Shown here: positions 1 to 48,034 of the stretch, one piece after another
Layout of the letters: each line of letters starts with the position of its first letter
Numbering within the stretch: position 1 is the stretch's first letter
Assembly (NCBI GenBank): GCA_026416125.1
Contig: JAOAFT010000018.1
Coordinates: 1 to 48,034 of the forward strand
DNA from: Bacteroidota bacterium
GTDB lineage: Bacteria; Bacteroidota; Ignavibacteria; UBA10030
Direction of reading: 5' to 3'
Length of the DNA stretch: 48,034 nucleotides
Translations under genes and position numbers: made by a program
Notes under the pieces: generated by a model
Databases searched by the model: none
What the model saw: the letters and a program-made list of their open reading frames with translations, nothing else
Told to the model about the DNA's origin: nothing

Positions 1-89
1 ACATCAGGATGGTCACTAAGAGCACGTGATACAGTTGATGGTGATATACCTAGTTTTTTTGCGATATCGATAATTGTGGAATGCTTCAT
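1..89 (-). CDS. LacI-family transcriptional regulator, N-terminal fragment (runs off the window)
   Basis: The minus strand from 89 down to the window edge encodes 29 residues, beginning MKHSTIIDIAKKLGIS and continuing SPSTVSRALSDHPD. This is the classical LacI/GalR helix-turn-helix, with the DIA-x-x-LGIS-x-STVSRAL signature; the second helix (STVSRAL) is the DNA-recognition helix. LacI-family proteins bind palindromic operators as dimers and respond to a small molecule, often a sugar or nucleobase, through a C-terminal periplasmic-binding-like domain that lies outside this window. The start at 89 is an ATG preceded by AAAAGGCG at good spacing. A promoter and a central-CG palindrome sit just upstream, so autorepression is likely. 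The ligand and regulon cannot be told from this fragment. Confidence 0.9.
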   Translation of the reverse strand, partial: MKHSTIIDIAKKLGISPSTVSRALSDHPD

Positions 90-103
90 GAAAAACGCCT
101 TTT

Positions 104-113
104 CAAACGTTTG
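104..113. promoter_or_regulatory. LacI-type operator palindrome CAAACGTTTG
   Basis: CAAACGTTTG is a perfect 10-bp palindrome with the central CG typical of LacI/GalR/PurR-family operators. The flanking bases (GCAAACGTTTG on the minus strand) resemble the PurR/CcpA-like core. It covers the predicted transcription start of the adjacent LacI-family gene, which is an autorepression geometry. Assigning it to that regulator is inference. Confidence 0.6.
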
Positions 114-114
114 C

Positions 115-143
115 ATAGTAATATTTAATTAGGAATTTGTCAA
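115..143 (-). promoter_or_regulatory. Predicted sigma-70 promoter of the LacI-family gene
   Basis: On the minus strand TTGACA (138-143) and TACTAT (115-120) are separated by exactly 17 bp. The predicted start near 108 falls inside the CAAACGTTTG palindrome, and the leader runs about 20 nt to the ATG at 89. Confidence 0.65.
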
Positions 144-180
144 GGAATTTTTATTGAAGGTGGTAGAGAGGTGTGAAAAC

Positions 181-242
181 GTGGTGGTACCTACAAAAAG
201 CTTCTGGATCCTATACTAAAAGAAAACTTTTAGTACCACCAC
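181..242. repeat. Nested inverted repeats (two hairpins sharing one arm)
   Basis: GTGGTGGTAC (181-190) is the exact complement of GTACCACCAC (233-242). Within the loop, TACTAAAAG (214-222) and CTTTTAGTA (227-235) form a perfect 9-bp stem with an AAAA tetraloop, and this stem overlaps the right arm of the outer pair by three bases. There is no T-run on either side, so it does not look like an intrinsic terminator. It could be a small palindromic element or a protein-binding site in the divergent LacI/polA gap. Confidence 0.6.
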
Positions 243-688
243 ATACGTCACAAAATAGAGTGTTTTTACTTTGCAAAGACCATCTTCCTCCTTAATGTAA
301 TGACTTGATTATTGTATTGAATATTCAATCCAAGAAATTTACAAATTATTAGAATGAACTATTATATATAAATAGAAATATCTATTAGTCTAATCTCATA
401 TCTCTGCTAGTTACACAGTAAGATTTCACAAAATCAATATTGCATTCTAACTCTCTTTTATTTCCCCAACCCAATAAAATTATAAGCACATTTATATTCT
501 ATTTTCCTTTATGATCTCAAAACCTGAAACTTAGTATTATTTTTCAGAATAAACTTAAACTCAATATAATCCTCTTAGACGACAAATTGATCCAACTCAC
601 CAACTATATTATGGATAACAGAATCACAAATTCTTATTGGTAATCATTGAATAGATATATAATTTAGATTTGTAGTGAAAAAAAATAG
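243..688. other. AT-rich intergenic DNA, no gene recognised
   Basis: This is the long gap between the divergent LacI-family gene and polA. It is visibly AT-rich and carries stop codons in all frames. I found no RNA gene, recognisable gene remnant or convincing promoter. The only structured features nearby are the nested repeats at 181-242 and the palindrome at 689-703. Confidence 0.6.
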
Positions 689-703
689 TATCACTCGGTG
701 ATA
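689..703. promoter_or_regulatory. Palindrome TATCAC-TCG-GTGATA upstream of polA
   Basis: This is a perfect 6+3+6 palindrome about 80 bp before the polA start codon. It could be an operator or a short hairpin. A TTGGAT sits just downstream at 710-715 but has only a poor -10 (GATATC) at 17-bp spacing, so the polA promoter itself is not clear. Confidence 0.35.
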
Positions 704-782
704 AACAAATTGGATTTCTTTCTTACGTTTTGGATATCGTTTCTGCAAACTTTTTCTATCATACAAACTAACAAGTAAGCAT

Positions 783-3548
783 ATGACCAAAGAACGCATT
801 TTTCTCATCGACGGAATGGCGCTTGCCTACAGAGCATACTACACCTTCGTCAAACGACCACTTATCAATTCCAAAGGTATGAATACAAGCGCAATCTATG
901 GATTCGTTACATTCCTCAATCGTATTATTACACATGAAAAACCCGATCATATCGCAGTTGTCTTAGATACCGGAAAACCAACGTTCCGACACACACAATA
1001 TAAAGACTACAAAGCCACTCGACAAAAAATGCCAGAGGACATGGCAACTCAACTCCCTCTTCTAAGACAGGTTATCGAAGCTTACAACATTCCGATCCTT
1101 GAAATCGATGGGTATGAAGCGGATGATGTTGTTGGTACCCTCGCACGAGCTGCTGAACAAACCGGTGCACACACTTTCCTCGTTACCCCCGACAAAGATT
1201 TCATTCAACTGATTACTGACAAAGTTTCACTTTATAAACCTGGACGTCAAGGAACTGAAATCGAAATTATCGATGTAGATGTTGTGAGAAGTCTATACGG
1301 TATCGAACCACACCAAATTATTGATGTCTTCGCTCTTACAGGCGATTCTTCCGATAATATCCCTGGTGTTCCCGGCATTGGTGAAAAAACTGCTCTTCCA
1401 CTCATTCGACGATATAGTTCACTCGAAAATCTATACACGAATATAGAAAACATCGAACCACCGAAACTTCGTGAAAAACTTCAAACGTACCGCGACCAAG
1501 CGTTTCTTTCAAAACAACTCGTGACAATCAATACCAATGTACCATTACCCATCGACGTCCATTCACTCAAAGCTCAGGAGAAAAATATCGATATACTTTT
1601 GCAAATTTTTGAAGAACTAGAATTTCGATCGTTCATTGGAGCACTAAAAAAAGAGGTATCACAATCTATTCCCATAGGTACCACAGAAATACACTCTCTC
1701 GCTAACGATCAACACCAATATACCCTCATCGAAACTATTGAAGCATTTCAAGCGTTTCTACAGCATCTGCACTCCGTGCAAGAATTTGTCTTCGATACCG
1801 AAACAACTTCAACGAATCCATTTAAAGCCGACCTTCTTGGTATATCATTCAGCACCGAACAACGACGAGCATGGTACGTTGCAGTCCATCTATCAGATCC
1901 TCAAAACTCACCTACTCTCTTTTCATCCCCATCTTCTTCAGAACGACGTGGAGTACCGCTAGATTTCTTCATATCATCTTTGAAATGCGTATTTGAAAAC
2001 CCAACTCCTCGTAAAATTGGACATAACATCAAGTACGACATTCTCGTTCTTAAGCACTACGGTGTTGAAGTCAGAGGTATATCATTCGACACTATGCTTG
2101 CAAGTTACTTGCTCCGCCCCGATGGCCGACATTCCCTCGATGTTCTTGCTCAAGAGCACCTACACTACAAAATGTTTAGCTACAAAGAGCTAACTGGAAG
2201 TGGAAAAGATCAAAAGCAGCTGATCGAGATTTCAAACACTAAAGTTGCAGAATATTCTTGTGAAGATGCTGATATAACCTACCGTCTCTATAAACACCTT
2301 AAGCAAAAGTTGATTGAATACGACATGGTGAAACTTTTCGATGAAATCGAGATTCCTCTCATTTCAGTGTTAGCTACAATGGAAACAACAGGTGTAGCAA
2401 TCGATGTTCCATACTTGGAATCAATGTCGAAAGAACTTGATCGACAACTTACCAGTATCACACAAGATATTTATCGCCTCGCTGGTTCACCATTTAACCT
2501 CAACTCATCACAACAACTTGCAACCATCCTCTTCAGTACACTCAACCTCCAGCCAAAGAAAAAAACAAAAACCGGATTCTCTACTGCCAGTGAAGTACTC
2601 GAATCATTGCGCGACGAGCACCCAATCGTCGACAAAATTCTCTCTTATCGACAACTTTCAAAACTTAAATCAACCTACGTTGATGCACTCCCAAAACTCA
2701 TTAACCCACAGACCGGGCGTGTGCATACATCGTTTAATCAAGCTGTTACTGCAACAGGGCGTCTTTCGAGCAGTGAGCCAAACTTGCAAAATATACCCAT
2801 CCGTACCGATATAGGAAAAGCTATCAGAAAAGCATTCATTCCTCGCTCTCCCAACGCTCGAATCCTGTCGGCAGACTATTCACAAATCGAACTCCGAATC
2901 ATGGCCCACATATCCAGTGACGAAGAACTACGAAAGGCATTTCACAGTGGAGAAGACATCCATGCATCAACAGCTGCAAAACTCTTTGGTGTACGTATGG
3001 ATGAGGTCACACGCGAGATGCGTCGAAAAGCAAAAGAAGTCAATTTTGGAATTATGTACGGTATTGGTCCTTATGGCTTAGCAACACGTCTCAATATTTC
3101 ACAAACAGAAGCAAAAGAAATTATTGACCGGTATTTTAATCGATTTCCCAAAGTACAACAATACATCAAGGATACTATTGCAACTGCTCGTGAACGAGGC
3201 TTTGTTTCAACACTCCTCGGACGTCGACGATTCTTACCAGACATCACAAGTCGAAATCAAACAGTGCGTCAAAACGCAGAACGACAAGCTATTAACATGC
3301 CTATTCAAGGTACTGCTGCCGATATGATTAAAATTGCAATGATCAACATCGATCAAGCATTCGCTAACCATCACTTAAGTGCCCGTATGATACTTCAAGT
3401 ACACGACGAGCTTGTTTTCGATGTTCCAGAACAAGAAGTTGAACAAGTTCAAAAGCTTGTCGTGAATTTAATGGAAAAAGCACTCCCTCTTTCTGTTCCC
3501 ATCGTCGTTGAAACAGGTATTGGGACAAACTGGTTGGAAGCTCATTAG
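783..3548 (+). CDS. polA: DNA polymerase I
   Basis: Family A DNA polymerase I (921 aa) fills gaps and removes RNA primers during lagging-strand synthesis and repair. Three modules are visible. The N-terminal 5'-nuclease covers about residues 1-300, with YEADDVVGTLA, TPDKDFIQL and the helix-hairpin-helix GVPGIGEKTA. The 3'-5' exonuclease covers about 320-520. The polymerase domain covers about 560-921, with motif A DYSQIELR (Asp698), motif B (RRKAKEVNFGIMYG) and motif C VHDELV (His874, Asp875, Glu876). The Exo I motif FDTET (Asp338, Glu340) and the Exo III YSCEDAD motif are kept, so proofreading should be active, unlike in Taq and many other bacterial PolI proteins. The ATG at 783 has only a weak ribosome-binding site. 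The stop overlaps the convergent gene by 4 bp. Confidence 0.97.
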   Translation: MTKERIFLIDGMALAYRAYYTFVKRPLINSKGMNTSAIYGFVTFLNRIITHEKPDHIAVVLDTGKPTFRHTQYKDYKATRQKMPEDMATQLPLLRQVIEAYNIPILEIDGYEADDVVGTLARAAEQTGAHTFLVTPDKDFIQLITDKVSLYKPGRQGTEIEIIDVDVVRSLYGIEPHQIIDVFALTGDSSDNIPGVPGIGEKTALPLIRRYSSLENLYTNIENIEPPKLREKLQTYRDQAFLSKQLVTINTNVPLPIDVHSLKAQEKNIDILLQIFEELEFRSFIGALKKEVSQSIPIGTTEIHSLANDQHQYTLIETIEAFQAFLQHLHSVQEFVFDTETTSTNPFKADLLGISFSTEQRRAWYVAVHLSDPQNSPTLFSSPSSSERRGVPLDFFISSLKCVFENPTPRKIGHNIKYDILVLKHYGVEVRGISFDTMLASYLLRPDGRHSLDVLAQEHLHYKMFSYKELTGSGKDQKQLIEISNTKVAEYSCEDADITYRLYKHLKQKLIEYDMVKLFDEIEIPLISVLATMETTGVAIDVPYLESMSKELDRQLTSITQDIYRLAGSPFNLNSSQQLATILFSTLNLQPKKKTKTGFSTASEVLESLRDEHPIVDKILSYRQLSKLKSTYVDALPKLINPQTGRVHTSFNQAVTATGRLSSSEPNLQNIPIRTDIGKAIRKAFIPRSPNARILSADYSQIELRIMAHISSDEELRKAFHSGEDIHASTAAKLFGVRMDEVTREMRRKAKEVNFGIMYGIGPYGLATRLNISQTEAKEIIDRYFNRFPKVQQYIKDTIATARERGFVSTLLGRRRFLPDITSRNQTVRQNAERQAINMPIQGTAADMIKIAMINIDQAFANHHLSARMILQVHDELVFDVPEQEVEQVQKLVVNLMEKALPLSVPIVVETGIGTNWLEAH

Positions 3549-4072
3549 CGGGAGAATTTCTTCTTCTGCGGTAAAAGGATCGAAAGCCCCCATACTATTA
3601 ACAAGACTGGCCAGTACGTTTGTGCTATAACACTAATATCGTACCATTGAAGAACATCAAATTGCCAGAGGTAATAGACTATACCATATGCACCAAAGAC
3701 GAGTGCAGCAATAAGTCTTTTGTACCGTTTAATATCGATGACATACATCATGAGAAAAGCAAAGCCACTTGCCATACTCACCACAGCTAGGTAATTCCAC
3801 GGTTCACTTTCAAGATACCATATTTTGTGAACAATCATCCCCACACTGATGAAAAAGAATAAACTCCCCCAAAAAACGGAACCGGCTCGTTGTTGGGTAA
3901 ACGCAACTATAGCAATTCCCAACCCATAGAGTCCAACTACTCCCCACAGTACATACGACCATCGAAAATGAATCAATGAAAGCTTATTTAATAAAAGGAA
4001 TATTCCTAAAAGAATGAAAAGAACTCCAACCCACGACACTGTTAACTTTTTACTTCCACGGTTAGTACGCAT
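3545..4072 (-). CDS. Small multipass membrane protein (LiaF/LiaI-like transmembrane region)
   Basis: A 175-aa protein made almost entirely of hydrophobic helices, with about six predicted segments. The first is SWVGVLFILLGIFLLLNKL, and the C-terminus is basic (PQKKKFSR). The repeated pattern of short helices with LLGIFLLL- and VWGLSILL-type motifs resembles the transmembrane domains (DUF5668/LiaI-LiaF type) that accompany PspC and LiaF proteins in envelope-stress systems. It lies 10 bp downstream of the tandem PspC gene and is probably cotranscribed with it. It converges tail-to-tail with polA, overlapping it by 4 bp. The family assignment is tentative because no catalytic or binding motif is present. 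Confidence 0.7.
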   Translation of the reverse strand: MRTNRGSKKLTVSWVGVLFILLGIFLLLNKLSLIHFRWSYVLWGVVGLYGLGIAIVAFTQQRAGSVFWGSLFFFISVGMIVHKIWYLESEPWNYLAVVSMASGFAFLMMYVIDIKRYKRLIAALVFGAYGIVYYLWQFDVLQWYDISVIAQTYWPVLLIVWGLSILLPQKKKFSR

Positions 4073-4082
4073 AGCAATTCCT

Positions 4083-4763
4083 CTATTGTTCCGACGATTC
4101 TTGCTTCTGTGGAATCACAAGAGCCATCAAGAAATACAGTATAACTCCAACGCCCCCGGTTGCAAACGTAAAGAGAATGTAAAGTATTCGAACAATCGTT
4201 GAGTCAATATGAAAGTACTCAGAAATTCCTCCACATATGCCGAATATCTTCTTATCAGTGTTAGAACGCATCAGCCGCTCATATTCTTCAGCTCCTTGTT
4301 GTTGGAGTGGTGGTGGTTCTACTCCTTCGACTTGGGAAGGTATCTCCGAAGTAACAGACTGTTGTGAAATAATTTTCCGTCGGAGAAGAAGTATTATCCC
4401 AATAACAATAAGACAAATCGGAAGTATGTACTCCCAACTCTTCCTCCAAAGGTCACTAAAAGAAAACAGGCCTACGGTATCAGCTAACAGAACGACTCCA
4501 AGAAAAACTAAAAGTGCCCCGATGATTGTCTTGAAGTTAGAGTTTGTTTCTACAATAGCACTCTGGGAAGGCTCAGGATTTTCTGGCATGATTAGGTAGG
4601 CAATAATATAGAGGAGGACTCCCGAACCACCAAGTAGTGTTAAGAGAACCCAAAGTATACGGACAAACGCAGGATCAACCCCAATAAATTCGGCTAATCC
4701 ACCGCACACACCTGCAATAACTTTGTTTGACTTACTCCGGTAGAGTTTCTTACTATCCGGCAT
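4083..4763 (-). CDS. Tandem PspC-domain membrane protein
   Basis: A 226-aa protein with two PspC domains flanking a hydrophobic middle. The first (about residues 4-62) has KLYRSKSNKVIAGVCGGLAE and ends in YLIMPENP. The second (about 163-222) has LMRSNTDKKIFGICGGISEY and ends in LVIPQK. Between them are two transmembrane helices of LiaI/LiaF type and a short polar linker. PspC proteins sense or counter envelope stress; in enterobacteria PspC pairs with PspB to control PspA. No pspA, pspB or pspF is seen here, so this is a stand-alone version. It shares a probable transcript with the 175-aa membrane protein downstream. The ATG follows GGAAGGAAATCTCT. Confidence 0.85.
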   Translation of the reverse strand: MPDSKKLYRSKSNKVIAGVCGGLAEFIGVDPAFVRILWVLLTLLGGSGVLLYIIAYLIMPENPEPSQSAIVETNSNFKTIIGALLVFLGVVLLADTVGLFSFSDLWRKSWEYILPICLIVIGIILLLRRKIISQQSVTSEIPSQVEGVEPPPLQQQGAEEYERLMRSNTDKKIFGICGGISEYFHIDSTIVRILYILFTFATGGVGVILYFLMALVIPQKQESSEQ

Positions 4764-4885
4764 AGAGATTTCCTTCCAACAGTATTGTACTCTATTCTAC
4801 GTAATGAATACCACGAAGTTGCATGGATGAGAACACATCTCTCTTCGTCAATAAAATGGTTGGCAGTTACAACGAACCGTACTTT

Positions 4886-5449
4886 TTATACTTCCATTAT
4901 TTCTTTTTCTTTTTGTACAAGAAGTGCATCAATATCTTTAATGTACTTATCTGTCAATTTCTGTGCTTCTTGCTCACCACGTTTTCGCTCGTCTTCTGAG
5001 AGATGTTCATTCTTTTCAGCTTTCTTCAAATGTTCAATTGCATCACGGCGTATATTCCGGATTGCAATTTTACCATCTTCACCGAACTTTTTAACAAGCT
5101 TAACAAGCTCCCGACGGCGTTCTTCGTTAAGCGGTGGGATAGGAACACGAATAATATTTCCATCGTTGACTGGATTTAATCCCAGGTTAGACTGGAGAAT
5201 TGCTTTCTCGATATGTGGTATGAGAGACTTTTCCCATGGTTGTATTGCTATAGTATGAACATCGGGCGTACTAACACTTGCAATCTTATTGAGCGGCGTT
5301 GGATTTCCATAGTATTCAACACGAACAGCATCGAGTAAAGCTGTTGTTGCTTTCCCGGTTCGTATTTTTGCGAGTTCGCTCCGTACAACTTCAACTGCTT
5401 TCTTCATTCGATCTTCAGCATTCTTGAGGATATCTTTTGTGTTTGTCAT
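4886..5449 (-). CDS. frr: Ribosome recycling factor
   Basis: RRF splits the post-termination 70S complex together with EF-G. At 187 aa it has normal family length, with the conserved N-terminal KIRTGKATTALLD, the PLNKIASVS loop, and the C-terminal long-helix region ending DALLVQKEKEIMEV. I start at the ATG at 5449: AAAGGTG lies about 8 nt upstream of it. An in-frame GTG at 5461 would add MNVH but overlaps this ribosome-binding site. The gene follows pyrH by about 40 bp, the usual pyrH-frr pair. Confidence 0.96.
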   Translation of the reverse strand: MTNTKDILKNAEDRMKKAVEVVRSELAKIRTGKATTALLDAVRVEYYGNPTPLNKIASVSTPDVHTIAIQPWEKSLIPHIEKAILQSNLGLNPVNDGNIIRVPIPPLNEERRRELVKLVKKFGEDGKIAIRNIRRDAIEHLKKAEKNEHLSEDERKRGEQEAQKLTDKYIKDIDALLVQKEKEIMEV

Positions 5450-5491
5450 ATGCACATTCACCTTTCGTTTGTTGGTGTTGAAAATGCTTCG

Positions 5492-6217
5492 TTAGAGAGA
5501 GGTTTCTGTGACTAATGATCCTACCGGATCTCCCAAGACCACGCGTTTTAAATTACCTGAAATATTCATATTGAAAACAACGAGTGGTAATTTATTTTCT
5601 TGTGACAGTGTAATTGCTGTTAAATCCATCACACGCAAGTTTTGGCGGAGTACATCAGTATAGCTTATCGTTGGAATGCGAATGGCATTTGCATTTTTCT
5701 CTGGATCAGAATCGTACACTCCGTCAACACGTGTCCCTTTCAGGATGACATCCGCTTGGATCTCAATGGCACGGAGTACTGCAGCAGTATCAGTTGTAAA
5801 GTATGGATTCCCTGTACCAGCTGCAAAAATAACAACACGCCCCTTTTCAAGATGACGTATCGCCCGTCGACGAATGTAGGGCTCAGCGATTCTCTCCATA
5901 TTAATTGCTGTTAAACACCGTGTCTTCAACCCTCGACGTTCGAGTGCACTTTGAAGAGCAAGGGCATTAATAACCGTTGCAAGCATTCCCATGTGGTCGC
6001 CTGTTACTTTATCGATTCCATCTGTTGAATTTTCAACACCACGATAGATGTTCCCACCACCAATGACGATCCCAACTTCAACTCCCAACTCATGCACCGA
6101 TGCAATTTCTTCTGCGTAGTGTTTTAGCATTGCGGGATCAATTCCATACTCACGATTTCCCATGAGTGATTCTCCACTTAATTTAAGGAGAATACGCTTG
6201 TAACGAAGTGTCACCAT
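5492..6217 (-). CDS. pyrH: UMP kinase
   Basis: UMP kinase (241 aa, amino-acid-kinase fold) phosphorylates UMP to UDP in pyrimidine nucleotide synthesis. The N-terminal [14 protein letters not shown] and the nucleotide/substrate motifs [27 protein letters not shown] and [16 protein letters not shown] are all present, as is the late [12 protein letters not shown]. The ATG at 6217 has AAAGGGG upstream. It lies after the rpsB-tsf terminator and before frr, so the order rpsB-tsf-pyrH-frr is the widespread bacterial arrangement. Confidence 0.97.
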
Positions 6218-6250
6218 TGAAGAGCCCCTTTGTCTCTCGTTTGTTTAAAT

Positions 6251-6280
6251 ATAAAAAATCCCGAATTGCTTCGGGATTTT
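6251..6280 (-). terminator. Intrinsic terminator after tsf
   Basis: The stem ATCCCGAA (6258-6265) / TTCGGGAT (6270-6277) with loop TTGC extends by A-T pairs. Read on the minus strand it is followed by a run of six T. It lies directly after the tsf stop and should end the rpsB-tsf transcript before pyrH. Confidence 0.85.
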
Positions 6281-6286
6281 CCTTAT

Positions 6287-6883
6287 TTACTCACCTAAAT
6301 GGAATCGAACAAATCGCCGTATCGAAATCTTTTCCCCAACACGCCCGACTTCTTCATCAATGATATCTTTTATTGTCTTTCCTGAATCTTTAATAAAACT
6401 TTGTTCGAGCAGTACAAATTCTTGGAAAAACTTTTCTAGGCGCCCTTGGGCAATCTTTTCAGCAACGTGTTCAGGTTTTCCTTCATTAATAGCTTGAGTT
6501 TTGTAGATTTCAAGTTCTTTTTCGATTGTTGCATGGTCAACTTGGTCACGCGAAATGTACTGAGGATTCATTGCAGCAACTTGCATTGCAATATCGTGAG
6601 CAAGCTGTTTGAACCCAGGTGTCTTTGCAACAAAGTCTGTTTCACAGTTCAGCTCAACCATTGCACCAATACGCCCACCTGCATGGATGTATGCTTCGAC
6701 AACGCCTTGGTTAGCAACTTTATCTGCTCGTTTTGCAGCCGTTGCTGCACCCCGTTTACGAAGATACTCAATTGCTGCATCCATATTGCCGTTTGTTTCT
6801 TCCAGGGCGCGTTTACAATCCATCATACCGGCACCAGTTTTCTCTCGTAATTGTTTTACGAGTTCACTAGTAATTGTAGCCAT
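6287..6883 (-). CDS. tsf: Translation elongation factor Ts (short form)
   Basis: EF-Ts regenerates EF-Tu-GTP. At 198 aa this is the short form, as found in Thermus and several other lineages; the E. coli protein has 283 aa. The N-terminal UBA-like domain (VKQLREKTGAGMMDCKRALEE) and the EF-Tu contact motif (ELNCETDFVAK) are present. After about residue 110 only one reduced C-terminal subdomain remains (EQSFIKDSGKTIKDIIDE, RRFVRFHLGE). It lies 19 bp after rpsB and is followed by a terminator. Confidence 0.96.
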   Translation of the reverse strand: MATITSELVKQLREKTGAGMMDCKRALEETNGNMDAAIEYLRKRGAATAAKRADKVANQGVVEAYIHAGGRIGAMVELNCETDFVAKTPGFKQLAHDIAMQVAAMNPQYISRDQVDHATIEKELEIYKTQAINEGKPEHVAEKIAQGRLEKFFQEFVLLEQSFIKDSGKTIKDIIDEEVGRVGEKISIRRFVRFHLGE

Positions 6884-6902
6884 AGGTCATCAGTTTCCTT
6901 TC

Positions 6903-7652
6903 CTATTCCTTTGATTCACTTGTTTCTTCAGCAAGAGCTTGTTCTTCTTCAGCAGCGTTCTTCGCTGTTGCTCGTGCAGTTCCTTCAATAACAGCTTCTG
7001 CAATGAGATTCGTAATAAGTTGAATTGATTTCAGTGCATCGTCATTTGCCGGAATTGGGTAATCGATTGGATCCGGATCGGTATTCGTATCGACTATTGC
7101 GACAATTGGAATTCCCAACCGATTTGCTTCCTTTACAGCAATAGCTTCCTTCTTTACATCAACAATGTAGATAACACCAGGAAGTTTCGACATTTCAACA
7201 ACACCAGAGAGAACTTGTTGAAGTTTATCCCTTTCCCGAGTCAGGTAGAGGCGTTCCTTTTTTGTCATACTATCAAAAGTTCCATCTGTTTCCATTTTTT
7301 CAATGTTTGTGAGGCGCTTGACGCTTTTCCGGATCGTAGTAAAATTAGTAAGCATACCACCAAGCCAACGTTCGGTCACATAGAAAGCACCACACCGAAG
7401 TGCAGCTTCTTTCACAACATCCCGTGCTTGAGGTTTTGTACCAACGAACAGTGGCTTTTTACCTTCTGCAACAATGTTTGAGACTGCATTCCACGCTTCG
7501 TCGATTGCTTCTTGTGTTTTTTTGAGATCGATTATATGAATCCCATTCCGCTCCATGAAAATATAAGGCTTCATTTTGGGATTCCAACGGCGTGTAATGT
7601 GCCCGAAATGAGCACCTGCTTGGAGTAATGTTTCTATTTCAACATGTGGCAT
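6903..7652 (-). CDS. rpsB: 30S ribosomal protein S2
   Basis: uS2 (249 aa), a late-assembling small-subunit protein. It carries LLQAGAHFGHITRRWNPKMKP, LKKTQEAIDEAW, VGTKPQARDVVKEAALRC, WLGGMLTNFTTIRKSVK and IPIVAIVDTNTDPDPIDYPIPANDDA (split here into its S2 signatures). The C-terminal tail is acidic (AEEEQALAEETSESKE). The ATG is preceded by AAAGGATTATTCT. A 133-nt leader with possible hairpins separates it from rpsI, and it is followed by tsf, the standard pair. Confidence 0.97.
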   Translation of the reverse strand: MPHVEIETLLQAGAHFGHITRRWNPKMKPYIFMERNGIHIIDLKKTQEAIDEAWNAVSNIVAEGKKPLFVGTKPQARDVVKEAALRCGAFYVTERWLGGMLTNFTTIRKSVKRLTNIEKMETDGTFDSMTKKERLYLTRERDKLQQVLSGVVEMSKLPGVIYIVDVKKEAIAVKEANRLGIPIVAIVDTNTDPDPIDYPIPANDDALKSIQLITNLIAEAVIEGTARATAKNAAEEEQALAEETSESKE

Positions 7653-7692
7653 AGAATAATCCTTTCAGTTAGTCTTCTATTCCCTTCGTCTT

Positions 7693-7778
7693 CTCCCGGA
7701 TTCTGTTCAAAATGAACAGAACACTGCCGGTTGAATCCAGGAATATGCTTGATTAATGATCCGATAGTTATCTATCGG
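7693..7778 (-). ncRNA. Candidate structured leader of rpsB
   Basis: On the minus strand, the 133 nt between rpsI and rpsB hold two perfect hairpins. One is CCGATAG/CTATCGG (7761-7767 with 7772-7778). The other is TTCTGTTC/GAACAGAA (7701-7708 with 7714-7721), enclosed by CCTGGA/TCCGGG pairing. rpsB operons in several phyla are controlled by S2 binding to such leaders. There is no T-run, so any control would be translational. Function is inference. Confidence 0.4.
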
Positions 7779-7785
7779 TGGTGAA

Positions 7786-8172
7786 TTAACGCTTCGAGAA
7801 TTGGAATCTTTTTCGTGCTTTCTTTTGTCCGTACTTCTTTCGTTCCACCATTCGAGGGTCACGTGTTAGCAACCCCGCATTTCGGAGAGGTGTACGAAAA
7901 TCCTCATCCGCAGCAACAAGTGCCCGTGCTATTCCTAAGCGTATTGCACCCGCTTGTCCAGATACACCACCACCATCAACACGAACATAGGCATCATATC
8001 GTCCGAGTGTATCTGTGACTTCAAATGGTTTCAGAACATCTTTTCGTAGTACGTCAAGAGGAAAGTATTGCTCAATATCCCGATCGTTTATGATTACTTT
8101 CCCCGATCCTTCAACAAGTTTAACCCTGCTGACAGCATTCTTCCGACGACCAACACAAATTCGTGCTTGCAT
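7786..8172 (-). CDS. rpsI: 30S ribosomal protein S9
   Basis: uS9 (128 aa). The signatures are [23 protein letters not shown], the [19 protein letters not shown] core (starting near residue 67) and the basic tail [21 protein letters not shown], whose terminal Lys-Arg contacts the P-site tRNA. It lies 15 bp after rplM, the universal rplM-rpsI pair. Confidence 0.97.
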
Positions 8173-8187
8173 ATTCTACATTTTCCC

Positions 8188-8628
8188 TTAAATCGTAAGT
8201 TGTTCCGGTTTCTGTGCAGTATGGGGATGTTCGGTGCCCCGATAAACTTTTAACTTCAATCCAATCCGCTTTCCCAATCGATTATGTGGCAACATTCCCT
8301 TCACTGCATGTTCAATTACTTTCTCTGGATGTGTTTTAAGAAGATCCTTCACATACTCAAATCGCGCTCCACCTGGGTATCCTGTATTGTGATACAATTG
8401 CTTAAGTTCAGCGCGCTTACCAGTGAGTTGTACCTTCTCTGCATTGATAACGATAACAAAATCTCCAACATCCGCATTTGGGGTAAACGATGGTTTGTGT
8501 TTTCCACGTAGTACACGTGCAACTCGCGATGCTAACCGTCCTAATGTTTGCCCTGCTGCATCGACTACATACCACTTTTTTTCGACCTCATCCTTTTTAA
8601 AAAACCGTGTTTTAGGTGACGTTTCCAC
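8188..8628 (-). CDS. rplM: 50S ribosomal protein L13
   Basis: uL13 (146 aa) is an early large-subunit assembly protein. Motifs are KKWYVVDAAGQTLGRLASRV, the VGDFVIVINAEKVQLTGKR strand region and AVKGMLPHNRLGKRIGLKLKVYRG. Translation appears to start at a GTG (8628) with AAGGAGA seven bases upstream. It is preceded by tRNA-Lys 40 nt upstream and followed by rpsI. Confidence 0.97.
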   Translation of the reverse strand: METSPKTRFFKKDEVEKKWYVVDAAGQTLGRLASRVARVLRGKHKPSFTPNADVGDFVIVINAEKVQLTGKRAELKQLYHNTGYPGGARFEYVKDLLKTHPEKVIEHAVKGMLPHNRLGKRIGLKLKVYRGTEHPHTAQKPEQLTI

Positions 8629-8667
8629 TATAAATCTCCTTCTATTTCAATCAATCACTATACATTG

Positions 8668-8740
8668 TGCACCCACCAGGACTCGAACCTGGAACCCACT
8701 GATTAAGAGTCAGTTGCTCTACCAATTGAGCCATGGGTGC
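8668..8740 (-). tRNA. tRNA-Lys (anticodon CUU)
   Basis: On the minus strand the 73 nt fold as a cloverleaf. The acceptor is GCACCCA/TGGGTGC with discriminator A, the D-arm is GCTC/GAGC, the anticodon stem is ACTGA/TCAGT with loop CTCTTAA (anticodon CTT), and the T-arm is CCAGG/CCTGG with loop TTCGAGT. CCA is not encoded. It sits between secG (22 bp away) and rplM (39 bp away) in the same orientation and may be processed from a common transcript. Confidence 0.95.
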
Positions 8741-8762
8741 AATACTCTCTTGCTCTGGACAC

Positions 8763-9098
8763 TCATTTTCTCTCAGGAAGTTGCTGACTTGCTGGTGCTT
8801 CTTGAATAGGCGGAAGCGATTGCGTCGGAGGTGCGGATTGGATGACACTCTCACGGGTCGAAGCACCACGCGGTAAAAACCACAAATTGATAACCAATGC
8901 TAGTACAATAAATATTGCAGCAAGCCATTGCGTTGCTTTCGTGAGAAAATCGGATGTCCTCCGTACTCCAAACACAGCCCCGAGATTTGCTCCACCAAAC
9001 GAGCCTGCCAACCCACCCCCCTTACTCGATTGCATCAAAACAACTACCATGAGTAATATAGCAACAAATATTTCAATAATAAGGGCTATTGTATACAT
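8763..9098 (-). CDS. secG: Preprotein translocase subunit SecG
   Basis: A 111-aa inner-membrane SecG subunit of the SecYEG export channel. It has two transmembrane helices (about residues 2-22 and 50-72). Between them is the diagnostic cytoplasmic loop QSSKGGGLAGSFGGANLGAV, followed by RRTSDFLTKATQWLA. The C-terminal tail is Pro/Gln/Ser-rich and of unknown role. I start at the ATG at 9098 (MYTIALIIEIF), which has AAGGAATTAGG upstream. An upstream in-frame start at 9131 lies inside the terminator-like hairpin and is unlikely. Confidence 0.93.
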   Translation of the reverse strand: MYTIALIIEIFVAILLMVVVLMQSSKGGGLAGSFGGANLGAVFGVRRTSDFLTKATQWLAAIFIVLALVINLWFLPRGASTRESVIQSAPPTQSLPPIQEAPASQQLPERK

Positions 9099-9117
9099 AC
9101 CTAATTCCTTTTTCACG

Positions 9118-9143
9118 AAAAAAATCCCCACGCTTCTGTGGGG
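9118..9143 (-). terminator. Terminator-shaped hairpin in front of secG
   Basis: Read on the minus strand, CCCCAC (9143-9138) pairs with GTGGGG (9131-9126) and is followed by A and seven T. It lies only about 20 nt before the secG ATG and starts at the predicted secG transcription start. It may end upstream read-through, act as an attenuator, or be a 5'-stabilising hairpin. Confidence 0.65.
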
Positions 9144-9150
9144 TTATGTA

Positions 9151-9179
9151 AGTATAATGAAAATTATAACGATATGCAA
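9151..9179 (-). promoter_or_regulatory. secG: Predicted promoter of secG
   Basis: TTGCAT (9174-9179) and TATACT (9151-9156) on the minus strand are 17 bp apart. The predicted start is near 9144, immediately before the GC-rich hairpin. Confidence 0.5.
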
Positions 9180-9425
9180 GAATTCACTGGAAAGAATTTG
9201 CATCATCTCTTAAGTTTCTTATGGAGAGATCCGTGAAGTAGAATTCATTCCGTGTTAGTATGAACTTCTTCTTTTACTTTTTCAACCCACTTTTGAAACC
9301 TTATTTCTCGTTTTTCCCGTGTGAAAGAATGCTCTTCTTTCAGAAACCTCTATCACTTTTGTGGCACTTTATTTATTCGCCATCCTTTGTTTTGGTGTAA
9401 ACACTCTATTGTAACTTTGTAAAGT
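9180..9425. other. Intergenic DNA between the DUF4038 gene and secG
   Basis: AT-rich, with no reading frame of note. I see no RNA gene and no terminator directly behind the DUF4038 gene; the first terminator-like structure downstream on the minus strand is the hairpin at 9118-9143. Confidence 0.5.
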
Positions 9426-10811
9426 TTAAAGAGTTTCTTCCTTTATGATTAACACCCAATCACCTTTACCCGGTGGCAAAAAAGTCTGAGTTTTAAGTTC
9501 TTTAATGGATTCATTGAACATAGTCACTCCTATTCGTGGATCATACCACAAAGAGGAAGCGCGCTTCCATTTCAATTTTCTTAGGTTGATCGTAAATGAT
9601 TTACCTGTGAAAGTATATGCAAGAATAAAATTTTTCCCACGTGAAACAAGTACATATTCATACTTTGAAGCTCTGGGTGAAACAAGCAGTGATGGATCAT
9701 ACCATCGTTCATAAAACCCATTATCAACAATCAAGTGTTTTAAATACTTCATCTGCATAGCACCTTGAGCATCGAGTGCTGTATACCAATACTCTTGCAC
9801 CCCATATGCACCTTTTCCATCACAGGGACGATGGAATTGCATAACAGCATTATGCCCATACGTAAAACCACAAGCTCCTGCAAGAACTGACCAATAAGCG
9901 TAACGTCGTACATCCAAGTCTGTCCATCGTGGTTGTGTTGTATCGTGCAATCCTTGCGGAATTGATTCATAGGATGGTTCACCATCAAGTGTTGGTTTGG
10001 GAGGATATTTTTGGTAATCTTTCACAACGTACTTCCAATTATCTTCGCCAACTCCTCCTGGATCTTGATCATACCGTCGATGCCCAGATTGGAACATATT
10101 GAAATCTAACCACGGCGCAGTGTGAAACCAATCAGACGATCGAGTACGACCAAAGGGATGGAATGTCACTAAATGGAGTGAATCGTACTTCTTCAATGTT
10201 ACTCCGATTGCATGCCATACATTTGGGTAAATATCACCTCGAGAATCACCACCATTAATCCAAATGATATTGGGTTTTCTTCCGTATCTCTTAGCAAGCC
10301 ATTGTGCATAGATCGTTGCTGTCGATTCTTTAAGTAAACCTGCTTTCACAATTGATCCCCACACCGGTACAAGCCCTATAAACATATTCTTCTCCAATGC
10401 ACAATCGATAATATAATCGAGATGGTCCCAGTAATCATACTCTTCTGTATCATTCGGGTCATTTCCCGGCGTTATAATGGGTTGAGTGAAATCATTGCAA
10501 CAGAGTGCTGTATCTCCATATGCGTTCACCGCAGGGAGCGAATGAATAACGATCATTTGAATGACAGTAAAACCCTTCTGCCGTCGATTCTCAAGGTAGT
10601 ATTCAATTTCTTCCCGCGTTAATTTCATACAGAGAAGCCATCCAGTGTCACCGAGGTAGAAGAATGGTTCTCCATTTTCAAATTGAAGGTATCTACCATT
10701 CCACGATACTGTAAGACGTCCTTTCTCAGCAATTGAAGAAGGTTGGGCAACAACATCCGCTATGCACAGAGGTACTGTAACAATGAGAATGACGATCATT
10801 CGACGGAACAT
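9426..10811 (-). CDS. Exported DUF4038 / apiosidase-like glycoside hydrolase-fold protein
   Basis: A 461-aa protein with a signal peptide (MFRRMIVILIVTVPLCIADV, cleavage near VAQ, residue 23). The body is a DUF4038-type TIM barrel: a start-of-domain strand LTVSWNGRYLQFENGEPFFYLGDTGW (split in two motifs in the family), NRRQKGFTVIQ, KPNIIWINGGDSRGD and TLDGEPSYE, which supplies a candidate catalytic Glu. The C-terminal 90 residues match the small beta domain (collagen-binding-2 type) that usually follows DUF4038, here with KRASSLWYDPRIG. Relatives include apiosidase-like enzymes that act on plant pectin side chains, but the substrate here is unknown. It lies 25 bp downstream of the LytM peptidase gene and ends the long minus-strand run. 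Confidence 0.85.
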   Translation of the reverse strand: MFRRMIVILIVTVPLCIADVVAQPSSIAEKGRLTVSWNGRYLQFENGEPFFYLGDTGWLLCMKLTREEIEYYLENRRQKGFTVIQMIVIHSLPAVNAYGDTALCCNDFTQPIITPGNDPNDTEEYDYWDHLDYIIDCALEKNMFIGLVPVWGSIVKAGLLKESTATIYAQWLAKRYGRKPNIIWINGGDSRGDIYPNVWHAIGVTLKKYDSLHLVTFHPFGRTRSSDWFHTAPWLDFNMFQSGHRRYDQDPGGVGEDNWKYVVKDYQKYPPKPTLDGEPSYESIPQGLHDTTQPRWTDLDVRRYAYWSVLAGACGFTYGHNAVMQFHRPCDGKGAYGVQEYWYTALDAQGAMQMKYLKHLIVDNGFYERWYDPSLLVSPRASKYEYVLVSRGKNFILAYTFTGKSFTINLRKLKWKRASSLWYDPRIGVTMFNESIKELKTQTFLPPGKGDWVLIIKEETL

Positions 10812-10836
10812 GCTTTACACTCTTCTCATCGATTAA

Positions 10837-12987
10837 CTACTTACTATTCATTCTCTCACTACCACGCTTCACAGTAAAGAATTCTTCCACATAAGTAGCA
10901 TTCCCCATTTTATCGTGAGCAGTAATGGTAACAATATGAACACCTGGAGCCAATGGATATTCCTCCTCGAATTGCAGTAGACCACGATATGGGTCATATT
11001 CTCCAATAAGTGGCATACCATCAATTTGCAATCGCAGTTCTTCAGGGTCGACACCAGCAGTTTCATCTGATACTCGAACAAGACACCGTAATATTCCGTT
11101 TCGATAGCGGATCGAGTGGAACGATACTTTAGGAGGTGTCTCATCGATACGAAGAACAATATCACCGAGGAATGCTCTCATTTTCCCTTTGAGGATTTTT
11201 TTCCCTTCAGGCCGACGCCAATCAAGAAGTTTGTTCCCTATAACCGAAGCATGAAACAATCCAATACGCATGCGATTCAACGAATCTGGAACATGGTATT
11301 CAACTTCTACATCATCGGTGAGTGGCAGAATATCAGGCTTGAGCGAGTATCCTAAATATAGAGAATCCACTATGCAATGGATCGATGTAGGAACTGCAAA
11401 TGGTGGAAATGTAAATGTTGCATCACGGACGAAAACAATTGTCTTCTTTTCCTGATCAATCGGCACAACAGTAACACCAGTTGTACAAGCAATATTTTTT
11501 GCTCCATTAATGTCAGCGGATGCTACAATGGTTATATTACCACTTTCAAATGGCAAGAAGTTTATAGTTCCGAAATAACTCCGTTCAGTTTCGGCATTCA
11601 GATCGACGTATGCAGTTCGTGTTGGTGTTACTAACCAGAGAGAAGGTCGAAGTGTAAACGGAAGATGTGAGTGAAGCTTCACAATGAAATAAGTACGTTG
11701 TTGAAGCACCGAGACTCTCAATGAATTTTCTAATGGATCCTTCTTCAAGAAACTAATAGAATACTCAGCACAAGTATTCTCGTTTCCATGAGTCGTCGGC
11801 GCTGGTTGTGAAAAATGTTTCGTATACAATCTATAGGGTGGTTCCTCATTGTGAAGTGGTACCAATGTCACGGTAAGTATCGAAGTATTTTGAGCATCAT
11901 CTATAGCAGTAACTTTGAGTTCATGCTGTCCGGGTGGAAGGATTTGAGCATCAATAATACCACTTCCTTCTGGCAATGGAGTAACCATTGAGTATTTATT
12001 TCCTAAGTCAACATACAACTTTTGGAAGTACATTTCACCATTTCGAAGCAGTTCATAGTCATAGTAGAACGCTATCCCCCTATAGCCACTCCTTGGAATT
12101 ATCTTAATTGTTGAGGAGAATATTGCTATACCATTTAATTCACTGATAAAGTGCTTGCATTGATTTCGATAAGTGGTTGCTGAAAATCGGTCCACTGCAC
12201 GTACGCAAACACCAATTTTCCCTTGAATGTACATTGTACTACTACACGTGTACTGACCACGTTGTGTACGGTAAACATCAACAATCACGGGATCAATTCT
12301 TCCATTCACTCTCGACTCTTCTGTCAACGGGATGAATGCTACTTTGCGAAATTCTGGTTTGTAAGTATCATGGACTTTAGCAGCGATGGCGGGGAAAAGC
12401 ATCGGATCAATAAAATTCATTGAATGGTCAAGAATTTCGAAGTGAAGATGCTCGTCACCTGCACCGGTATTCCCCGTATACGCAATTACTTCTCCACGTT
12501 CTACACAAAATCCACTATCATTCAATGACAACTCAACAGGGTACACTCCTTTTTGCCGTTGATAGGAACGTACCATGCGTTCAAGTTGTGGCGCAAAACT
12601 CTTTAAATGAGCATAGCGTGTATACAATCCATCGGGGTGTCGAATGAGTAACATCTTCCCATAACCATATGGAGAAACACTGATGTGAACAACCGTACCT
12701 TTATTCGATGCAAAAACCGGATAGCCTGTACGTCCATGCGTTGAAATATCGATACCACCGTGGAAATGTGTTAATCGAAAATCTCCAAACGCTGAAGTTA
12801 CTGGAAGGGTTGATGATGTAGGCCACTGGTAAGCCAGTACATCGATATTTGGGATCTCTCTGTAGTCAAATTGAGTGGTTTCTCTTCCTTCTCCTTCGTC
12901 ATTGTGCAAGCAAAGTTGAGAGAAAACGTGTGTCTTTTGGTACTGTAAGAAGAAAAAGATCAGAAGCATGATTGAAGAAGTGCTCAT
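10837..12987 (-). CDS. Exported M23 (LytM) family peptidase with beta-sandwich C-terminal domains
   Basis: A 716-aa protein with an N-terminal hydrophobic segment (residues 5-15, signal-like). The LytM/M23 metallopeptidase domain spans about residues 60-200. All zinc-site elements are visible: His76 and Asp80 in HFHGGID, and His180 and His182 in HLHFE, with His127 in RYAHLKS. It is therefore probably an active zinc endopeptidase that cuts peptidoglycan cross-bridges or a protein substrate. The remaining 500 residues look like several Ig-like/Fn3-like beta-sandwiches, for example PPGQHELKVTAIDDAQN and APGVHIVTITAHDKMGN. The start overlaps the stop of the ParA-type ATPase by 4 bp, implying translational coupling. 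Confidence 0.9.
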   Translation of the reverse strand: MSTSSIMLLIFFFLQYQKTHVFSQLCLHNDEGEGRETTQFDYREIPNIDVLAYQWPTSSTLPVTSAFGDFRLTHFHGGIDISTHGRTGYPVFASNKGTVVHISVSPYGYGKMLLIRHPDGLYTRYAHLKSFAPQLERMVRSYQRQKGVYPVELSLNDSGFCVERGEVIAYTGNTGAGDEHLHFEILDHSMNFIDPMLFPAIAAKVHDTYKPEFRKVAFIPLTEESRVNGRIDPVIVDVYRTQRGQYTCSSTMYIQGKIGVCVRAVDRFSATTYRNQCKHFISELNGIAIFSSTIKIIPRSGYRGIAFYYDYELLRNGEMYFQKLYVDLGNKYSMVTPLPEGSGIIDAQILPPGQHELKVTAIDDAQNTSILTVTLVPLHNEEPPYRLYTKHFSQPAPTTHGNENTCAEYSISFLKKDPLENSLRVSVLQQRTYFIVKLHSHLPFTLRPSLWLVTPTRTAYVDLNAETERSYFGTINFLPFESGNITIVASADINGAKNIACTTGVTVVPIDQEKKTIVFVRDATFTFPPFAVPTSIHCIVDSLYLGYSLKPDILPLTDDVEVEYHVPDSLNRMRIGLFHASVIGNKLLDWRRPEGKKILKGKMRAFLGDIVLRIDETPPKVSFHSIRYRNGILRCLVRVSDETAGVDPEELRLQIDGMPLIGEYDPYRGLLQFEEEYPLAPGVHIVTITAHDKMGNATYVEEFFTVKRGSERMNSK

Positions 12988-13808
12988 AGAGTACTCCCCT
13001 GCACTTCACTCTCTGATTGCCCACCAACGATATTTACTGCTTCCTCATTGCCATGCTGAAGAATTTCACGTGCAAGATTCAAGTATGCAGTAGCACCTTT
13101 TGAACTTGCATTAAAGAGTACAACAGGTTTTCCATAAAATGTAGCTTCATTCAAATGTGTACTTCGTGGTATTATCGTTTGGAGAAGATATTTTCGAAAC
13201 CGTTGCATTAACTCATGATCCATTATTTCAGTAACCTTCGTATGTGGCTCATACATTGTTTGTACAATTCCTTCAATGGTAAGCCCTTTGTTATACGTCT
13301 CCCTGATTGACTCAATGTACTTAAGCAATTTATCAATCCCTTCGAGTGAAAAGTATCCCGAACGAATGGGAATTAAAACAGAATGAGCACATAGTAAAGC
13401 TGCAGTTGTTAATCCTTTTAAGACCGGTGGAGTATCAATGATGATGTAATCATAGTACGGTGTAATTGATTGGAGAATATTTCTGAGAAGTGTTTTATTT
13501 TCCGAAAGCCGTAGTAATCGTTCTTCCATCTGAACCGAGCGAATATTTACAGGAATAAAATCTAAAAATGGTAATTCAGTACGATGGATAACTTGAGACA
13601 ATGAATATATAAAGTTGTACACTTCATACAATCCACCCTTTATTTTTTCCTGAGTGAACCCCAACGCTAATGCACAAGCACCAAATGGATCGGCATCAAT
13701 GAGCAACACCCGTTTCTCTAGTACAGCTAGACTCGCCGCAAGGTTAACAGCTGTTGTCGTTTTTCCTACTCCACCTTTCGGTATTGCGATACAAATAATT
13801 TTTGCCAT
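12984..13808 (-). CDS. ParA/Soj/MinD-family ATPase
   Basis: A 274-aa deviant Walker-A ATPase. The P-loop PKGGVGKTTTAVNLA has the signature lysine at residue 11 and the nucleotide lysine at 16; Walker A' is LLIDADPFGACA and Walker B is DYIIIDTPPVL. The closest general type is Soj/ParA, which form ATP-dependent dimers on DNA, but MinD-like or cargo-positioning relatives share the same motifs. No parB or parS-like element is seen, and the gene is coupled to a LytM peptidase rather than to parB, so it is probably not the chromosomal partition ParA. A role in positioning an envelope or cell-division activity is inference. Confidence 0.9.
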   Translation of the reverse strand: MAKIICIAIPKGGVGKTTTAVNLAASLAVLEKRVLLIDADPFGACALALGFTQEKIKGGLYEVYNFIYSLSQVIHRTELPFLDFIPVNIRSVQMEERLLRLSENKTLLRNILQSITPYYDYIIIDTPPVLKGLTTAALLCAHSVLIPIRSGYFSLEGIDKLLKYIESIRETYNKGLTIEGIVQTMYEPHTKVTEIMDHELMQRFRKYLLQTIIPRSTHLNEATFYGKPVVLFNASSKGATAYLNLAREILQHGNEEAVNIVGGQSESEVQGSTL

Positions 13809-13822
13809 TGTTACTACAACCT

Positions 13823-14503
13823 TTATGGATATTCACGGGTAGCAGTTACAGTAACGGTTGTCAGTGTTTTTCCATTCAGTATTAATCTCCCCTCAAGAAT
13901 ATCGTTCTGGAACACTGGACCAACACCAGGAGGAGTCCCTGTAAAGAGAAGATCTCCAGGTTCCAAGGTAATGAACTGAGAAATATACGACAAACACCGT
14001 CCAACAGGGAAAATCATATCTTTACACACACCACGTTGACGCACAACCCCATTTACACTCAGTTCCACTCTTAAATCTTCAACGTGTGGTACTTCTTCTC
14101 GTGGTATGAACTCAGAAATAGGAGCAGAAGTATCGAAACCTTTTGCAAGAGTCCATGGTAATCCTTTCTGCTTTGCTTCACTTTGAACATCACGCATTGT
14201 CATATCGAGCCCAACACCATATCCAGCAATGTACTCTAATGCATCCGATTCCGGTATCATTTTCCCACCCTTCCCAAGCACTACAACTAACTCTACTTCG
14301 TAGTGTACATTACTTGAAATGGAAGGAAGAACAACCTTGGTTCCACTGGAGGTAAGTGCTGTAATCGGTTTGAGGAAGAACACAGGAGATCTTGGAATTT
14401 CAAAATTTAGTTCTTTTGCGTGTTCAGCGTAATTTTGGCCGATACAAAGTATTTTCGAAACATTGAAGGTGTATCCCAAATTCTTTATGATTACAGTTTT
14501 CAT
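13823..14503 (-). CDS. Fumarylacetoacetate hydrolase-family protein
   Basis: A 226-aa FAH-superfamily enzyme of the short YcgM/FAHD1 type (acylpyruvase or oxaloacetate decarboxylase-like). It begins with KILCIGQNYAEHAKEL and carries the metal-binding motif HYEVELVVVLGK, the GYGVGLDMTMRDVQ segment, KGFDTSAPI and the closing GDLLFTGTPPGVGPV loop. The metal ligands (Glu-x-Glu and a later Asp) appear intact. Members cleave C-C bonds next to a keto-acid; the true substrate cannot be deduced here. It sits between rsmE and the ParA-type gene with short spacing, probably in the same transcript. Confidence 0.9.
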   Translation of the reverse strand: MKTVIIKNLGYTFNVSKILCIGQNYAEHAKELNFEIPRSPVFFLKPITALTSSGTKVVLPSISSNVHYEVELVVVLGKGGKMIPESDALEYIAGYGVGLDMTMRDVQSEAKQKGLPWTLAKGFDTSAPISEFIPREEVPHVEDLRVELSVNGVVRQRGVCKDMIFPVGRCLSYISQFITLEPGDLLFTGTPPGVGPVFQNDILEGRLILNGKTLTTVTVTATREYP

Positions 14504-14554
14504 ACGTACACTCTAGTTGCGTGTAATATACAGAAGTCCGAATCGAATGGCAAT

Positions 14555-15280
14555 TTATAATTGCTCGAGTGTATTTACAATTGTACTGACACCGACAAGC
14601 GCTGCTGTTTCCGATCGGAGTCGCCGTTTACCAAGATTAACCACTAAACACCCACTTTGGTGTGCATGCTCAACTTCTTCATCAGTAAATCCACCTTCAG
14701 GACCAACAATGAAAAGTATCGAAGTAATTGGTGATGCTTCTCGTACAATCTGTGTTATCGTATTCGTGAAAGGTTGCTTTTCATGCGCAAGCATAACCAA
14801 CGAGTACTTTTGGAGATTGTTGAGAAGTGTCGGGAAATCCAGTACTGGTGCAATCCTCGGGAGCACACAGCGACCACTCTGTTTCATGGCAGAACGCGCA
14901 ATAAGTTGCCACCGTTCGATTGATGCTCGACGCACAACCGTCCGTGATGATGTAAAAGGGAGAATATCCGAAACACCTAATTCTGTTGCTTTTTCGATGC
15001 AAAAATCGAAGCGATTGGGATTTTTAAGGAGTGAAACTGCAAGTGCTACTGGCACTGGAAGCTCGTTGACATTTTGACTTACTGATACAACTGAACAGTA
15101 GACTTCTGTCCGTGTAATTCGTTCGATCTGTACAATGTACTGCATACCATTTCCAGGGGTAACAGTAATGTAGTCGCCAACCTGTTTCCGAGCTACACGG
15201 GCAATGTGTTTTGCCTCATCATGACGAATAACTATGTTATTCGGTGTACAATCTTGTTCGAAAGCAAAGTAGACATCCAT
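14555..15280 (-). CDS. rsmE: 16S rRNA (uracil-1498-N3) methyltransferase
   Basis: RsmE (241 aa) methylates U1498 of 16S rRNA using SAM; it is a SPOUT-class dimer with a trefoil knot. The N-terminal PUA-like domain contains HIARVARKQVGD. The SPOUT domain shows KNPNRFDFCIEKATELGV, the SAM-loop FIVGPEGGFTDEEVEHA and the knot motif LGKRRLRSETAALVGV. Normal length. It lies 15 bp after the barrel protein gene in the minus-strand run. Confidence 0.95.
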   Translation of the reverse strand: MDVYFAFEQDCTPNNIVIRHDEAKHIARVARKQVGDYITVTPGNGMQYIVQIERITRTEVYCSVVSVSQNVNELPVPVALAVSLLKNPNRFDFCIEKATELGVSDILPFTSSRTVVRRASIERWQLIARSAMKQSGRCVLPRIAPVLDFPTLLNNLQKYSLVMLAHEKQPFTNTITQIVREASPITSILFIVGPEGGFTDEEVEHAHQSGCLVVNLGKRRLRSETAALVGVSTIVNTLEQL

Positions 15281-15295
15281 GGAACAATGAGCTTC

Positions 15296-16600
15296 TTAAA
15301 ACGAAACATCCCATGCAAAATAGAGTTCCGATTGATGGTGTTCATTTATTGCACCTTCGAGTCTAACACACACAGCATACGGTAAGAGAACGTGGAATCC
15401 ACAACCAACTCCTGCAAGGATTGGTTGTTGAGTTATACGTTGAGTACGGTACCATATTTTCCCAGCATCGCCAAAAAAAACCCAATATACTCCATACCTC
15501 ATTTGTGTAAATTGACTCATTCCAAACACAGGAAATGAGATATGCCGTGGTGTTAACATTGGAAATCGTATTTCCGAAGAAACTAAAAACCTCCGTTCCC
15601 CTTCATATTTCCTGAAGTAGTGCCCACGAATACGTTCACTAAAGCCAAAGAACATTCGGAGGTATGGTGGTGAAATGCCTCCACTTAAAATTGATGCAGT
15701 ACTCCGAAAACCAACACCTCCTTCTCTTACAATTGGGTAAAAATGACGTATGTCGTACTCATAACATACAAGATCAACAAGGAAGCTTCTACTTCCGTAC
15801 TTTGTTATAGTACCTTTTACTAAAGTACCTGATGTCGTATATTCCTTATTGTTTCGTGTATCATACCGATAGTGAATACCAAGTACTGGGAAAGCATCCC
15901 TCCCTTTCATTGAGAGTGTTCTACCTGCTAACGGTTCATTCACTTCCCACACATCGTACCCTCCTGTCACATTGAATCGATGATAGAGCCCCCACCGTTT
16001 CCCCAGTGAACAACGCACACTCATATTATCATTCTCATATTCCCCACCAAGTACACTGAGGTTATGTGTTTTCTGCAGTGTAATGAGAAGGGACACAAAG
16101 TAATCGTTATGTTGTGTAAGATATGGAGCATTATATTCAAGTGTTATCCAGCGATCGTATCCCCACCCTATTGTAAATAAAAGTTTTTCATTCCTCCCTC
16201 GAAGATTATTGTGCATAACACCGAATCCATAGTATAGTTTTTGAAAATCGTTATACTGAAACCCCACAACGGGGAAAGGAAAAAAATACCATCGTTCTAC
16301 AACATCGACGTAGAGTGTGTCCTGCGAGTACGTAAGATCAACACGGTTAAAAAGACCGAGATTATAGATTTGATTTTTATCATGCTCGAGTGCACGAGGG
16401 GTTATTGTATCCCCTGGCTGTAATGTCATCTCTCGTAGAATAACATAGTCCTTTGTGATAGTGTTGCCTCGAATCATAACAGTGGAAAGAACAGAAGCCT
16501 TTTCAGTTTGCCCTGAAAGATTCGAAGACACAGAGAAAAAAAATACTATAAATACTCCCAGCAAGGCTGATGGCGAGATTGCATGTACAATCGTGTGCAT
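15296..16600 (-). CDS. POTRA-domain outer-membrane barrel protein (BamA/TamA-like)
   Basis: The minus-strand frame from 16600 gives 434 aa. A signal peptide (hydrophobic core ALLGVFIVFFFSVSS) is followed by one POTRA-like domain (about residues 32-110: VMIRGNTITKDYVILREM, TPRALEHDKNQIYNLGLFNR). Then comes a barrel of the bacterial surface antigen type, with many alternating aromatic strands, RIRGHYFRKYEGERRFLVSS near the end, and a C-terminal strand SELYFAWDVSF ending in Phe, the usual signal for BAM insertion. A single POTRA makes it a BamA-superfamily paralogue rather than BamA itself. The frame is open to an ATG at 16747, but that start overlaps the previous gene by 37 bp and puts 49 unsuitable residues before the signal peptide. 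The exact start is uncertain. Confidence 0.85.
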   Translation of the reverse strand: MHTIVHAISPSALLGVFIVFFFSVSSNLSGQTEKASVLSTVMIRGNTITKDYVILREMTLQPGDTITPRALEHDKNQIYNLGLFNRVDLTYSQDTLYVDVVERWYFFPFPVVGFQYNDFQKLYYGFGVMHNNLRGRNEKLLFTIGWGYDRWITLEYNAPYLTQHNDYFVSLLITLQKTHNLSVLGGEYENDNMSVRCSLGKRWGLYHRFNVTGGYDVWEVNEPLAGRTLSMKGRDAFPVLGIHYRYDTRNNKEYTTSGTLVKGTITKYGSRSFLVDLVCYEYDIRHFYPIVREGGVGFRSTASILSGGISPPYLRMFFGFSERIRGHYFRKYEGERRFLVSSEIRFPMLTPRHISFPVFGMSQFTQMRYGVYWVFFGDAGKIWYRTQRITQQPILAGVGCGFHVLLPYAVCVRLEGAINEHHQSELYFAWDVSF

Positions 16601-16710
16601 TATTCTTAGAACAATTGATATCAAAGGTGTTATAGAGTATCGTAAGAGGTAAAGGATATCAACATCATCTTTCAGTTCTTGTTGTACTAAAATCCTTTTC
16701 CTTCCACAAT

Positions 16711-17121
16711 TTATTGGATGAGACGTGTATATTCCATTGCAATGCACCGATTCATAATGACCTGCAAACCAAGGGATTCGGCTCGAGCAGCTTCAACTTC
16801 ATTTATAACTCCTAGTTGTAACCACAACACCTTTGCATTCGACGCCACAGCATCATCAACAATAGCTGCAACATCTTCTGGCTTCCGGAATACATCAACA
16901 ATATCAATCTCCTCTGGAATTGTTCGAAGCGTTGGGTAACAGTGATCACCAAAAATCGTTGTATAGTTTGGATTCACTGGAAATACCTTGTACCCAACTC
17001 TTTTTAGGAATTGATAAATCCTTCCACTATCACGCAATGGATTTTCTGATGCTCCAACAACTGCAATTGTTCTCGATGATGTAAGTATTGAATGGATGAG
17101 AGTATCGTTGTTTACTACCAT
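16711..17121 (-). CDS. CoA-binding domain protein (YccU-like)
   Basis: A 136-aa single Rossmann CoA-binding domain (CoA_binding_2), with SRTIAVVGASENPLRDSGRI, YKVFPVNPNY and the C-terminal GLQVIMNRCIAMEYTRL. Stand-alone relatives (E. coli YccU) bind CoA, but their role is not established. I start at the ATG at 17121, which has AAAGG ten bases upstream; an in-frame ATG at 17154 lies inside gcvP and lacks a site. It follows gcvP by 5 bp. Confidence 0.9.
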   Translation of the reverse strand: MVVNNDTLIHSILTSSRTIAVVGASENPLRDSGRIYQFLKRVGYKVFPVNPNYTTIFGDHCYPTLRTIPEEIDIVDVFRKPEDVAAIVDDAVASNAKVLWLQLGVINEVEAARAESLGLQVIMNRCIAMEYTRLIQ

Positions 17122-17126
17122 TCTGC

Positions 17127-19997
17127 TTAACCTTTCGGACGTGGTAATGTACATACTATATTTCGATCCCCGTACGTATTGTTAACTCGTGCGACAGGTG
17201 TCCAATACTTCTTCATTCTCAAGTACGGAAGAGGGAATGCAGCGACTGTGCGTGAGTAACTATGGTTCCACTGTTCAGATAACACGTGGGCAGCAGTGTG
17301 TGGTGCGTTCTTCAGTGGATTATCGATACGCGGATACTTCCCCTCTTCGATTGCTTTGATCTCTTCGCGAATGGTAATCATTGCTTCAACGAATCGGTCA
17401 AGTTCTTCTTTCGGTTCGCTTTCAGTTGGTTCAATCATCAACGTTCCAGGAACAGGAAACGAAACAGTAGGAGCGTGAAATCCAAAATCCATTAATCGTT
17501 TTGCAACATCTTCTGCTTCAATTCCTGCTGTTTCTTTGAATGGTTTGAGGTTCACAATAAATTCATGAGCAACACGATTGTTTGGTCCTGTGTAAAGAAT
17601 AGGATAATATTTCTCTAAACGAGTTTTAAGATAATTAGCATTGAGAATAGCACACCGTGTAGCGTGCATAAGCCCTTCAAGTCCAAGCAGGAGAATATAC
17701 GCATACGAAATAGGTAAAATATTTGCACTTCCGTATGGTGATGAGGATACTGCCGGAATAGACTTCGGACCACCCTTCTTAGTAACAGTATGCCTGGGTA
17801 AATACTGTACTAACTCTTCTGCCACACACACTGGGCCCATTCCAGGCCCTCCGCCACCATGGGGTATCGCAAAGGTTTTGTGGAGATTGATGTGACAAAC
17901 ATCGGCACCTAGATCTCGGGGGCGTACAAAACCAACGAGGGCATTGAGATTAGCACCATCCATATAGACAAGACCACCGTTTTCGTGGATGATAGCACAG
18001 ATGTCCTTAATGTGTTCTTCGTACACACCGTGTGTAGAGGGGTATGTAATCATTAATCCTGCAAGAACATGACGATACTGCTCTGCTTTCTTTTTGAGAT
18101 CCTCAAAATCAATATTCCCGTGTACATCACACTGAACAACAACAACTGAAAATCCTGCCATTACTGCACTGGCTGGATTTGTCCCATGTGCAGATGAAGG
18201 AATAAGCACAATGTTTCGTTGTGATTCATTCCGATCGTGGTGGTAAGCTCGAATAATGCTCAACCCTGCAAATTCACCTTGTGCCCCTGAATTCGGTTGA
18301 AATGTAATATCTGCGAAGCCAGTTAGAGAACACAATGCCTTCCCCAAAGCTGAGATAAGTTCTTCATAACCTTGTGCTTGTTCTGGAGGAACGAACGGAT
18401 GAATTCCAGAAAACTCTGGCCATGTAATAGGAATCATTTCGACTGCAGCGTTAAGTTTCATTGTACATGAGCCTAGAGGAATCATCGAAGTAGTAAGAGA
18501 TATGTCTTTTTCCTCAAGGCGTTTTAGATAACGAATAAATGCAGTTTCCGATCGATAGAGATGAAAAGTAGGGTGGGTTAGGTATGGCGACGTTCGTACA
18601 AGTTCTCTTGGAAACCGTAATCCACGAGGTACTTTTTCATCGAATGTACTCTCAAAAGTATAGACTTTCCCACGAATGTTCGCAAAAAGCTGAAGAAGTG
18701 CATGAATATCGCTGACGGATGTTGTTTCGTCAAACGATATTCCAATGTACCTATCTTCAATCAAACGAAGGTTGTACCCAGTTTCACACGCTTTCTGTAG
18801 ACAATCTTCTGCTTCCATACGTGATTGAAATGCGATCCGTAAAGTATCAAAGTACGATGTGTTCAATTGCCGATACCCCAAAGACTGTACCGTGTCATCG
18901 AAGTATTGTGTTAACGCATGAACCCGTTCAGCAATATGGCGAATGCCTTCAGGACCATGGTAAACAGCATACATTCCTGCAATAATTGCAAGGAGTGCCT
19001 GAGCTGTACAAATGTTTGATGTTGCTTTTTCTCGCCTAATGTGTTGTTCACGGGTTTGCAGTGCCATTCGATACGCAGGGTTTCCATCGGCATCGATAGA
19101 AACACCTATCAATCGTCCTGGAAGAAATCGAATGTACTCCGTACGTGTTGCGAAAAATCCAGCATGAGGTCCACCATATCCAAGGGGTACCCCAAACCGT
19201 TGAGCACTTCCGACAACAATGTCAGCCCCCATTTCACCTGGAGGTACAAGTAAAGCACATGCGAGCAAGTCAGTTGCTACAATTGCAATTGCTCCAACTG
19301 CATGGACCTTATTAATAAATTCTCTGTAATCTACAATCGATCCATTCTCATTTGGATATTGAAGTAGGGCACCAAAAAAAGTAGAATCGAACGACGTGTG
19401 ATCTGGATTTCCAACAACAAGCTCGATGTTGTGCGGTATGGCTCGCGAGAGTACTACTTCGATTGTTTGGTGAAAGCACTGGGATGAAAGAAAAAACTTG
19501 TTCCTTCGTGAAGAATCTTTTTTAGAAAGATTGAATGCCATCAACATTGCTTCAGCAGCTGCTGTACCCTCATCAAGGAGAGAAGCATTTGCAACCTCCA
19601 TCCCTGTCATATCGCATACCATTGTCTGAAAAATGAGAAGAGCCTCGAGACGTCCTTGAGATATCTCAGCTTGGTATGGTGTATAGGAAGTATACCAAGC
19701 AGGATTCTCTAAAATATTTCTCTGAAGAACAGGTGGAAGATAAGTATTATAGTACCCTTGTCCTAAGTACGATTTCTTTAGAGTGTTTTTTTTACTGACT
19801 GAACGGAGGTACTCAAGAACCTCATGTTCTGTTCTTGGTAATGGGAATTCTATTGGCTGTGTAGAACGCAGATGTGATGGGATTGCCTGTGCTAAGAGTT
19901 CATCGAACGATTGAACTCCTAGTTCCGCTAGCATTTCACGTTGCTGATCTTCTCGTGGGCCAATGTGACGGTACAAGAATTCATTTTGCCATATCAT
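17127..19997 (-). CDS. gcvP: Glycine dehydrogenase (aminomethyl-transferring), glycine cleavage P-protein
   Basis: A full-length, fused PLP-dependent P-protein (956 aa; E. coli has 957). It decarboxylates glycine and passes the aminomethyl group to the lipoyl H-protein. The N-terminal half holds FLYRHIGPREDQQREML and the SLLDEGTAAAEAMLMAFNL region. The C-terminal half holds SMIPLGSCTMKLNAA, the SAHGTNPASAVMAGF loop and the PLP-lysine motif NLHKTFAIPHGGGGPGMGP around residue 705. I use the ATG at 19997 (MIWQNEFLYRHIG), with AAAGGA upstream; this overlaps the end of rnc by 17 bp. gcvT, gcvH and lpd are not in the window. Confidence 0.96.
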   Translation of the reverse strand: MIWQNEFLYRHIGPREDQQREMLAELGVQSFDELLAQAIPSHLRSTQPIEFPLPRTEHEVLEYLRSVSKKNTLKKSYLGQGYYNTYLPPVLQRNILENPAWYTSYTPYQAEISQGRLEALLIFQTMVCDMTGMEVANASLLDEGTAAAEAMLMAFNLSKKDSSRRNKFFLSSQCFHQTIEVVLSRAIPHNIELVVGNPDHTSFDSTFFGALLQYPNENGSIVDYREFINKVHAVGAIAIVATDLLACALLVPPGEMGADIVVGSAQRFGVPLGYGGPHAGFFATRTEYIRFLPGRLIGVSIDADGNPAYRMALQTREQHIRREKATSNICTAQALLAIIAGMYAVYHGPEGIRHIAERVHALTQYFDDTVQSLGYRQLNTSYFDTLRIAFQSRMEAEDCLQKACETGYNLRLIEDRYIGISFDETTSVSDIHALLQLFANIRGKVYTFESTFDEKVPRGLRFPRELVRTSPYLTHPTFHLYRSETAFIRYLKRLEEKDISLTTSMIPLGSCTMKLNAAVEMIPITWPEFSGIHPFVPPEQAQGYEELISALGKALCSLTGFADITFQPNSGAQGEFAGLSIIRAYHHDRNESQRNIVLIPSSAHGTNPASAVMAGFSVVVVQCDVHGNIDFEDLKKKAEQYRHVLAGLMITYPSTHGVYEEHIKDICAIIHENGGLVYMDGANLNALVGFVRPRDLGADVCHINLHKTFAIPHGGGGPGMGPVCVAEELVQYLPRHTVTKKGGPKSIPAVSSSPYGSANILPISYAYILLLGLEGLMHATRCAILNANYLKTRLEKYYPILYTGPNNRVAHEFIVNLKPFKETAGIEAEDVAKRLMDFGFHAPTVSFPVPGTLMIEPTESEPKEELDRFVEAMITIREEIKAIEEGKYPRIDNPLKNAPHTAAHVLSEQWNHSYSRTVAAFPLPYLRMKKYWTPVARVNNTYGDRNIVCTLPRPKG

Positions 19998-20823
19998 GAT
20001 GTTCACTTTTCCTTTCGGAGATACCTTTCTCATTGTTGTGAAGCAACTTGTCTAGTGCATGTGCTGCAGCAAGTTGTTCAGCCTCTTTCTTACTCCGTCC
20101 ATTCCCAGTACCGTACGATTGCGAACCAAGGTAAACTTCTACCGTAAACCGCCGATCATGCTCAGGTCCTTCTTCTTTTGTTACCGTATAGTGTGGAATT
20201 CCAAGGTCGTGCGCTTGAGCATATTCAAGGAGTGCACTTTTATAATTGTTATCAGTGAGCACCTGTTCAGTAAGTGTAAGAATGTGTCGTTTGACAAATT
20301 CACGAACAACCCGAAGCCCCCCATCAAGATACATAGCACCTATAAGAGCTTCGAACGCATCAGCCAATATAGAATCAGAACCAGTACCAATAGAATGTGC
20401 AGCGCTGGCACTTAATAGTAGATACTGTGAAAGATTTATTGTCCGCGCTTGTTGTGCAAGTATTCGTCGATTTACAAGCCGTGACCGTAATTTCGTAAGG
20501 TATCCCTCTTCCATTTCTGGGAACATTTCGTACAATTGCTCAGCAACAATAAAATTGAGTACAGCATCACCAAGAAATTCCAATCGTTCGTTCGACTCAT
20601 GGTCTTGCGTTAAAAATTGTAGGTAGGAACGATGTACAATTGCTTGAAAGAGTACAGGAACGTAACGCGGTGAATACCCTAAGAGAAGCTCAAACCCCAC
20701 AAAATCGAACTTCCGCTGTCGTAGGCAGTATACTATTTCCTTAACACGAACATCTCGTGAAATATAAGACCAACGGAGAATATGCCACCGGCTCCGCAGC
20801 CAAGTCAGAAGCTTTCGCGACAA
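19981..20823 (-). CDS. rnc: Ribonuclease III
   Basis: RNase III (280 aa) is the double-strand RNA endonuclease of rRNA and mRNA processing. The catalytic domain has the signature ERLEFLGDAVLNFIVAEQL and the second acidic cluster ADAFEALIGAMYLDGG. The C-terminal dsRBD is about residues 190-262 (NYKSALLEYAQAHDLG, GNGRSKKEAEQLAAAHAL). The N-terminus is about 50 residues longer than in E. coli and basic. The only possible start for this frame is a TTG at 20823 with GAGG six bases upstream. It lies between fabF and gcvP; the acpP-fabF-rnc order is common in many bacteria. Confidence 0.95.
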   Translation of the reverse strand: MSRKLLTWLRSRWHILRWSYISRDVRVKEIVYCLRQRKFDFVGFELLLGYSPRYVPVLFQAIVHRSYLQFLTQDHESNERLEFLGDAVLNFIVAEQLYEMFPEMEEGYLTKLRSRLVNRRILAQQARTINLSQYLLLSASAAHSIGTGSDSILADAFEALIGAMYLDGGLRVVREFVKRHILTLTEQVLTDNNYKSALLEYAQAHDLGIPHYTVTKEEGPEHDRRFTVEVYLGSQSYGTGNGRSKKEAEQLAAAHALDKLLHNNEKGISERKSEHHDMAK

Positions 20824-20844
20824 ACGAGAACCTCACACGTACCG

Positions 20845-22101
20845 TTACTCTTCAAATCGTTTAAAAAGCAACGTTGCATTGTGACCACCAAACCCGAATG
20901 TATTGTTGAGAGCAACATCAACCGTCCATTCTCGTGCAACGTTTGGAATAACATTTAAGTCACATTCAGGATCCGGAACTTCCTGATTGATTGTCGGATG
21001 CACCTTGTTCGTCTGGATACTCATAATTGTAACAACTGATTCTACAACACCAGCCGCACCCAAAAGGTGTCCAATCATTGACTTCGTTGAATTGACTGCA
21101 AGTTTTTTAGCTCGCTCTCCAAAGAGTGTTTTAATCGCTGAAGTTTCTGCTTTATCACCAACAGGAGTTGATGTACCGTGCGTATTGATGTAATCAACCT
21201 CTTCAATAGTCAACCCTGCATCACGAATTGCATTTCTCATCGATCGGACAGCACCTTCACCACCGGGTGCTGGTTCTGTAATATGGTGAGCATCTGCTGT
21301 AAATCCAATACCTGCGAGCTCTGCATAAATTTTTGCACCTCGTTTCAATGCATGACTCAGTTCTTCGAGAACCAATGCTCCTGCTCCTTCCCCCATAACG
21401 AAACCATCGCGTTCCTTGTCAAAGGGGCGACTTGCTTTCTCGGGAGCATCATTGCGAGTTGATAGTGCCCGAAGTGCATTAAACCCACCAATCCCCATTG
21501 GACATATGCTTGCTTCTCCACCACCTGTAATAATGACATCCGCATCGCCTCGCTGAATGAGCATGGCAGCATCGCCAATTGCATGGGATGATGTAGCACA
21601 CGCAGAAACAACTGCATAGTTTGGTCCTTTCAAACCATACTGCATAGATATTCTTCCAGCGGTAATATCGGGAATTAACATTGGAATGAAGAATGGACTT
21701 AATCGCCGTGGTCCTCCTTCCACAAAGGCCATGAATTGCTTGTGGTATGTCCACATTCCTCCAATTCCCGACCCAAATATAACACCAACTCGTTCGCGGT
21801 CTTCTTCTTCAAATTTTAACTGCGCATCAGCAATAGCTTCTTGCGCAGCAACAAGACTATATTGAGTGAACAGATCAACACGTTGTGCTACTTTCCGATC
21901 CATGTAATTCAATGGATCAAACCCTTTCACCTCACAGGCAAACTTCGTCTCGAACGCAGTTGTATCAAAGTATGTAATAGGACCAGCACCACTTTTTCCT
22001 TCCAATAACGCATTCCACATTTCTTTTACACTGAGTCCCAACGGCGTAATAACGCCCATACCCGTTACAACCACGCGTCGTTTTTTATTTTCGAATGCCA
22101 T
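20845..22101 (-). CDS. fabF: 3-oxoacyl-[ACP] synthase II
   Basis: KAS II (418 aa) condenses malonyl-ACP with a growing acyl-ACP. The Cys-His-His triad is visible: the ACATSSHAIGDA nucleophile motif near residue 165, THGTSTPVGD near 305 and GHLLGAAGVVE near 340, followed by the NNTFGFGGHNATLLF signature. It begins RRVVVTGMGVITPLG. It is separated from acpP by a 165-nt gap containing a striking structured element, and is followed by rnc. Confidence 0.97.
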   Translation of the reverse strand: MAFENKKRRVVVTGMGVITPLGLSVKEMWNALLEGKSGAGPITYFDTTAFETKFACEVKGFDPLNYMDRKVAQRVDLFTQYSLVAAQEAIADAQLKFEEEDRERVGVIFGSGIGGMWTYHKQFMAFVEGGPRRLSPFFIPMLIPDITAGRISMQYGLKGPNYAVVSACATSSHAIGDAAMLIQRGDADVIITGGGEASICPMGIGGFNALRALSTRNDAPEKASRPFDKERDGFVMGEGAGALVLEELSHALKRGAKIYAELAGIGFTADAHHITEPAPGGEGAVRSMRNAIRDAGLTIEEVDYINTHGTSTPVGDKAETSAIKTLFGERAKKLAVNSTKSMIGHLLGAAGVVESVVTIMSIQTNKVHPTINQEVPDPECDLNVIPNVAREWTVDVALNNTFGFGGHNATLLFKRFEE

Positions 22102-22150
22102 ACATCATCCTCACATTGTGAATGTATGAAGCGTTACTCATTCCCCCAAA

Positions 22151-22250
22151 CTATGGGGCTGATTAATAACGTTGAAGTAGTCCCCTCACCTCAACCTCGA
22201 GGTAGAGCAACTCTAACTAGATACATCACCGCTATTCAACAGCCCCATAG
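22151..22250 (-). ncRNA. Candidate structured RNA between acpP and fabF
   Basis: CTATGGGGCTG (22151-22161) and CAGCCCCATAG (22240-22250) are perfect 11-bp complements. Pairing continues inward for about 17 more positions with roughly 13 matches. The apical part holds two further small hairpins, ACCTCGAGGT (22194-22203) and AGAG-CAA-CTCT (22204-22214), giving a long stem capped by a multi-arm head. It lies in the 5' leader of fabF on the minus strand. I do not recognise it as a known RNA family. It could be a cis-regulator, a processing site for the neighbouring RNase III, or a palindromic mobile element. Confidence 0.55.
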
Positions 22251-22266
22251 CTTCTCTGGAATTGCT

Positions 22267-22503
22267 CTAGAATCCTTTATCCTTCAAGTACTTGATTACA
22301 TCACCCACTGTTGAAATCTTCTCAGCATCTTCATCCGGAATTTGGATGTTGAATGCTTTTTCGAACTCCATGACAAGTTCGACTGTGTCGAGCGAATCAG
22401 CACCGAGATCGTTTGTGAACGATGCTTCTGGTGTAACCTGTGCTGGATCGACACCGAGTTTTGCAACAATGATTTCTTTTACTTTTTCAGCAGTATCTGC
22501 CAT
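22267..22503 (-). CDS. acpP: Acyl carrier protein
   Basis: ACP (78 aa) is the acidic carrier of fatty-acid intermediates. The phosphopantetheine attachment serine is Ser37 in [17 protein letters not shown]. The four-helix pattern and the C-terminal [13 protein letters not shown] are typical. It lies between fabG and fabF, as in the E. coli fab cluster. Confidence 0.97.
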
Positions 22504-22548
22504 AGGCTTCTCCTTATAATATGTTTATGATTACGTAACTGTTTAGCA

Positions 22549-23295
22549 CTACATTACCATTCCACCATCAACACATAAAACCTGTCCCGTAATGTAACTT
22601 GCAGCTGGAGAAACAAGGAATACTACAACAGAGGCAATCTCCTCTGGTTTCGCCATTCGTTTCATAGGAATCAAACTGAGTAATGCCTCTCGTTGTTGTT
22701 CTGTTAACTTCTGTGTCATCGGTGTATCGACAAACCCTGGCGCAACTGCATTTACTTGAATATTGCGACTTGCAAATTCTTTTGCAAGCGTTTTTGTAAT
22801 TCCTATAACGCCAGCCTTCGATGCTGAGTAATTTACTTGGCCTGGATTGCCAACAACACCTACAACAGATGAAATATTCACAATCTTCCCTTCACGTTGA
22901 CTCATCATTTGCCGACAGGCAGCCTTACAATAGTTGAAAACTCCTTTCAAATTTGTTGCTATCACAGCATCCCATTCCTCTTCTGACATCCGCATAAGGA
23001 GATTATCACGAGTAATCCCAGCATTATTTATGAGAATATCGAGACGTCCAAATTCTTTCACAACAGTATCAACAGCTTCCTGGGCAGATGAAAGACTACG
23101 TACATCAGACTCAATGGAAAGACCACGGCGCCCAAAATCTTTGATCTTCGTAAGTAAATCATCCGCTTCGGAACTAAATTGAATGTCTGTAAATGCAATA
23201 TCGGCGCCTTCTGCTGCTAGGGCAAGACTTATAGCCTTGCCAATACCCCGACCACCCCCTGTTACCAATGCTACTTTATTTTCTAAAACTCCCAT
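22549..23295 (-). CDS. fabG: 3-oxoacyl-[ACP] reductase
   Basis: A short-chain dehydrogenase (248 aa) that reduces beta-ketoacyl-ACP with NADPH. The cofactor loop is VTGGGRGIGKAISLALA, followed by NNAGITRDNLLMRM, the catalytic serine in VNISSVVGVVGNPGQ, and Tyr and Lys in YSASKAGVIG. The C-terminal PAASYITGQVLCVDGGMVM is diagnostic. It lies between fabD and acpP. Confidence 0.97.
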   Translation of the reverse strand: MGVLENKVALVTGGGRGIGKAISLALAAEGADIAFTDIQFSSEADDLLTKIKDFGRRGLSIESDVRSLSSAQEAVDTVVKEFGRLDILINNAGITRDNLLMRMSEEEWDAVIATNLKGVFNYCKAACRQMMSQREGKIVNISSVVGVVGNPGQVNYSASKAGVIGITKTLAKEFASRNIQVNAVAPGFVDTPMTQKLTEQQREALLSLIPMKRMAKPEEIASVVVFLVSPAASYITGQVLCVDGGMVM

Positions 23296-23306
23296 GAATA
23301 TTCTCC

Positions 23307-24221
23307 TTACTGAAATGACTGGATATCTTCAAATGTATCTATTCCACGAACAGCAACTTCTGGTACAATTCGTTTAATTAATCCTTGTAACACTTTCCCG
23401 GGACCAATTTCAACAAAATCTGTTACTCCATCAGCTACCATTGTACGTACACTCTCTTCCCATCGAACGCAGTGAGTGAGTTGAGCAAGGAGTGCTTCTC
23501 GAATTTCTTTCGCCCGTTGGAGAGGGAGTGCTGTAACGTTTGAGTATATTGGAACAACTGCATCTTTGAACTGTACTGCTTCAAAACCTTCTAATAATCC
23601 ACGGACTGCCGACTCCATTAATGGAGAGTGAAATGCACCGCTCACTGCTAGTTCTTTCACAATTTTTGCACCACTTTGCTTTGCGCGTTCCATGACATTC
23701 CTTACACCCGCAACAGTACCAGAGATAACAATTTGCCCCGGCGAATTGAAATTCGCAGGCTGAACCACACCAATACTACTTGCTTCTTCACAGAGCGATG
23801 CAACAACATCTGGTTCTAACCCAATAATTGCTGCCATCGTCCCTGGGTTTTCTGAACCAGCCTTGTGCATAAGTTCACCACGCAAACGAACTAACTTCAA
23901 CCCATCCTCAAACGAGAGAACTTCTGCTGCGACAAGGGCCGCATACTCACCAAGCGAGTGTCCTGCCACAACATCGAATCGGACTTTTTTCTTTATGATA
24001 GAAAATGCTGCAATACTGTGGAGAAAAATTGCGGGTTGAGTGTTCTGTGTTTGTCTCAACTCATCATCAGGTCCACTGAAGCAGAGATGTGAAAGCTCGT
24101 ATCCCAGAAAAGCATCCGCTCTTTGAAATAACTCGCGAGCCTCTGCATCATTGTCAAAAAGACTTTTTCCCATTCCCACGTATTGAGACCCTTGGCCTGG
24201 AAATACGAATGCACGTTTCAT
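23307..24221 (-). CDS. fabD: Malonyl-CoA:ACP transacylase
   Basis: MCAT (304 aa) loads malonyl groups onto ACP. It begins KRAFVFPGQGSQYVGMGK. The nucleophile serine is in VVAGHSLGEYAALVAA near residue 90, the conserved histidine is in VSGAFHSPLMESAV, and the closing motif is VEIGPGKVLQGLIKRI. The start is the ATG at 24221 with GGGAAG upstream; the longer open frame to 24341 only reads into fabH. The gap to fabH is 5 bp. Confidence 0.97.
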   Translation of the reverse strand: MKRAFVFPGQGSQYVGMGKSLFDNDAEARELFQRADAFLGYELSHLCFSGPDDELRQTQNTQPAIFLHSIAAFSIIKKKVRFDVVAGHSLGEYAALVAAEVLSFEDGLKLVRLRGELMHKAGSENPGTMAAIIGLEPDVVASLCEEASSIGVVQPANFNSPGQIVISGTVAGVRNVMERAKQSGAKIVKELAVSGAFHSPLMESAVRGLLEGFEAVQFKDAVVPIYSNVTALPLQRAKEIREALLAQLTHCVRWEESVRTMVADGVTDFVEIGPGKVLQGLIKRIVPEVAVRGIDTFEDIQSFQ

Positions 24222-24226
24222 ATGCA

Positions 24227-25231
24227 CTACTTCCCATTCTCCAACGACCATTTTAGATACATTGCCCCCCAGGTATAGCCCGCCCCAAATGCAGCAAGAA
24301 TAACAGAATGACCGCGTTTGAGGAGACCCTTGTGCCACCATTCTGATAAACAGAGCGGAATGGTTGCTGCCGTTGTATTCCCATATTTTTCGATATTGAT
24401 CATTACTTTCGATCGATCGATACCCATTCTCTCTGCTGTTGCATCAACAATACGTAAATTTGCTTGGTGAGGTACGAGCCAATCGATATCTTTGTATGTT
24501 AGTTTATTCCGTTCCATTATTTCTACTGCAACATCTGACATCCCCTTTACTGCAACTTTAAACACCGATTTTCCATCTTGATAGAGATAATGCATTCTCT
24601 TTTCAACAGTTTCATGCGAAGCAGGGCGGAGACTTCCACCAGCCTTCATGTGTAAAAATTCAGCACCGCGCCCATCACTGTAAAACTTTTGGTCAAGAAT
24701 TCCTAATTCTTTTTCATCGGTGGGTTCAAGTAAAACAGCTGCTGCAGCATCGCCAAAGAGAATACACGTTGTTCTGTCTGTATAATCGGTAATCGAACTC
24801 ATCTTATCAGCACCGATTACTAACACTTTGGTATGAACACCCGATTCAACGAATCGTGTCCCAACACTCAATGCGTAGAGAAAACCAGAGCATGCAGCGT
24901 TGATATCGAATGCCCAAGCATTCCAAGCACCAAGTTTTGCTTGCACTAAGCAGGCTGTTGCTGGAAAAACCATATCAGATGTTATTGTAGCAACAATGAT
25001 AAGATCGAGTTCTTCAGCCGATATTCCTCTGTTTGCCAAGACCCTTTGAGCTGCCTGAACAGCCATGTCAGATGTTGCTCCATGTTCGAGAATCCTCCGC
25101 TCACGAATCCCCGTTCTCGTAACAATCCAATCGTCACTCGTATCAACCATTTTTTCTAAGTCTTTGTTCGATAGGATTTTATCTGGAACATAATGAGCTA
25201 CAGCAGTAATCGTTGCACGTTGCAATTCCAT
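24227..25231 (-). CDS. fabH: 3-oxoacyl-[ACP] synthase III
   Basis: KAS III (334 aa) starts fatty-acid synthesis from acetyl-CoA, or a branched acyl-CoA, and malonyl-ACP. The Cys-His-Asn triad is visible: Cys near residue 113 in [13 protein letters not shown], His in [11 protein letters not shown] and Asn in [13 protein letters not shown]. It has the N-terminal [16 protein letters not shown] signature and ends in [14 protein letters not shown]. It sits between plsX and fabD, the classical plsX-fabH-fabD-fabG-acpP order. Confidence 0.97.
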
Positions 25232-25239
25232 ACGCGTTT

Positions 25240-26280
25240 TCAGTCCTTTCTTCTTTCGGCAGTAAACAACGCAGAATGAAGCGCTTTTTCGATGTGGTGA
25301 TTCACATTATTCCGTACAACCTCCGATGCGCGGAGGATCATGTTTTTAAACCCTTTTGGCGATGTGCTCCCATGGCCAACTACCACAACACCATTGACAC
25401 CAAGAACAGGAACCCCACCATGTTCATTCGGATCAAGATCATTTAATGAACGTTTTAGAGGAATCAATGCAAGTCCTACAAGGAGCTTGTTCAGCAATCC
25501 TCTACTTGCATACTCCCGTAACCGATACTTTAAGAATGAGGGAAAACTTTCTCCGAATTTAAGGAGAGCATTCCCTACGAACCCATCACACACAACAACA
25601 TCTGCTTTCACCGTGAAAATGTCACGACCTTCAATATTTCCAACAAAATTGAGTGAACTTTCAGAAAGCATTTCATACGCCTTCAGAACTTCTTGTGTCC
25701 CTTTTGTCTTTTCTTCACCAACGTTTAGTAACCCAACGGTAGGATTTTTCTTATAGTACAAGTGCTGAACATATATACTTCCCATAACAGCAAATTCGTA
25801 CAAATGTTGTGCCCGGCAATCGACATTCGCACCGGCATCGAGTAAAAGGCACACACCATTTTGAGCCGGAATAAATGTACCGATTGTCGGACGACTTACC
25901 CCTTTTATACGCCCGAGAATAAGTGTTGCTGCAGAAAGGACAGCACCTGTATTTCCGGCACTCACGAACGCATCGACGTTTCCCTCACGATGCAAACGCA
26001 TACCAACAGCCAGAGATGAATTCTTCTTCTGTTTCAACGCTGCAGTTGGTGAATCATTCATCGTAATAACTTCAGGAGCGTGAACAACCTCCACATTGAA
26101 GTGGTCCCCACCCTGCTTCTGAAGCTCATTACGAAGTATATTTTCGTCACCAACTAGAACAATGTCAACCGTTGAACCAAATGTTCGAAGTGCGTCGAGT
26201 GCTCCCGCAACCTCACGCTGCGGAGCATAGTCACCACCCATGGCATCAAGTGCTATTCGAAATTTTTTAGGAGATTCCAT
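25240..26280 (-). CDS. plsX: Phosphate acyltransferase PlsX
   Basis: PlsX (346 aa) converts acyl-ACP to acyl-phosphate for phosphatidic acid synthesis with PlsY. Motifs are [20 protein letters not shown] at the N-terminus, [57 protein letters not shown] and the C-terminal [17 protein letters not shown]. Normal length; followed by fabH at 8 bp. Confidence 0.97.
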
Positions 26281-26323
26281 GGATTAGCTTCAGGTGCCTT
26301 GTGAGTGTGGCAATTACCCTTCA

Positions 26324-26506
26324 CTACGATTCTTTCGGTGTGATAACGACGCGACCATTGTAGTAGCCGCAATGGGGGCACGCACGATGTTGTAATTTCA
26401 TTTCATGACAATTTGGGCATTCTTGAATGGATGGTGCAATTGCTTTGTAATGGGTTCGACGCTTCCGGCTGCGTGATTTCGAATGTCGTCGTTTAGGATT
26501 TGGCAT
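26324..26506 (-). CDS. rpmF: 50S ribosomal protein L32
   Basis: bL32 (60 aa): MPNPKRRHSKSRSRKRRTHY is followed by a four-cysteine zinc ribbon (CPNCHEMKLQHRACPHCGYY). This is the zinc-binding C+ form. The yceD-rpmF-plsX order is widely conserved. Confidence 0.97.
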   Translation of the reverse strand: MPNPKRRHSKSRSRKRRTHYKAIAPSIQECPNCHEMKLQHRACPHCGYYNGRVVITPKES

Positions 26507-26546
26507 GATTCTATCCCTTATCTTAAATGAAACACGTCATTGCTAC

Positions 26547-27059
26547 CTAATTTCCAAGTAACGTACGGAGTGCATCCCATCTGGGGTCTACATTCTCAAT
26601 TGTACAGTGACATTCTGTCATATTTTTATTCACTCCACACACAGGGCACAACCCTTTACAAGCTTCACTACAGAGAATTTTCTGTGGAACCGAGAGTATT
26701 AAAAATTGACGAACATCTTCGTCGAGATCAATGTACGTTGTGTCCTGTGCAATAAACTGCACTTCTACGCTTTCATCAATCTCTTCTATACTGTGGGTAT
26801 CCGAAACATACACAATGATATATTCTGTGTTCAGCCTTTGTTCAAACTCTTCCAAACACCGATCACACACTAACCGAGCATTGACCGTTGCCTGAACTCG
26901 TAAGAAAAGTTGTTTGCGAGTTTTCTCTAATGATGCACGTGCACCTACTTGGCCAATGTAATTAGGCTCTTCTAGCCCAATGGCAGACGGTAACGACGAA
27001 AAATCGTATTCATATGTACCTTCTGCTAATCCTGCAATATTTATCCGAAACTCTGCCAT
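26547..27059 (-). CDS. yceD: YceD/DUF177 family protein (23S rRNA accumulation protein)
   Basis: A 170-aa DUF177 protein. The family is required for normal 23S rRNA and large-subunit accumulation in bacteria and plastids; its gene is nearly always next to rpmF, as here. Visible features are the CDRCLEEFEQ motif in the middle and the C-terminal CSEACKGLCPVCGVNKN cluster, which resembles a metal site. A good promoter and a hairpin sit upstream, so this gene probably leads the rpmF-plsX-fab transcript. Confidence 0.92.
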   Translation of the reverse strand: MAEFRINIAGLAEGTYEYDFSSLPSAIGLEEPNYIGQVGARASLEKTRKQLFLRVQATVNARLVCDRCLEEFEQRLNTEYIIVYVSDTHSIEEIDESVEVQFIAQDTTYIDLDEDVRQFLILSVPQKILCSEACKGLCPVCGVNKNMTECHCTIENVDPRWDALRTLLGN

Positions 27060-27067
27060 TGTATCAT

Positions 27068-27095
27068 CCCAAAAGCTTTTCTCCGAAGCTTTGGG
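27068..27095 (-). promoter_or_regulatory. Hairpin in the yceD leader
   Basis: CCCAAA(A)GCTT and AAGCTTTGGG form a 10-bp stem with one bulged A and a 7-nt loop. On the minus strand it ends 8 nt before the yceD start codon, and its 3' arm contains the only ribosome-binding-like bases (GGGA). There is no T-run. It may lower yceD translation; function unproven. Confidence 0.45.
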
Positions 27096-27122
27096 TAATT
27101 CTGTTCTTTCAAAGTGCTATCC

Positions 27123-27151
27123 AATATACATAAAAGCTCTCTGAATATCAA
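27123..27151 (-). promoter_or_regulatory. Predicted promoter of the yceD-rpmF-plsX-fab operon
   Basis: On the minus strand TTGATA (27146-27151) and TATATT (27123-27128) have a 17-bp spacer. The start is predicted near 27116, giving a leader of about 57 nt containing the hairpin at 27068-27095. Confidence 0.6.
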
Positions 27152-27218
27152 TACACTATATGAAAATCCGATCCCATAGATTCAGAAAACATTTGCCCAG
27201 TTATTGAATCTCCTGGCC

Positions 27219-27247
27219 TTGACATTCACTTCCAAACTCTCTATAAT
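27219..27247 (+). promoter_or_regulatory. Consensus sigma-70 promoter of a 57-aa small gene
   Basis: TTGACA (27219-27224) and TATAAT (27242-27247) are separated by exactly 17 bp, an ideal promoter and the best match in the window. The expected start is near 27254, about 32 nt before the small ORF. Confidence 0.8.
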
Positions 27248-27285
27248 CCATAGTAGCTATCCATCAATTAATGAAAGGGGTTGCT

Positions 27286-27459
27286 ATGAAACAAAAGCGA
27301 TCTCTGCTCCATCCACATGCAAAACAAACTCAGTCACTCCAACGGAAACTTATACAGCAGCGATACAACACAACGTCGAACCTAAAAAATCCTAAACTCG
27401 TAAAAGTACTCCAAAGTGTAACAGCTGGGCATATTCGAGGTGGTCACTCTTACCACTGA
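27286..27459 (+). CDS. Small basic protein of unknown function (57 aa)
   Basis: I do not recognise this protein. It starts MKQKRSLLHPHAKQTQSL and ends AGHIRGGHSYH. It is rich in Lys, Arg, Gln and His, has no transmembrane segment and no cysteine, and is strongly basic. It is likely real because an ideal promoter lies about 40 bp upstream and AAAGGGG is spaced five bases before the ATG at 27286, better signals than most core genes here have. A start 15 bp earlier (MKGVAM) would overlap that ribosome-binding site. It is divergent from the yceD operon and opens the AT-rich island. A nucleic-acid- or ribosome-associated role would fit its charge but is only a guess. Confidence 0.6.
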   Translation: MKQKRSLLHPHAKQTQSLQRKLIQQRYNTTSNLKNPKLVKVLQSVTAGHIRGGHSYH

Positions 27460-27941
27460 AAGCACTAGCGAAAAACGAATCTGAATACATAAAAGCTTCA
27501 AGTGTAACTTTTCTGAGGCTGTTTCAATAATACAAAATATGTATTATTGTTCCATTTAACTTATAAGCTTTTCCATAAGGCAGAATAATATTTTATAGTA
27601 AGCTCTATTTGCTTAAAAATTGGCCCTAATACAATCATAAGTTACACTATTTTCATTACTGATAAGTACCATAAGTAAAAAATTTTCATGTACTTTGATC
27701 ATATAGGTTACCCAAGAGACTAACTTTTATATCTATGCATTCCGCCAAATATTTTTTATAAAAAACTCCATTCTCTACTCTTACGGCAAGAGGTTTTCCC
27801 ACTGAGAATCATCACAATGTATCAAAATATCAAAACAATGAGGATAATGTACAAACATTAACGAATCGACTACCCCATTTATAATTCAATAATAATTTCC
27901 AAACTATAGTGCGATAATACTAAGTGCTTACTAATAAGCAA
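27460..27941. other. AT-rich intergenic DNA, nothing recognised
   Basis: Strongly AT-rich with dense stops in every frame. There is no clear terminator after the small gene, no RNA gene and no gene remnant that I can recognise. Confidence 0.5.
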
Positions 27942-28226
27942 ATGAAAGGAAACACTAAACTTTATTATAAGATTGAACATTCAATAAAAAAGTGCTCTTT
28001 ACTAGATAAACTAAATAGTAAAAATTTCTTAACCTCTCACGGTTTTATCATTCAACAAGAATTATAATACGAAAGTGTACAGAGGAAAAATCGTGTTGAA
28101 ATATATGCCCCGCTTACTCGTCTTACGATCAGAACCGTTTTATATCCAAAAATTGGCAATAAAGAACTTGTTAGCATTATCAATGATCGATTAAAAAAAC
28201 CTGTTTCTATCTTGTTTCTATGTTGA
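27942..28226 (+). pseudogene. Broken ORF with one in-frame stop (unidentified)
   Basis: An ATG at 27942 opens a 41-codon frame beginning MKGNTKLYYKIEHSIKKCS that ends in TAA at 28065-28067. The same frame resumes at once and runs 52 more codons, including RVEIYAPLTRLTIRTVLY and NKELVSIINDRLKKP, to TGA at 28224. The second half has balanced, protein-like composition unlike the surrounding AT-rich noise, which suggests a formerly continuous gene of about 94 codons. I cannot assign a family. It could still be chance. Confidence 0.35.
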
Positions 28227-28400
28227 TTATGTTCTTCTCATATCACTAGGGAATATTTGAGAATTGTTGCAAAAATAAAAATAAAAACCTATTTTTAACG
28301 TATAAGTATTTTGTTCATCGTCTTTTGCATTTCCAAAAGTGCTAAATACAACATTCCTTTAAACTTTGAAGAAAATGTAAAAAGTTCTCTGTAAATCTAA

Positions 28401-29075
28401 ATGTTTAATTTTTTGTATAAAGTCAGATTTTCCCTCGCAAAATTATTTAAACCTAAAGGGAAGCGATCGTTTATTAGTTCAATCGTTCCAAAAGGGAAAG
28501 TACTGGACGTTGGTTGTGGAAATAACAGCCCTTATCTAACAAAATTACAAAGGCCAGATATCTATTATGTCGGTCTAGACATTCGTGATCACAATCAATC
28601 TTTAGGAACAAATTACGCAGATGAGTATATTGTAACAAATCCAGAAAATTTTCATGAAAAAATTGCATCTTTTGCTAATACGTTTGATGCAATTATCTCA
28701 TCACACAATTTAGAACATTGCAATAGCTATATAGATGTGACATTAGCAATGATTAAAGCTTTAAAGAAAAACGGGACCATATTTATAGCTTTCCCATGTG
28801 AAGAAAGTGTTAACTTCCCCCATAGGCACGGTTGCTTGAACTTTTATGATGATGTCACCCATAAAAACGTAATTCAATATTCATCATTCATTGATTTATT
28901 AAAGAAAAATGGAATAGGCATTCTCTTTGCAAAAAAAAGATACCGTCCTTTTTTGTTGCGTCTACTAGGATTTATTTGCGAACCAGTCAGTCGTTTACTT
29001 AACAAACAAATACCTGCAGTTACATGGGCATTCTATGGTTTTGAAACAATTATCATAGGGAAAAAATTGATATAA
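28401..29075 (+). CDS. Class I SAM-dependent methyltransferase
   Basis: A 224-aa Rossmann-fold methyltransferase (Methyltransf_11/23 type). Motif I is VLDVGCGNNSPYL (about residues 35-47), the acidic end of strand 2 is YVGLDIRDHN, motif IV is FDAIISSHNLEHC, and GTIFIAFPCEES follows. The C-terminal hydrophobic stretch (LLRLLGFICEPVSRLL) may sit against the membrane. Proteins of this build often modify cell-surface sugars or lipids, but the substrate is unknown. It is isolated in an AT-rich island with no ribosome-binding site before the ATG and A/T-biased codons, unlike the flanking core genes; acquisition by transfer is likely. Confidence 0.85.
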   Translation: MFNFLYKVRFSLAKLFKPKGKRSFISSIVPKGKVLDVGCGNNSPYLTKLQRPDIYYVGLDIRDHNQSLGTNYADEYIVTNPENFHEKIASFANTFDAIISSHNLEHCNSYIDVTLAMIKALKKNGTIFIAFPCEESVNFPHRHGCLNFYDDVTHKNVIQYSSFIDLLKKNGIGILFAKKRYRPFLLRLLGFICEPVSRLLNKQIPAVTWAFYGFETIIIGKKLI

Positions 29076-29669
29076 AACATTATGATGTTTATATGATAAC
29101 AAAGTTTGCGTCTTATTTTTTTCAGTCCAACGTAGTAACAACATAAATAACAATACATGTATTTATTCAATATTTGAGTAACAAGTTATATAATCAGTAC
29201 TTCATGTAGGTGCAACAGTCAAATTACATATGAATACAGCCAAATATAAGTCTTTTACTTCATAGTGATATATTGAAAGAATTCTATAACAATTTATTGT
29301 TTCTATCATCAATCCAAATGCAATACTAAGTCCTTCAAGCAAGTGTATTCAAGGGATTCGTAATATTCAATAAACTCAAGCTTTGTGAGCAATAATTGCT
29401 ATTGTAATTTTTTAATTATTATTCAATGGTATTGAACCAACACAAATAATTTCTATGTAGTTCTATTTTATCCATCTTATATATCTAACTTCTCTAATTT
29501 CAGAAGTGCACGACCAAAAATAGAATTTATGTTATAGCACTTTGTAAGTTTCAATTACTATTTTATTTTTCAACCATTCCCGATTAACATCTGCAAGAGG
29601 GGAACAATACAATTTCAAAATAACTAAAAGTGATACGTCGGTACTAGATAGAACTATGCAACCTATTTT
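29076..29669. other. AT-rich intergenic DNA, nothing recognised
   Basis: A very AT-rich gap between the methyltransferase and the end of the surface-protein cluster. A 6-bp AT hairpin (29075-29090) follows the methyltransferase stop but lacks a T-run. No gene or RNA is seen. Confidence 0.5.
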
Positions 29670-31778
29670 TTAATTATTTACATTTACTGTTACCATTTCC
29701 GACTGACCGCCGTCCGATGTCAAAACAAGAATACCGTAAGTGCTTCGTCCACGTGCAGGATTAGTGTCAGTTGCAGAACGAGCATTCGCTTTCAGCGACC
29801 CATACTCTTTGAATTCACCATTCCCCACCGCTTTATAAAGAACAAACCAGTACTCACCCTGCTCTTTCGGCAAATATTTCCAACGGAGTGTTACGGTGTT
29901 TGTCTTCCGGTCGTACGTTGCGGTCAATTGCTGAACGGAAGAGCGTTTGCCAGTATCATAGGGACGTGCTGCAACAGGTACAGCTTCCTCGGATCGTAGC
30001 CCAGAGGAATCGACGCTTACAAGTGTATAGATGTACATCTCTCGTTGTTTTACCCGTGTATCAATGTACTTTGAAACAGTGGCTTTCAGAGAATCGAGCA
30101 CCTTCCATTGGGCTATTTTCTCCTCACGCCGCAGAAGAAGCTGATGTGATACATCTTTCGAAACACTGCAGTGCCACGTTAGCTGCACAGAGGAATCTGT
30201 AGCAACGACATCACGGAACACAGGTGCACTCGGTGGTACAACATCGGGTCGTTGGAGTGTTAGTATTTCAGAGAATGCTGAATGCTGGTACTGTTTATCA
30301 ACGGCAGCAATTTTGTAATATAATTTTTTTGTCAGTGTCGAAAGGTTCACAGAATCAATGTACACAGTGTCGGTGTGAACGTGTCCCGTCAGTGGTGTGA
30401 AATCATGGGTGGGATCGTTCGCATAGAAAACACGGTAGCCAAGGATGTTCCGTTTCTTCACTGGTTGCCACCAGAGTGTTACTTTACCATTGGAATGTAT
30501 TTTGCCTCGTAAACCTTTTGGAGGTGGTGGCGGCAATGAATCAATGAGAGCAATGTACACTGGAAGAGAGAAGGCATAATTTCCTGCAGTATCAACTGCT
30601 GCAACAGCATAGTATGCTTCATCGTTTTCAGTGAGTACATCAATAAATTCATGCTGAGTGGCTGGAAGTGGGTTTGGTGTGCGGAGTACCATACTATCGA
30701 GCGTAGCAATGCTGCGAGTAATAACAAACCCTTTGAAGTCCTTTGGTACAACACTCTGCTCCCACGTAAGTTTTATACGTGTCGGTGAAAGTTGTCGGGG
30801 TGTTGCAACAATCGGCGCCGGTGGAGGAGTCAGATCGCGAGAGAATGCGGTTACTTCTATTGGCTTACTGAAGTCACCGAATGGTGTTACTCCAACCAAA
30901 CGATATCTGTACTTGCGGTAGTTAACAGTTGCTGTATCAATAAAACATGGCGATGCGCCATCGTGCAGGGTGGAAATTTGTGCTACAACAATTGGGACAG
31001 TATTCATACGAGAAAAGGTTTTCCCATTGTCAGCCGAACGATAGACGTAGTAGCCAGAGAATCCCAGTGGAGCACTGACACTCCAAAACAGCTTGATTAT
31101 TCCATCACCACTTTCTGCTCGGAATCCTAACGGAGGATCAGCCGGTGGTGTTTCTTTCGCTTCGATCATAACGTACGCTGTGTCGAACGAATAGTCGGGC
31201 GTTTGTACAGCAACGTACACTTTATACACATACCGTTCGCCACGCCGTACTTTTGTATCGACAAAGCGTAATCCAAGTGCCTGTGCTGTTACCGCATCAT
31301 TGTCGGCAGCATAGAGTGCAAACGAAAAGCGATTCGTCAATTCGTTTGCAGCATCACTCAGCACAGCAGCAGCATTCTGGTTTGTTGCTTGCGGTACGAA
31401 TCGTTTCCCATAGACTGCCTGAACAGCAATTGCGGAAAAGTCGTTCGTTGGTCCGGCATACTGCTTCCATTCTTCCAGCGAAAGTGGCTTTATAGGACGA
31501 TTGACAAGGGGAGTAAAGTGACTTTCTTCAACACCTTTTACCGGATCGATAGTTGCTCGTTCAACAATGTACCCAAGAGAATTTGCAATCACCCATCCGC
31601 CAGGAGTATCGGGCGCCCACCTCAACACGATTGAATCAGGAGCCGAACGCGCAAGAAGTTTCAACGCAGCAAACCGACGATTTGCCGATTCCTGCGCAAA
31701 CACGAATGTGCATGCAATGATACTAAGAATAATTGTGTGAACAAGAATTTTTTTCCCACAGCAAGAATCGTTCTTCAT
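29670..31778 (-). CDS. Exported multi-fibronectin type III domain protein
   Basis: A 702-aa protein with a signal peptide (KKILVHTIILSIIACTFVFA, cleavage near AQES). Six Fn3-like beta-sandwiches can be recognised by their openings and Trp strands: SAPDSIVLRWAPD near residue 40, SGDGIIKLFWSV, LSPTRIKLTWEQS, SNGKVTLWWQPV, ATDSSVQLTWHCS and KTNTVTLRWKYLP. They are spaced about 95-100 residues apart over the C-terminal 500 residues. There is no catalytic motif, anchor or T9SS-type C-terminal domain. I start at 31778 (AAGGCGG upstream); the longer frame to 31829 overlaps the barrel gene. It is the third gene of a likely surface operon and may act as an adhesin or scaffold for its partners. Confidence 0.85.
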   Translation of the reverse strand: MKNDSCCGKKILVHTIILSIIACTFVFAQESANRRFAALKLLARSAPDSIVLRWAPDTPGGWVIANSLGYIVERATIDPVKGVEESHFTPLVNRPIKPLSLEEWKQYAGPTNDFSAIAVQAVYGKRFVPQATNQNAAAVLSDAANELTNRFSFALYAADNDAVTAQALGLRFVDTKVRRGERYVYKVYVAVQTPDYSFDTAYVMIEAKETPPADPPLGFRAESGDGIIKLFWSVSAPLGFSGYYVYRSADNGKTFSRMNTVPIVVAQISTLHDGASPCFIDTATVNYRKYRYRLVGVTPFGDFSKPIEVTAFSRDLTPPPAPIVATPRQLSPTRIKLTWEQSVVPKDFKGFVITRSIATLDSMVLRTPNPLPATQHEFIDVLTENDEAYYAVAAVDTAGNYAFSLPVYIALIDSLPPPPPKGLRGKIHSNGKVTLWWQPVKKRNILGYRVFYANDPTHDFTPLTGHVHTDTVYIDSVNLSTLTKKLYYKIAAVDKQYQHSAFSEILTLQRPDVVPPSAPVFRDVVATDSSVQLTWHCSVSKDVSHQLLLRREEKIAQWKVLDSLKATVSKYIDTRVKQREMYIYTLVSVDSSGLRSEEAVPVAARPYDTGKRSSVQQLTATYDRKTNTVTLRWKYLPKEQGEYWFVLYKAVGNGEFKEYGSLKANARSATDTNPARGRSTYGILVLTSDGGQSEMVTVNVNN

Positions 31779-31788
31779 CGAATCCGCC

Positions 31789-33411
31789 TTACAGGTTAAT
31801 TGAATATTGAACATTTCCATAGAGTTCATTGTAATTTTTTTGAATCACGCCATCACCACGAAATGAATTATTCGTTAGGTAGCAGGCAACCGTACCGTAG
31901 TTGCCAAATGTATAACCAGCATTTACACGAAACACAATTTGAGATGATTTCTGTACTGCCGATATGAAGTTCACACCAAGACTAAATGAAGTCGTCACTC
32001 TGTTCTCCAAAAACTGTTTGCCAACGGCTTCACTGACGTGAATAATGCTCGCCGTAGAAGAACTCATTATTGCTTTATTGTAGAGAACTGTTGTCGTCAA
32101 AGAAAGCGTTGTCGGAAATAAAAGAATGTACGTAGCATTAATTGAATGCGTTCGTGAATCGGAGAGAGCCGTAGTATACACATTTTTATCGGATGAATTT
32201 TGATAGCTATATGTTACCAGTACAGTATTGGAACCACTGAATGCGTCGAATGTTATGCGCGGAGAGAGCGTGAACGCATCGAAAACATTTGAGAGCCGGA
32301 GAGTATCGTTTTTATGTTGCGAACTGATTTGGTTTCGGTTGTAACTTGCATCAATACCGAGAGCATGTGACACCTGCCAGCTTGCACCGAGCATTCCTGT
32401 CCACCGACGCGTTGTTGTTGTTCGCGTTTGTCGAAGATTGTTGTACCGTACCCCTACTTTCGAACGAAGCGAAAGTTGGTTATCGAAAAAGCGTGCGCGT
32501 GGACTTATGGAAATCTCCAGCAGATCGTTCGGCATCAATGCGTAACCAAGCGTTGTAAAGCCGGGGCCAACCCACCGCGTACTGAGTGTCACCGACCAGT
32601 AACGAGATGGCGTAACACTAACGTTGAGTTTTGCTGCTCCATCAATACATGTCGAAGCATTAGGATGAAAGAGGAACGAAGGTACGTTAATACCGGCATC
32701 AATTGTGTCAGCTTTAGTGTTAGAAGAAAAAAGTGATACACCAACTTCACCATCAAGCGTTACAATCTCACCAAACCGTGCACCAAAATCGATGGAACCA
32801 ACGAGATTTTCCTGTGGATGTACGGTAGCAGAATCTGTCGTAACTGATAGAGAATCATCGATGGCATGGAAAAGATTAACATTGACATACGTATCCGAAA
32901 GATTTCCGTAACCGAACGAGAGGGCGTATGCCGTTTGCTTATAAACTTCCGGTGCAAAACTTACTCTGTCAGGTTGTACTGCTTTCCTCGTACGACCGTA
33001 GAACGCTTTAATTCTAAAATCGGCAGGAGCAATTTCGAATCCGGCACCGAGCACCCGAAGATCACCAAACGTGAAGTCTGAAATCCGCGTCGAAAAATAT
33101 CCCGCATGGAGCGTTAGCCAGTTCGAAATCCGAGGACTTACTCCAAACTGGTTGAATGGTTGCTGAAACTGCGCTTGCTTCGTTGAAAAGTACAATTCGA
33201 AGGGAAGCTCTACAATCTCGTACAGTGATACCGTACTGCGAATAATTCCATACTGAAGACTCCTCGGTTGACGAGCTTCGATACCACTGGCACTATAGAA
33301 ATTGCTTGTGAGTGTTGCAGACGTACGCAGGCTAACAAATGGATTTCCCTCTTGTCCGTATCCAAGCACAACAGCACAAATCGATAACATACTCAGGATT
33401 GTTCTTTTCAT
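31789..33411 (-). CDS. Probable outer-membrane beta-barrel protein of unknown function
   Basis: A 540-aa protein with a signal peptide (MKRTILSMLSICAVVLGYGQ). The rest is a run of alternating polar/hydrophobic strands with aromatic girdle residues and short turns, for example RVLGAGFEIAPADFRIKAFYG, RWTGMLGASWQVSHALGIDA and TVLVTYSYQNSSDKN, a pattern typical of 20-plus-stranded outer-membrane barrels. The last strand (ELYGNVQYSINL) is amphipathic but ends in Leu, not Phe. No plug domain or TonB box is seen, so it is not a TonB-dependent receptor. It lies 14 bp after the giant gene and 10 bp before the Fn3 gene; an anchor or secretion pore for them is an inference. Confidence 0.75.
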   Translation of the reverse strand: MKRTILSMLSICAVVLGYGQEGNPFVSLRTSATLTSNFYSASGIEARQPRSLQYGIIRSTVSLYEIVELPFELYFSTKQAQFQQPFNQFGVSPRISNWLTLHAGYFSTRISDFTFGDLRVLGAGFEIAPADFRIKAFYGRTRKAVQPDRVSFAPEVYKQTAYALSFGYGNLSDTYVNVNLFHAIDDSLSVTTDSATVHPQENLVGSIDFGARFGEIVTLDGEVGVSLFSSNTKADTIDAGINVPSFLFHPNASTCIDGAAKLNVSVTPSRYWSVTLSTRWVGPGFTTLGYALMPNDLLEISISPRARFFDNQLSLRSKVGVRYNNLRQTRTTTTRRWTGMLGASWQVSHALGIDASYNRNQISSQHKNDTLRLSNVFDAFTLSPRITFDAFSGSNTVLVTYSYQNSSDKNVYTTALSDSRTHSINATYILLFPTTLSLTTTVLYNKAIMSSSTASIIHVSEAVGKQFLENRVTTSFSLGVNFISAVQKSSQIVFRVNAGYTFGNYGTVACYLTNNSFRGDGVIQKNYNELYGNVQYSINL

Positions 33412-33425
33412 AGAATCTTACTTTT

Positions 33426-36400
33426 CTAATAGGTAAATGGTTTTGCTATTTCGATGATCGTTGCATCGACTGCTTGACAACCATTGTAGTTATAGAAAAA
33501 TCCAATCGGATATGTTCCGCGATACATTAATTGGTAACTCCGGTTGACGATAGCATTTAACCTCGTACGGTCACTGTTGGTTTTTGAAATGAACGGATTT
33601 GACAAAACAGCCAATGCCCGTTCTTTTACGGTAAGATAGTCTGTAGGAACGATAGTGCCGTGATTGTAGAGAACTTTCAAAACGATCGAGTTTCCACTCG
33701 TTTTCATATTTTGAGATGATGATTGCGCAGACGTACTCTTGCTTTGTGTTGACGATGTGCTGGAAGGTCCTACTACAAACAGTGGAAGATTCTGTTCGTA
33801 CCCGATACTCCCAAATGGCACACCAAGCTCCATCGCCGATTTTTCATACTGAAGTTGTCCGTTCCAGAATCCTCGGTTTTTCATCCACATTACTTCGTCG
33901 TAGATCGCTGGATTTACGAATTGTGTATGCCATTGCGATGTACGTTGCCATGCGTTGAGCTTCACAAGAGGACCAAATTTCTGAATCGCTCCGCATGATG
34001 TCCACAAAACAGGAACACAATCATATCGATCGAAGGGCTCTGTCCCACTGAATGTGATAGCTTGGCGTTGGAACATCCCACTCGTTTCTGTCTCAATGGT
34101 TGTTTGTCGGAATGTACTCAATTTCTCCTGCAACGTGTTGAAACGACTTGTTTTGAATGTATATGCATAGAGTACTCGCTCACCAAACTGATGCGTCGGT
34201 GATTGAACCATGCGTTGACCAAGTAGTACTGTTGAACCTTGCACGTTGTATACTTCACGTTCACGAATAGTTTGCTGCCCTGACGGTACGCCACCGCTGC
34301 TCTGCATTCGTTCCATTCCCTGCACCAAACGTGCAAGATTCGGATCGTTTGGTACTTCCTTCCGAATTATGAGAAGTTGGTACGTTGTATTCCGGAGAAG
34401 TGTTGGAATGTCAAACACAATAGTTGCAGACCCTCCATTGTAGGTAAACGGAACATCGAGAGCTGGTTGTGTACGATCTTCTGGTACAAAGCGAGCAATA
34501 AACTGTACATCGTAATTCTCTCTTGGCTGGAAAAGGTATGCCATTCCTGTCTTCAATTGTATTCTTCCTGAGCGACATTCACCTTGTAAGAAGTATTGTT
34601 GTCCTTCTATTGGATAGGTATATGCAATATGTTGTGGTTCAATTTTATCAGGCGCAGTACCAGTTACGAACACAACTGCTTCCTGTTGTTTGATAACCGA
34701 GCCGTCTTTTCGTTTTGCTGGTGACCACGATCCATTGATAAGCTCCTCACCATACGCCGACGCAGAAAATCGATATTGATGCTGGCTTCCCAACATTTCG
34801 TTCGGTTTATAGAACGCTGCAAAACCATCGGGTGATTCGACAATATTTCCTCCAATTGTTTTACCGGCCGACAGATCCTGCAACGATAATGGATCGATCT
34901 TTACACGGAATGTTCGAATTGTTGCCTTCCCGCTCCCATCCGGCATTTCTTCGATATCGAATGGTGTGTTAAGTTTGAAATTGAAAGCAACCTGTGGTTC
35001 AATGGCAACATCAACATCGCGTTGACCATTTGTGGGATCAAGCTCCGAGATGATATCGATCCGCGACAACGGATTTTCTGCCATCATCTGACATTGTTCA
35101 CCAATACTAAATCGATACTCACAACGTCCTTTAATAGCACCCCCAAGTACACTATAGTTCCCGCTCACCATTCCTTTTATCCATGTTGGATTCGGTGCAC
35201 CACCCTGAAGCACTGAGGCAAGTGTAAGATCAAGTATTTTTTTATCACCCTCATAGAAGTACGTCTCGATATGCATTCCTATGACAGCGTTGAGGTACGC
35301 GTAAATTTTTCCAGATGCGTACCACCCATTGATGCCGAGTGGCGTAGAGGTTCCCTCGCAGGTTACACCATCGTACTTCAGTAACGACATATCGAACCCA
35401 TAGAGTGCAGAAATATCACCGGTAAAAACAAGGTACTGTTGCTTTCCCGTTTGGAATCGCTGGCTGGCACCGAACGCAAACCCGTTTCCCTCACGAATCT
35501 GGATGCTGCGGTTTTGTACAAGTCCTTGGTACTGCTGCAGCTCTGGTGGTAGCTGTGGCGTTGGCAGTTGCATTCCTGTCATTATGTATGCATTTGCCTG
35601 AAGCCAGTTTGAAAGGCGGAGGCTGCACGGCTGTGCCGGTTCACCAATCTTGATGTACCACAGATTTGGATCGAAGTGGATCACAGCCCGTCCACCACCT
35701 GTAAGAGGATCAGCATTCACGATACGAACATTGAGATTACCATCAAGAGTTCTGGTTGGAACATAGTAGGTAAGATTGACATCCGAAAGGATTTTTGCTT
35801 TCTGTCGTTCTGCTATACCGCAGAGGATATAGCCACTGCCCGTGAGCGACATACTACTTAGTCCACCGGTGCTTGAAAATTGAGCTTCTAACCCAACATC
35901 GCCATTGAATGATTCTGCACTTGGATGAGTACCAACGACGAGCGTACCAGAAAATCCGAACGATGCGTTCCTATCCGGCGCATACTGAAATCCAGACCCT
36001 GTGCCAGTGGATGATGTACTACTATCGGTAGATCCAAGCAATGCGCTTGCATCGACACTTCCACTTCGCCTCATACCGTACCAGGCACCTCCCGCAAAAC
36101 CATAAACACCGAAGCCTGTGAACAACGGTGCTCCAGCTGGAAGAAGTGCTTTCGCATCAACGTACCAGTAGCGATGATCATTCACCGCACCGAACTGAGC
36201 AGTTGCCCCTACCATCAGTTTTTCTAAAAATGTTGCCCTCACAGTTCCACGGAAACCATTGCCAAACGTTGGGTCATTACTAAAGAGATTCAATCCTCCT
36301 TGAACCTTCACAGCACCTACATCAGCATCAATCCCGATTGAATCTAACTCAACACCATCGTACACAAAGCGTTGAGGACCATCTTCAGAAGCAAGGGCAG

Positions 36401-39400
36401 TCCATATCTTCAGCGTCGTACCACCTCGCACGCCGTTCGTTCCTGATTGTAAATTAACATCTACTGTGAATTTCAACGCTGCCGCAAATCTCCCATGACG
36501 TTCCCCCGTTTCAATATCAATATTGGTAATTGTTACAGGAAATCCCGCGACACTATGCTGTGGACTGGCAAATTCATATCTCCCTCTTTCGAAGCGTGGT
36601 GTTGCTGTACGCACCTTCCAGTCAGAAAATTCGATTCCCTGTAATCCAATCTTCGAAAGAAAGTCTATCGATGAGTCAACCTTCAACACACCGCTGAAGT
36701 TCGCTTCGCCAAGAAAACCGTCTCCTCCATAGGTCATGGTAATTGATGACGAAGAAGCAAGATTGAGTGTACACTTCAAACAGGAAAGTGGAATTGGAAT
36801 ATCGGTACGAGGATTAATTGAAAACTGATACTGGAGACCTTTCTGTGCCGTACTACCACTATCTGGCGCAGGACGTGAAATGGTTCCAACGTACTCAAAG
36901 AGTGTATCTGTTATTGATATCTTAATACGTCCTTTCATTTCGCTATGCCGCAACGAACTCGAAACCATTTCGATTCGGAGTGTATCGATACTTCCACCCC
37001 ATCCACCAAAATTGACTCTGGGATAGTGAATTACATTTTGAGCGTAGAGCTTGCCGGTAATTCCTGTACCGTCAATGATAACATTCGTTAATGCAAGTTC
37101 AGGATTTACTCCATCGAAGGTTCGCAAACGATCGGGCAATCGTATCGTAGCACTCTTGAGAAAAAAACCTTTCCACTGTGCTGAAGTATTTGTGTACGAT
37201 TCTGGGAATGTTATTCCTTCCGGATTCCGAGACGTTGAAAAATCGAAGACAAGACTTGGAATGTTTAAGGTAAACCCAGGTAACTGTGCAAATTCGCACT
37301 CATTGAGTGATGAAGTCATCATCCATTGCCAACCGTTTCCATTTTTCTCTGCTCGACCTTTGAACAGTGCTTTCACGCTCGACGAGGAATCCCGCGTATT
37401 CACAAGCCACGAGCGTGGAAAATCCACTTCGGCAGAAACAACCAGATGACTGAATCCTTTGCAATCCCATGCAGCGAAGGTACCTGAATCTGAAAGTGTC
37501 GATGCTTTGAAGAGTATACTCCAGCTCCCTTCCCGCCGATACCCGAAATCCCGTGCAAGGTACAACACAGCTTTGTCCATCCCAGCAAGACCAGCTTTGT
37601 GGAAACAGATATTCTTTGCGCCTAAACCAAAGCCAACATCAGGTCCCAGCGCTGGCAAGTCAACCCACGTTGCAGCATTGAGTACTGCTTGCGTCGGTGT
37701 AAACATCATACCGAGAATAGCAATAACAGTAGGATACCCATCGATCGCTTTGTCGAATCCAAGTGGCAATGTTGTTGGTGAGGTATTGATAAGTGCACTT
37801 ACAAGCCGACCTGCACTTTTCGATTTCTCATAGATGCTCTTTAATATCCCATCGGCGAGACCAAGTACTTTGCCTTCGTACTCTTCTTTGCTCGCCATCG
37901 AGTAGCCAGCAGCAGGGTCAACTTTAGCAAATATTGCTCCTTCGTATACCTGATTCTCGCTGTTTACTTTGATATTGTTAAACTCAACACGAATTGGAGC
38001 GCGCAAAAATTGTACATCGACAGTCCCTTCACCAGAGAGCGATGCAGGGGTTCCGGACACTGAAGTAAGTGTTACGGTAAACTTACCGATCGATAGAACA
38101 CTATCCTTCGCAAGTGTTTGTGTCCCCGGTGTTTTGTTCGTTGGCACGTCAGCAAAACAATCACCTGGGCATGCATTGTTCTCATCTTCACCAACTTTTA
38201 CCTGAAAGAGACCATCAGCGCTTACAACCGAGTCCAGCGCACACACACCACCATCAGCCCGTACGGAATCTCTGTTGTACTTAAGCATGAAATTCCAGAC
38301 ATAGGTGGCATTAGAATCCGTAGAAAATGTTTTTGACGTTGAATCACTGTTTAGAAGATTAATGTCATAGCGCGTAAATCCTTGCATATCTGTTGAGTAT
38401 TGGTAGAGCGCTCCATTCCCTGAAAAACTTGTATCAAGAACCGGTGTTGATTGTTTTGCATCCGTAATGTTCTGCGTTGGTGAATTCATCTTCCAGATCC
38501 GGAACCGACCACCAGTGATTGCTGACTTCCGAATGACTGGCTTCACTGAAACTGCAAACGTTGGGTTGAGACCACTTGTCCACACGCCATTGCTTTTCGG
38601 TTGTTCAATGAACATGTCAAAACACATTCGTGCACTATCAGGAACAAGACGGAATGAATCAACTGCGGAAACTGCATACGTTGCAGTATGGTTATCAAGA
38701 AATCGAACTCGCCAGTAATATTGACCTGTATCGCGCAGCGGAGAAAAGCGCTGACGTATAGGCTGAAACAATGCTTCACACCGATCGCCCGATGTATATG
38801 GTACGCCTTCTGGTATCCGTACAAATACTTGTGAAAGGAGTGAATCGAATGTCTTACGCTTCGAAAGCTCAAAAGCAACATTCGCTGTTGCAGTACTCAG
38901 TGCATTATATCCATTGAAGTACGGATTCCTCAGCAGCTCTGGATATAAAAAATTCAACACACTCGGTTCTTGCACCCTGAACGATACTTCGATGGGGGTT
39001 CCACTGGTAACAACTGAATTTGTAGCGCACTCCATCTCCCTTGGCTTTTTCAATCCAATCGTAAACGATGTTTCTGACGAGCGTGCTGTCAACGTTTGCC
39101 CATTGTGCTTTGTAACTGTTGCTTCTACACGCCAAAAGTATTGTTTTCCCATTGCGAGTGTTTGCATCCATGAAGGAAACGTACCGGCATCATCGACATT
39201 ACAGAGCAATATCCCTGCTTTTTCCCCATCCACCAACTGCTGGCTTTGTCGTGGTCCCTGTGGAAAACGGATTGTTCGTACATGGTGAATTGTGCTTGAT
39301 GAATTTTCGGATCGCACAGTAAGACGAACAATAACAGAACGAATATCATCGTCACACGGAGCAAGCCGAATAAAAAGTTGTGGTGTCGACCATGGCAACG

Positions 39401-40307
39401 TATCATTCTGTGCCGGATAGATGTGTTCCAAGGTAAGTGTGTTGTCTTCCGAAACCGTTTCCCGAAGTCGGAACGTTGCAAGCTCACTCTTTCCCTGATT
39501 CTTTGTTGCTGGTTTTCCCGTTGCATCGAATGCTTGCACAATCCACACAAAGCGGTTAACGTTCTGATAGTAATCGAAGTGGAGTTCCCCGGGCAATGGT
39601 TGAAGAAAACTTGTTTGAATACCACTTTTTTCAAACAGTACTGGGTTCCGCTCTAACGCGTCTCGTGGTGATTGACCCTCCCACACTGGACATATTTTTA
39701 TTTTGTAGTTAACCGTGCTTCGTGTAAAATTGTAACTTGTAACCGGAACCCATCGGAATATTGGAAATGGTGTTTGAAGAACTTCATCCTCTGTCGGCGA
39801 GACTATCTGTGGTGGTTCGGGTACCAATGTTTGAATGGTTGTGCAGTACTCATCGCCAAGCGTTATATTTACACCAAACTGATCATACACCGAGATACAC
39901 AACTGGTAGGTTCCTTCGGGAATTGATCCGGATGTTATAAGTGTTCTTTCGACGTCCCTGTCATATTCAAGAGCATTCACATTAATTATTTGTGAACCAG
40001 TCAGAACGATCTGCGATGGTATAGCACCAGCTGCCGGAATATATACTCGTGGTATATAAGCACTGTTCTCCTTTGTTCTGAGAAGAACTTTGCCGTTGTC
40101 ATCCATTACAATTATTCTCACAGTAGCACTTGGATAGTTGTTCGCTGTAGCATTCGTTATTACAAGTTGAAGTACATTCGGGTCTGCTATCCATGCACTG
40201 AGTTCATATGGAAGAGGCATTTTGAGGAGTACTTGGAGATTGACTTGCGAATAAGTACTTGGAAGAACTACTACTAGAAAAATGAAGGGTAGAATACTCT
40301 TACGCAT
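33426..40307 (-). CDS. Giant exported protein (2293 aa) of unknown function
   Basis: By far the largest gene in the window. It has a signal peptide (ILPFIFLVVVLPSTYSQ) and no transmembrane helix after it. Residues about 20-160 form an N-terminal beta domain (IPEGTYQLCISVYDQFG). Residues about 165-560 hold Fn3/Ig-like units (PPQIVSPTEDEVLQTPFPIF; QYFWRVEATV). Near 715 is a Cys-containing linker (NACPGDCFADVPTNK). Residues about 740-1700 are long repeated beta-strand/turn segments rich in Gly, Ser, Thr and aromatics. Near 2185 is a Ser/Thr/Gln-rich linker, followed by a C-terminal domain containing RTRLNAIVNRSYQLMYRG. There is no protease, LPXTG or T9SS-type sorting motif. The start (ATG at 40307) has AAAGGG seven bases upstream, but this sits in an 11-bp RNA hairpin. 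Partial similarity to Bacteroidota TANFOR-type surface proteins is possible but unverified. Confidence 0.85.
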   Translation of the reverse strand: MRKSILPFIFLVVVLPSTYSQVNLQVLLKMPLPYELSAWIADPNVLQLVITNATANNYPSATVRIIVMDDNGKVLLRTKENSAYIPRVYIPAAGAIPSQIVLTGSQIINVNALEYDRDVERTLITSGSIPEGTYQLCISVYDQFGVNITLGDEYCTTIQTLVPEPPQIVSPTEDEVLQTPFPIFRWVPVTSYNFTRSTVNYKIKICPVWEGQSPRDALERNPVLFEKSGIQTSFLQPLPGELHFDYYQNVNRFVWIVQAFDATGKPATKNQGKSELATFRLRETVSEDNTLTLEHIYPAQNDTLPWSTPQLFIRLAPCDDDIRSVIVRLTVRSENSSSTIHHVRTIRFPQGPRQSQQLVDGEKAGILLCNVDDAGTFPSWMQTLAMGKQYFWRVEATVTKHNGQTLTARSSETSFTIGLKKPREMECATNSVVTSGTPIEVSFRVQEPSVLNFLYPELLRNPYFNGYNALSTATANVAFELSKRKTFDSLLSQVFVRIPEGVPYTSGDRCEALFQPIRQRFSPLRDTGQYYWRVRFLDNHTATYAVSAVDSFRLVPDSARMCFDMFIEQPKSNGVWTSGLNPTFAVSVKPVIRKSAITGGRFRIWKMNSPTQNITDAKQSTPVLDTSFSGNGALYQYSTDMQGFTRYDINLLNSDSTSKTFSTDSNATYVWNFMLKYNRDSVRADGGVCALDSVVSADGLFQVKVGEDENNACPGDCFADVPTNKTPGTQTLAKDSVLSIGKFTVTLTSVSGTPASLSGEGTVDVQFLRAPIRVEFNNIKVNSENQVYEGAIFAKVDPAAGYSMASKEEYEGKVLGLADGILKSIYEKSKSAGRLVSALINTSPTTLPLGFDKAIDGYPTVIAILGMMFTPTQAVLNAATWVDLPALGPDVGFGLGAKNICFHKAGLAGMDKAVLYLARDFGYRREGSWSILFKASTLSDSGTFAAWDCKGFSHLVVSAEVDFPRSWLVNTRDSSSSVKALFKGRAEKNGNGWQWMMTSSLNECEFAQLPGFTLNIPSLVFDFSTSRNPEGITFPESYTNTSAQWKGFFLKSATIRLPDRLRTFDGVNPELALTNVIIDGTGITGKLYAQNVIHYPRVNFGGWGGSIDTLRIEMVSSSLRHSEMKGRIKISITDTLFEYVGTISRPAPDSGSTAQKGLQYQFSINPRTDIPIPLSCLKCTLNLASSSSITMTYGGDGFLGEANFSGVLKVDSSIDFLSKIGLQGIEFSDWKVRTATPRFERGRYEFASPQHSVAGFPVTITNIDIETGERHGRFAAALKFTVDVNLQSGTNGVRGGTTLKIWTALASEDGPQRFVYDGVELDSIGIDADVGAVKVQGGLNLFSNDPTFGNGFRGTVRATFLEKLMVGATAQFGAVNDHRYWYVDAKALLPAGAPLFTGFGVYGFAGGAWYGMRRSGSVDASALLGSTDSSTSSTGTGSGFQYAPDRNASFGFSGTLVVGTHPSAESFNGDVGLEAQFSSTGGLSSMSLTGSGYILCGIAERQKAKILSDVNLTYYVPTRTLDGNLNVRIVNADPLTGGGRAVIHFDPNLWYIKIGEPAQPCSLRLSNWLQANAYIMTGMQLPTPQLPPELQQYQGLVQNRSIQIREGNGFAFGASQRFQTGKQQYLVFTGDISALYGFDMSLLKYDGVTCEGTSTPLGINGWYASGKIYAYLNAVIGMHIETYFYEGDKKILDLTLASVLQGGAPNPTWIKGMVSGNYSVLGGAIKGRCEYRFSIGEQCQMMAENPLSRIDIISELDPTNGQRDVDVAIEPQVAFNFKLNTPFDIEEMPDGSGKATIRTFRVKIDPLSLQDLSAGKTIGGNIVESPDGFAAFYKPNEMLGSQHQYRFSASAYGEELINGSWSPAKRKDGSVIKQQEAVVFVTGTAPDKIEPQHIAYTYPIEGQQYFLQGECRSGRIQLKTGMAYLFQPRENYDVQFIARFVPEDRTQPALDVPFTYNGGSATIVFDIPTLLRNTTYQLLIIRKEVPNDPNLARLVQGMERMQSSGGVPSGQQTIREREVYNVQGSTVLLGQRMVQSPTHQFGERVLYAYTFKTSRFNTLQEKLSTFRQTTIETETSGMFQRQAITFSGTEPFDRYDCVPVLWTSCGAIQKFGPLVKLNAWQRTSQWHTQFVNPAIYDEVMWMKNRGFWNGQLQYEKSAMELGVPFGSIGYEQNLPLFVVGPSSTSSTQSKSTSAQSSSQNMKTSGNSIVLKVLYNHGTIVPTDYLTVKERALAVLSNPFISKTNSDRTRLNAIVNRSYQLMYRGTYPIGFFYNYNGCQAVDATIIEIAKPFTY

Positions 40308-40310
40308 TTT

Positions 40311-40364
40311 ATGTCCCTTTCGTATGTCTTGCTCATTTCAATATTGTATTCGAGAAAGGGACAT
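40311..40364 (-). promoter_or_regulatory. RBS-sequestering hairpin in front of the giant gene
   Basis: On the minus strand ATGTCCCTTTC (40364-40354) is the exact complement of GAAAGGGACAT (40321-40311), with a 32-nt loop. The second arm contains the whole AAAGGG ribosome-binding site of the 2293-aa gene. Folding would block initiation, so this looks like a translational switch or thermosensor-like leader. No T-run follows. Confidence 0.65.
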
Positions 40365-40424
40365 CCCACGAGCGAGATCCCCACGTACCCTTCATCGAAA
40401 TAAAGAACAGCGAGACTATGCACT

Positions 40425-40453
40425 AATATAGAGTACCATACCGCCACAGTCAA
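40425..40453 (-). promoter_or_regulatory. Predicted promoter of the surface-protein cluster
   Basis: TTGACT (40448-40453) and TATATT (40425-40430) on the minus strand have a 17-bp spacer. The start near 40418 gives a leader of about 110 nt that contains the RBS-sequestering hairpin. Confidence 0.6.
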
Positions 40454-40735
40454 GCATTCTCTGTGATGAGGAAAACACCCAAAGTGGTAACACTATTATC
40501 TTGAAAATGGATAAAATTTTCGGTTGTCCGATAGCCTCCTCAGCTACACACACAGTATACAGTCTTCCTTTACACATTTTTTGTAGGGTGAAGCTTGAGA
40601 CACGAGAATTAATATTCTCACTTACAAAAGTTGTGCACGGATTGATATGTTTGTGAGTTTACATCAACTACTATTCAAAATTGACAAAATCTATACCTAC
40701 CCCAAACACTTAGTTCCCACAAGTAACATACCGAT
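40454..40735. other. Intergenic DNA between the surface cluster promoter and the decayed protease
   Basis: No intact gene. The protease remnant ends at 40736. No terminator or RNA gene is apparent. Confidence 0.45.
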
Positions 40736-41780
40736 CTAGTGCGGATTAATTCGAATAGTATCTTTTGATACACTCCGTCTTTGGTGTTCCAAATGCCTTG
40801 TAAAAAATGTGGATATATCGTACTCTCGCTTTCGAATGTATTCGTGTTGTGATTCAAGAACTGAGAGAATTGCATCGCTTGAAATAATTTGTGTAACACC
40901 ATACTCAATATGTAACCCTCGATTGATATATATTTCACCAGTGTATGGTACTTCAGGATCGTAATCGATTGTTGCACCTTCACGTACCGGAGAAAGGTAG
41001 TACACAGCACGTGCTACAACCAAGTGTACAATGCTTACAAGTTCAAAATTCGGTATTCAATCACGAATCGCAAACCCAGGCACCCCATTAAACCCTCTAT
41101 TCACAACTGCCTCAATGAAAAATGAGTTGTATCGATCTTTCTTTGAATTACTCACATTATTCCTTTTGTAACAAGACACTGACCAGCTGGGTAACCAAAC
41201 ACGTAGACAAAACTCACCCACTCTAATTCGTGTGCTTTACCAAAAGAATACCGTAGTACGTAAATGGGAAATTCAGTTAATACACTCACTCCAACGAATG
41301 CAACATCACGATGATTCTCCTGAACAAGAATCTCGACTTCACTCAAGCCTGCTATACCTGCAACACAATTCGCTTGACGTTCTTTTATGGATATTGTACG
41401 AATATAAGGTGTTAGTTGTCGTTGTTCGTTTTAGTAAAACCTTATGAGAGTTTCAGGGAAGGAAACAACATGTGCACAAGTTACCAACTAGACATGTGTT
41501 TGTGTGGCACCGAGAATCGTTGCAGTACCTGAGGATGCACGATTGAGATAAATTACCTTTGTAGCAAATTATAGTGTTTCTCCAATATGAATTTTATCTA
41601 TTGTCACTTGAGTTTCTAGGGGAAACACATACGTACGATAATAGGCAACACAACTAATCATTTTAGTAGAAAAAGAAACTTCTTCTAATTGTTGTGAGCA
41701 ATCTCGCGGTATGGGAACCGTGAGTCATATCGACCATTTGACAAGTTTAGATAAACTTCATAGTAAGGAGTACTGCAGGA
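40736..41780 (-). pseudogene. Decayed trypsin-like (HtrA/S1-type) serine protease
   Basis: One minus-strand frame can be followed from about 41780 to 41152, then a second frame to 40736. It reads in order: KMISCVAYYRTYVFPLE, VIYLNRASSGTATILGA, LVTCAHVVSFPETLIRFY (His-loop, compare TAAHV), HRDVAFVGV (Asp-loop), WVSFVYVFGYPAGQCLVTKGI, FIEAVVNRGFNGVPGFAIRD and VPYTGEIYINRGLHIEYGV. Defects: stop codons at 41725-41727, 41569-41571, 41488-41490, 41431-41433 and 41057-41059, and a frameshift around 41140-41155. The catalytic-serine motif (expected GxSGGP) reads FNGVPG, without serine. His and Asp motifs survive. The N-terminal extent is uncertain. Confidence 0.75.
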
Positions 41781-41847
41781 TGTGAGCGATTCTACTATAA
41801 ATACACTGCTGCTGCCAATTTTCCAACCACGTCATTACAATCCCACC

Positions 41848-43086
41848 TTACAACAGAATCAAAGGGAGATGTGCAAAAGTTAACAGTGAGTAGCGGAGTA
41901 CTGTTTCTTTCCGTTTCACAGGAGTATAAGATGAAAAGTATATACCTTTGACAATTGTATTACTCATCATTGCTACAAGAATAGCCGTCGCAAAAAGCGT
42001 TGTATCACTTTTAGGATTTTGAATAAGTGAAAGAATGAACGGATCAATGTCAGAAAATCCGACAATGCATGCAAGTCCCAATAACCCAGTATTACCCACA
42101 GTAGTTACGACAACGTTTGTCACCACTGAAAGAATCACAAAAAGGATGGCAAAACTTATGGCAGGACGTACTTCAAATGGGTTTTGGAGTTCTTGAAGTT
42201 CCTCACCTCCATTAAATGGTATTGCATGCTTTGTAATAGAGATTAAGAATCCCACCATGGAAAGGATGAGTAATCGATACCACAATGTTGAAATAAAAAC
42301 TGGATTAATGAGCCATACGAGAATAAGCACACGAATATACATTACGCTGCTTGCAAGCAGTGCAGCTTGTAATGCAGCACCAGCTCGTTCAGGTATCGAA
42401 CGAGCCATCCGTCCAACTGAAAGTGTTACAACAGTGCTGGAAACGATACCACCCAAAAGACCAGAGAGCCACAACCCTTTTCGAGTACCAAATTTTTTCT
42501 CTAACACATACCCAATGAAACCAAGAGATGATACTATAATGACGATGCGCCACACGCGCGCTGGATTAACGTTGAATTGCGTAAATTCCTGATCTGGAAG
42601 GATAGGATAAATAATGAGTGTAATCAATAAAAATTTTATGAGAGCGAGAAATTCTACTTTGCTTAACTTATCAACATACGATTCGAGCATTGCTTTTTCA
42701 GAGAGAAGCATGGTGTTCACAATCCCCATCGCCATCGCAATCCATATATCTACAAGCATCGCTAATGCACCAGTTATGAACGTTAAGAGAGCTGATACTT
42801 CACTCGTAGAGCCAAATTTTTCTGCTCGAATCTTTGCAACATAACTAATACCTGTGAGAAGAGCGATGGCAAAAAGCCCCATTGGTAACATAAACGTCGC
42901 ACCAATTGAATAAAGCCATGCACATCCAAACCCGAACAAACTAATAATTGGGTGTGTTCGGACACCACCGAACACTAGTTTCTGTTCCACCTTCGTACTC
43001 TCACGTTCCAACCCAACCAAAAATCCAAGTGCTAGTGCAACAAGAAACCGCAATGGTACGGTCCATTCAATAGAAGTCAACACCAT
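41848..43086 (-). CDS. MgtC/SapB-DUF4010 family membrane protein
   Basis: A 412-aa polytopic protein. The N-terminal third is a MgtC/SapB-type domain (LRFLVALALGFLVGLERES, then FGGVRTHPIISLFGFG), and the rest is DUF4010 (GSTSEVSALLTFITGALAML, KFLLITLIIYPILPD, GLLGGIVSSTVVTLSVGRMA), with about 12 predicted helices in total. The FLVGLERE motif, with its conserved acidic residue, is the family hallmark. MgtC proteins affect growth at low Mg2+ and acid stress, but the biochemical role of the DUF4010 fusion is not established. It is monocistronic, with GAAGGTGACCT before the ATG, and diverges from the TPR gene. Confidence 0.9.
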   Translation of the reverse strand: MVLTSIEWTVPLRFLVALALGFLVGLERESTKVEQKLVFGGVRTHPIISLFGFGCAWLYSIGATFMLPMGLFAIALLTGISYVAKIRAEKFGSTSEVSALLTFITGALAMLVDIWIAMAMGIVNTMLLSEKAMLESYVDKLSKVEFLALIKFLLITLIIYPILPDQEFTQFNVNPARVWRIVIIVSSLGFIGYVLEKKFGTRKGLWLSGLLGGIVSSTVVTLSVGRMARSIPERAGAALQAALLASSVMYIRVLILVWLINPVFISTLWYRLLILSMVGFLISITKHAIPFNGGEELQELQNPFEVRPAISFAILFVILSVVTNVVVTTVGNTGLLGLACIVGFSDIDPFILSLIQNPKSDTTLFATAILVAMMSNTIVKGIYFSSYTPVKRKETVLRYSLLTFAHLPLILL

Positions 43087-43177
43087 AGGTCACCTTCAAA
43101 GCACAGTTATTATAATCCCTATACTGCTCACAAAATATAGTTTTTTCAAATGCTATTGGCAACTTCCAAGTATATAA

Positions 43178-43192
43178 CAAGTATATTACTTG
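43178..43192. promoter_or_regulatory. Palindrome CAAGTA-TAT-TACTTG at the TPR-gene promoter
   Basis: A perfect 6+3+6 palindrome. A third half-site, CAAGTATAT (43168-43176), precedes it. It overlaps the -35 region of the predicted promoter, so an operator is plausible. Confidence 0.4.
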
Positions 43193-43218
43193 ACTTCAAA
43201 CGTGGAATTTACTTTATT
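43190..43218 (+). promoter_or_regulatory. Possible promoter of the TPR-aroE genes
   Basis: TTGACT (43190-43195), a 17-bp spacer and TTTATT (43213-43218). The -35 is good and the -10 weak. Confidence 0.35.
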
Positions 43219-43253
43219 GGGTATAGAGTAACAAGTAAGGATTCACAAGGGCA

Positions 43254-44675
43254 ATGTACGACGATTTCGAAAATAACAATGAACTTCCTACAAACGATCA
43301 AACATCGGACGATGATATCCATCGCTTTAAGGAAATGATTTCTAACGGGGGTAAAGACATTAATAACCCTGAAGCATTAGAAGAAATCGTCCAATTCTAC
43401 TTCAACCATGAAGTATTCGATGAAGCACTCTATTATGTTGATCGACTTCTAGAGTTTGAGCCTTACAATGCCGATGCACTTCAACGGAAGGGGATGATCC
43501 TTAACAATCTTGGGCACTACGATGAAGCACTTGAGATATTCCAAAAAGCTTTAAACCTTAATCCTTCCGATGCAGAACTTTACGTCAACTACGGAATAAC
43601 GCTCGACAACGTGAACCGTATTGATGAAGCGATGGATGCGTTCAACCATGCCCTTGAACTTGACCCCCTTAATTCAGACGCCTTGTTTCACAAGGGCGTC
43701 ACGTATGAAAAGCTCAACAATTACGAGGAAGCTCTCAGAATTTTTAAAGCCGTAATCCAAATTGATCCAGAACATCCCGATGTATGGTACGAACTCGGGT
43801 ATTGTTACGACTACCTTAACAAGCCTGAAGAATCAATCCATTGCTACGATGAATACATTGAGCGAGATCCTTTCAACTACCAAGCATGGTACAATAAAGG
43901 GATTGTCCTAAATAGAAATGGCCATTACTCTGAAGCAATACAAAGTTATGAATTTGCTCTTGCAATAAAAGAAGATTTTCCAGCATGTTGGTACAATATG
44001 GGCAACGCATATGCAAACGCTGGTGATTTTACCAAAGCTTTAGAATGCTACTTTAAGGCTTTAAAATATGATCCAAACGATCCTGACACCCTTCACAACG
44101 TAGCAAATGTTCTTGAACAGCAGGAACAATACAGTGAAGCGATTACATACTATACGAAAGCAATTATTCTCGATGCAACCTATGCTGAAGCGTACTATGG
44201 CCGTGGATGCTGTTACGATGCACTTCAACAGTATGAGGAAGCTGCAAAGGATTTCCATAAAGCTGTAGAGCTAGATCCTGATAATTCGGAGTACTGGTAT
44301 GCATGTGCAGATGTGGAGTACAACAGAGGGAACATTGAAGCATCAATTACACACTATAAAAAAATTATCGAGATGGAACCATACAATTACGAGGCATGGT
44401 ACGATCTGGGTGACACCCTCCTAGAGGTAGGTTTATATGAAGAAGCTCGCGAAGCACTTGAACAAAGTATTCACATTGAACCAGAATTTGGTCCTTCATA
44501 TTTTAGTCTTGGCAAAGTGTTTTTTTCATTACGCATGTACAGAGAAGCCATAAAAGCATTTTCAACAGCATTGAAACTTTCACCTGACCTAAAGGAAGAC
44601 TTACTCTACCTAATTCCAAAATTCATTTCGTGGAAAATTGTAAAAAACTTCTCCACTAAAACTAAATCAATGTGA
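43254..44675 (+). CDS. Tetratricopeptide repeat protein
   Basis: A 473-aa protein built of about twelve consecutive 34-residue TPR units from about residue 40 to 450, recognisable by repeated NALxxKGxxL-, GxYxEAIxxY- and LDPxNxxA-like positions, for example YNADALQRKGMILNNLGHYD and FPACWYNMGNAYANAGDF. There is no signal peptide, so it is cytoplasmic. The N-terminus is acidic and flexible (DDFENNNELPTNDQTSDDD). TPR arrays bind protein partners; the target is unknown. It is 13 bp upstream of aroE and probably cotranscribed with it. Confidence 0.93.
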   Translation: MYDDFENNNELPTNDQTSDDDIHRFKEMISNGGKDINNPEALEEIVQFYFNHEVFDEALYYVDRLLEFEPYNADALQRKGMILNNLGHYDEALEIFQKALNLNPSDAELYVNYGITLDNVNRIDEAMDAFNHALELDPLNSDALFHKGVTYEKLNNYEEALRIFKAVIQIDPEHPDVWYELGYCYDYLNKPEESIHCYDEYIERDPFNYQAWYNKGIVLNRNGHYSEAIQSYEFALAIKEDFPACWYNMGNAYANAGDFTKALECYFKALKYDPNDPDTLHNVANVLEQQEQYSEAITYYTKAIILDATYAEAYYGRGCCYDALQQYEEAAKDFHKAVELDPDNSEYWYACADVEYNRGNIEASITHYKKIIEMEPYNYEAWYDLGDTLLEVGLYEEAREALEQSIHIEPEFGPSYFSLGKVFFSLRMYREAIKAFSTALKLSPDLKEDLLYLIPKFISWKIVKNFSTKTKSM

Positions 44676-44688
44676 GGGGAGCTAGTTC

Positions 44689-45564
44689 ATGGAGAACGAC
44701 AAGGATGAACATATTAAAAGATTCGGCATTATAGGATACCCATTAAAGCATACACTCTCACCTCTCATACACAATTTTTCTTTCCAGCACTATGGACTTC
44801 CTTACCACTATGACACACTGGAAACTGATCCTGCATATTTTGAAGAAAAAATACAGACGTATGTGAAACATGGATATATTGGATTCAACGTTACAATCCC
44901 ATTCAAAGAAACAATTGTTAATAATATCAACCATCTAAGTGCCGAGGCAAAAGCAATTGGAGCTGTAAACACTGTTCACATACACAACAACGATTGGTAT
45001 GGGTACAACACAGATGCAATTGGGACACTTCGAACACTTGAACCTTATCGGAACGATATCAACCAATCGAATGTTCTCATTTTAGGGGCTGGAGGTGCAG
45101 CACGTGCAGTTGTCTATGTACTAGCAACATACTTTCATCCTCGAAACATCACTATTTCTGCACGCAATGTTCAACGTGCATTATCTCTATCCTCTCTGAT
45201 CCCTAAAGATTCTGATATTACTTTCCACCATATTTTCGACTCTGCTTCCGACCTCGAATTCACTATTCTCACATCAAAACTTATTATCAATACAACCCCT
45301 ATTGGTATGTACCCAAACACTAATACATCCCCTCTACCTGAGACCGCTCCACTTTCTTCAAATCACATTGTTTTTGATGTTGTTTATCGCCCTCTTAAAA
45401 CAGCTTTATTAAAAAAAGCCGAAGAAGCTGGAGCAACTATCCTTGGCGGTTTACCTATGCTCGTGCATCAAGGTGCAGAAGCTTTTCGCATTTGGACTGG
45501 AAAAGAAATGCCAATAACACAGGTTATGCAAATTCTTCAAAAAAAACTCGCTGAGGAATTATAA
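44689..45564 (+). CDS. aroE: Shikimate dehydrogenase
   Basis: AroE (291 aa) reduces 3-dehydroshikimate to shikimate with NADPH in aromatic amino-acid synthesis. The substrate-binding domain has FGIIGYPLKHTLSPLIHN and the catalytic lysine in GFNVTIPFKETIV. The cofactor domain has GAGGAARAVVYVLA, and the C-terminus has NTTPIGMYPN and LVHQGAEAFRIWTG. Normal length. The ATG has AGGGGAG upstream. Confidence 0.96.
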   Translation: MENDKDEHIKRFGIIGYPLKHTLSPLIHNFSFQHYGLPYHYDTLETDPAYFEEKIQTYVKHGYIGFNVTIPFKETIVNNINHLSAEAKAIGAVNTVHIHNNDWYGYNTDAIGTLRTLEPYRNDINQSNVLILGAGGAARAVVYVLATYFHPRNITISARNVQRALSLSSLIPKDSDITFHHIFDSASDLEFTILTSKLIINTTPIGMYPNTNTSPLPETAPLSSNHIVFDVVYRPLKTALLKKAEEAGATILGGLPMLVHQGAEAFRIWTGKEMPITQVMQILQKKLAEEL

Positions 45565-45570
45565 CTCTTA

Positions 45571-45599
45571 TTGACTCTTCTATTCTTTTTTGGTACATT
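45571..45599 (+). promoter_or_regulatory. Predicted promoter of rplU-rpmA
   Basis: TTGACT (45571-45576), a 17-bp spacer and TACATT (45594-45599); the rplU start codon follows at 45629. Confidence 0.6.
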
Positions 45600-45628
45600 T
45601 ATACTTGAATTTTAAAAGGGATCGTACG

Positions 45629-45937
45629 ATGTTTGCAATAGTTGAAATTGCAGGATCACAAGTGAAGGTAGCTGAACGGGAACGGGTTTATGTTCCAAAA
45701 CTAGCCGCTGAGATTGGTACACAACTAAAATTTGACACTGTTTTACTAAAATCAAGTAACAACGAAACAGTCGTCGGTGCTCCTTATATTGAAAACTCTT
45801 TTGTCGAAGCAACAGTAGTTAGGCACATTAAAGATGAGAAAGTTGTTGTTTTCAAGAAAAAACGCAGAAAGGGCTATAAAGTACGAAAAGGACATCGACA
45901 ACACTACACTGAACTAGAAATTTTAAAAGTTGTATAA
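45629..45937 (+). CDS. rplU: 50S ribosomal protein L21
   Basis: bL21 (102 aa): [20 protein letters not shown], the [20 protein letters not shown] centre, and the basic [20 protein letters not shown] signature. The start is the ATG at 45629 with AAAAGGGA eight bases upstream; a longer frame to 45590 crosses the promoter and is rejected. It is followed by rpmA at 14 bp. Confidence 0.97.
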
Positions 45938-45951
45938 AGAAAGGTGATTAT

Positions 45952-46209
45952 ATGGCTCATAAAAAAGGTGCTGGTAGTACAAAAAACGGACGTGACAGCC
46001 AAGCTAAACGTTTAGGTGTAAAGCGCTTTGGTGGACAAATGGTGCTTGCAGGGAACATCCTCGTACGGCAACGAGGTACAAAGTTCCATCCAGGTCTCAA
46101 TGTAGGTATAGGGAGTGACGATACACTCTTCGCTCTCACGAATGGGATTGTAAAATTTGAGCGTGTTGGAAAAACAAAGCAACGAGTAAGTGTAATCCCC
46201 GTTGCATAA
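45952..46209 (+). CDS. rpmA: 50S ribosomal protein L27
   Basis: bL27 (85 aa) reaches the peptidyl-transferase centre with its N-terminus. It has [20 protein letters not shown] and the [20 protein letters not shown] motif. The mature N-terminus begins directly with AHKKG, so there is no cleavable Firmicute-type extension. It is followed by a strong terminator. Confidence 0.97.
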
Positions 46210-46230
46210 CTATTCGTGATTTTGATCCTT

Positions 46231-46260
46231 AAAGCTCCCATCAAATGGGAGCTTTTTTTT
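46231..46260 (+). terminator. Intrinsic terminator after rpmA
   Basis: AAAGCTCCCAT (46231-46241) pairs perfectly with ATGGGAGCTTT (46245-46255) around a CAA loop, and a T-run follows. Confidence 0.95.
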
Positions 46261-46294
46261 TCGATTTATAGAGCACCAACTAAATGGAGAAATC

Positions 46295-47218
46295 ATGAAA
46301 ATCACTATTATTGGAGCTGGAAACGTTGGAGCAACAACAACACAACGAATTGTTGATAAGGGCCTGGCACGAGAAATTGTTCTTCTCGATATTGTAGATG
46401 GCATACCTCACGGAAAATCGCTCGATATCATCGAGTCGACTCCCATTATCAAAAATGACGTATTTGTTAAGGGAACAACACAATACCAAGATACCAGGGA
46501 ATCCGACATCATAATCATTACAGCAGGAATTGCACGTAAACCAGGGATGAGTAGGGATGATCTTCAAAATACAAATGCTGCTATTGTTCGGTCGGCAACC
46601 GAGCAAGCAGTACACTATTCACCCAATTCAATAATTATTGTTGTAACAAATCCACTAGACGTAATGACTTTTGTTGCATTAAAAGCAAGTGGTTTTCCCC
46701 GTGAGCGCGTTATAGGAATGGCTGGGATACTAGATTCAGCTCGATTTAGAACGTTTATTGCTTTAGAGTGTGGCGTTTCTATTGAAGATGTAACTGCTTT
46801 AGTCCTTGGGGGACACGGTGATTCAATGGTCCCCCTTCCTCGTTATTCTACAATTGCTGGTGTTCCTTTACCTGAATTGCTTGATCAAAGAACTATCGAA
46901 AAACTTATTCAAAGGACACGTGATGGAGGTATTGAAATTGTTAACTATCTTCAAACTGGGAGTGCTTACTATGCACCATCAGCAGCGGTTGTTGAAATGG
47001 TAGAAGCAATTGTAAAGGATAAAAAACGTATTTTACCTTGTGCAGTTTTTCTTAAAGGTGAATATAATCTCACGGATACTGTTATTGGCATACCCGTAAA
47101 AATTGGACGTACCGGAATTGAAAAAATAATGGAAATCAATCTTCTACCAAACGAATTGGAAGCGCTTCATATTTCTGCTAATGAAGTAAAGAAAAATATC
47201 GAAAAATTATCATTGTAA
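46295..47218 (+). CDS. mdh: Malate dehydrogenase (LDH-like type)
   Basis: A 307-aa NAD-dependent malate dehydrogenase of the lactate-dehydrogenase-like group, the type found in Chlorobi and Bacteroidota. It carries the dinucleotide loop [14 protein letters not shown], the acidic NAD-selecting residue in [14 protein letters not shown], the mobile loop [16 protein letters not shown] with substrate-binding Arg, TNPLDVMTF and the catalytic His in [20 protein letters not shown] rather than the LDH Gln/Arg pattern points to malate. It catalyses malate to oxaloacetate in the TCA cycle. It follows the rpmA terminator, and GGAGAAATC precedes the ATG. Confidence 0.96.
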
Positions 47219-47224
47219 ATATAT

Positions 47225-47253
47225 TTGCATTTCACAATACTCTTTACTATACT
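47225..47253 (+). promoter_or_regulatory. Predicted promoter of the OmpP1/FadL-type gene
   Basis: TTGCAT (47225-47230), a 17-bp spacer and TATACT (47248-47253), the same hexamers as the predicted secG promoter. The ATG follows about 70 bp downstream. Confidence 0.5.
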
Positions 47254-47322
47254 TTTTATAAGTGGTTTTACAAACAAATGTTAAAATCACATTCTACAAC
47301 AATAAATTGTAAGGAGGAATCT

Positions 47323-48034
47323 ATGAAACAAACGCGTCGTATTCTTTGGGTAGCTGAATTAATTGTATTGTTCTTCGTAGGTGAAGTTTATGCTGGTGGC
47401 TACCAAATCTACGAACAAGGTGCAAGAGCCACAGGCATGGGGGGAGCATTTGTTGCAAGAGCTTCTGATCCTTCAGCTATTTTCTACAACGTAGCGGGCT
47501 TAGGATTCCAAAAAGGGACCAATGTTTTAGCTGGTATCAACCTCATTGTACCTTCAACCACATTTAAAGGGAAAGGAATAGTCCAACCATTAGAGTATTC
47601 AACAAAATCGAACGTTTTCACCCCAATTAATCTCTATGGCTCACACGAAGTTACAGAAAATGTTGTTGTAGGAATGGGAGTATACAACCCATTCGGACTG
47701 GGTACAGAGTGGAATGATCTGTGGGGGGTATCAGTTTCTGGAAGGTATTTAGGAAGTACAAAAGCAGTCAAATCCTCTGTAGAAACTTGGTACTTTAACC
47801 CATCGATTGCGTACAAAATTAACAATGAACTATCTGTTGGTGTCGGTATCAGTTATATTTACGCGTCAGCATTTATTTCGCGGAATATTTTGCCAAATGC
47901 TATTTACAAGCTTGAACTTGACGGAACTGGTTCTGGATTTGGTATAAACGTTGGTGCAATTTATAAACCTATCGAGAAACTTTCCCTTGGTCTTTCATAC
48001 AGGACTACAACCACGATAGAATTTGAAGGAGAAG
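47323..48034 (+). CDS. OmpP1/FadL/TodX-family outer-membrane porin (C-terminus outside window)
   Basis: An open frame from the ATG at 47323 to the window edge (237 codons), with a strong AAGGAGGAATCT site. A signal peptide (ILWVAELIVLFFVGEVYA) is followed by GGYQIYEQGARATGMGGAF and ARASDPSAIFYNVAGLG, which is the N-terminal hatch/plug of the FadL family. Barrel strands follow, including VVVGMGVYNPFGLGTEW. FadL-type channels take up long-chain fatty acids, hydrocarbons or aromatic compounds across the outer membrane; the substrate here is unknown. It is downstream of mdh, with its own likely promoter. Confidence 0.93.
   Translation, partial: MKQTRRILWVAELIVLFFVGEVYAGGYQIYEQGARATGMGGAFVARASDPSAIFYNVAGLGFQKGTNVLAGINLIVPSTTFKGKGIVQPLEYSTKSNVFTPINLYGSHEVTENVVVGMGVYNPFGLGTEWNDLWGVSVSGRYLGSTKAVKSSVETWYFNPSIAYKINNELSVGVGISYIYASAFISRNILPNAIYKLELDGTGSGFGINVGAIYKPIEKLSLGLSYRTTTTIEFEGE

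What the first reader, a model, noticed from the sequence alone, without database searches (positions are those of the whole stretch)
29670..40307. Three-gene surface cluster led by a 2293-aa protein: possible undescribed exported system
Seen directly: three same-strand genes with 14- and 10-bp gaps, all with signal peptides. They encode a giant beta-rich protein, a probable outer-membrane barrel and a six-Fn3-domain protein. No T9SS-type C-terminal sorting domain, LPXTG or protease motif is visible. The cluster lies between an AT-rich island and a decayed gene, as accessory loci often do. The inference is that the barrel anchors or exports the two large partners as one surface machine (adhesion, motility or substrate capture). 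I cannot name a described system with this layout.
Basis: partly seen in the sequence, partly recalled or inferred. Interest (0 to 1): 0.62.

Follow-up and report, generated by a model that had tools for sequence, protein, structure and literature searches.

The report
TANFOR–barrel–Fn3 surface gene module
These three neighbouring genes are a conserved but uncharacterised bacterial surface module, in which a giant protein with a recognisable head domain travels with its own large outer-membrane pore and a partner matched to its body; it matters because toxins with the same head domain are known whose exit route from the cell is not.

Summary
In detail: a 2293-aa giant, a 540-aa outer-membrane barrel and a ~702-aa Fn3 protein form one minus-strand operon. 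They belong together: 29 of 33 fully visible loci with the same fused giant carry all three genes on one strand, in three gene orders, across the Bacteroidota. The giant's N-terminus is a divergent TANFOR domain, known from TANFOR polymorphic toxins of Bacteroidetes (PMC7073777). The window protein is not itself such a toxin: its C-terminus is conserved and no immunity-like gene follows. The barrel is predicted as a large, empty pore of about 24-26 strands, nearest in fold to MtrB and the FimD/PapC ushers. Trees show two evolving units: TANFOR head with barrel, and passenger with Fn3 protein; passengers have been swapped behind the same head and barrel, once within one genome. I infer that the barrel docks or exports proteins through the TANFOR head while the Fn3 protein handles the passenger. 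Export through the barrel, rather than anchoring after T9SS export, is unproven. It is not the sprCDBF gliding operon, and none of the three has a T9SS sorting domain. I file it as a new variant of a known kind.

The parts
33426..40307 (-). Giant gene, 2293 aa: signal peptide, TANFOR head, Ig-like stretch, core, C-terminal domain
   Evidence: 46% identical full-length relative in G032
39408..40253 (-). Divergent TANFOR head of the giant (residues 19-300)
   Evidence: TIGR02542 sub-threshold hit at this place, 16.6 bits; profile of fused heads matches TIGR02542-positive proteins at 136-231 bits
35013..38177 (-). Conserved core (passenger) of the giant (residues 711-1765), all-beta; encoded as a separate protein in Flavobacteriaceae and Chitinophagaceae
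   Evidence: model pLDDT 83.5
33429..35012 (-). C-terminal domain of the giant (residues 1766-2293), conserved with its closest relatives and absent from some others
31789..33411 (-). Outer-membrane barrel gene, 540 aa, about 24-26 strands, no plug domain
29670..31778 (-). Fn3 protein gene, 702 aa (ORF may start at 31829)
   Evidence: relatives beside the giant or core in nearly all loci

Best explanation
The operon encodes a modular cell-surface system. All three proteins enter the periplasm by Sec (signal peptides seen, export inferred). The giant consists of a TANFOR head and a large beta-rich passenger. The head is recognised by the co-evolving large barrel, which holds the giant at, or passes it through, the outer membrane (inferred from co-evolution and pore size; no complex was modelled). 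The Fn3 protein acts on the passenger, for example as assembly partner, stalk or periplasmic chaperone, because it changes whenever the passenger changes (co-variation shown, role inferred). In this genome the passenger is a conserved structural core, so the product is most likely a fixed surface structure (adhesin- or filament-like) and not an injected toxin. In Flavobacteriaceae the same families occur as separate genes, with core and Fn3 protein in one locus with TANFOR proteins of variable C-terminus, so there the set may be the delivery or display platform of TANFOR toxins.
For: Gene company: 29 of 33 fully visible fused loci have barrel, giant and Fn3 gene on one strand, in three orders. 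Head homology. Barrel: confident model, best folds MtrB and FimD/PapC. Head-barrel unit: patristic distances correlate 0.62, against 0.22 (head-Fn3) and 0.25 (barrel-Fn3). Passenger-Fn3 unit: Fn3/barrel score ratio at least 1.23 in 27 core loci, at most 0.80 in 6 non-core loci, while barrel scores do not differ; passenger and Fn3 families cluster alike; passenger type changes 3 times on the Fn3 tree and 6 times on the head and barrel trees. Within genome G435: barrel 210/268/239 bits, Fn3 553/554 bits with the core and 70 without.
Against: No complex was modelled or measured. Co-evolution of head and barrel may reflect linkage without contact; AU tests on the short head alone are not decisive. 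The p-values ignore kinship. The core has no convincing solved relative, so its job is a guess. L089, L099 and L102 have no barrel next to the giant on the same strand. Surface location is inferred.
Confidence: 0.6

Rival explanations
1. T9SS exports the giant, as proposed for TANFOR toxins, and the barrel is only a surface anchor or shuttle-like carrier, comparable in role to PorP/SprF for type B substrates.
For: This genome has SprA and about 53 CTD proteins; all 35 module-bearing genomes tested have SprA; TANFOR neighbourhoods are enriched in T9SS substrates (PMC7073777).
Against: No CTD on any of the three proteins. SprA is present in 77% of sampled phylum genomes and 118 of 122 genera, so co-occurrence is weak evidence. 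The barrel matches no NCBIfam family, PorP/SprF included.
Confidence: 0.3
2. The giant is itself a polymorphic toxin of the TANFOR class.
For: TANFOR head and signal peptide; TANFOR proteins in Aquimarina-type loci have C-termini that diverge sharply between close relatives, with small ORFs after them.
Against: The window giant keeps roughly 26-60% identity to its four closest relatives along its length, with no abrupt C-terminal break; no known toxin domain; the next genes are the barrel and Fn3 genes, not a small immunity-like ORF.
Confidence: 0.06
3. Unrelated surface genes that lie together by accident in an accessory region.
For: Patchy distribution and an AT-rich flank.
Against: The same three genes recur together in 29 of 33 loci with permuted order, and their trees are coupled in pairs.
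Confidence: 0.04

Closest known systems
TANFOR-containing polymorphic toxins (TIGR02542; Jana, Salomon and Bosis 2020, PMC7073777)
   Same: Homologous N-terminal head, signal peptide, T9SS-bearing Bacteroidota host, Fn3 proteins nearby
   Different: Conserved C-terminus instead of variable toxin, no immunity-like gene, head fused to a core that is a separate protein in the Flavobacteriaceae and Chitinophagaceae loci; the paper's text does not mention a barrel
Two-partner secretion (TpsA/TpsB)
   Same: Works-like only: a large exported protein with an N-terminal recognition domain, encoded beside its own barrel
   Different: No haemagglutinin-type TPS domain, POTRA or ShlB match in Pfam; barrel of about 24-26 strands where TpsB has 16 (own knowledge)
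T9SS type B substrate with PorP/SprF-like shuttle (PMC12618676)
   Same: Secreted protein genetically paired with its own outer-membrane barrel
   Different: No CTD on the giant, no match of the barrel to a PorP/SprF model
MtrB porin and FimD/PapC ushers
   Same: Barrel size class and best fold matches
   Different: No CxxCH haem motif in the three proteins, no usher domain by Pfam; only about 10-12% sequence identity
sprCDBF gliding operon of Flavobacterium
   Same: In Flavobacteriaceae the core-Fn3 pair often precedes SprB-repeat proteins
   Different: None of the module profiles matches SprC, SprD or neighbours in three genomes

Membership tests
TANFOR polymorphic toxins | N-terminal TANFOR domain (homology) | tested here: met
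   Head profile matches TIGR02542-positive proteins over its length, 136-231 bits; sub-threshold TIGR02542 hit at residues 21-143
TANFOR polymorphic toxins | TIGR02542 curated cut-off of 67 bits | tested here: not met
   16.6 bits; but none of 395 phylum genomes reaches the cut-off
TANFOR polymorphic toxins | Variable C-terminal toxin domain | tested here: not met
   No toxin domain; no abrupt C-terminal break against the closest relatives
TANFOR polymorphic toxins | Adjacent immunity gene | tested here: not met
   Next genes are barrel and Fn3 gene at 14 and 10 bp
TANFOR polymorphic toxins | Host carries T9SS | tested here: met
   SprA 820.6 bits, about 53 CTD proteins; not discriminating
T9SS substrate | C-terminal sorting domain (type A TIGR04183, type B) | tested here: not met
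   No CTD match on the three proteins in NCBIfam; no TIGR04183 hit on contig C9
sprCDBF gliding operon | Core or Fn3 protein homologous to SprC or SprD | tested here: not met
   No module profile matches these operons at E 10 or better in three Flavobacterium-group genomes
Two-partner secretion | TPS domain on the giant, POTRA/ShlB barrel | tested here: not met
   No Pfam match
PorP/SprF shuttles | Match of the barrel to a PorP/SprF family model | tested here: not met
   No NCBIfam family at E 1
MtrAB electron conduit | Multihaem cytochrome partner | tested here: not met
   No CxxCH motif in the three proteins or in the window's other listed ORFs
Barrel-exported (two-partner-like) TANFOR proteins, proposed here | Export of the giant depends on the barrel | not testable with these tools
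   Needs deletion mutants or a modelled complex

The most novel reading that the evidence does not exclude
The TANFOR head is a targeting signal for a dedicated large outer-membrane pore: a two-partner-like export route, independent of T9SS, that carries interchangeable passengers (structural cores here, toxins elsewhere), each with its matched Fn3 partner.
Probability: 0.3. Interest if true: 0.82.

Novelty: new variant of a known kind. Interest (0 to 1): 0.6.

Why it matters
How TANFOR toxins leave the cell is an open question; the only proposal in the searchable literature is T9SS, by association. This work names a specific alternative or additional component (a co-evolving large barrel) and two partner families (core and Fn3 protein), and makes the question testable by single gene deletions. 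It also suggests that the family reaches well beyond toxins, as a conserved three-gene surface module across the Bacteroidota, including Ignavibacteria and Kapabacteria.

Tried and rejected
Direct annotation: no Pfam match above its cut-off for the giant or barrel, a single fn3 for the Fn3 protein; no NCBIfam, PHROGs or PADLOC match for the giant or barrel. The viral-contig scan found nothing. PDB sequence searches with the core, barrel and giant profiles found nothing significant. Core fold search: only partial, high-rmsd matches to LptD, ApoB100, MtrB and porins (Foldseek TM about 0.1), read as generic long beta-meander; no function inferred, other folds not excluded; no match at E 0.001 in the viral library. 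Core = SprC/SprD: suggested by the core-Fn3-SprB-repeat gene order in Flavobacteriaceae, tested and rejected. SprA co-occurrence as evidence for T9SS export: discarded because the background is 77% of genomes and 118 of 122 genera. First impression that three Flavobacterium-group TANFOR loci have a core-type Fn3 protein without a core: removed by finding the core further along the same locus. The 40.3-41.8 kb remnant looked protease-like by eye, but the three fragments tried match no Pfam family. Domain scans of the variable TANFOR proteins in split loci found only Fn3-like and similar domains, so calling them toxins rests on variable C-termini, the small ORFs after them and the published class.

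Full report
OBSERVATION. Signal peptides are visible by eye. The flanks are an AT-rich stretch with a methyltransferase (28401-29075) and a stretch of broken short reading frames. The window is contig C9 of a 2.41-Mb draft genome (98.65% complete). It belongs to the same order as genome G032, whose contig matches that of 'Ignavibacteriae bacterium BY39' in length and position.

THE THREE GENES BELONG TOGETHER. Direct family searches say almost nothing. In 61 genomes (own and relatives) the giant, barrel and Fn3 protein recur, largely in the same genomes. A profile scan of public genomes found 136 relatives, of which 80 were kept, from Ignavibacteria, Kapabacteria, Chlorobiota, Bacteroidales, Flavobacterium, Chitinophaga, Aquimarina and Marinilabilia. 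Of 33 fully visible loci with a fused giant, 29 have all three genes on the same strand, in the orders barrel-giant-Fn3, giant-Fn3-barrel and giant-barrel-Fn3; the window has the last. Some of these loci are near-duplicates between collections. Permuted order with preserved company argues for a working unit, not a frozen block.

WHAT THE GIANT IS. TIGR02542 (TANFOR) gives one sub-threshold hit in this genome, at about residues 21-143 of this protein (16.6 bits, E 0.009), and the best-ranked hits in relatives fall on its homologues. The 67-bit curated cut-off is not a useful test here, since none of 395 phylum genomes reaches it. A profile of the heads of 38 fused giants matches TIGR02542-positive proteins outside the profile over its length at 136-231 bits. 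So the head (19-300) is a divergent TANFOR domain. Behind it lie an Ig-like stretch, a strongly conserved core (711-1765) and a C-terminal domain. In Flavobacterium, Chitinophaga, Aquimarina and some Bacteroidales the core is a separate protein without a head, usually directly followed by the Fn3 protein, and in many of these loci a separate TANFOR protein lies nearby. The core is predicted all-beta (pLDDT 83.5, pTM 0.53) with no convincing solved relative.

THE BARREL. AlphaFold2 gives a confident model (pLDDT 88.1) with 25 strands by DSSP and no plug or extra domain. The best solved folds are MtrB (Z 20.7 over 446 residues, rmsd 6.0) and the FimD/PapC ushers. This indicates a pore of about 24-26 strands; the exact number is not settled. 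Fold similarity does not transfer function: no haem motif is present and no usher domain was found.

TWO EVOLVING UNITS. Some loci have the same head and barrel families but another passenger (L067, L069, L071, L164, L169, L170). With profiles made only from core loci, the barrel scores the same in both groups (p 0.80), but the Fn3/barrel score ratio is at least 1.23 in 27 core loci and at most 0.80 in 6 non-core loci (p-values ignore kinship). Passenger families and Fn3 families cluster alike: L067/L069/L071, and more weakly L164/L170. Genome G435 is an internal control: three loci with barrel scores 210, 268 and 239, and Fn3 scores 553 and 554 with the core but 70 without. On trees of 38 loci, head and barrel distances correlate at 0.62, head-Fn3 at 0.22 and barrel-Fn3 at 0.25; passenger type changes six times on each of the first two trees and three times, the minimum, on the Fn3 tree. 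The non-core locus L164 and core locus L180 of the same genome are sisters for head (97) and barrel (100), and the Fn3 tree rejects that pairing (AU p 0.008). L067 sits with core loci for head and barrel, which the Fn3 tree rejects (p 2.5e-6), while the barrel tree rejects grouping L067 with L069 (p 0.002) and L164 with L170 (p 0.0002). AU tests on the short head alone are not decisive (0.17, 0.56); the groups were named after the trees were seen. The simplest reading is that the passenger has been exchanged behind a stable head-barrel pair, with the Fn3 partner following the passenger.

MECHANISM. Shown: gene company, head homology, coupling of head with barrel and of passenger with Fn3 protein. 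Predicted: a large empty barrel. Inferred: the barrel recognises the TANFOR head and anchors or exports the protein, and the Fn3 protein works with the passenger. The window's passenger shows no abrupt C-terminal break against its closest relatives, so a fixed surface structure is the more likely product here. In Aquimarina-type loci the barrel gene lies 11-23 bp before a TANFOR protein whose C-terminus differs sharply between close relatives, with small ORFs after it, as expected for the published toxins (PMC7073777).

COMPARISON WITH THE KNOWN. The only directly relevant paper found is Jana et al. 2020. It describes TANFOR toxins, notes Fn3, SprB-repeat and CTD proteins as enriched neighbours, and proposes T9SS export. 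Its text does not contain the word 'barrel'. The searchable library is open-access only, so unpublished or closed work cannot be excluded. T9SS: this genome has SprA and about 53 CTD proteins, but none of the three proteins has a CTD, and SprA is too common in the phylum to be informative. The sprCDBF gliding operon was tested in three genomes and does not match (the operons were recognised by their SprB-repeat giants).

VERDICT. Real, conserved, and linked to a known domain; the barrel-coupled modular architecture appears undescribed in the literature I could search. New variant of a known kind, interest 0.6.

Noticed in passing
window 40330-41800 (minus strand): Remnant of a gene broken into short open stretches in several frames just upstream of the giant; it looks protease-like by eye but three fragments match no Pfam family.
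   Followed up: partly
window 27000-29700: AT-rich stretch (31-34% GC) with a lone SAM methyltransferase at 28401-29075, possibly acquired.
   Followed up: no
L127:3-2498, L129:343-2835, L143:72-2540, L181:6197-8653, L182:8044-10500: In several Flavobacteriaceae loci the barrel protein is ~820 aa, with a C-terminal extension of about 270 residues without a confident Pfam match (one scanned); absent from the window's barrel.
   Followed up: no
L114:16534-24086, L121:16535-23960, L143:16595-24188: Tandem arrays of similar ~400-aa secreted proteins directly after the Fn3 gene, one with a weak SprB-repeat match.
   Followed up: no
L073:7957-12252 and 12279-17093 (G008): A short TANFOR-headed protein (315 aa) followed by two very large genes (1604 and 1431 aa) and a barrel relative; possibly the giant split into several genes.
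   Followed up: no
L099 (3660 aa), L102 (3741 aa): Fused giants about 1400 residues longer than the window's, from a Chlorobiota MAG and an 'Armatimonadetes' MAG (perhaps a mislabelled bin); neither has a barrel directly beside it on the same strand.
   Followed up: no
window 9426-10811 and 10837-12987 (minus strand): An apiosidase-like glycoside hydrolase next to an M23 peptidase protein; ordinary neighbours with no evident link to the module.
   Followed up: no
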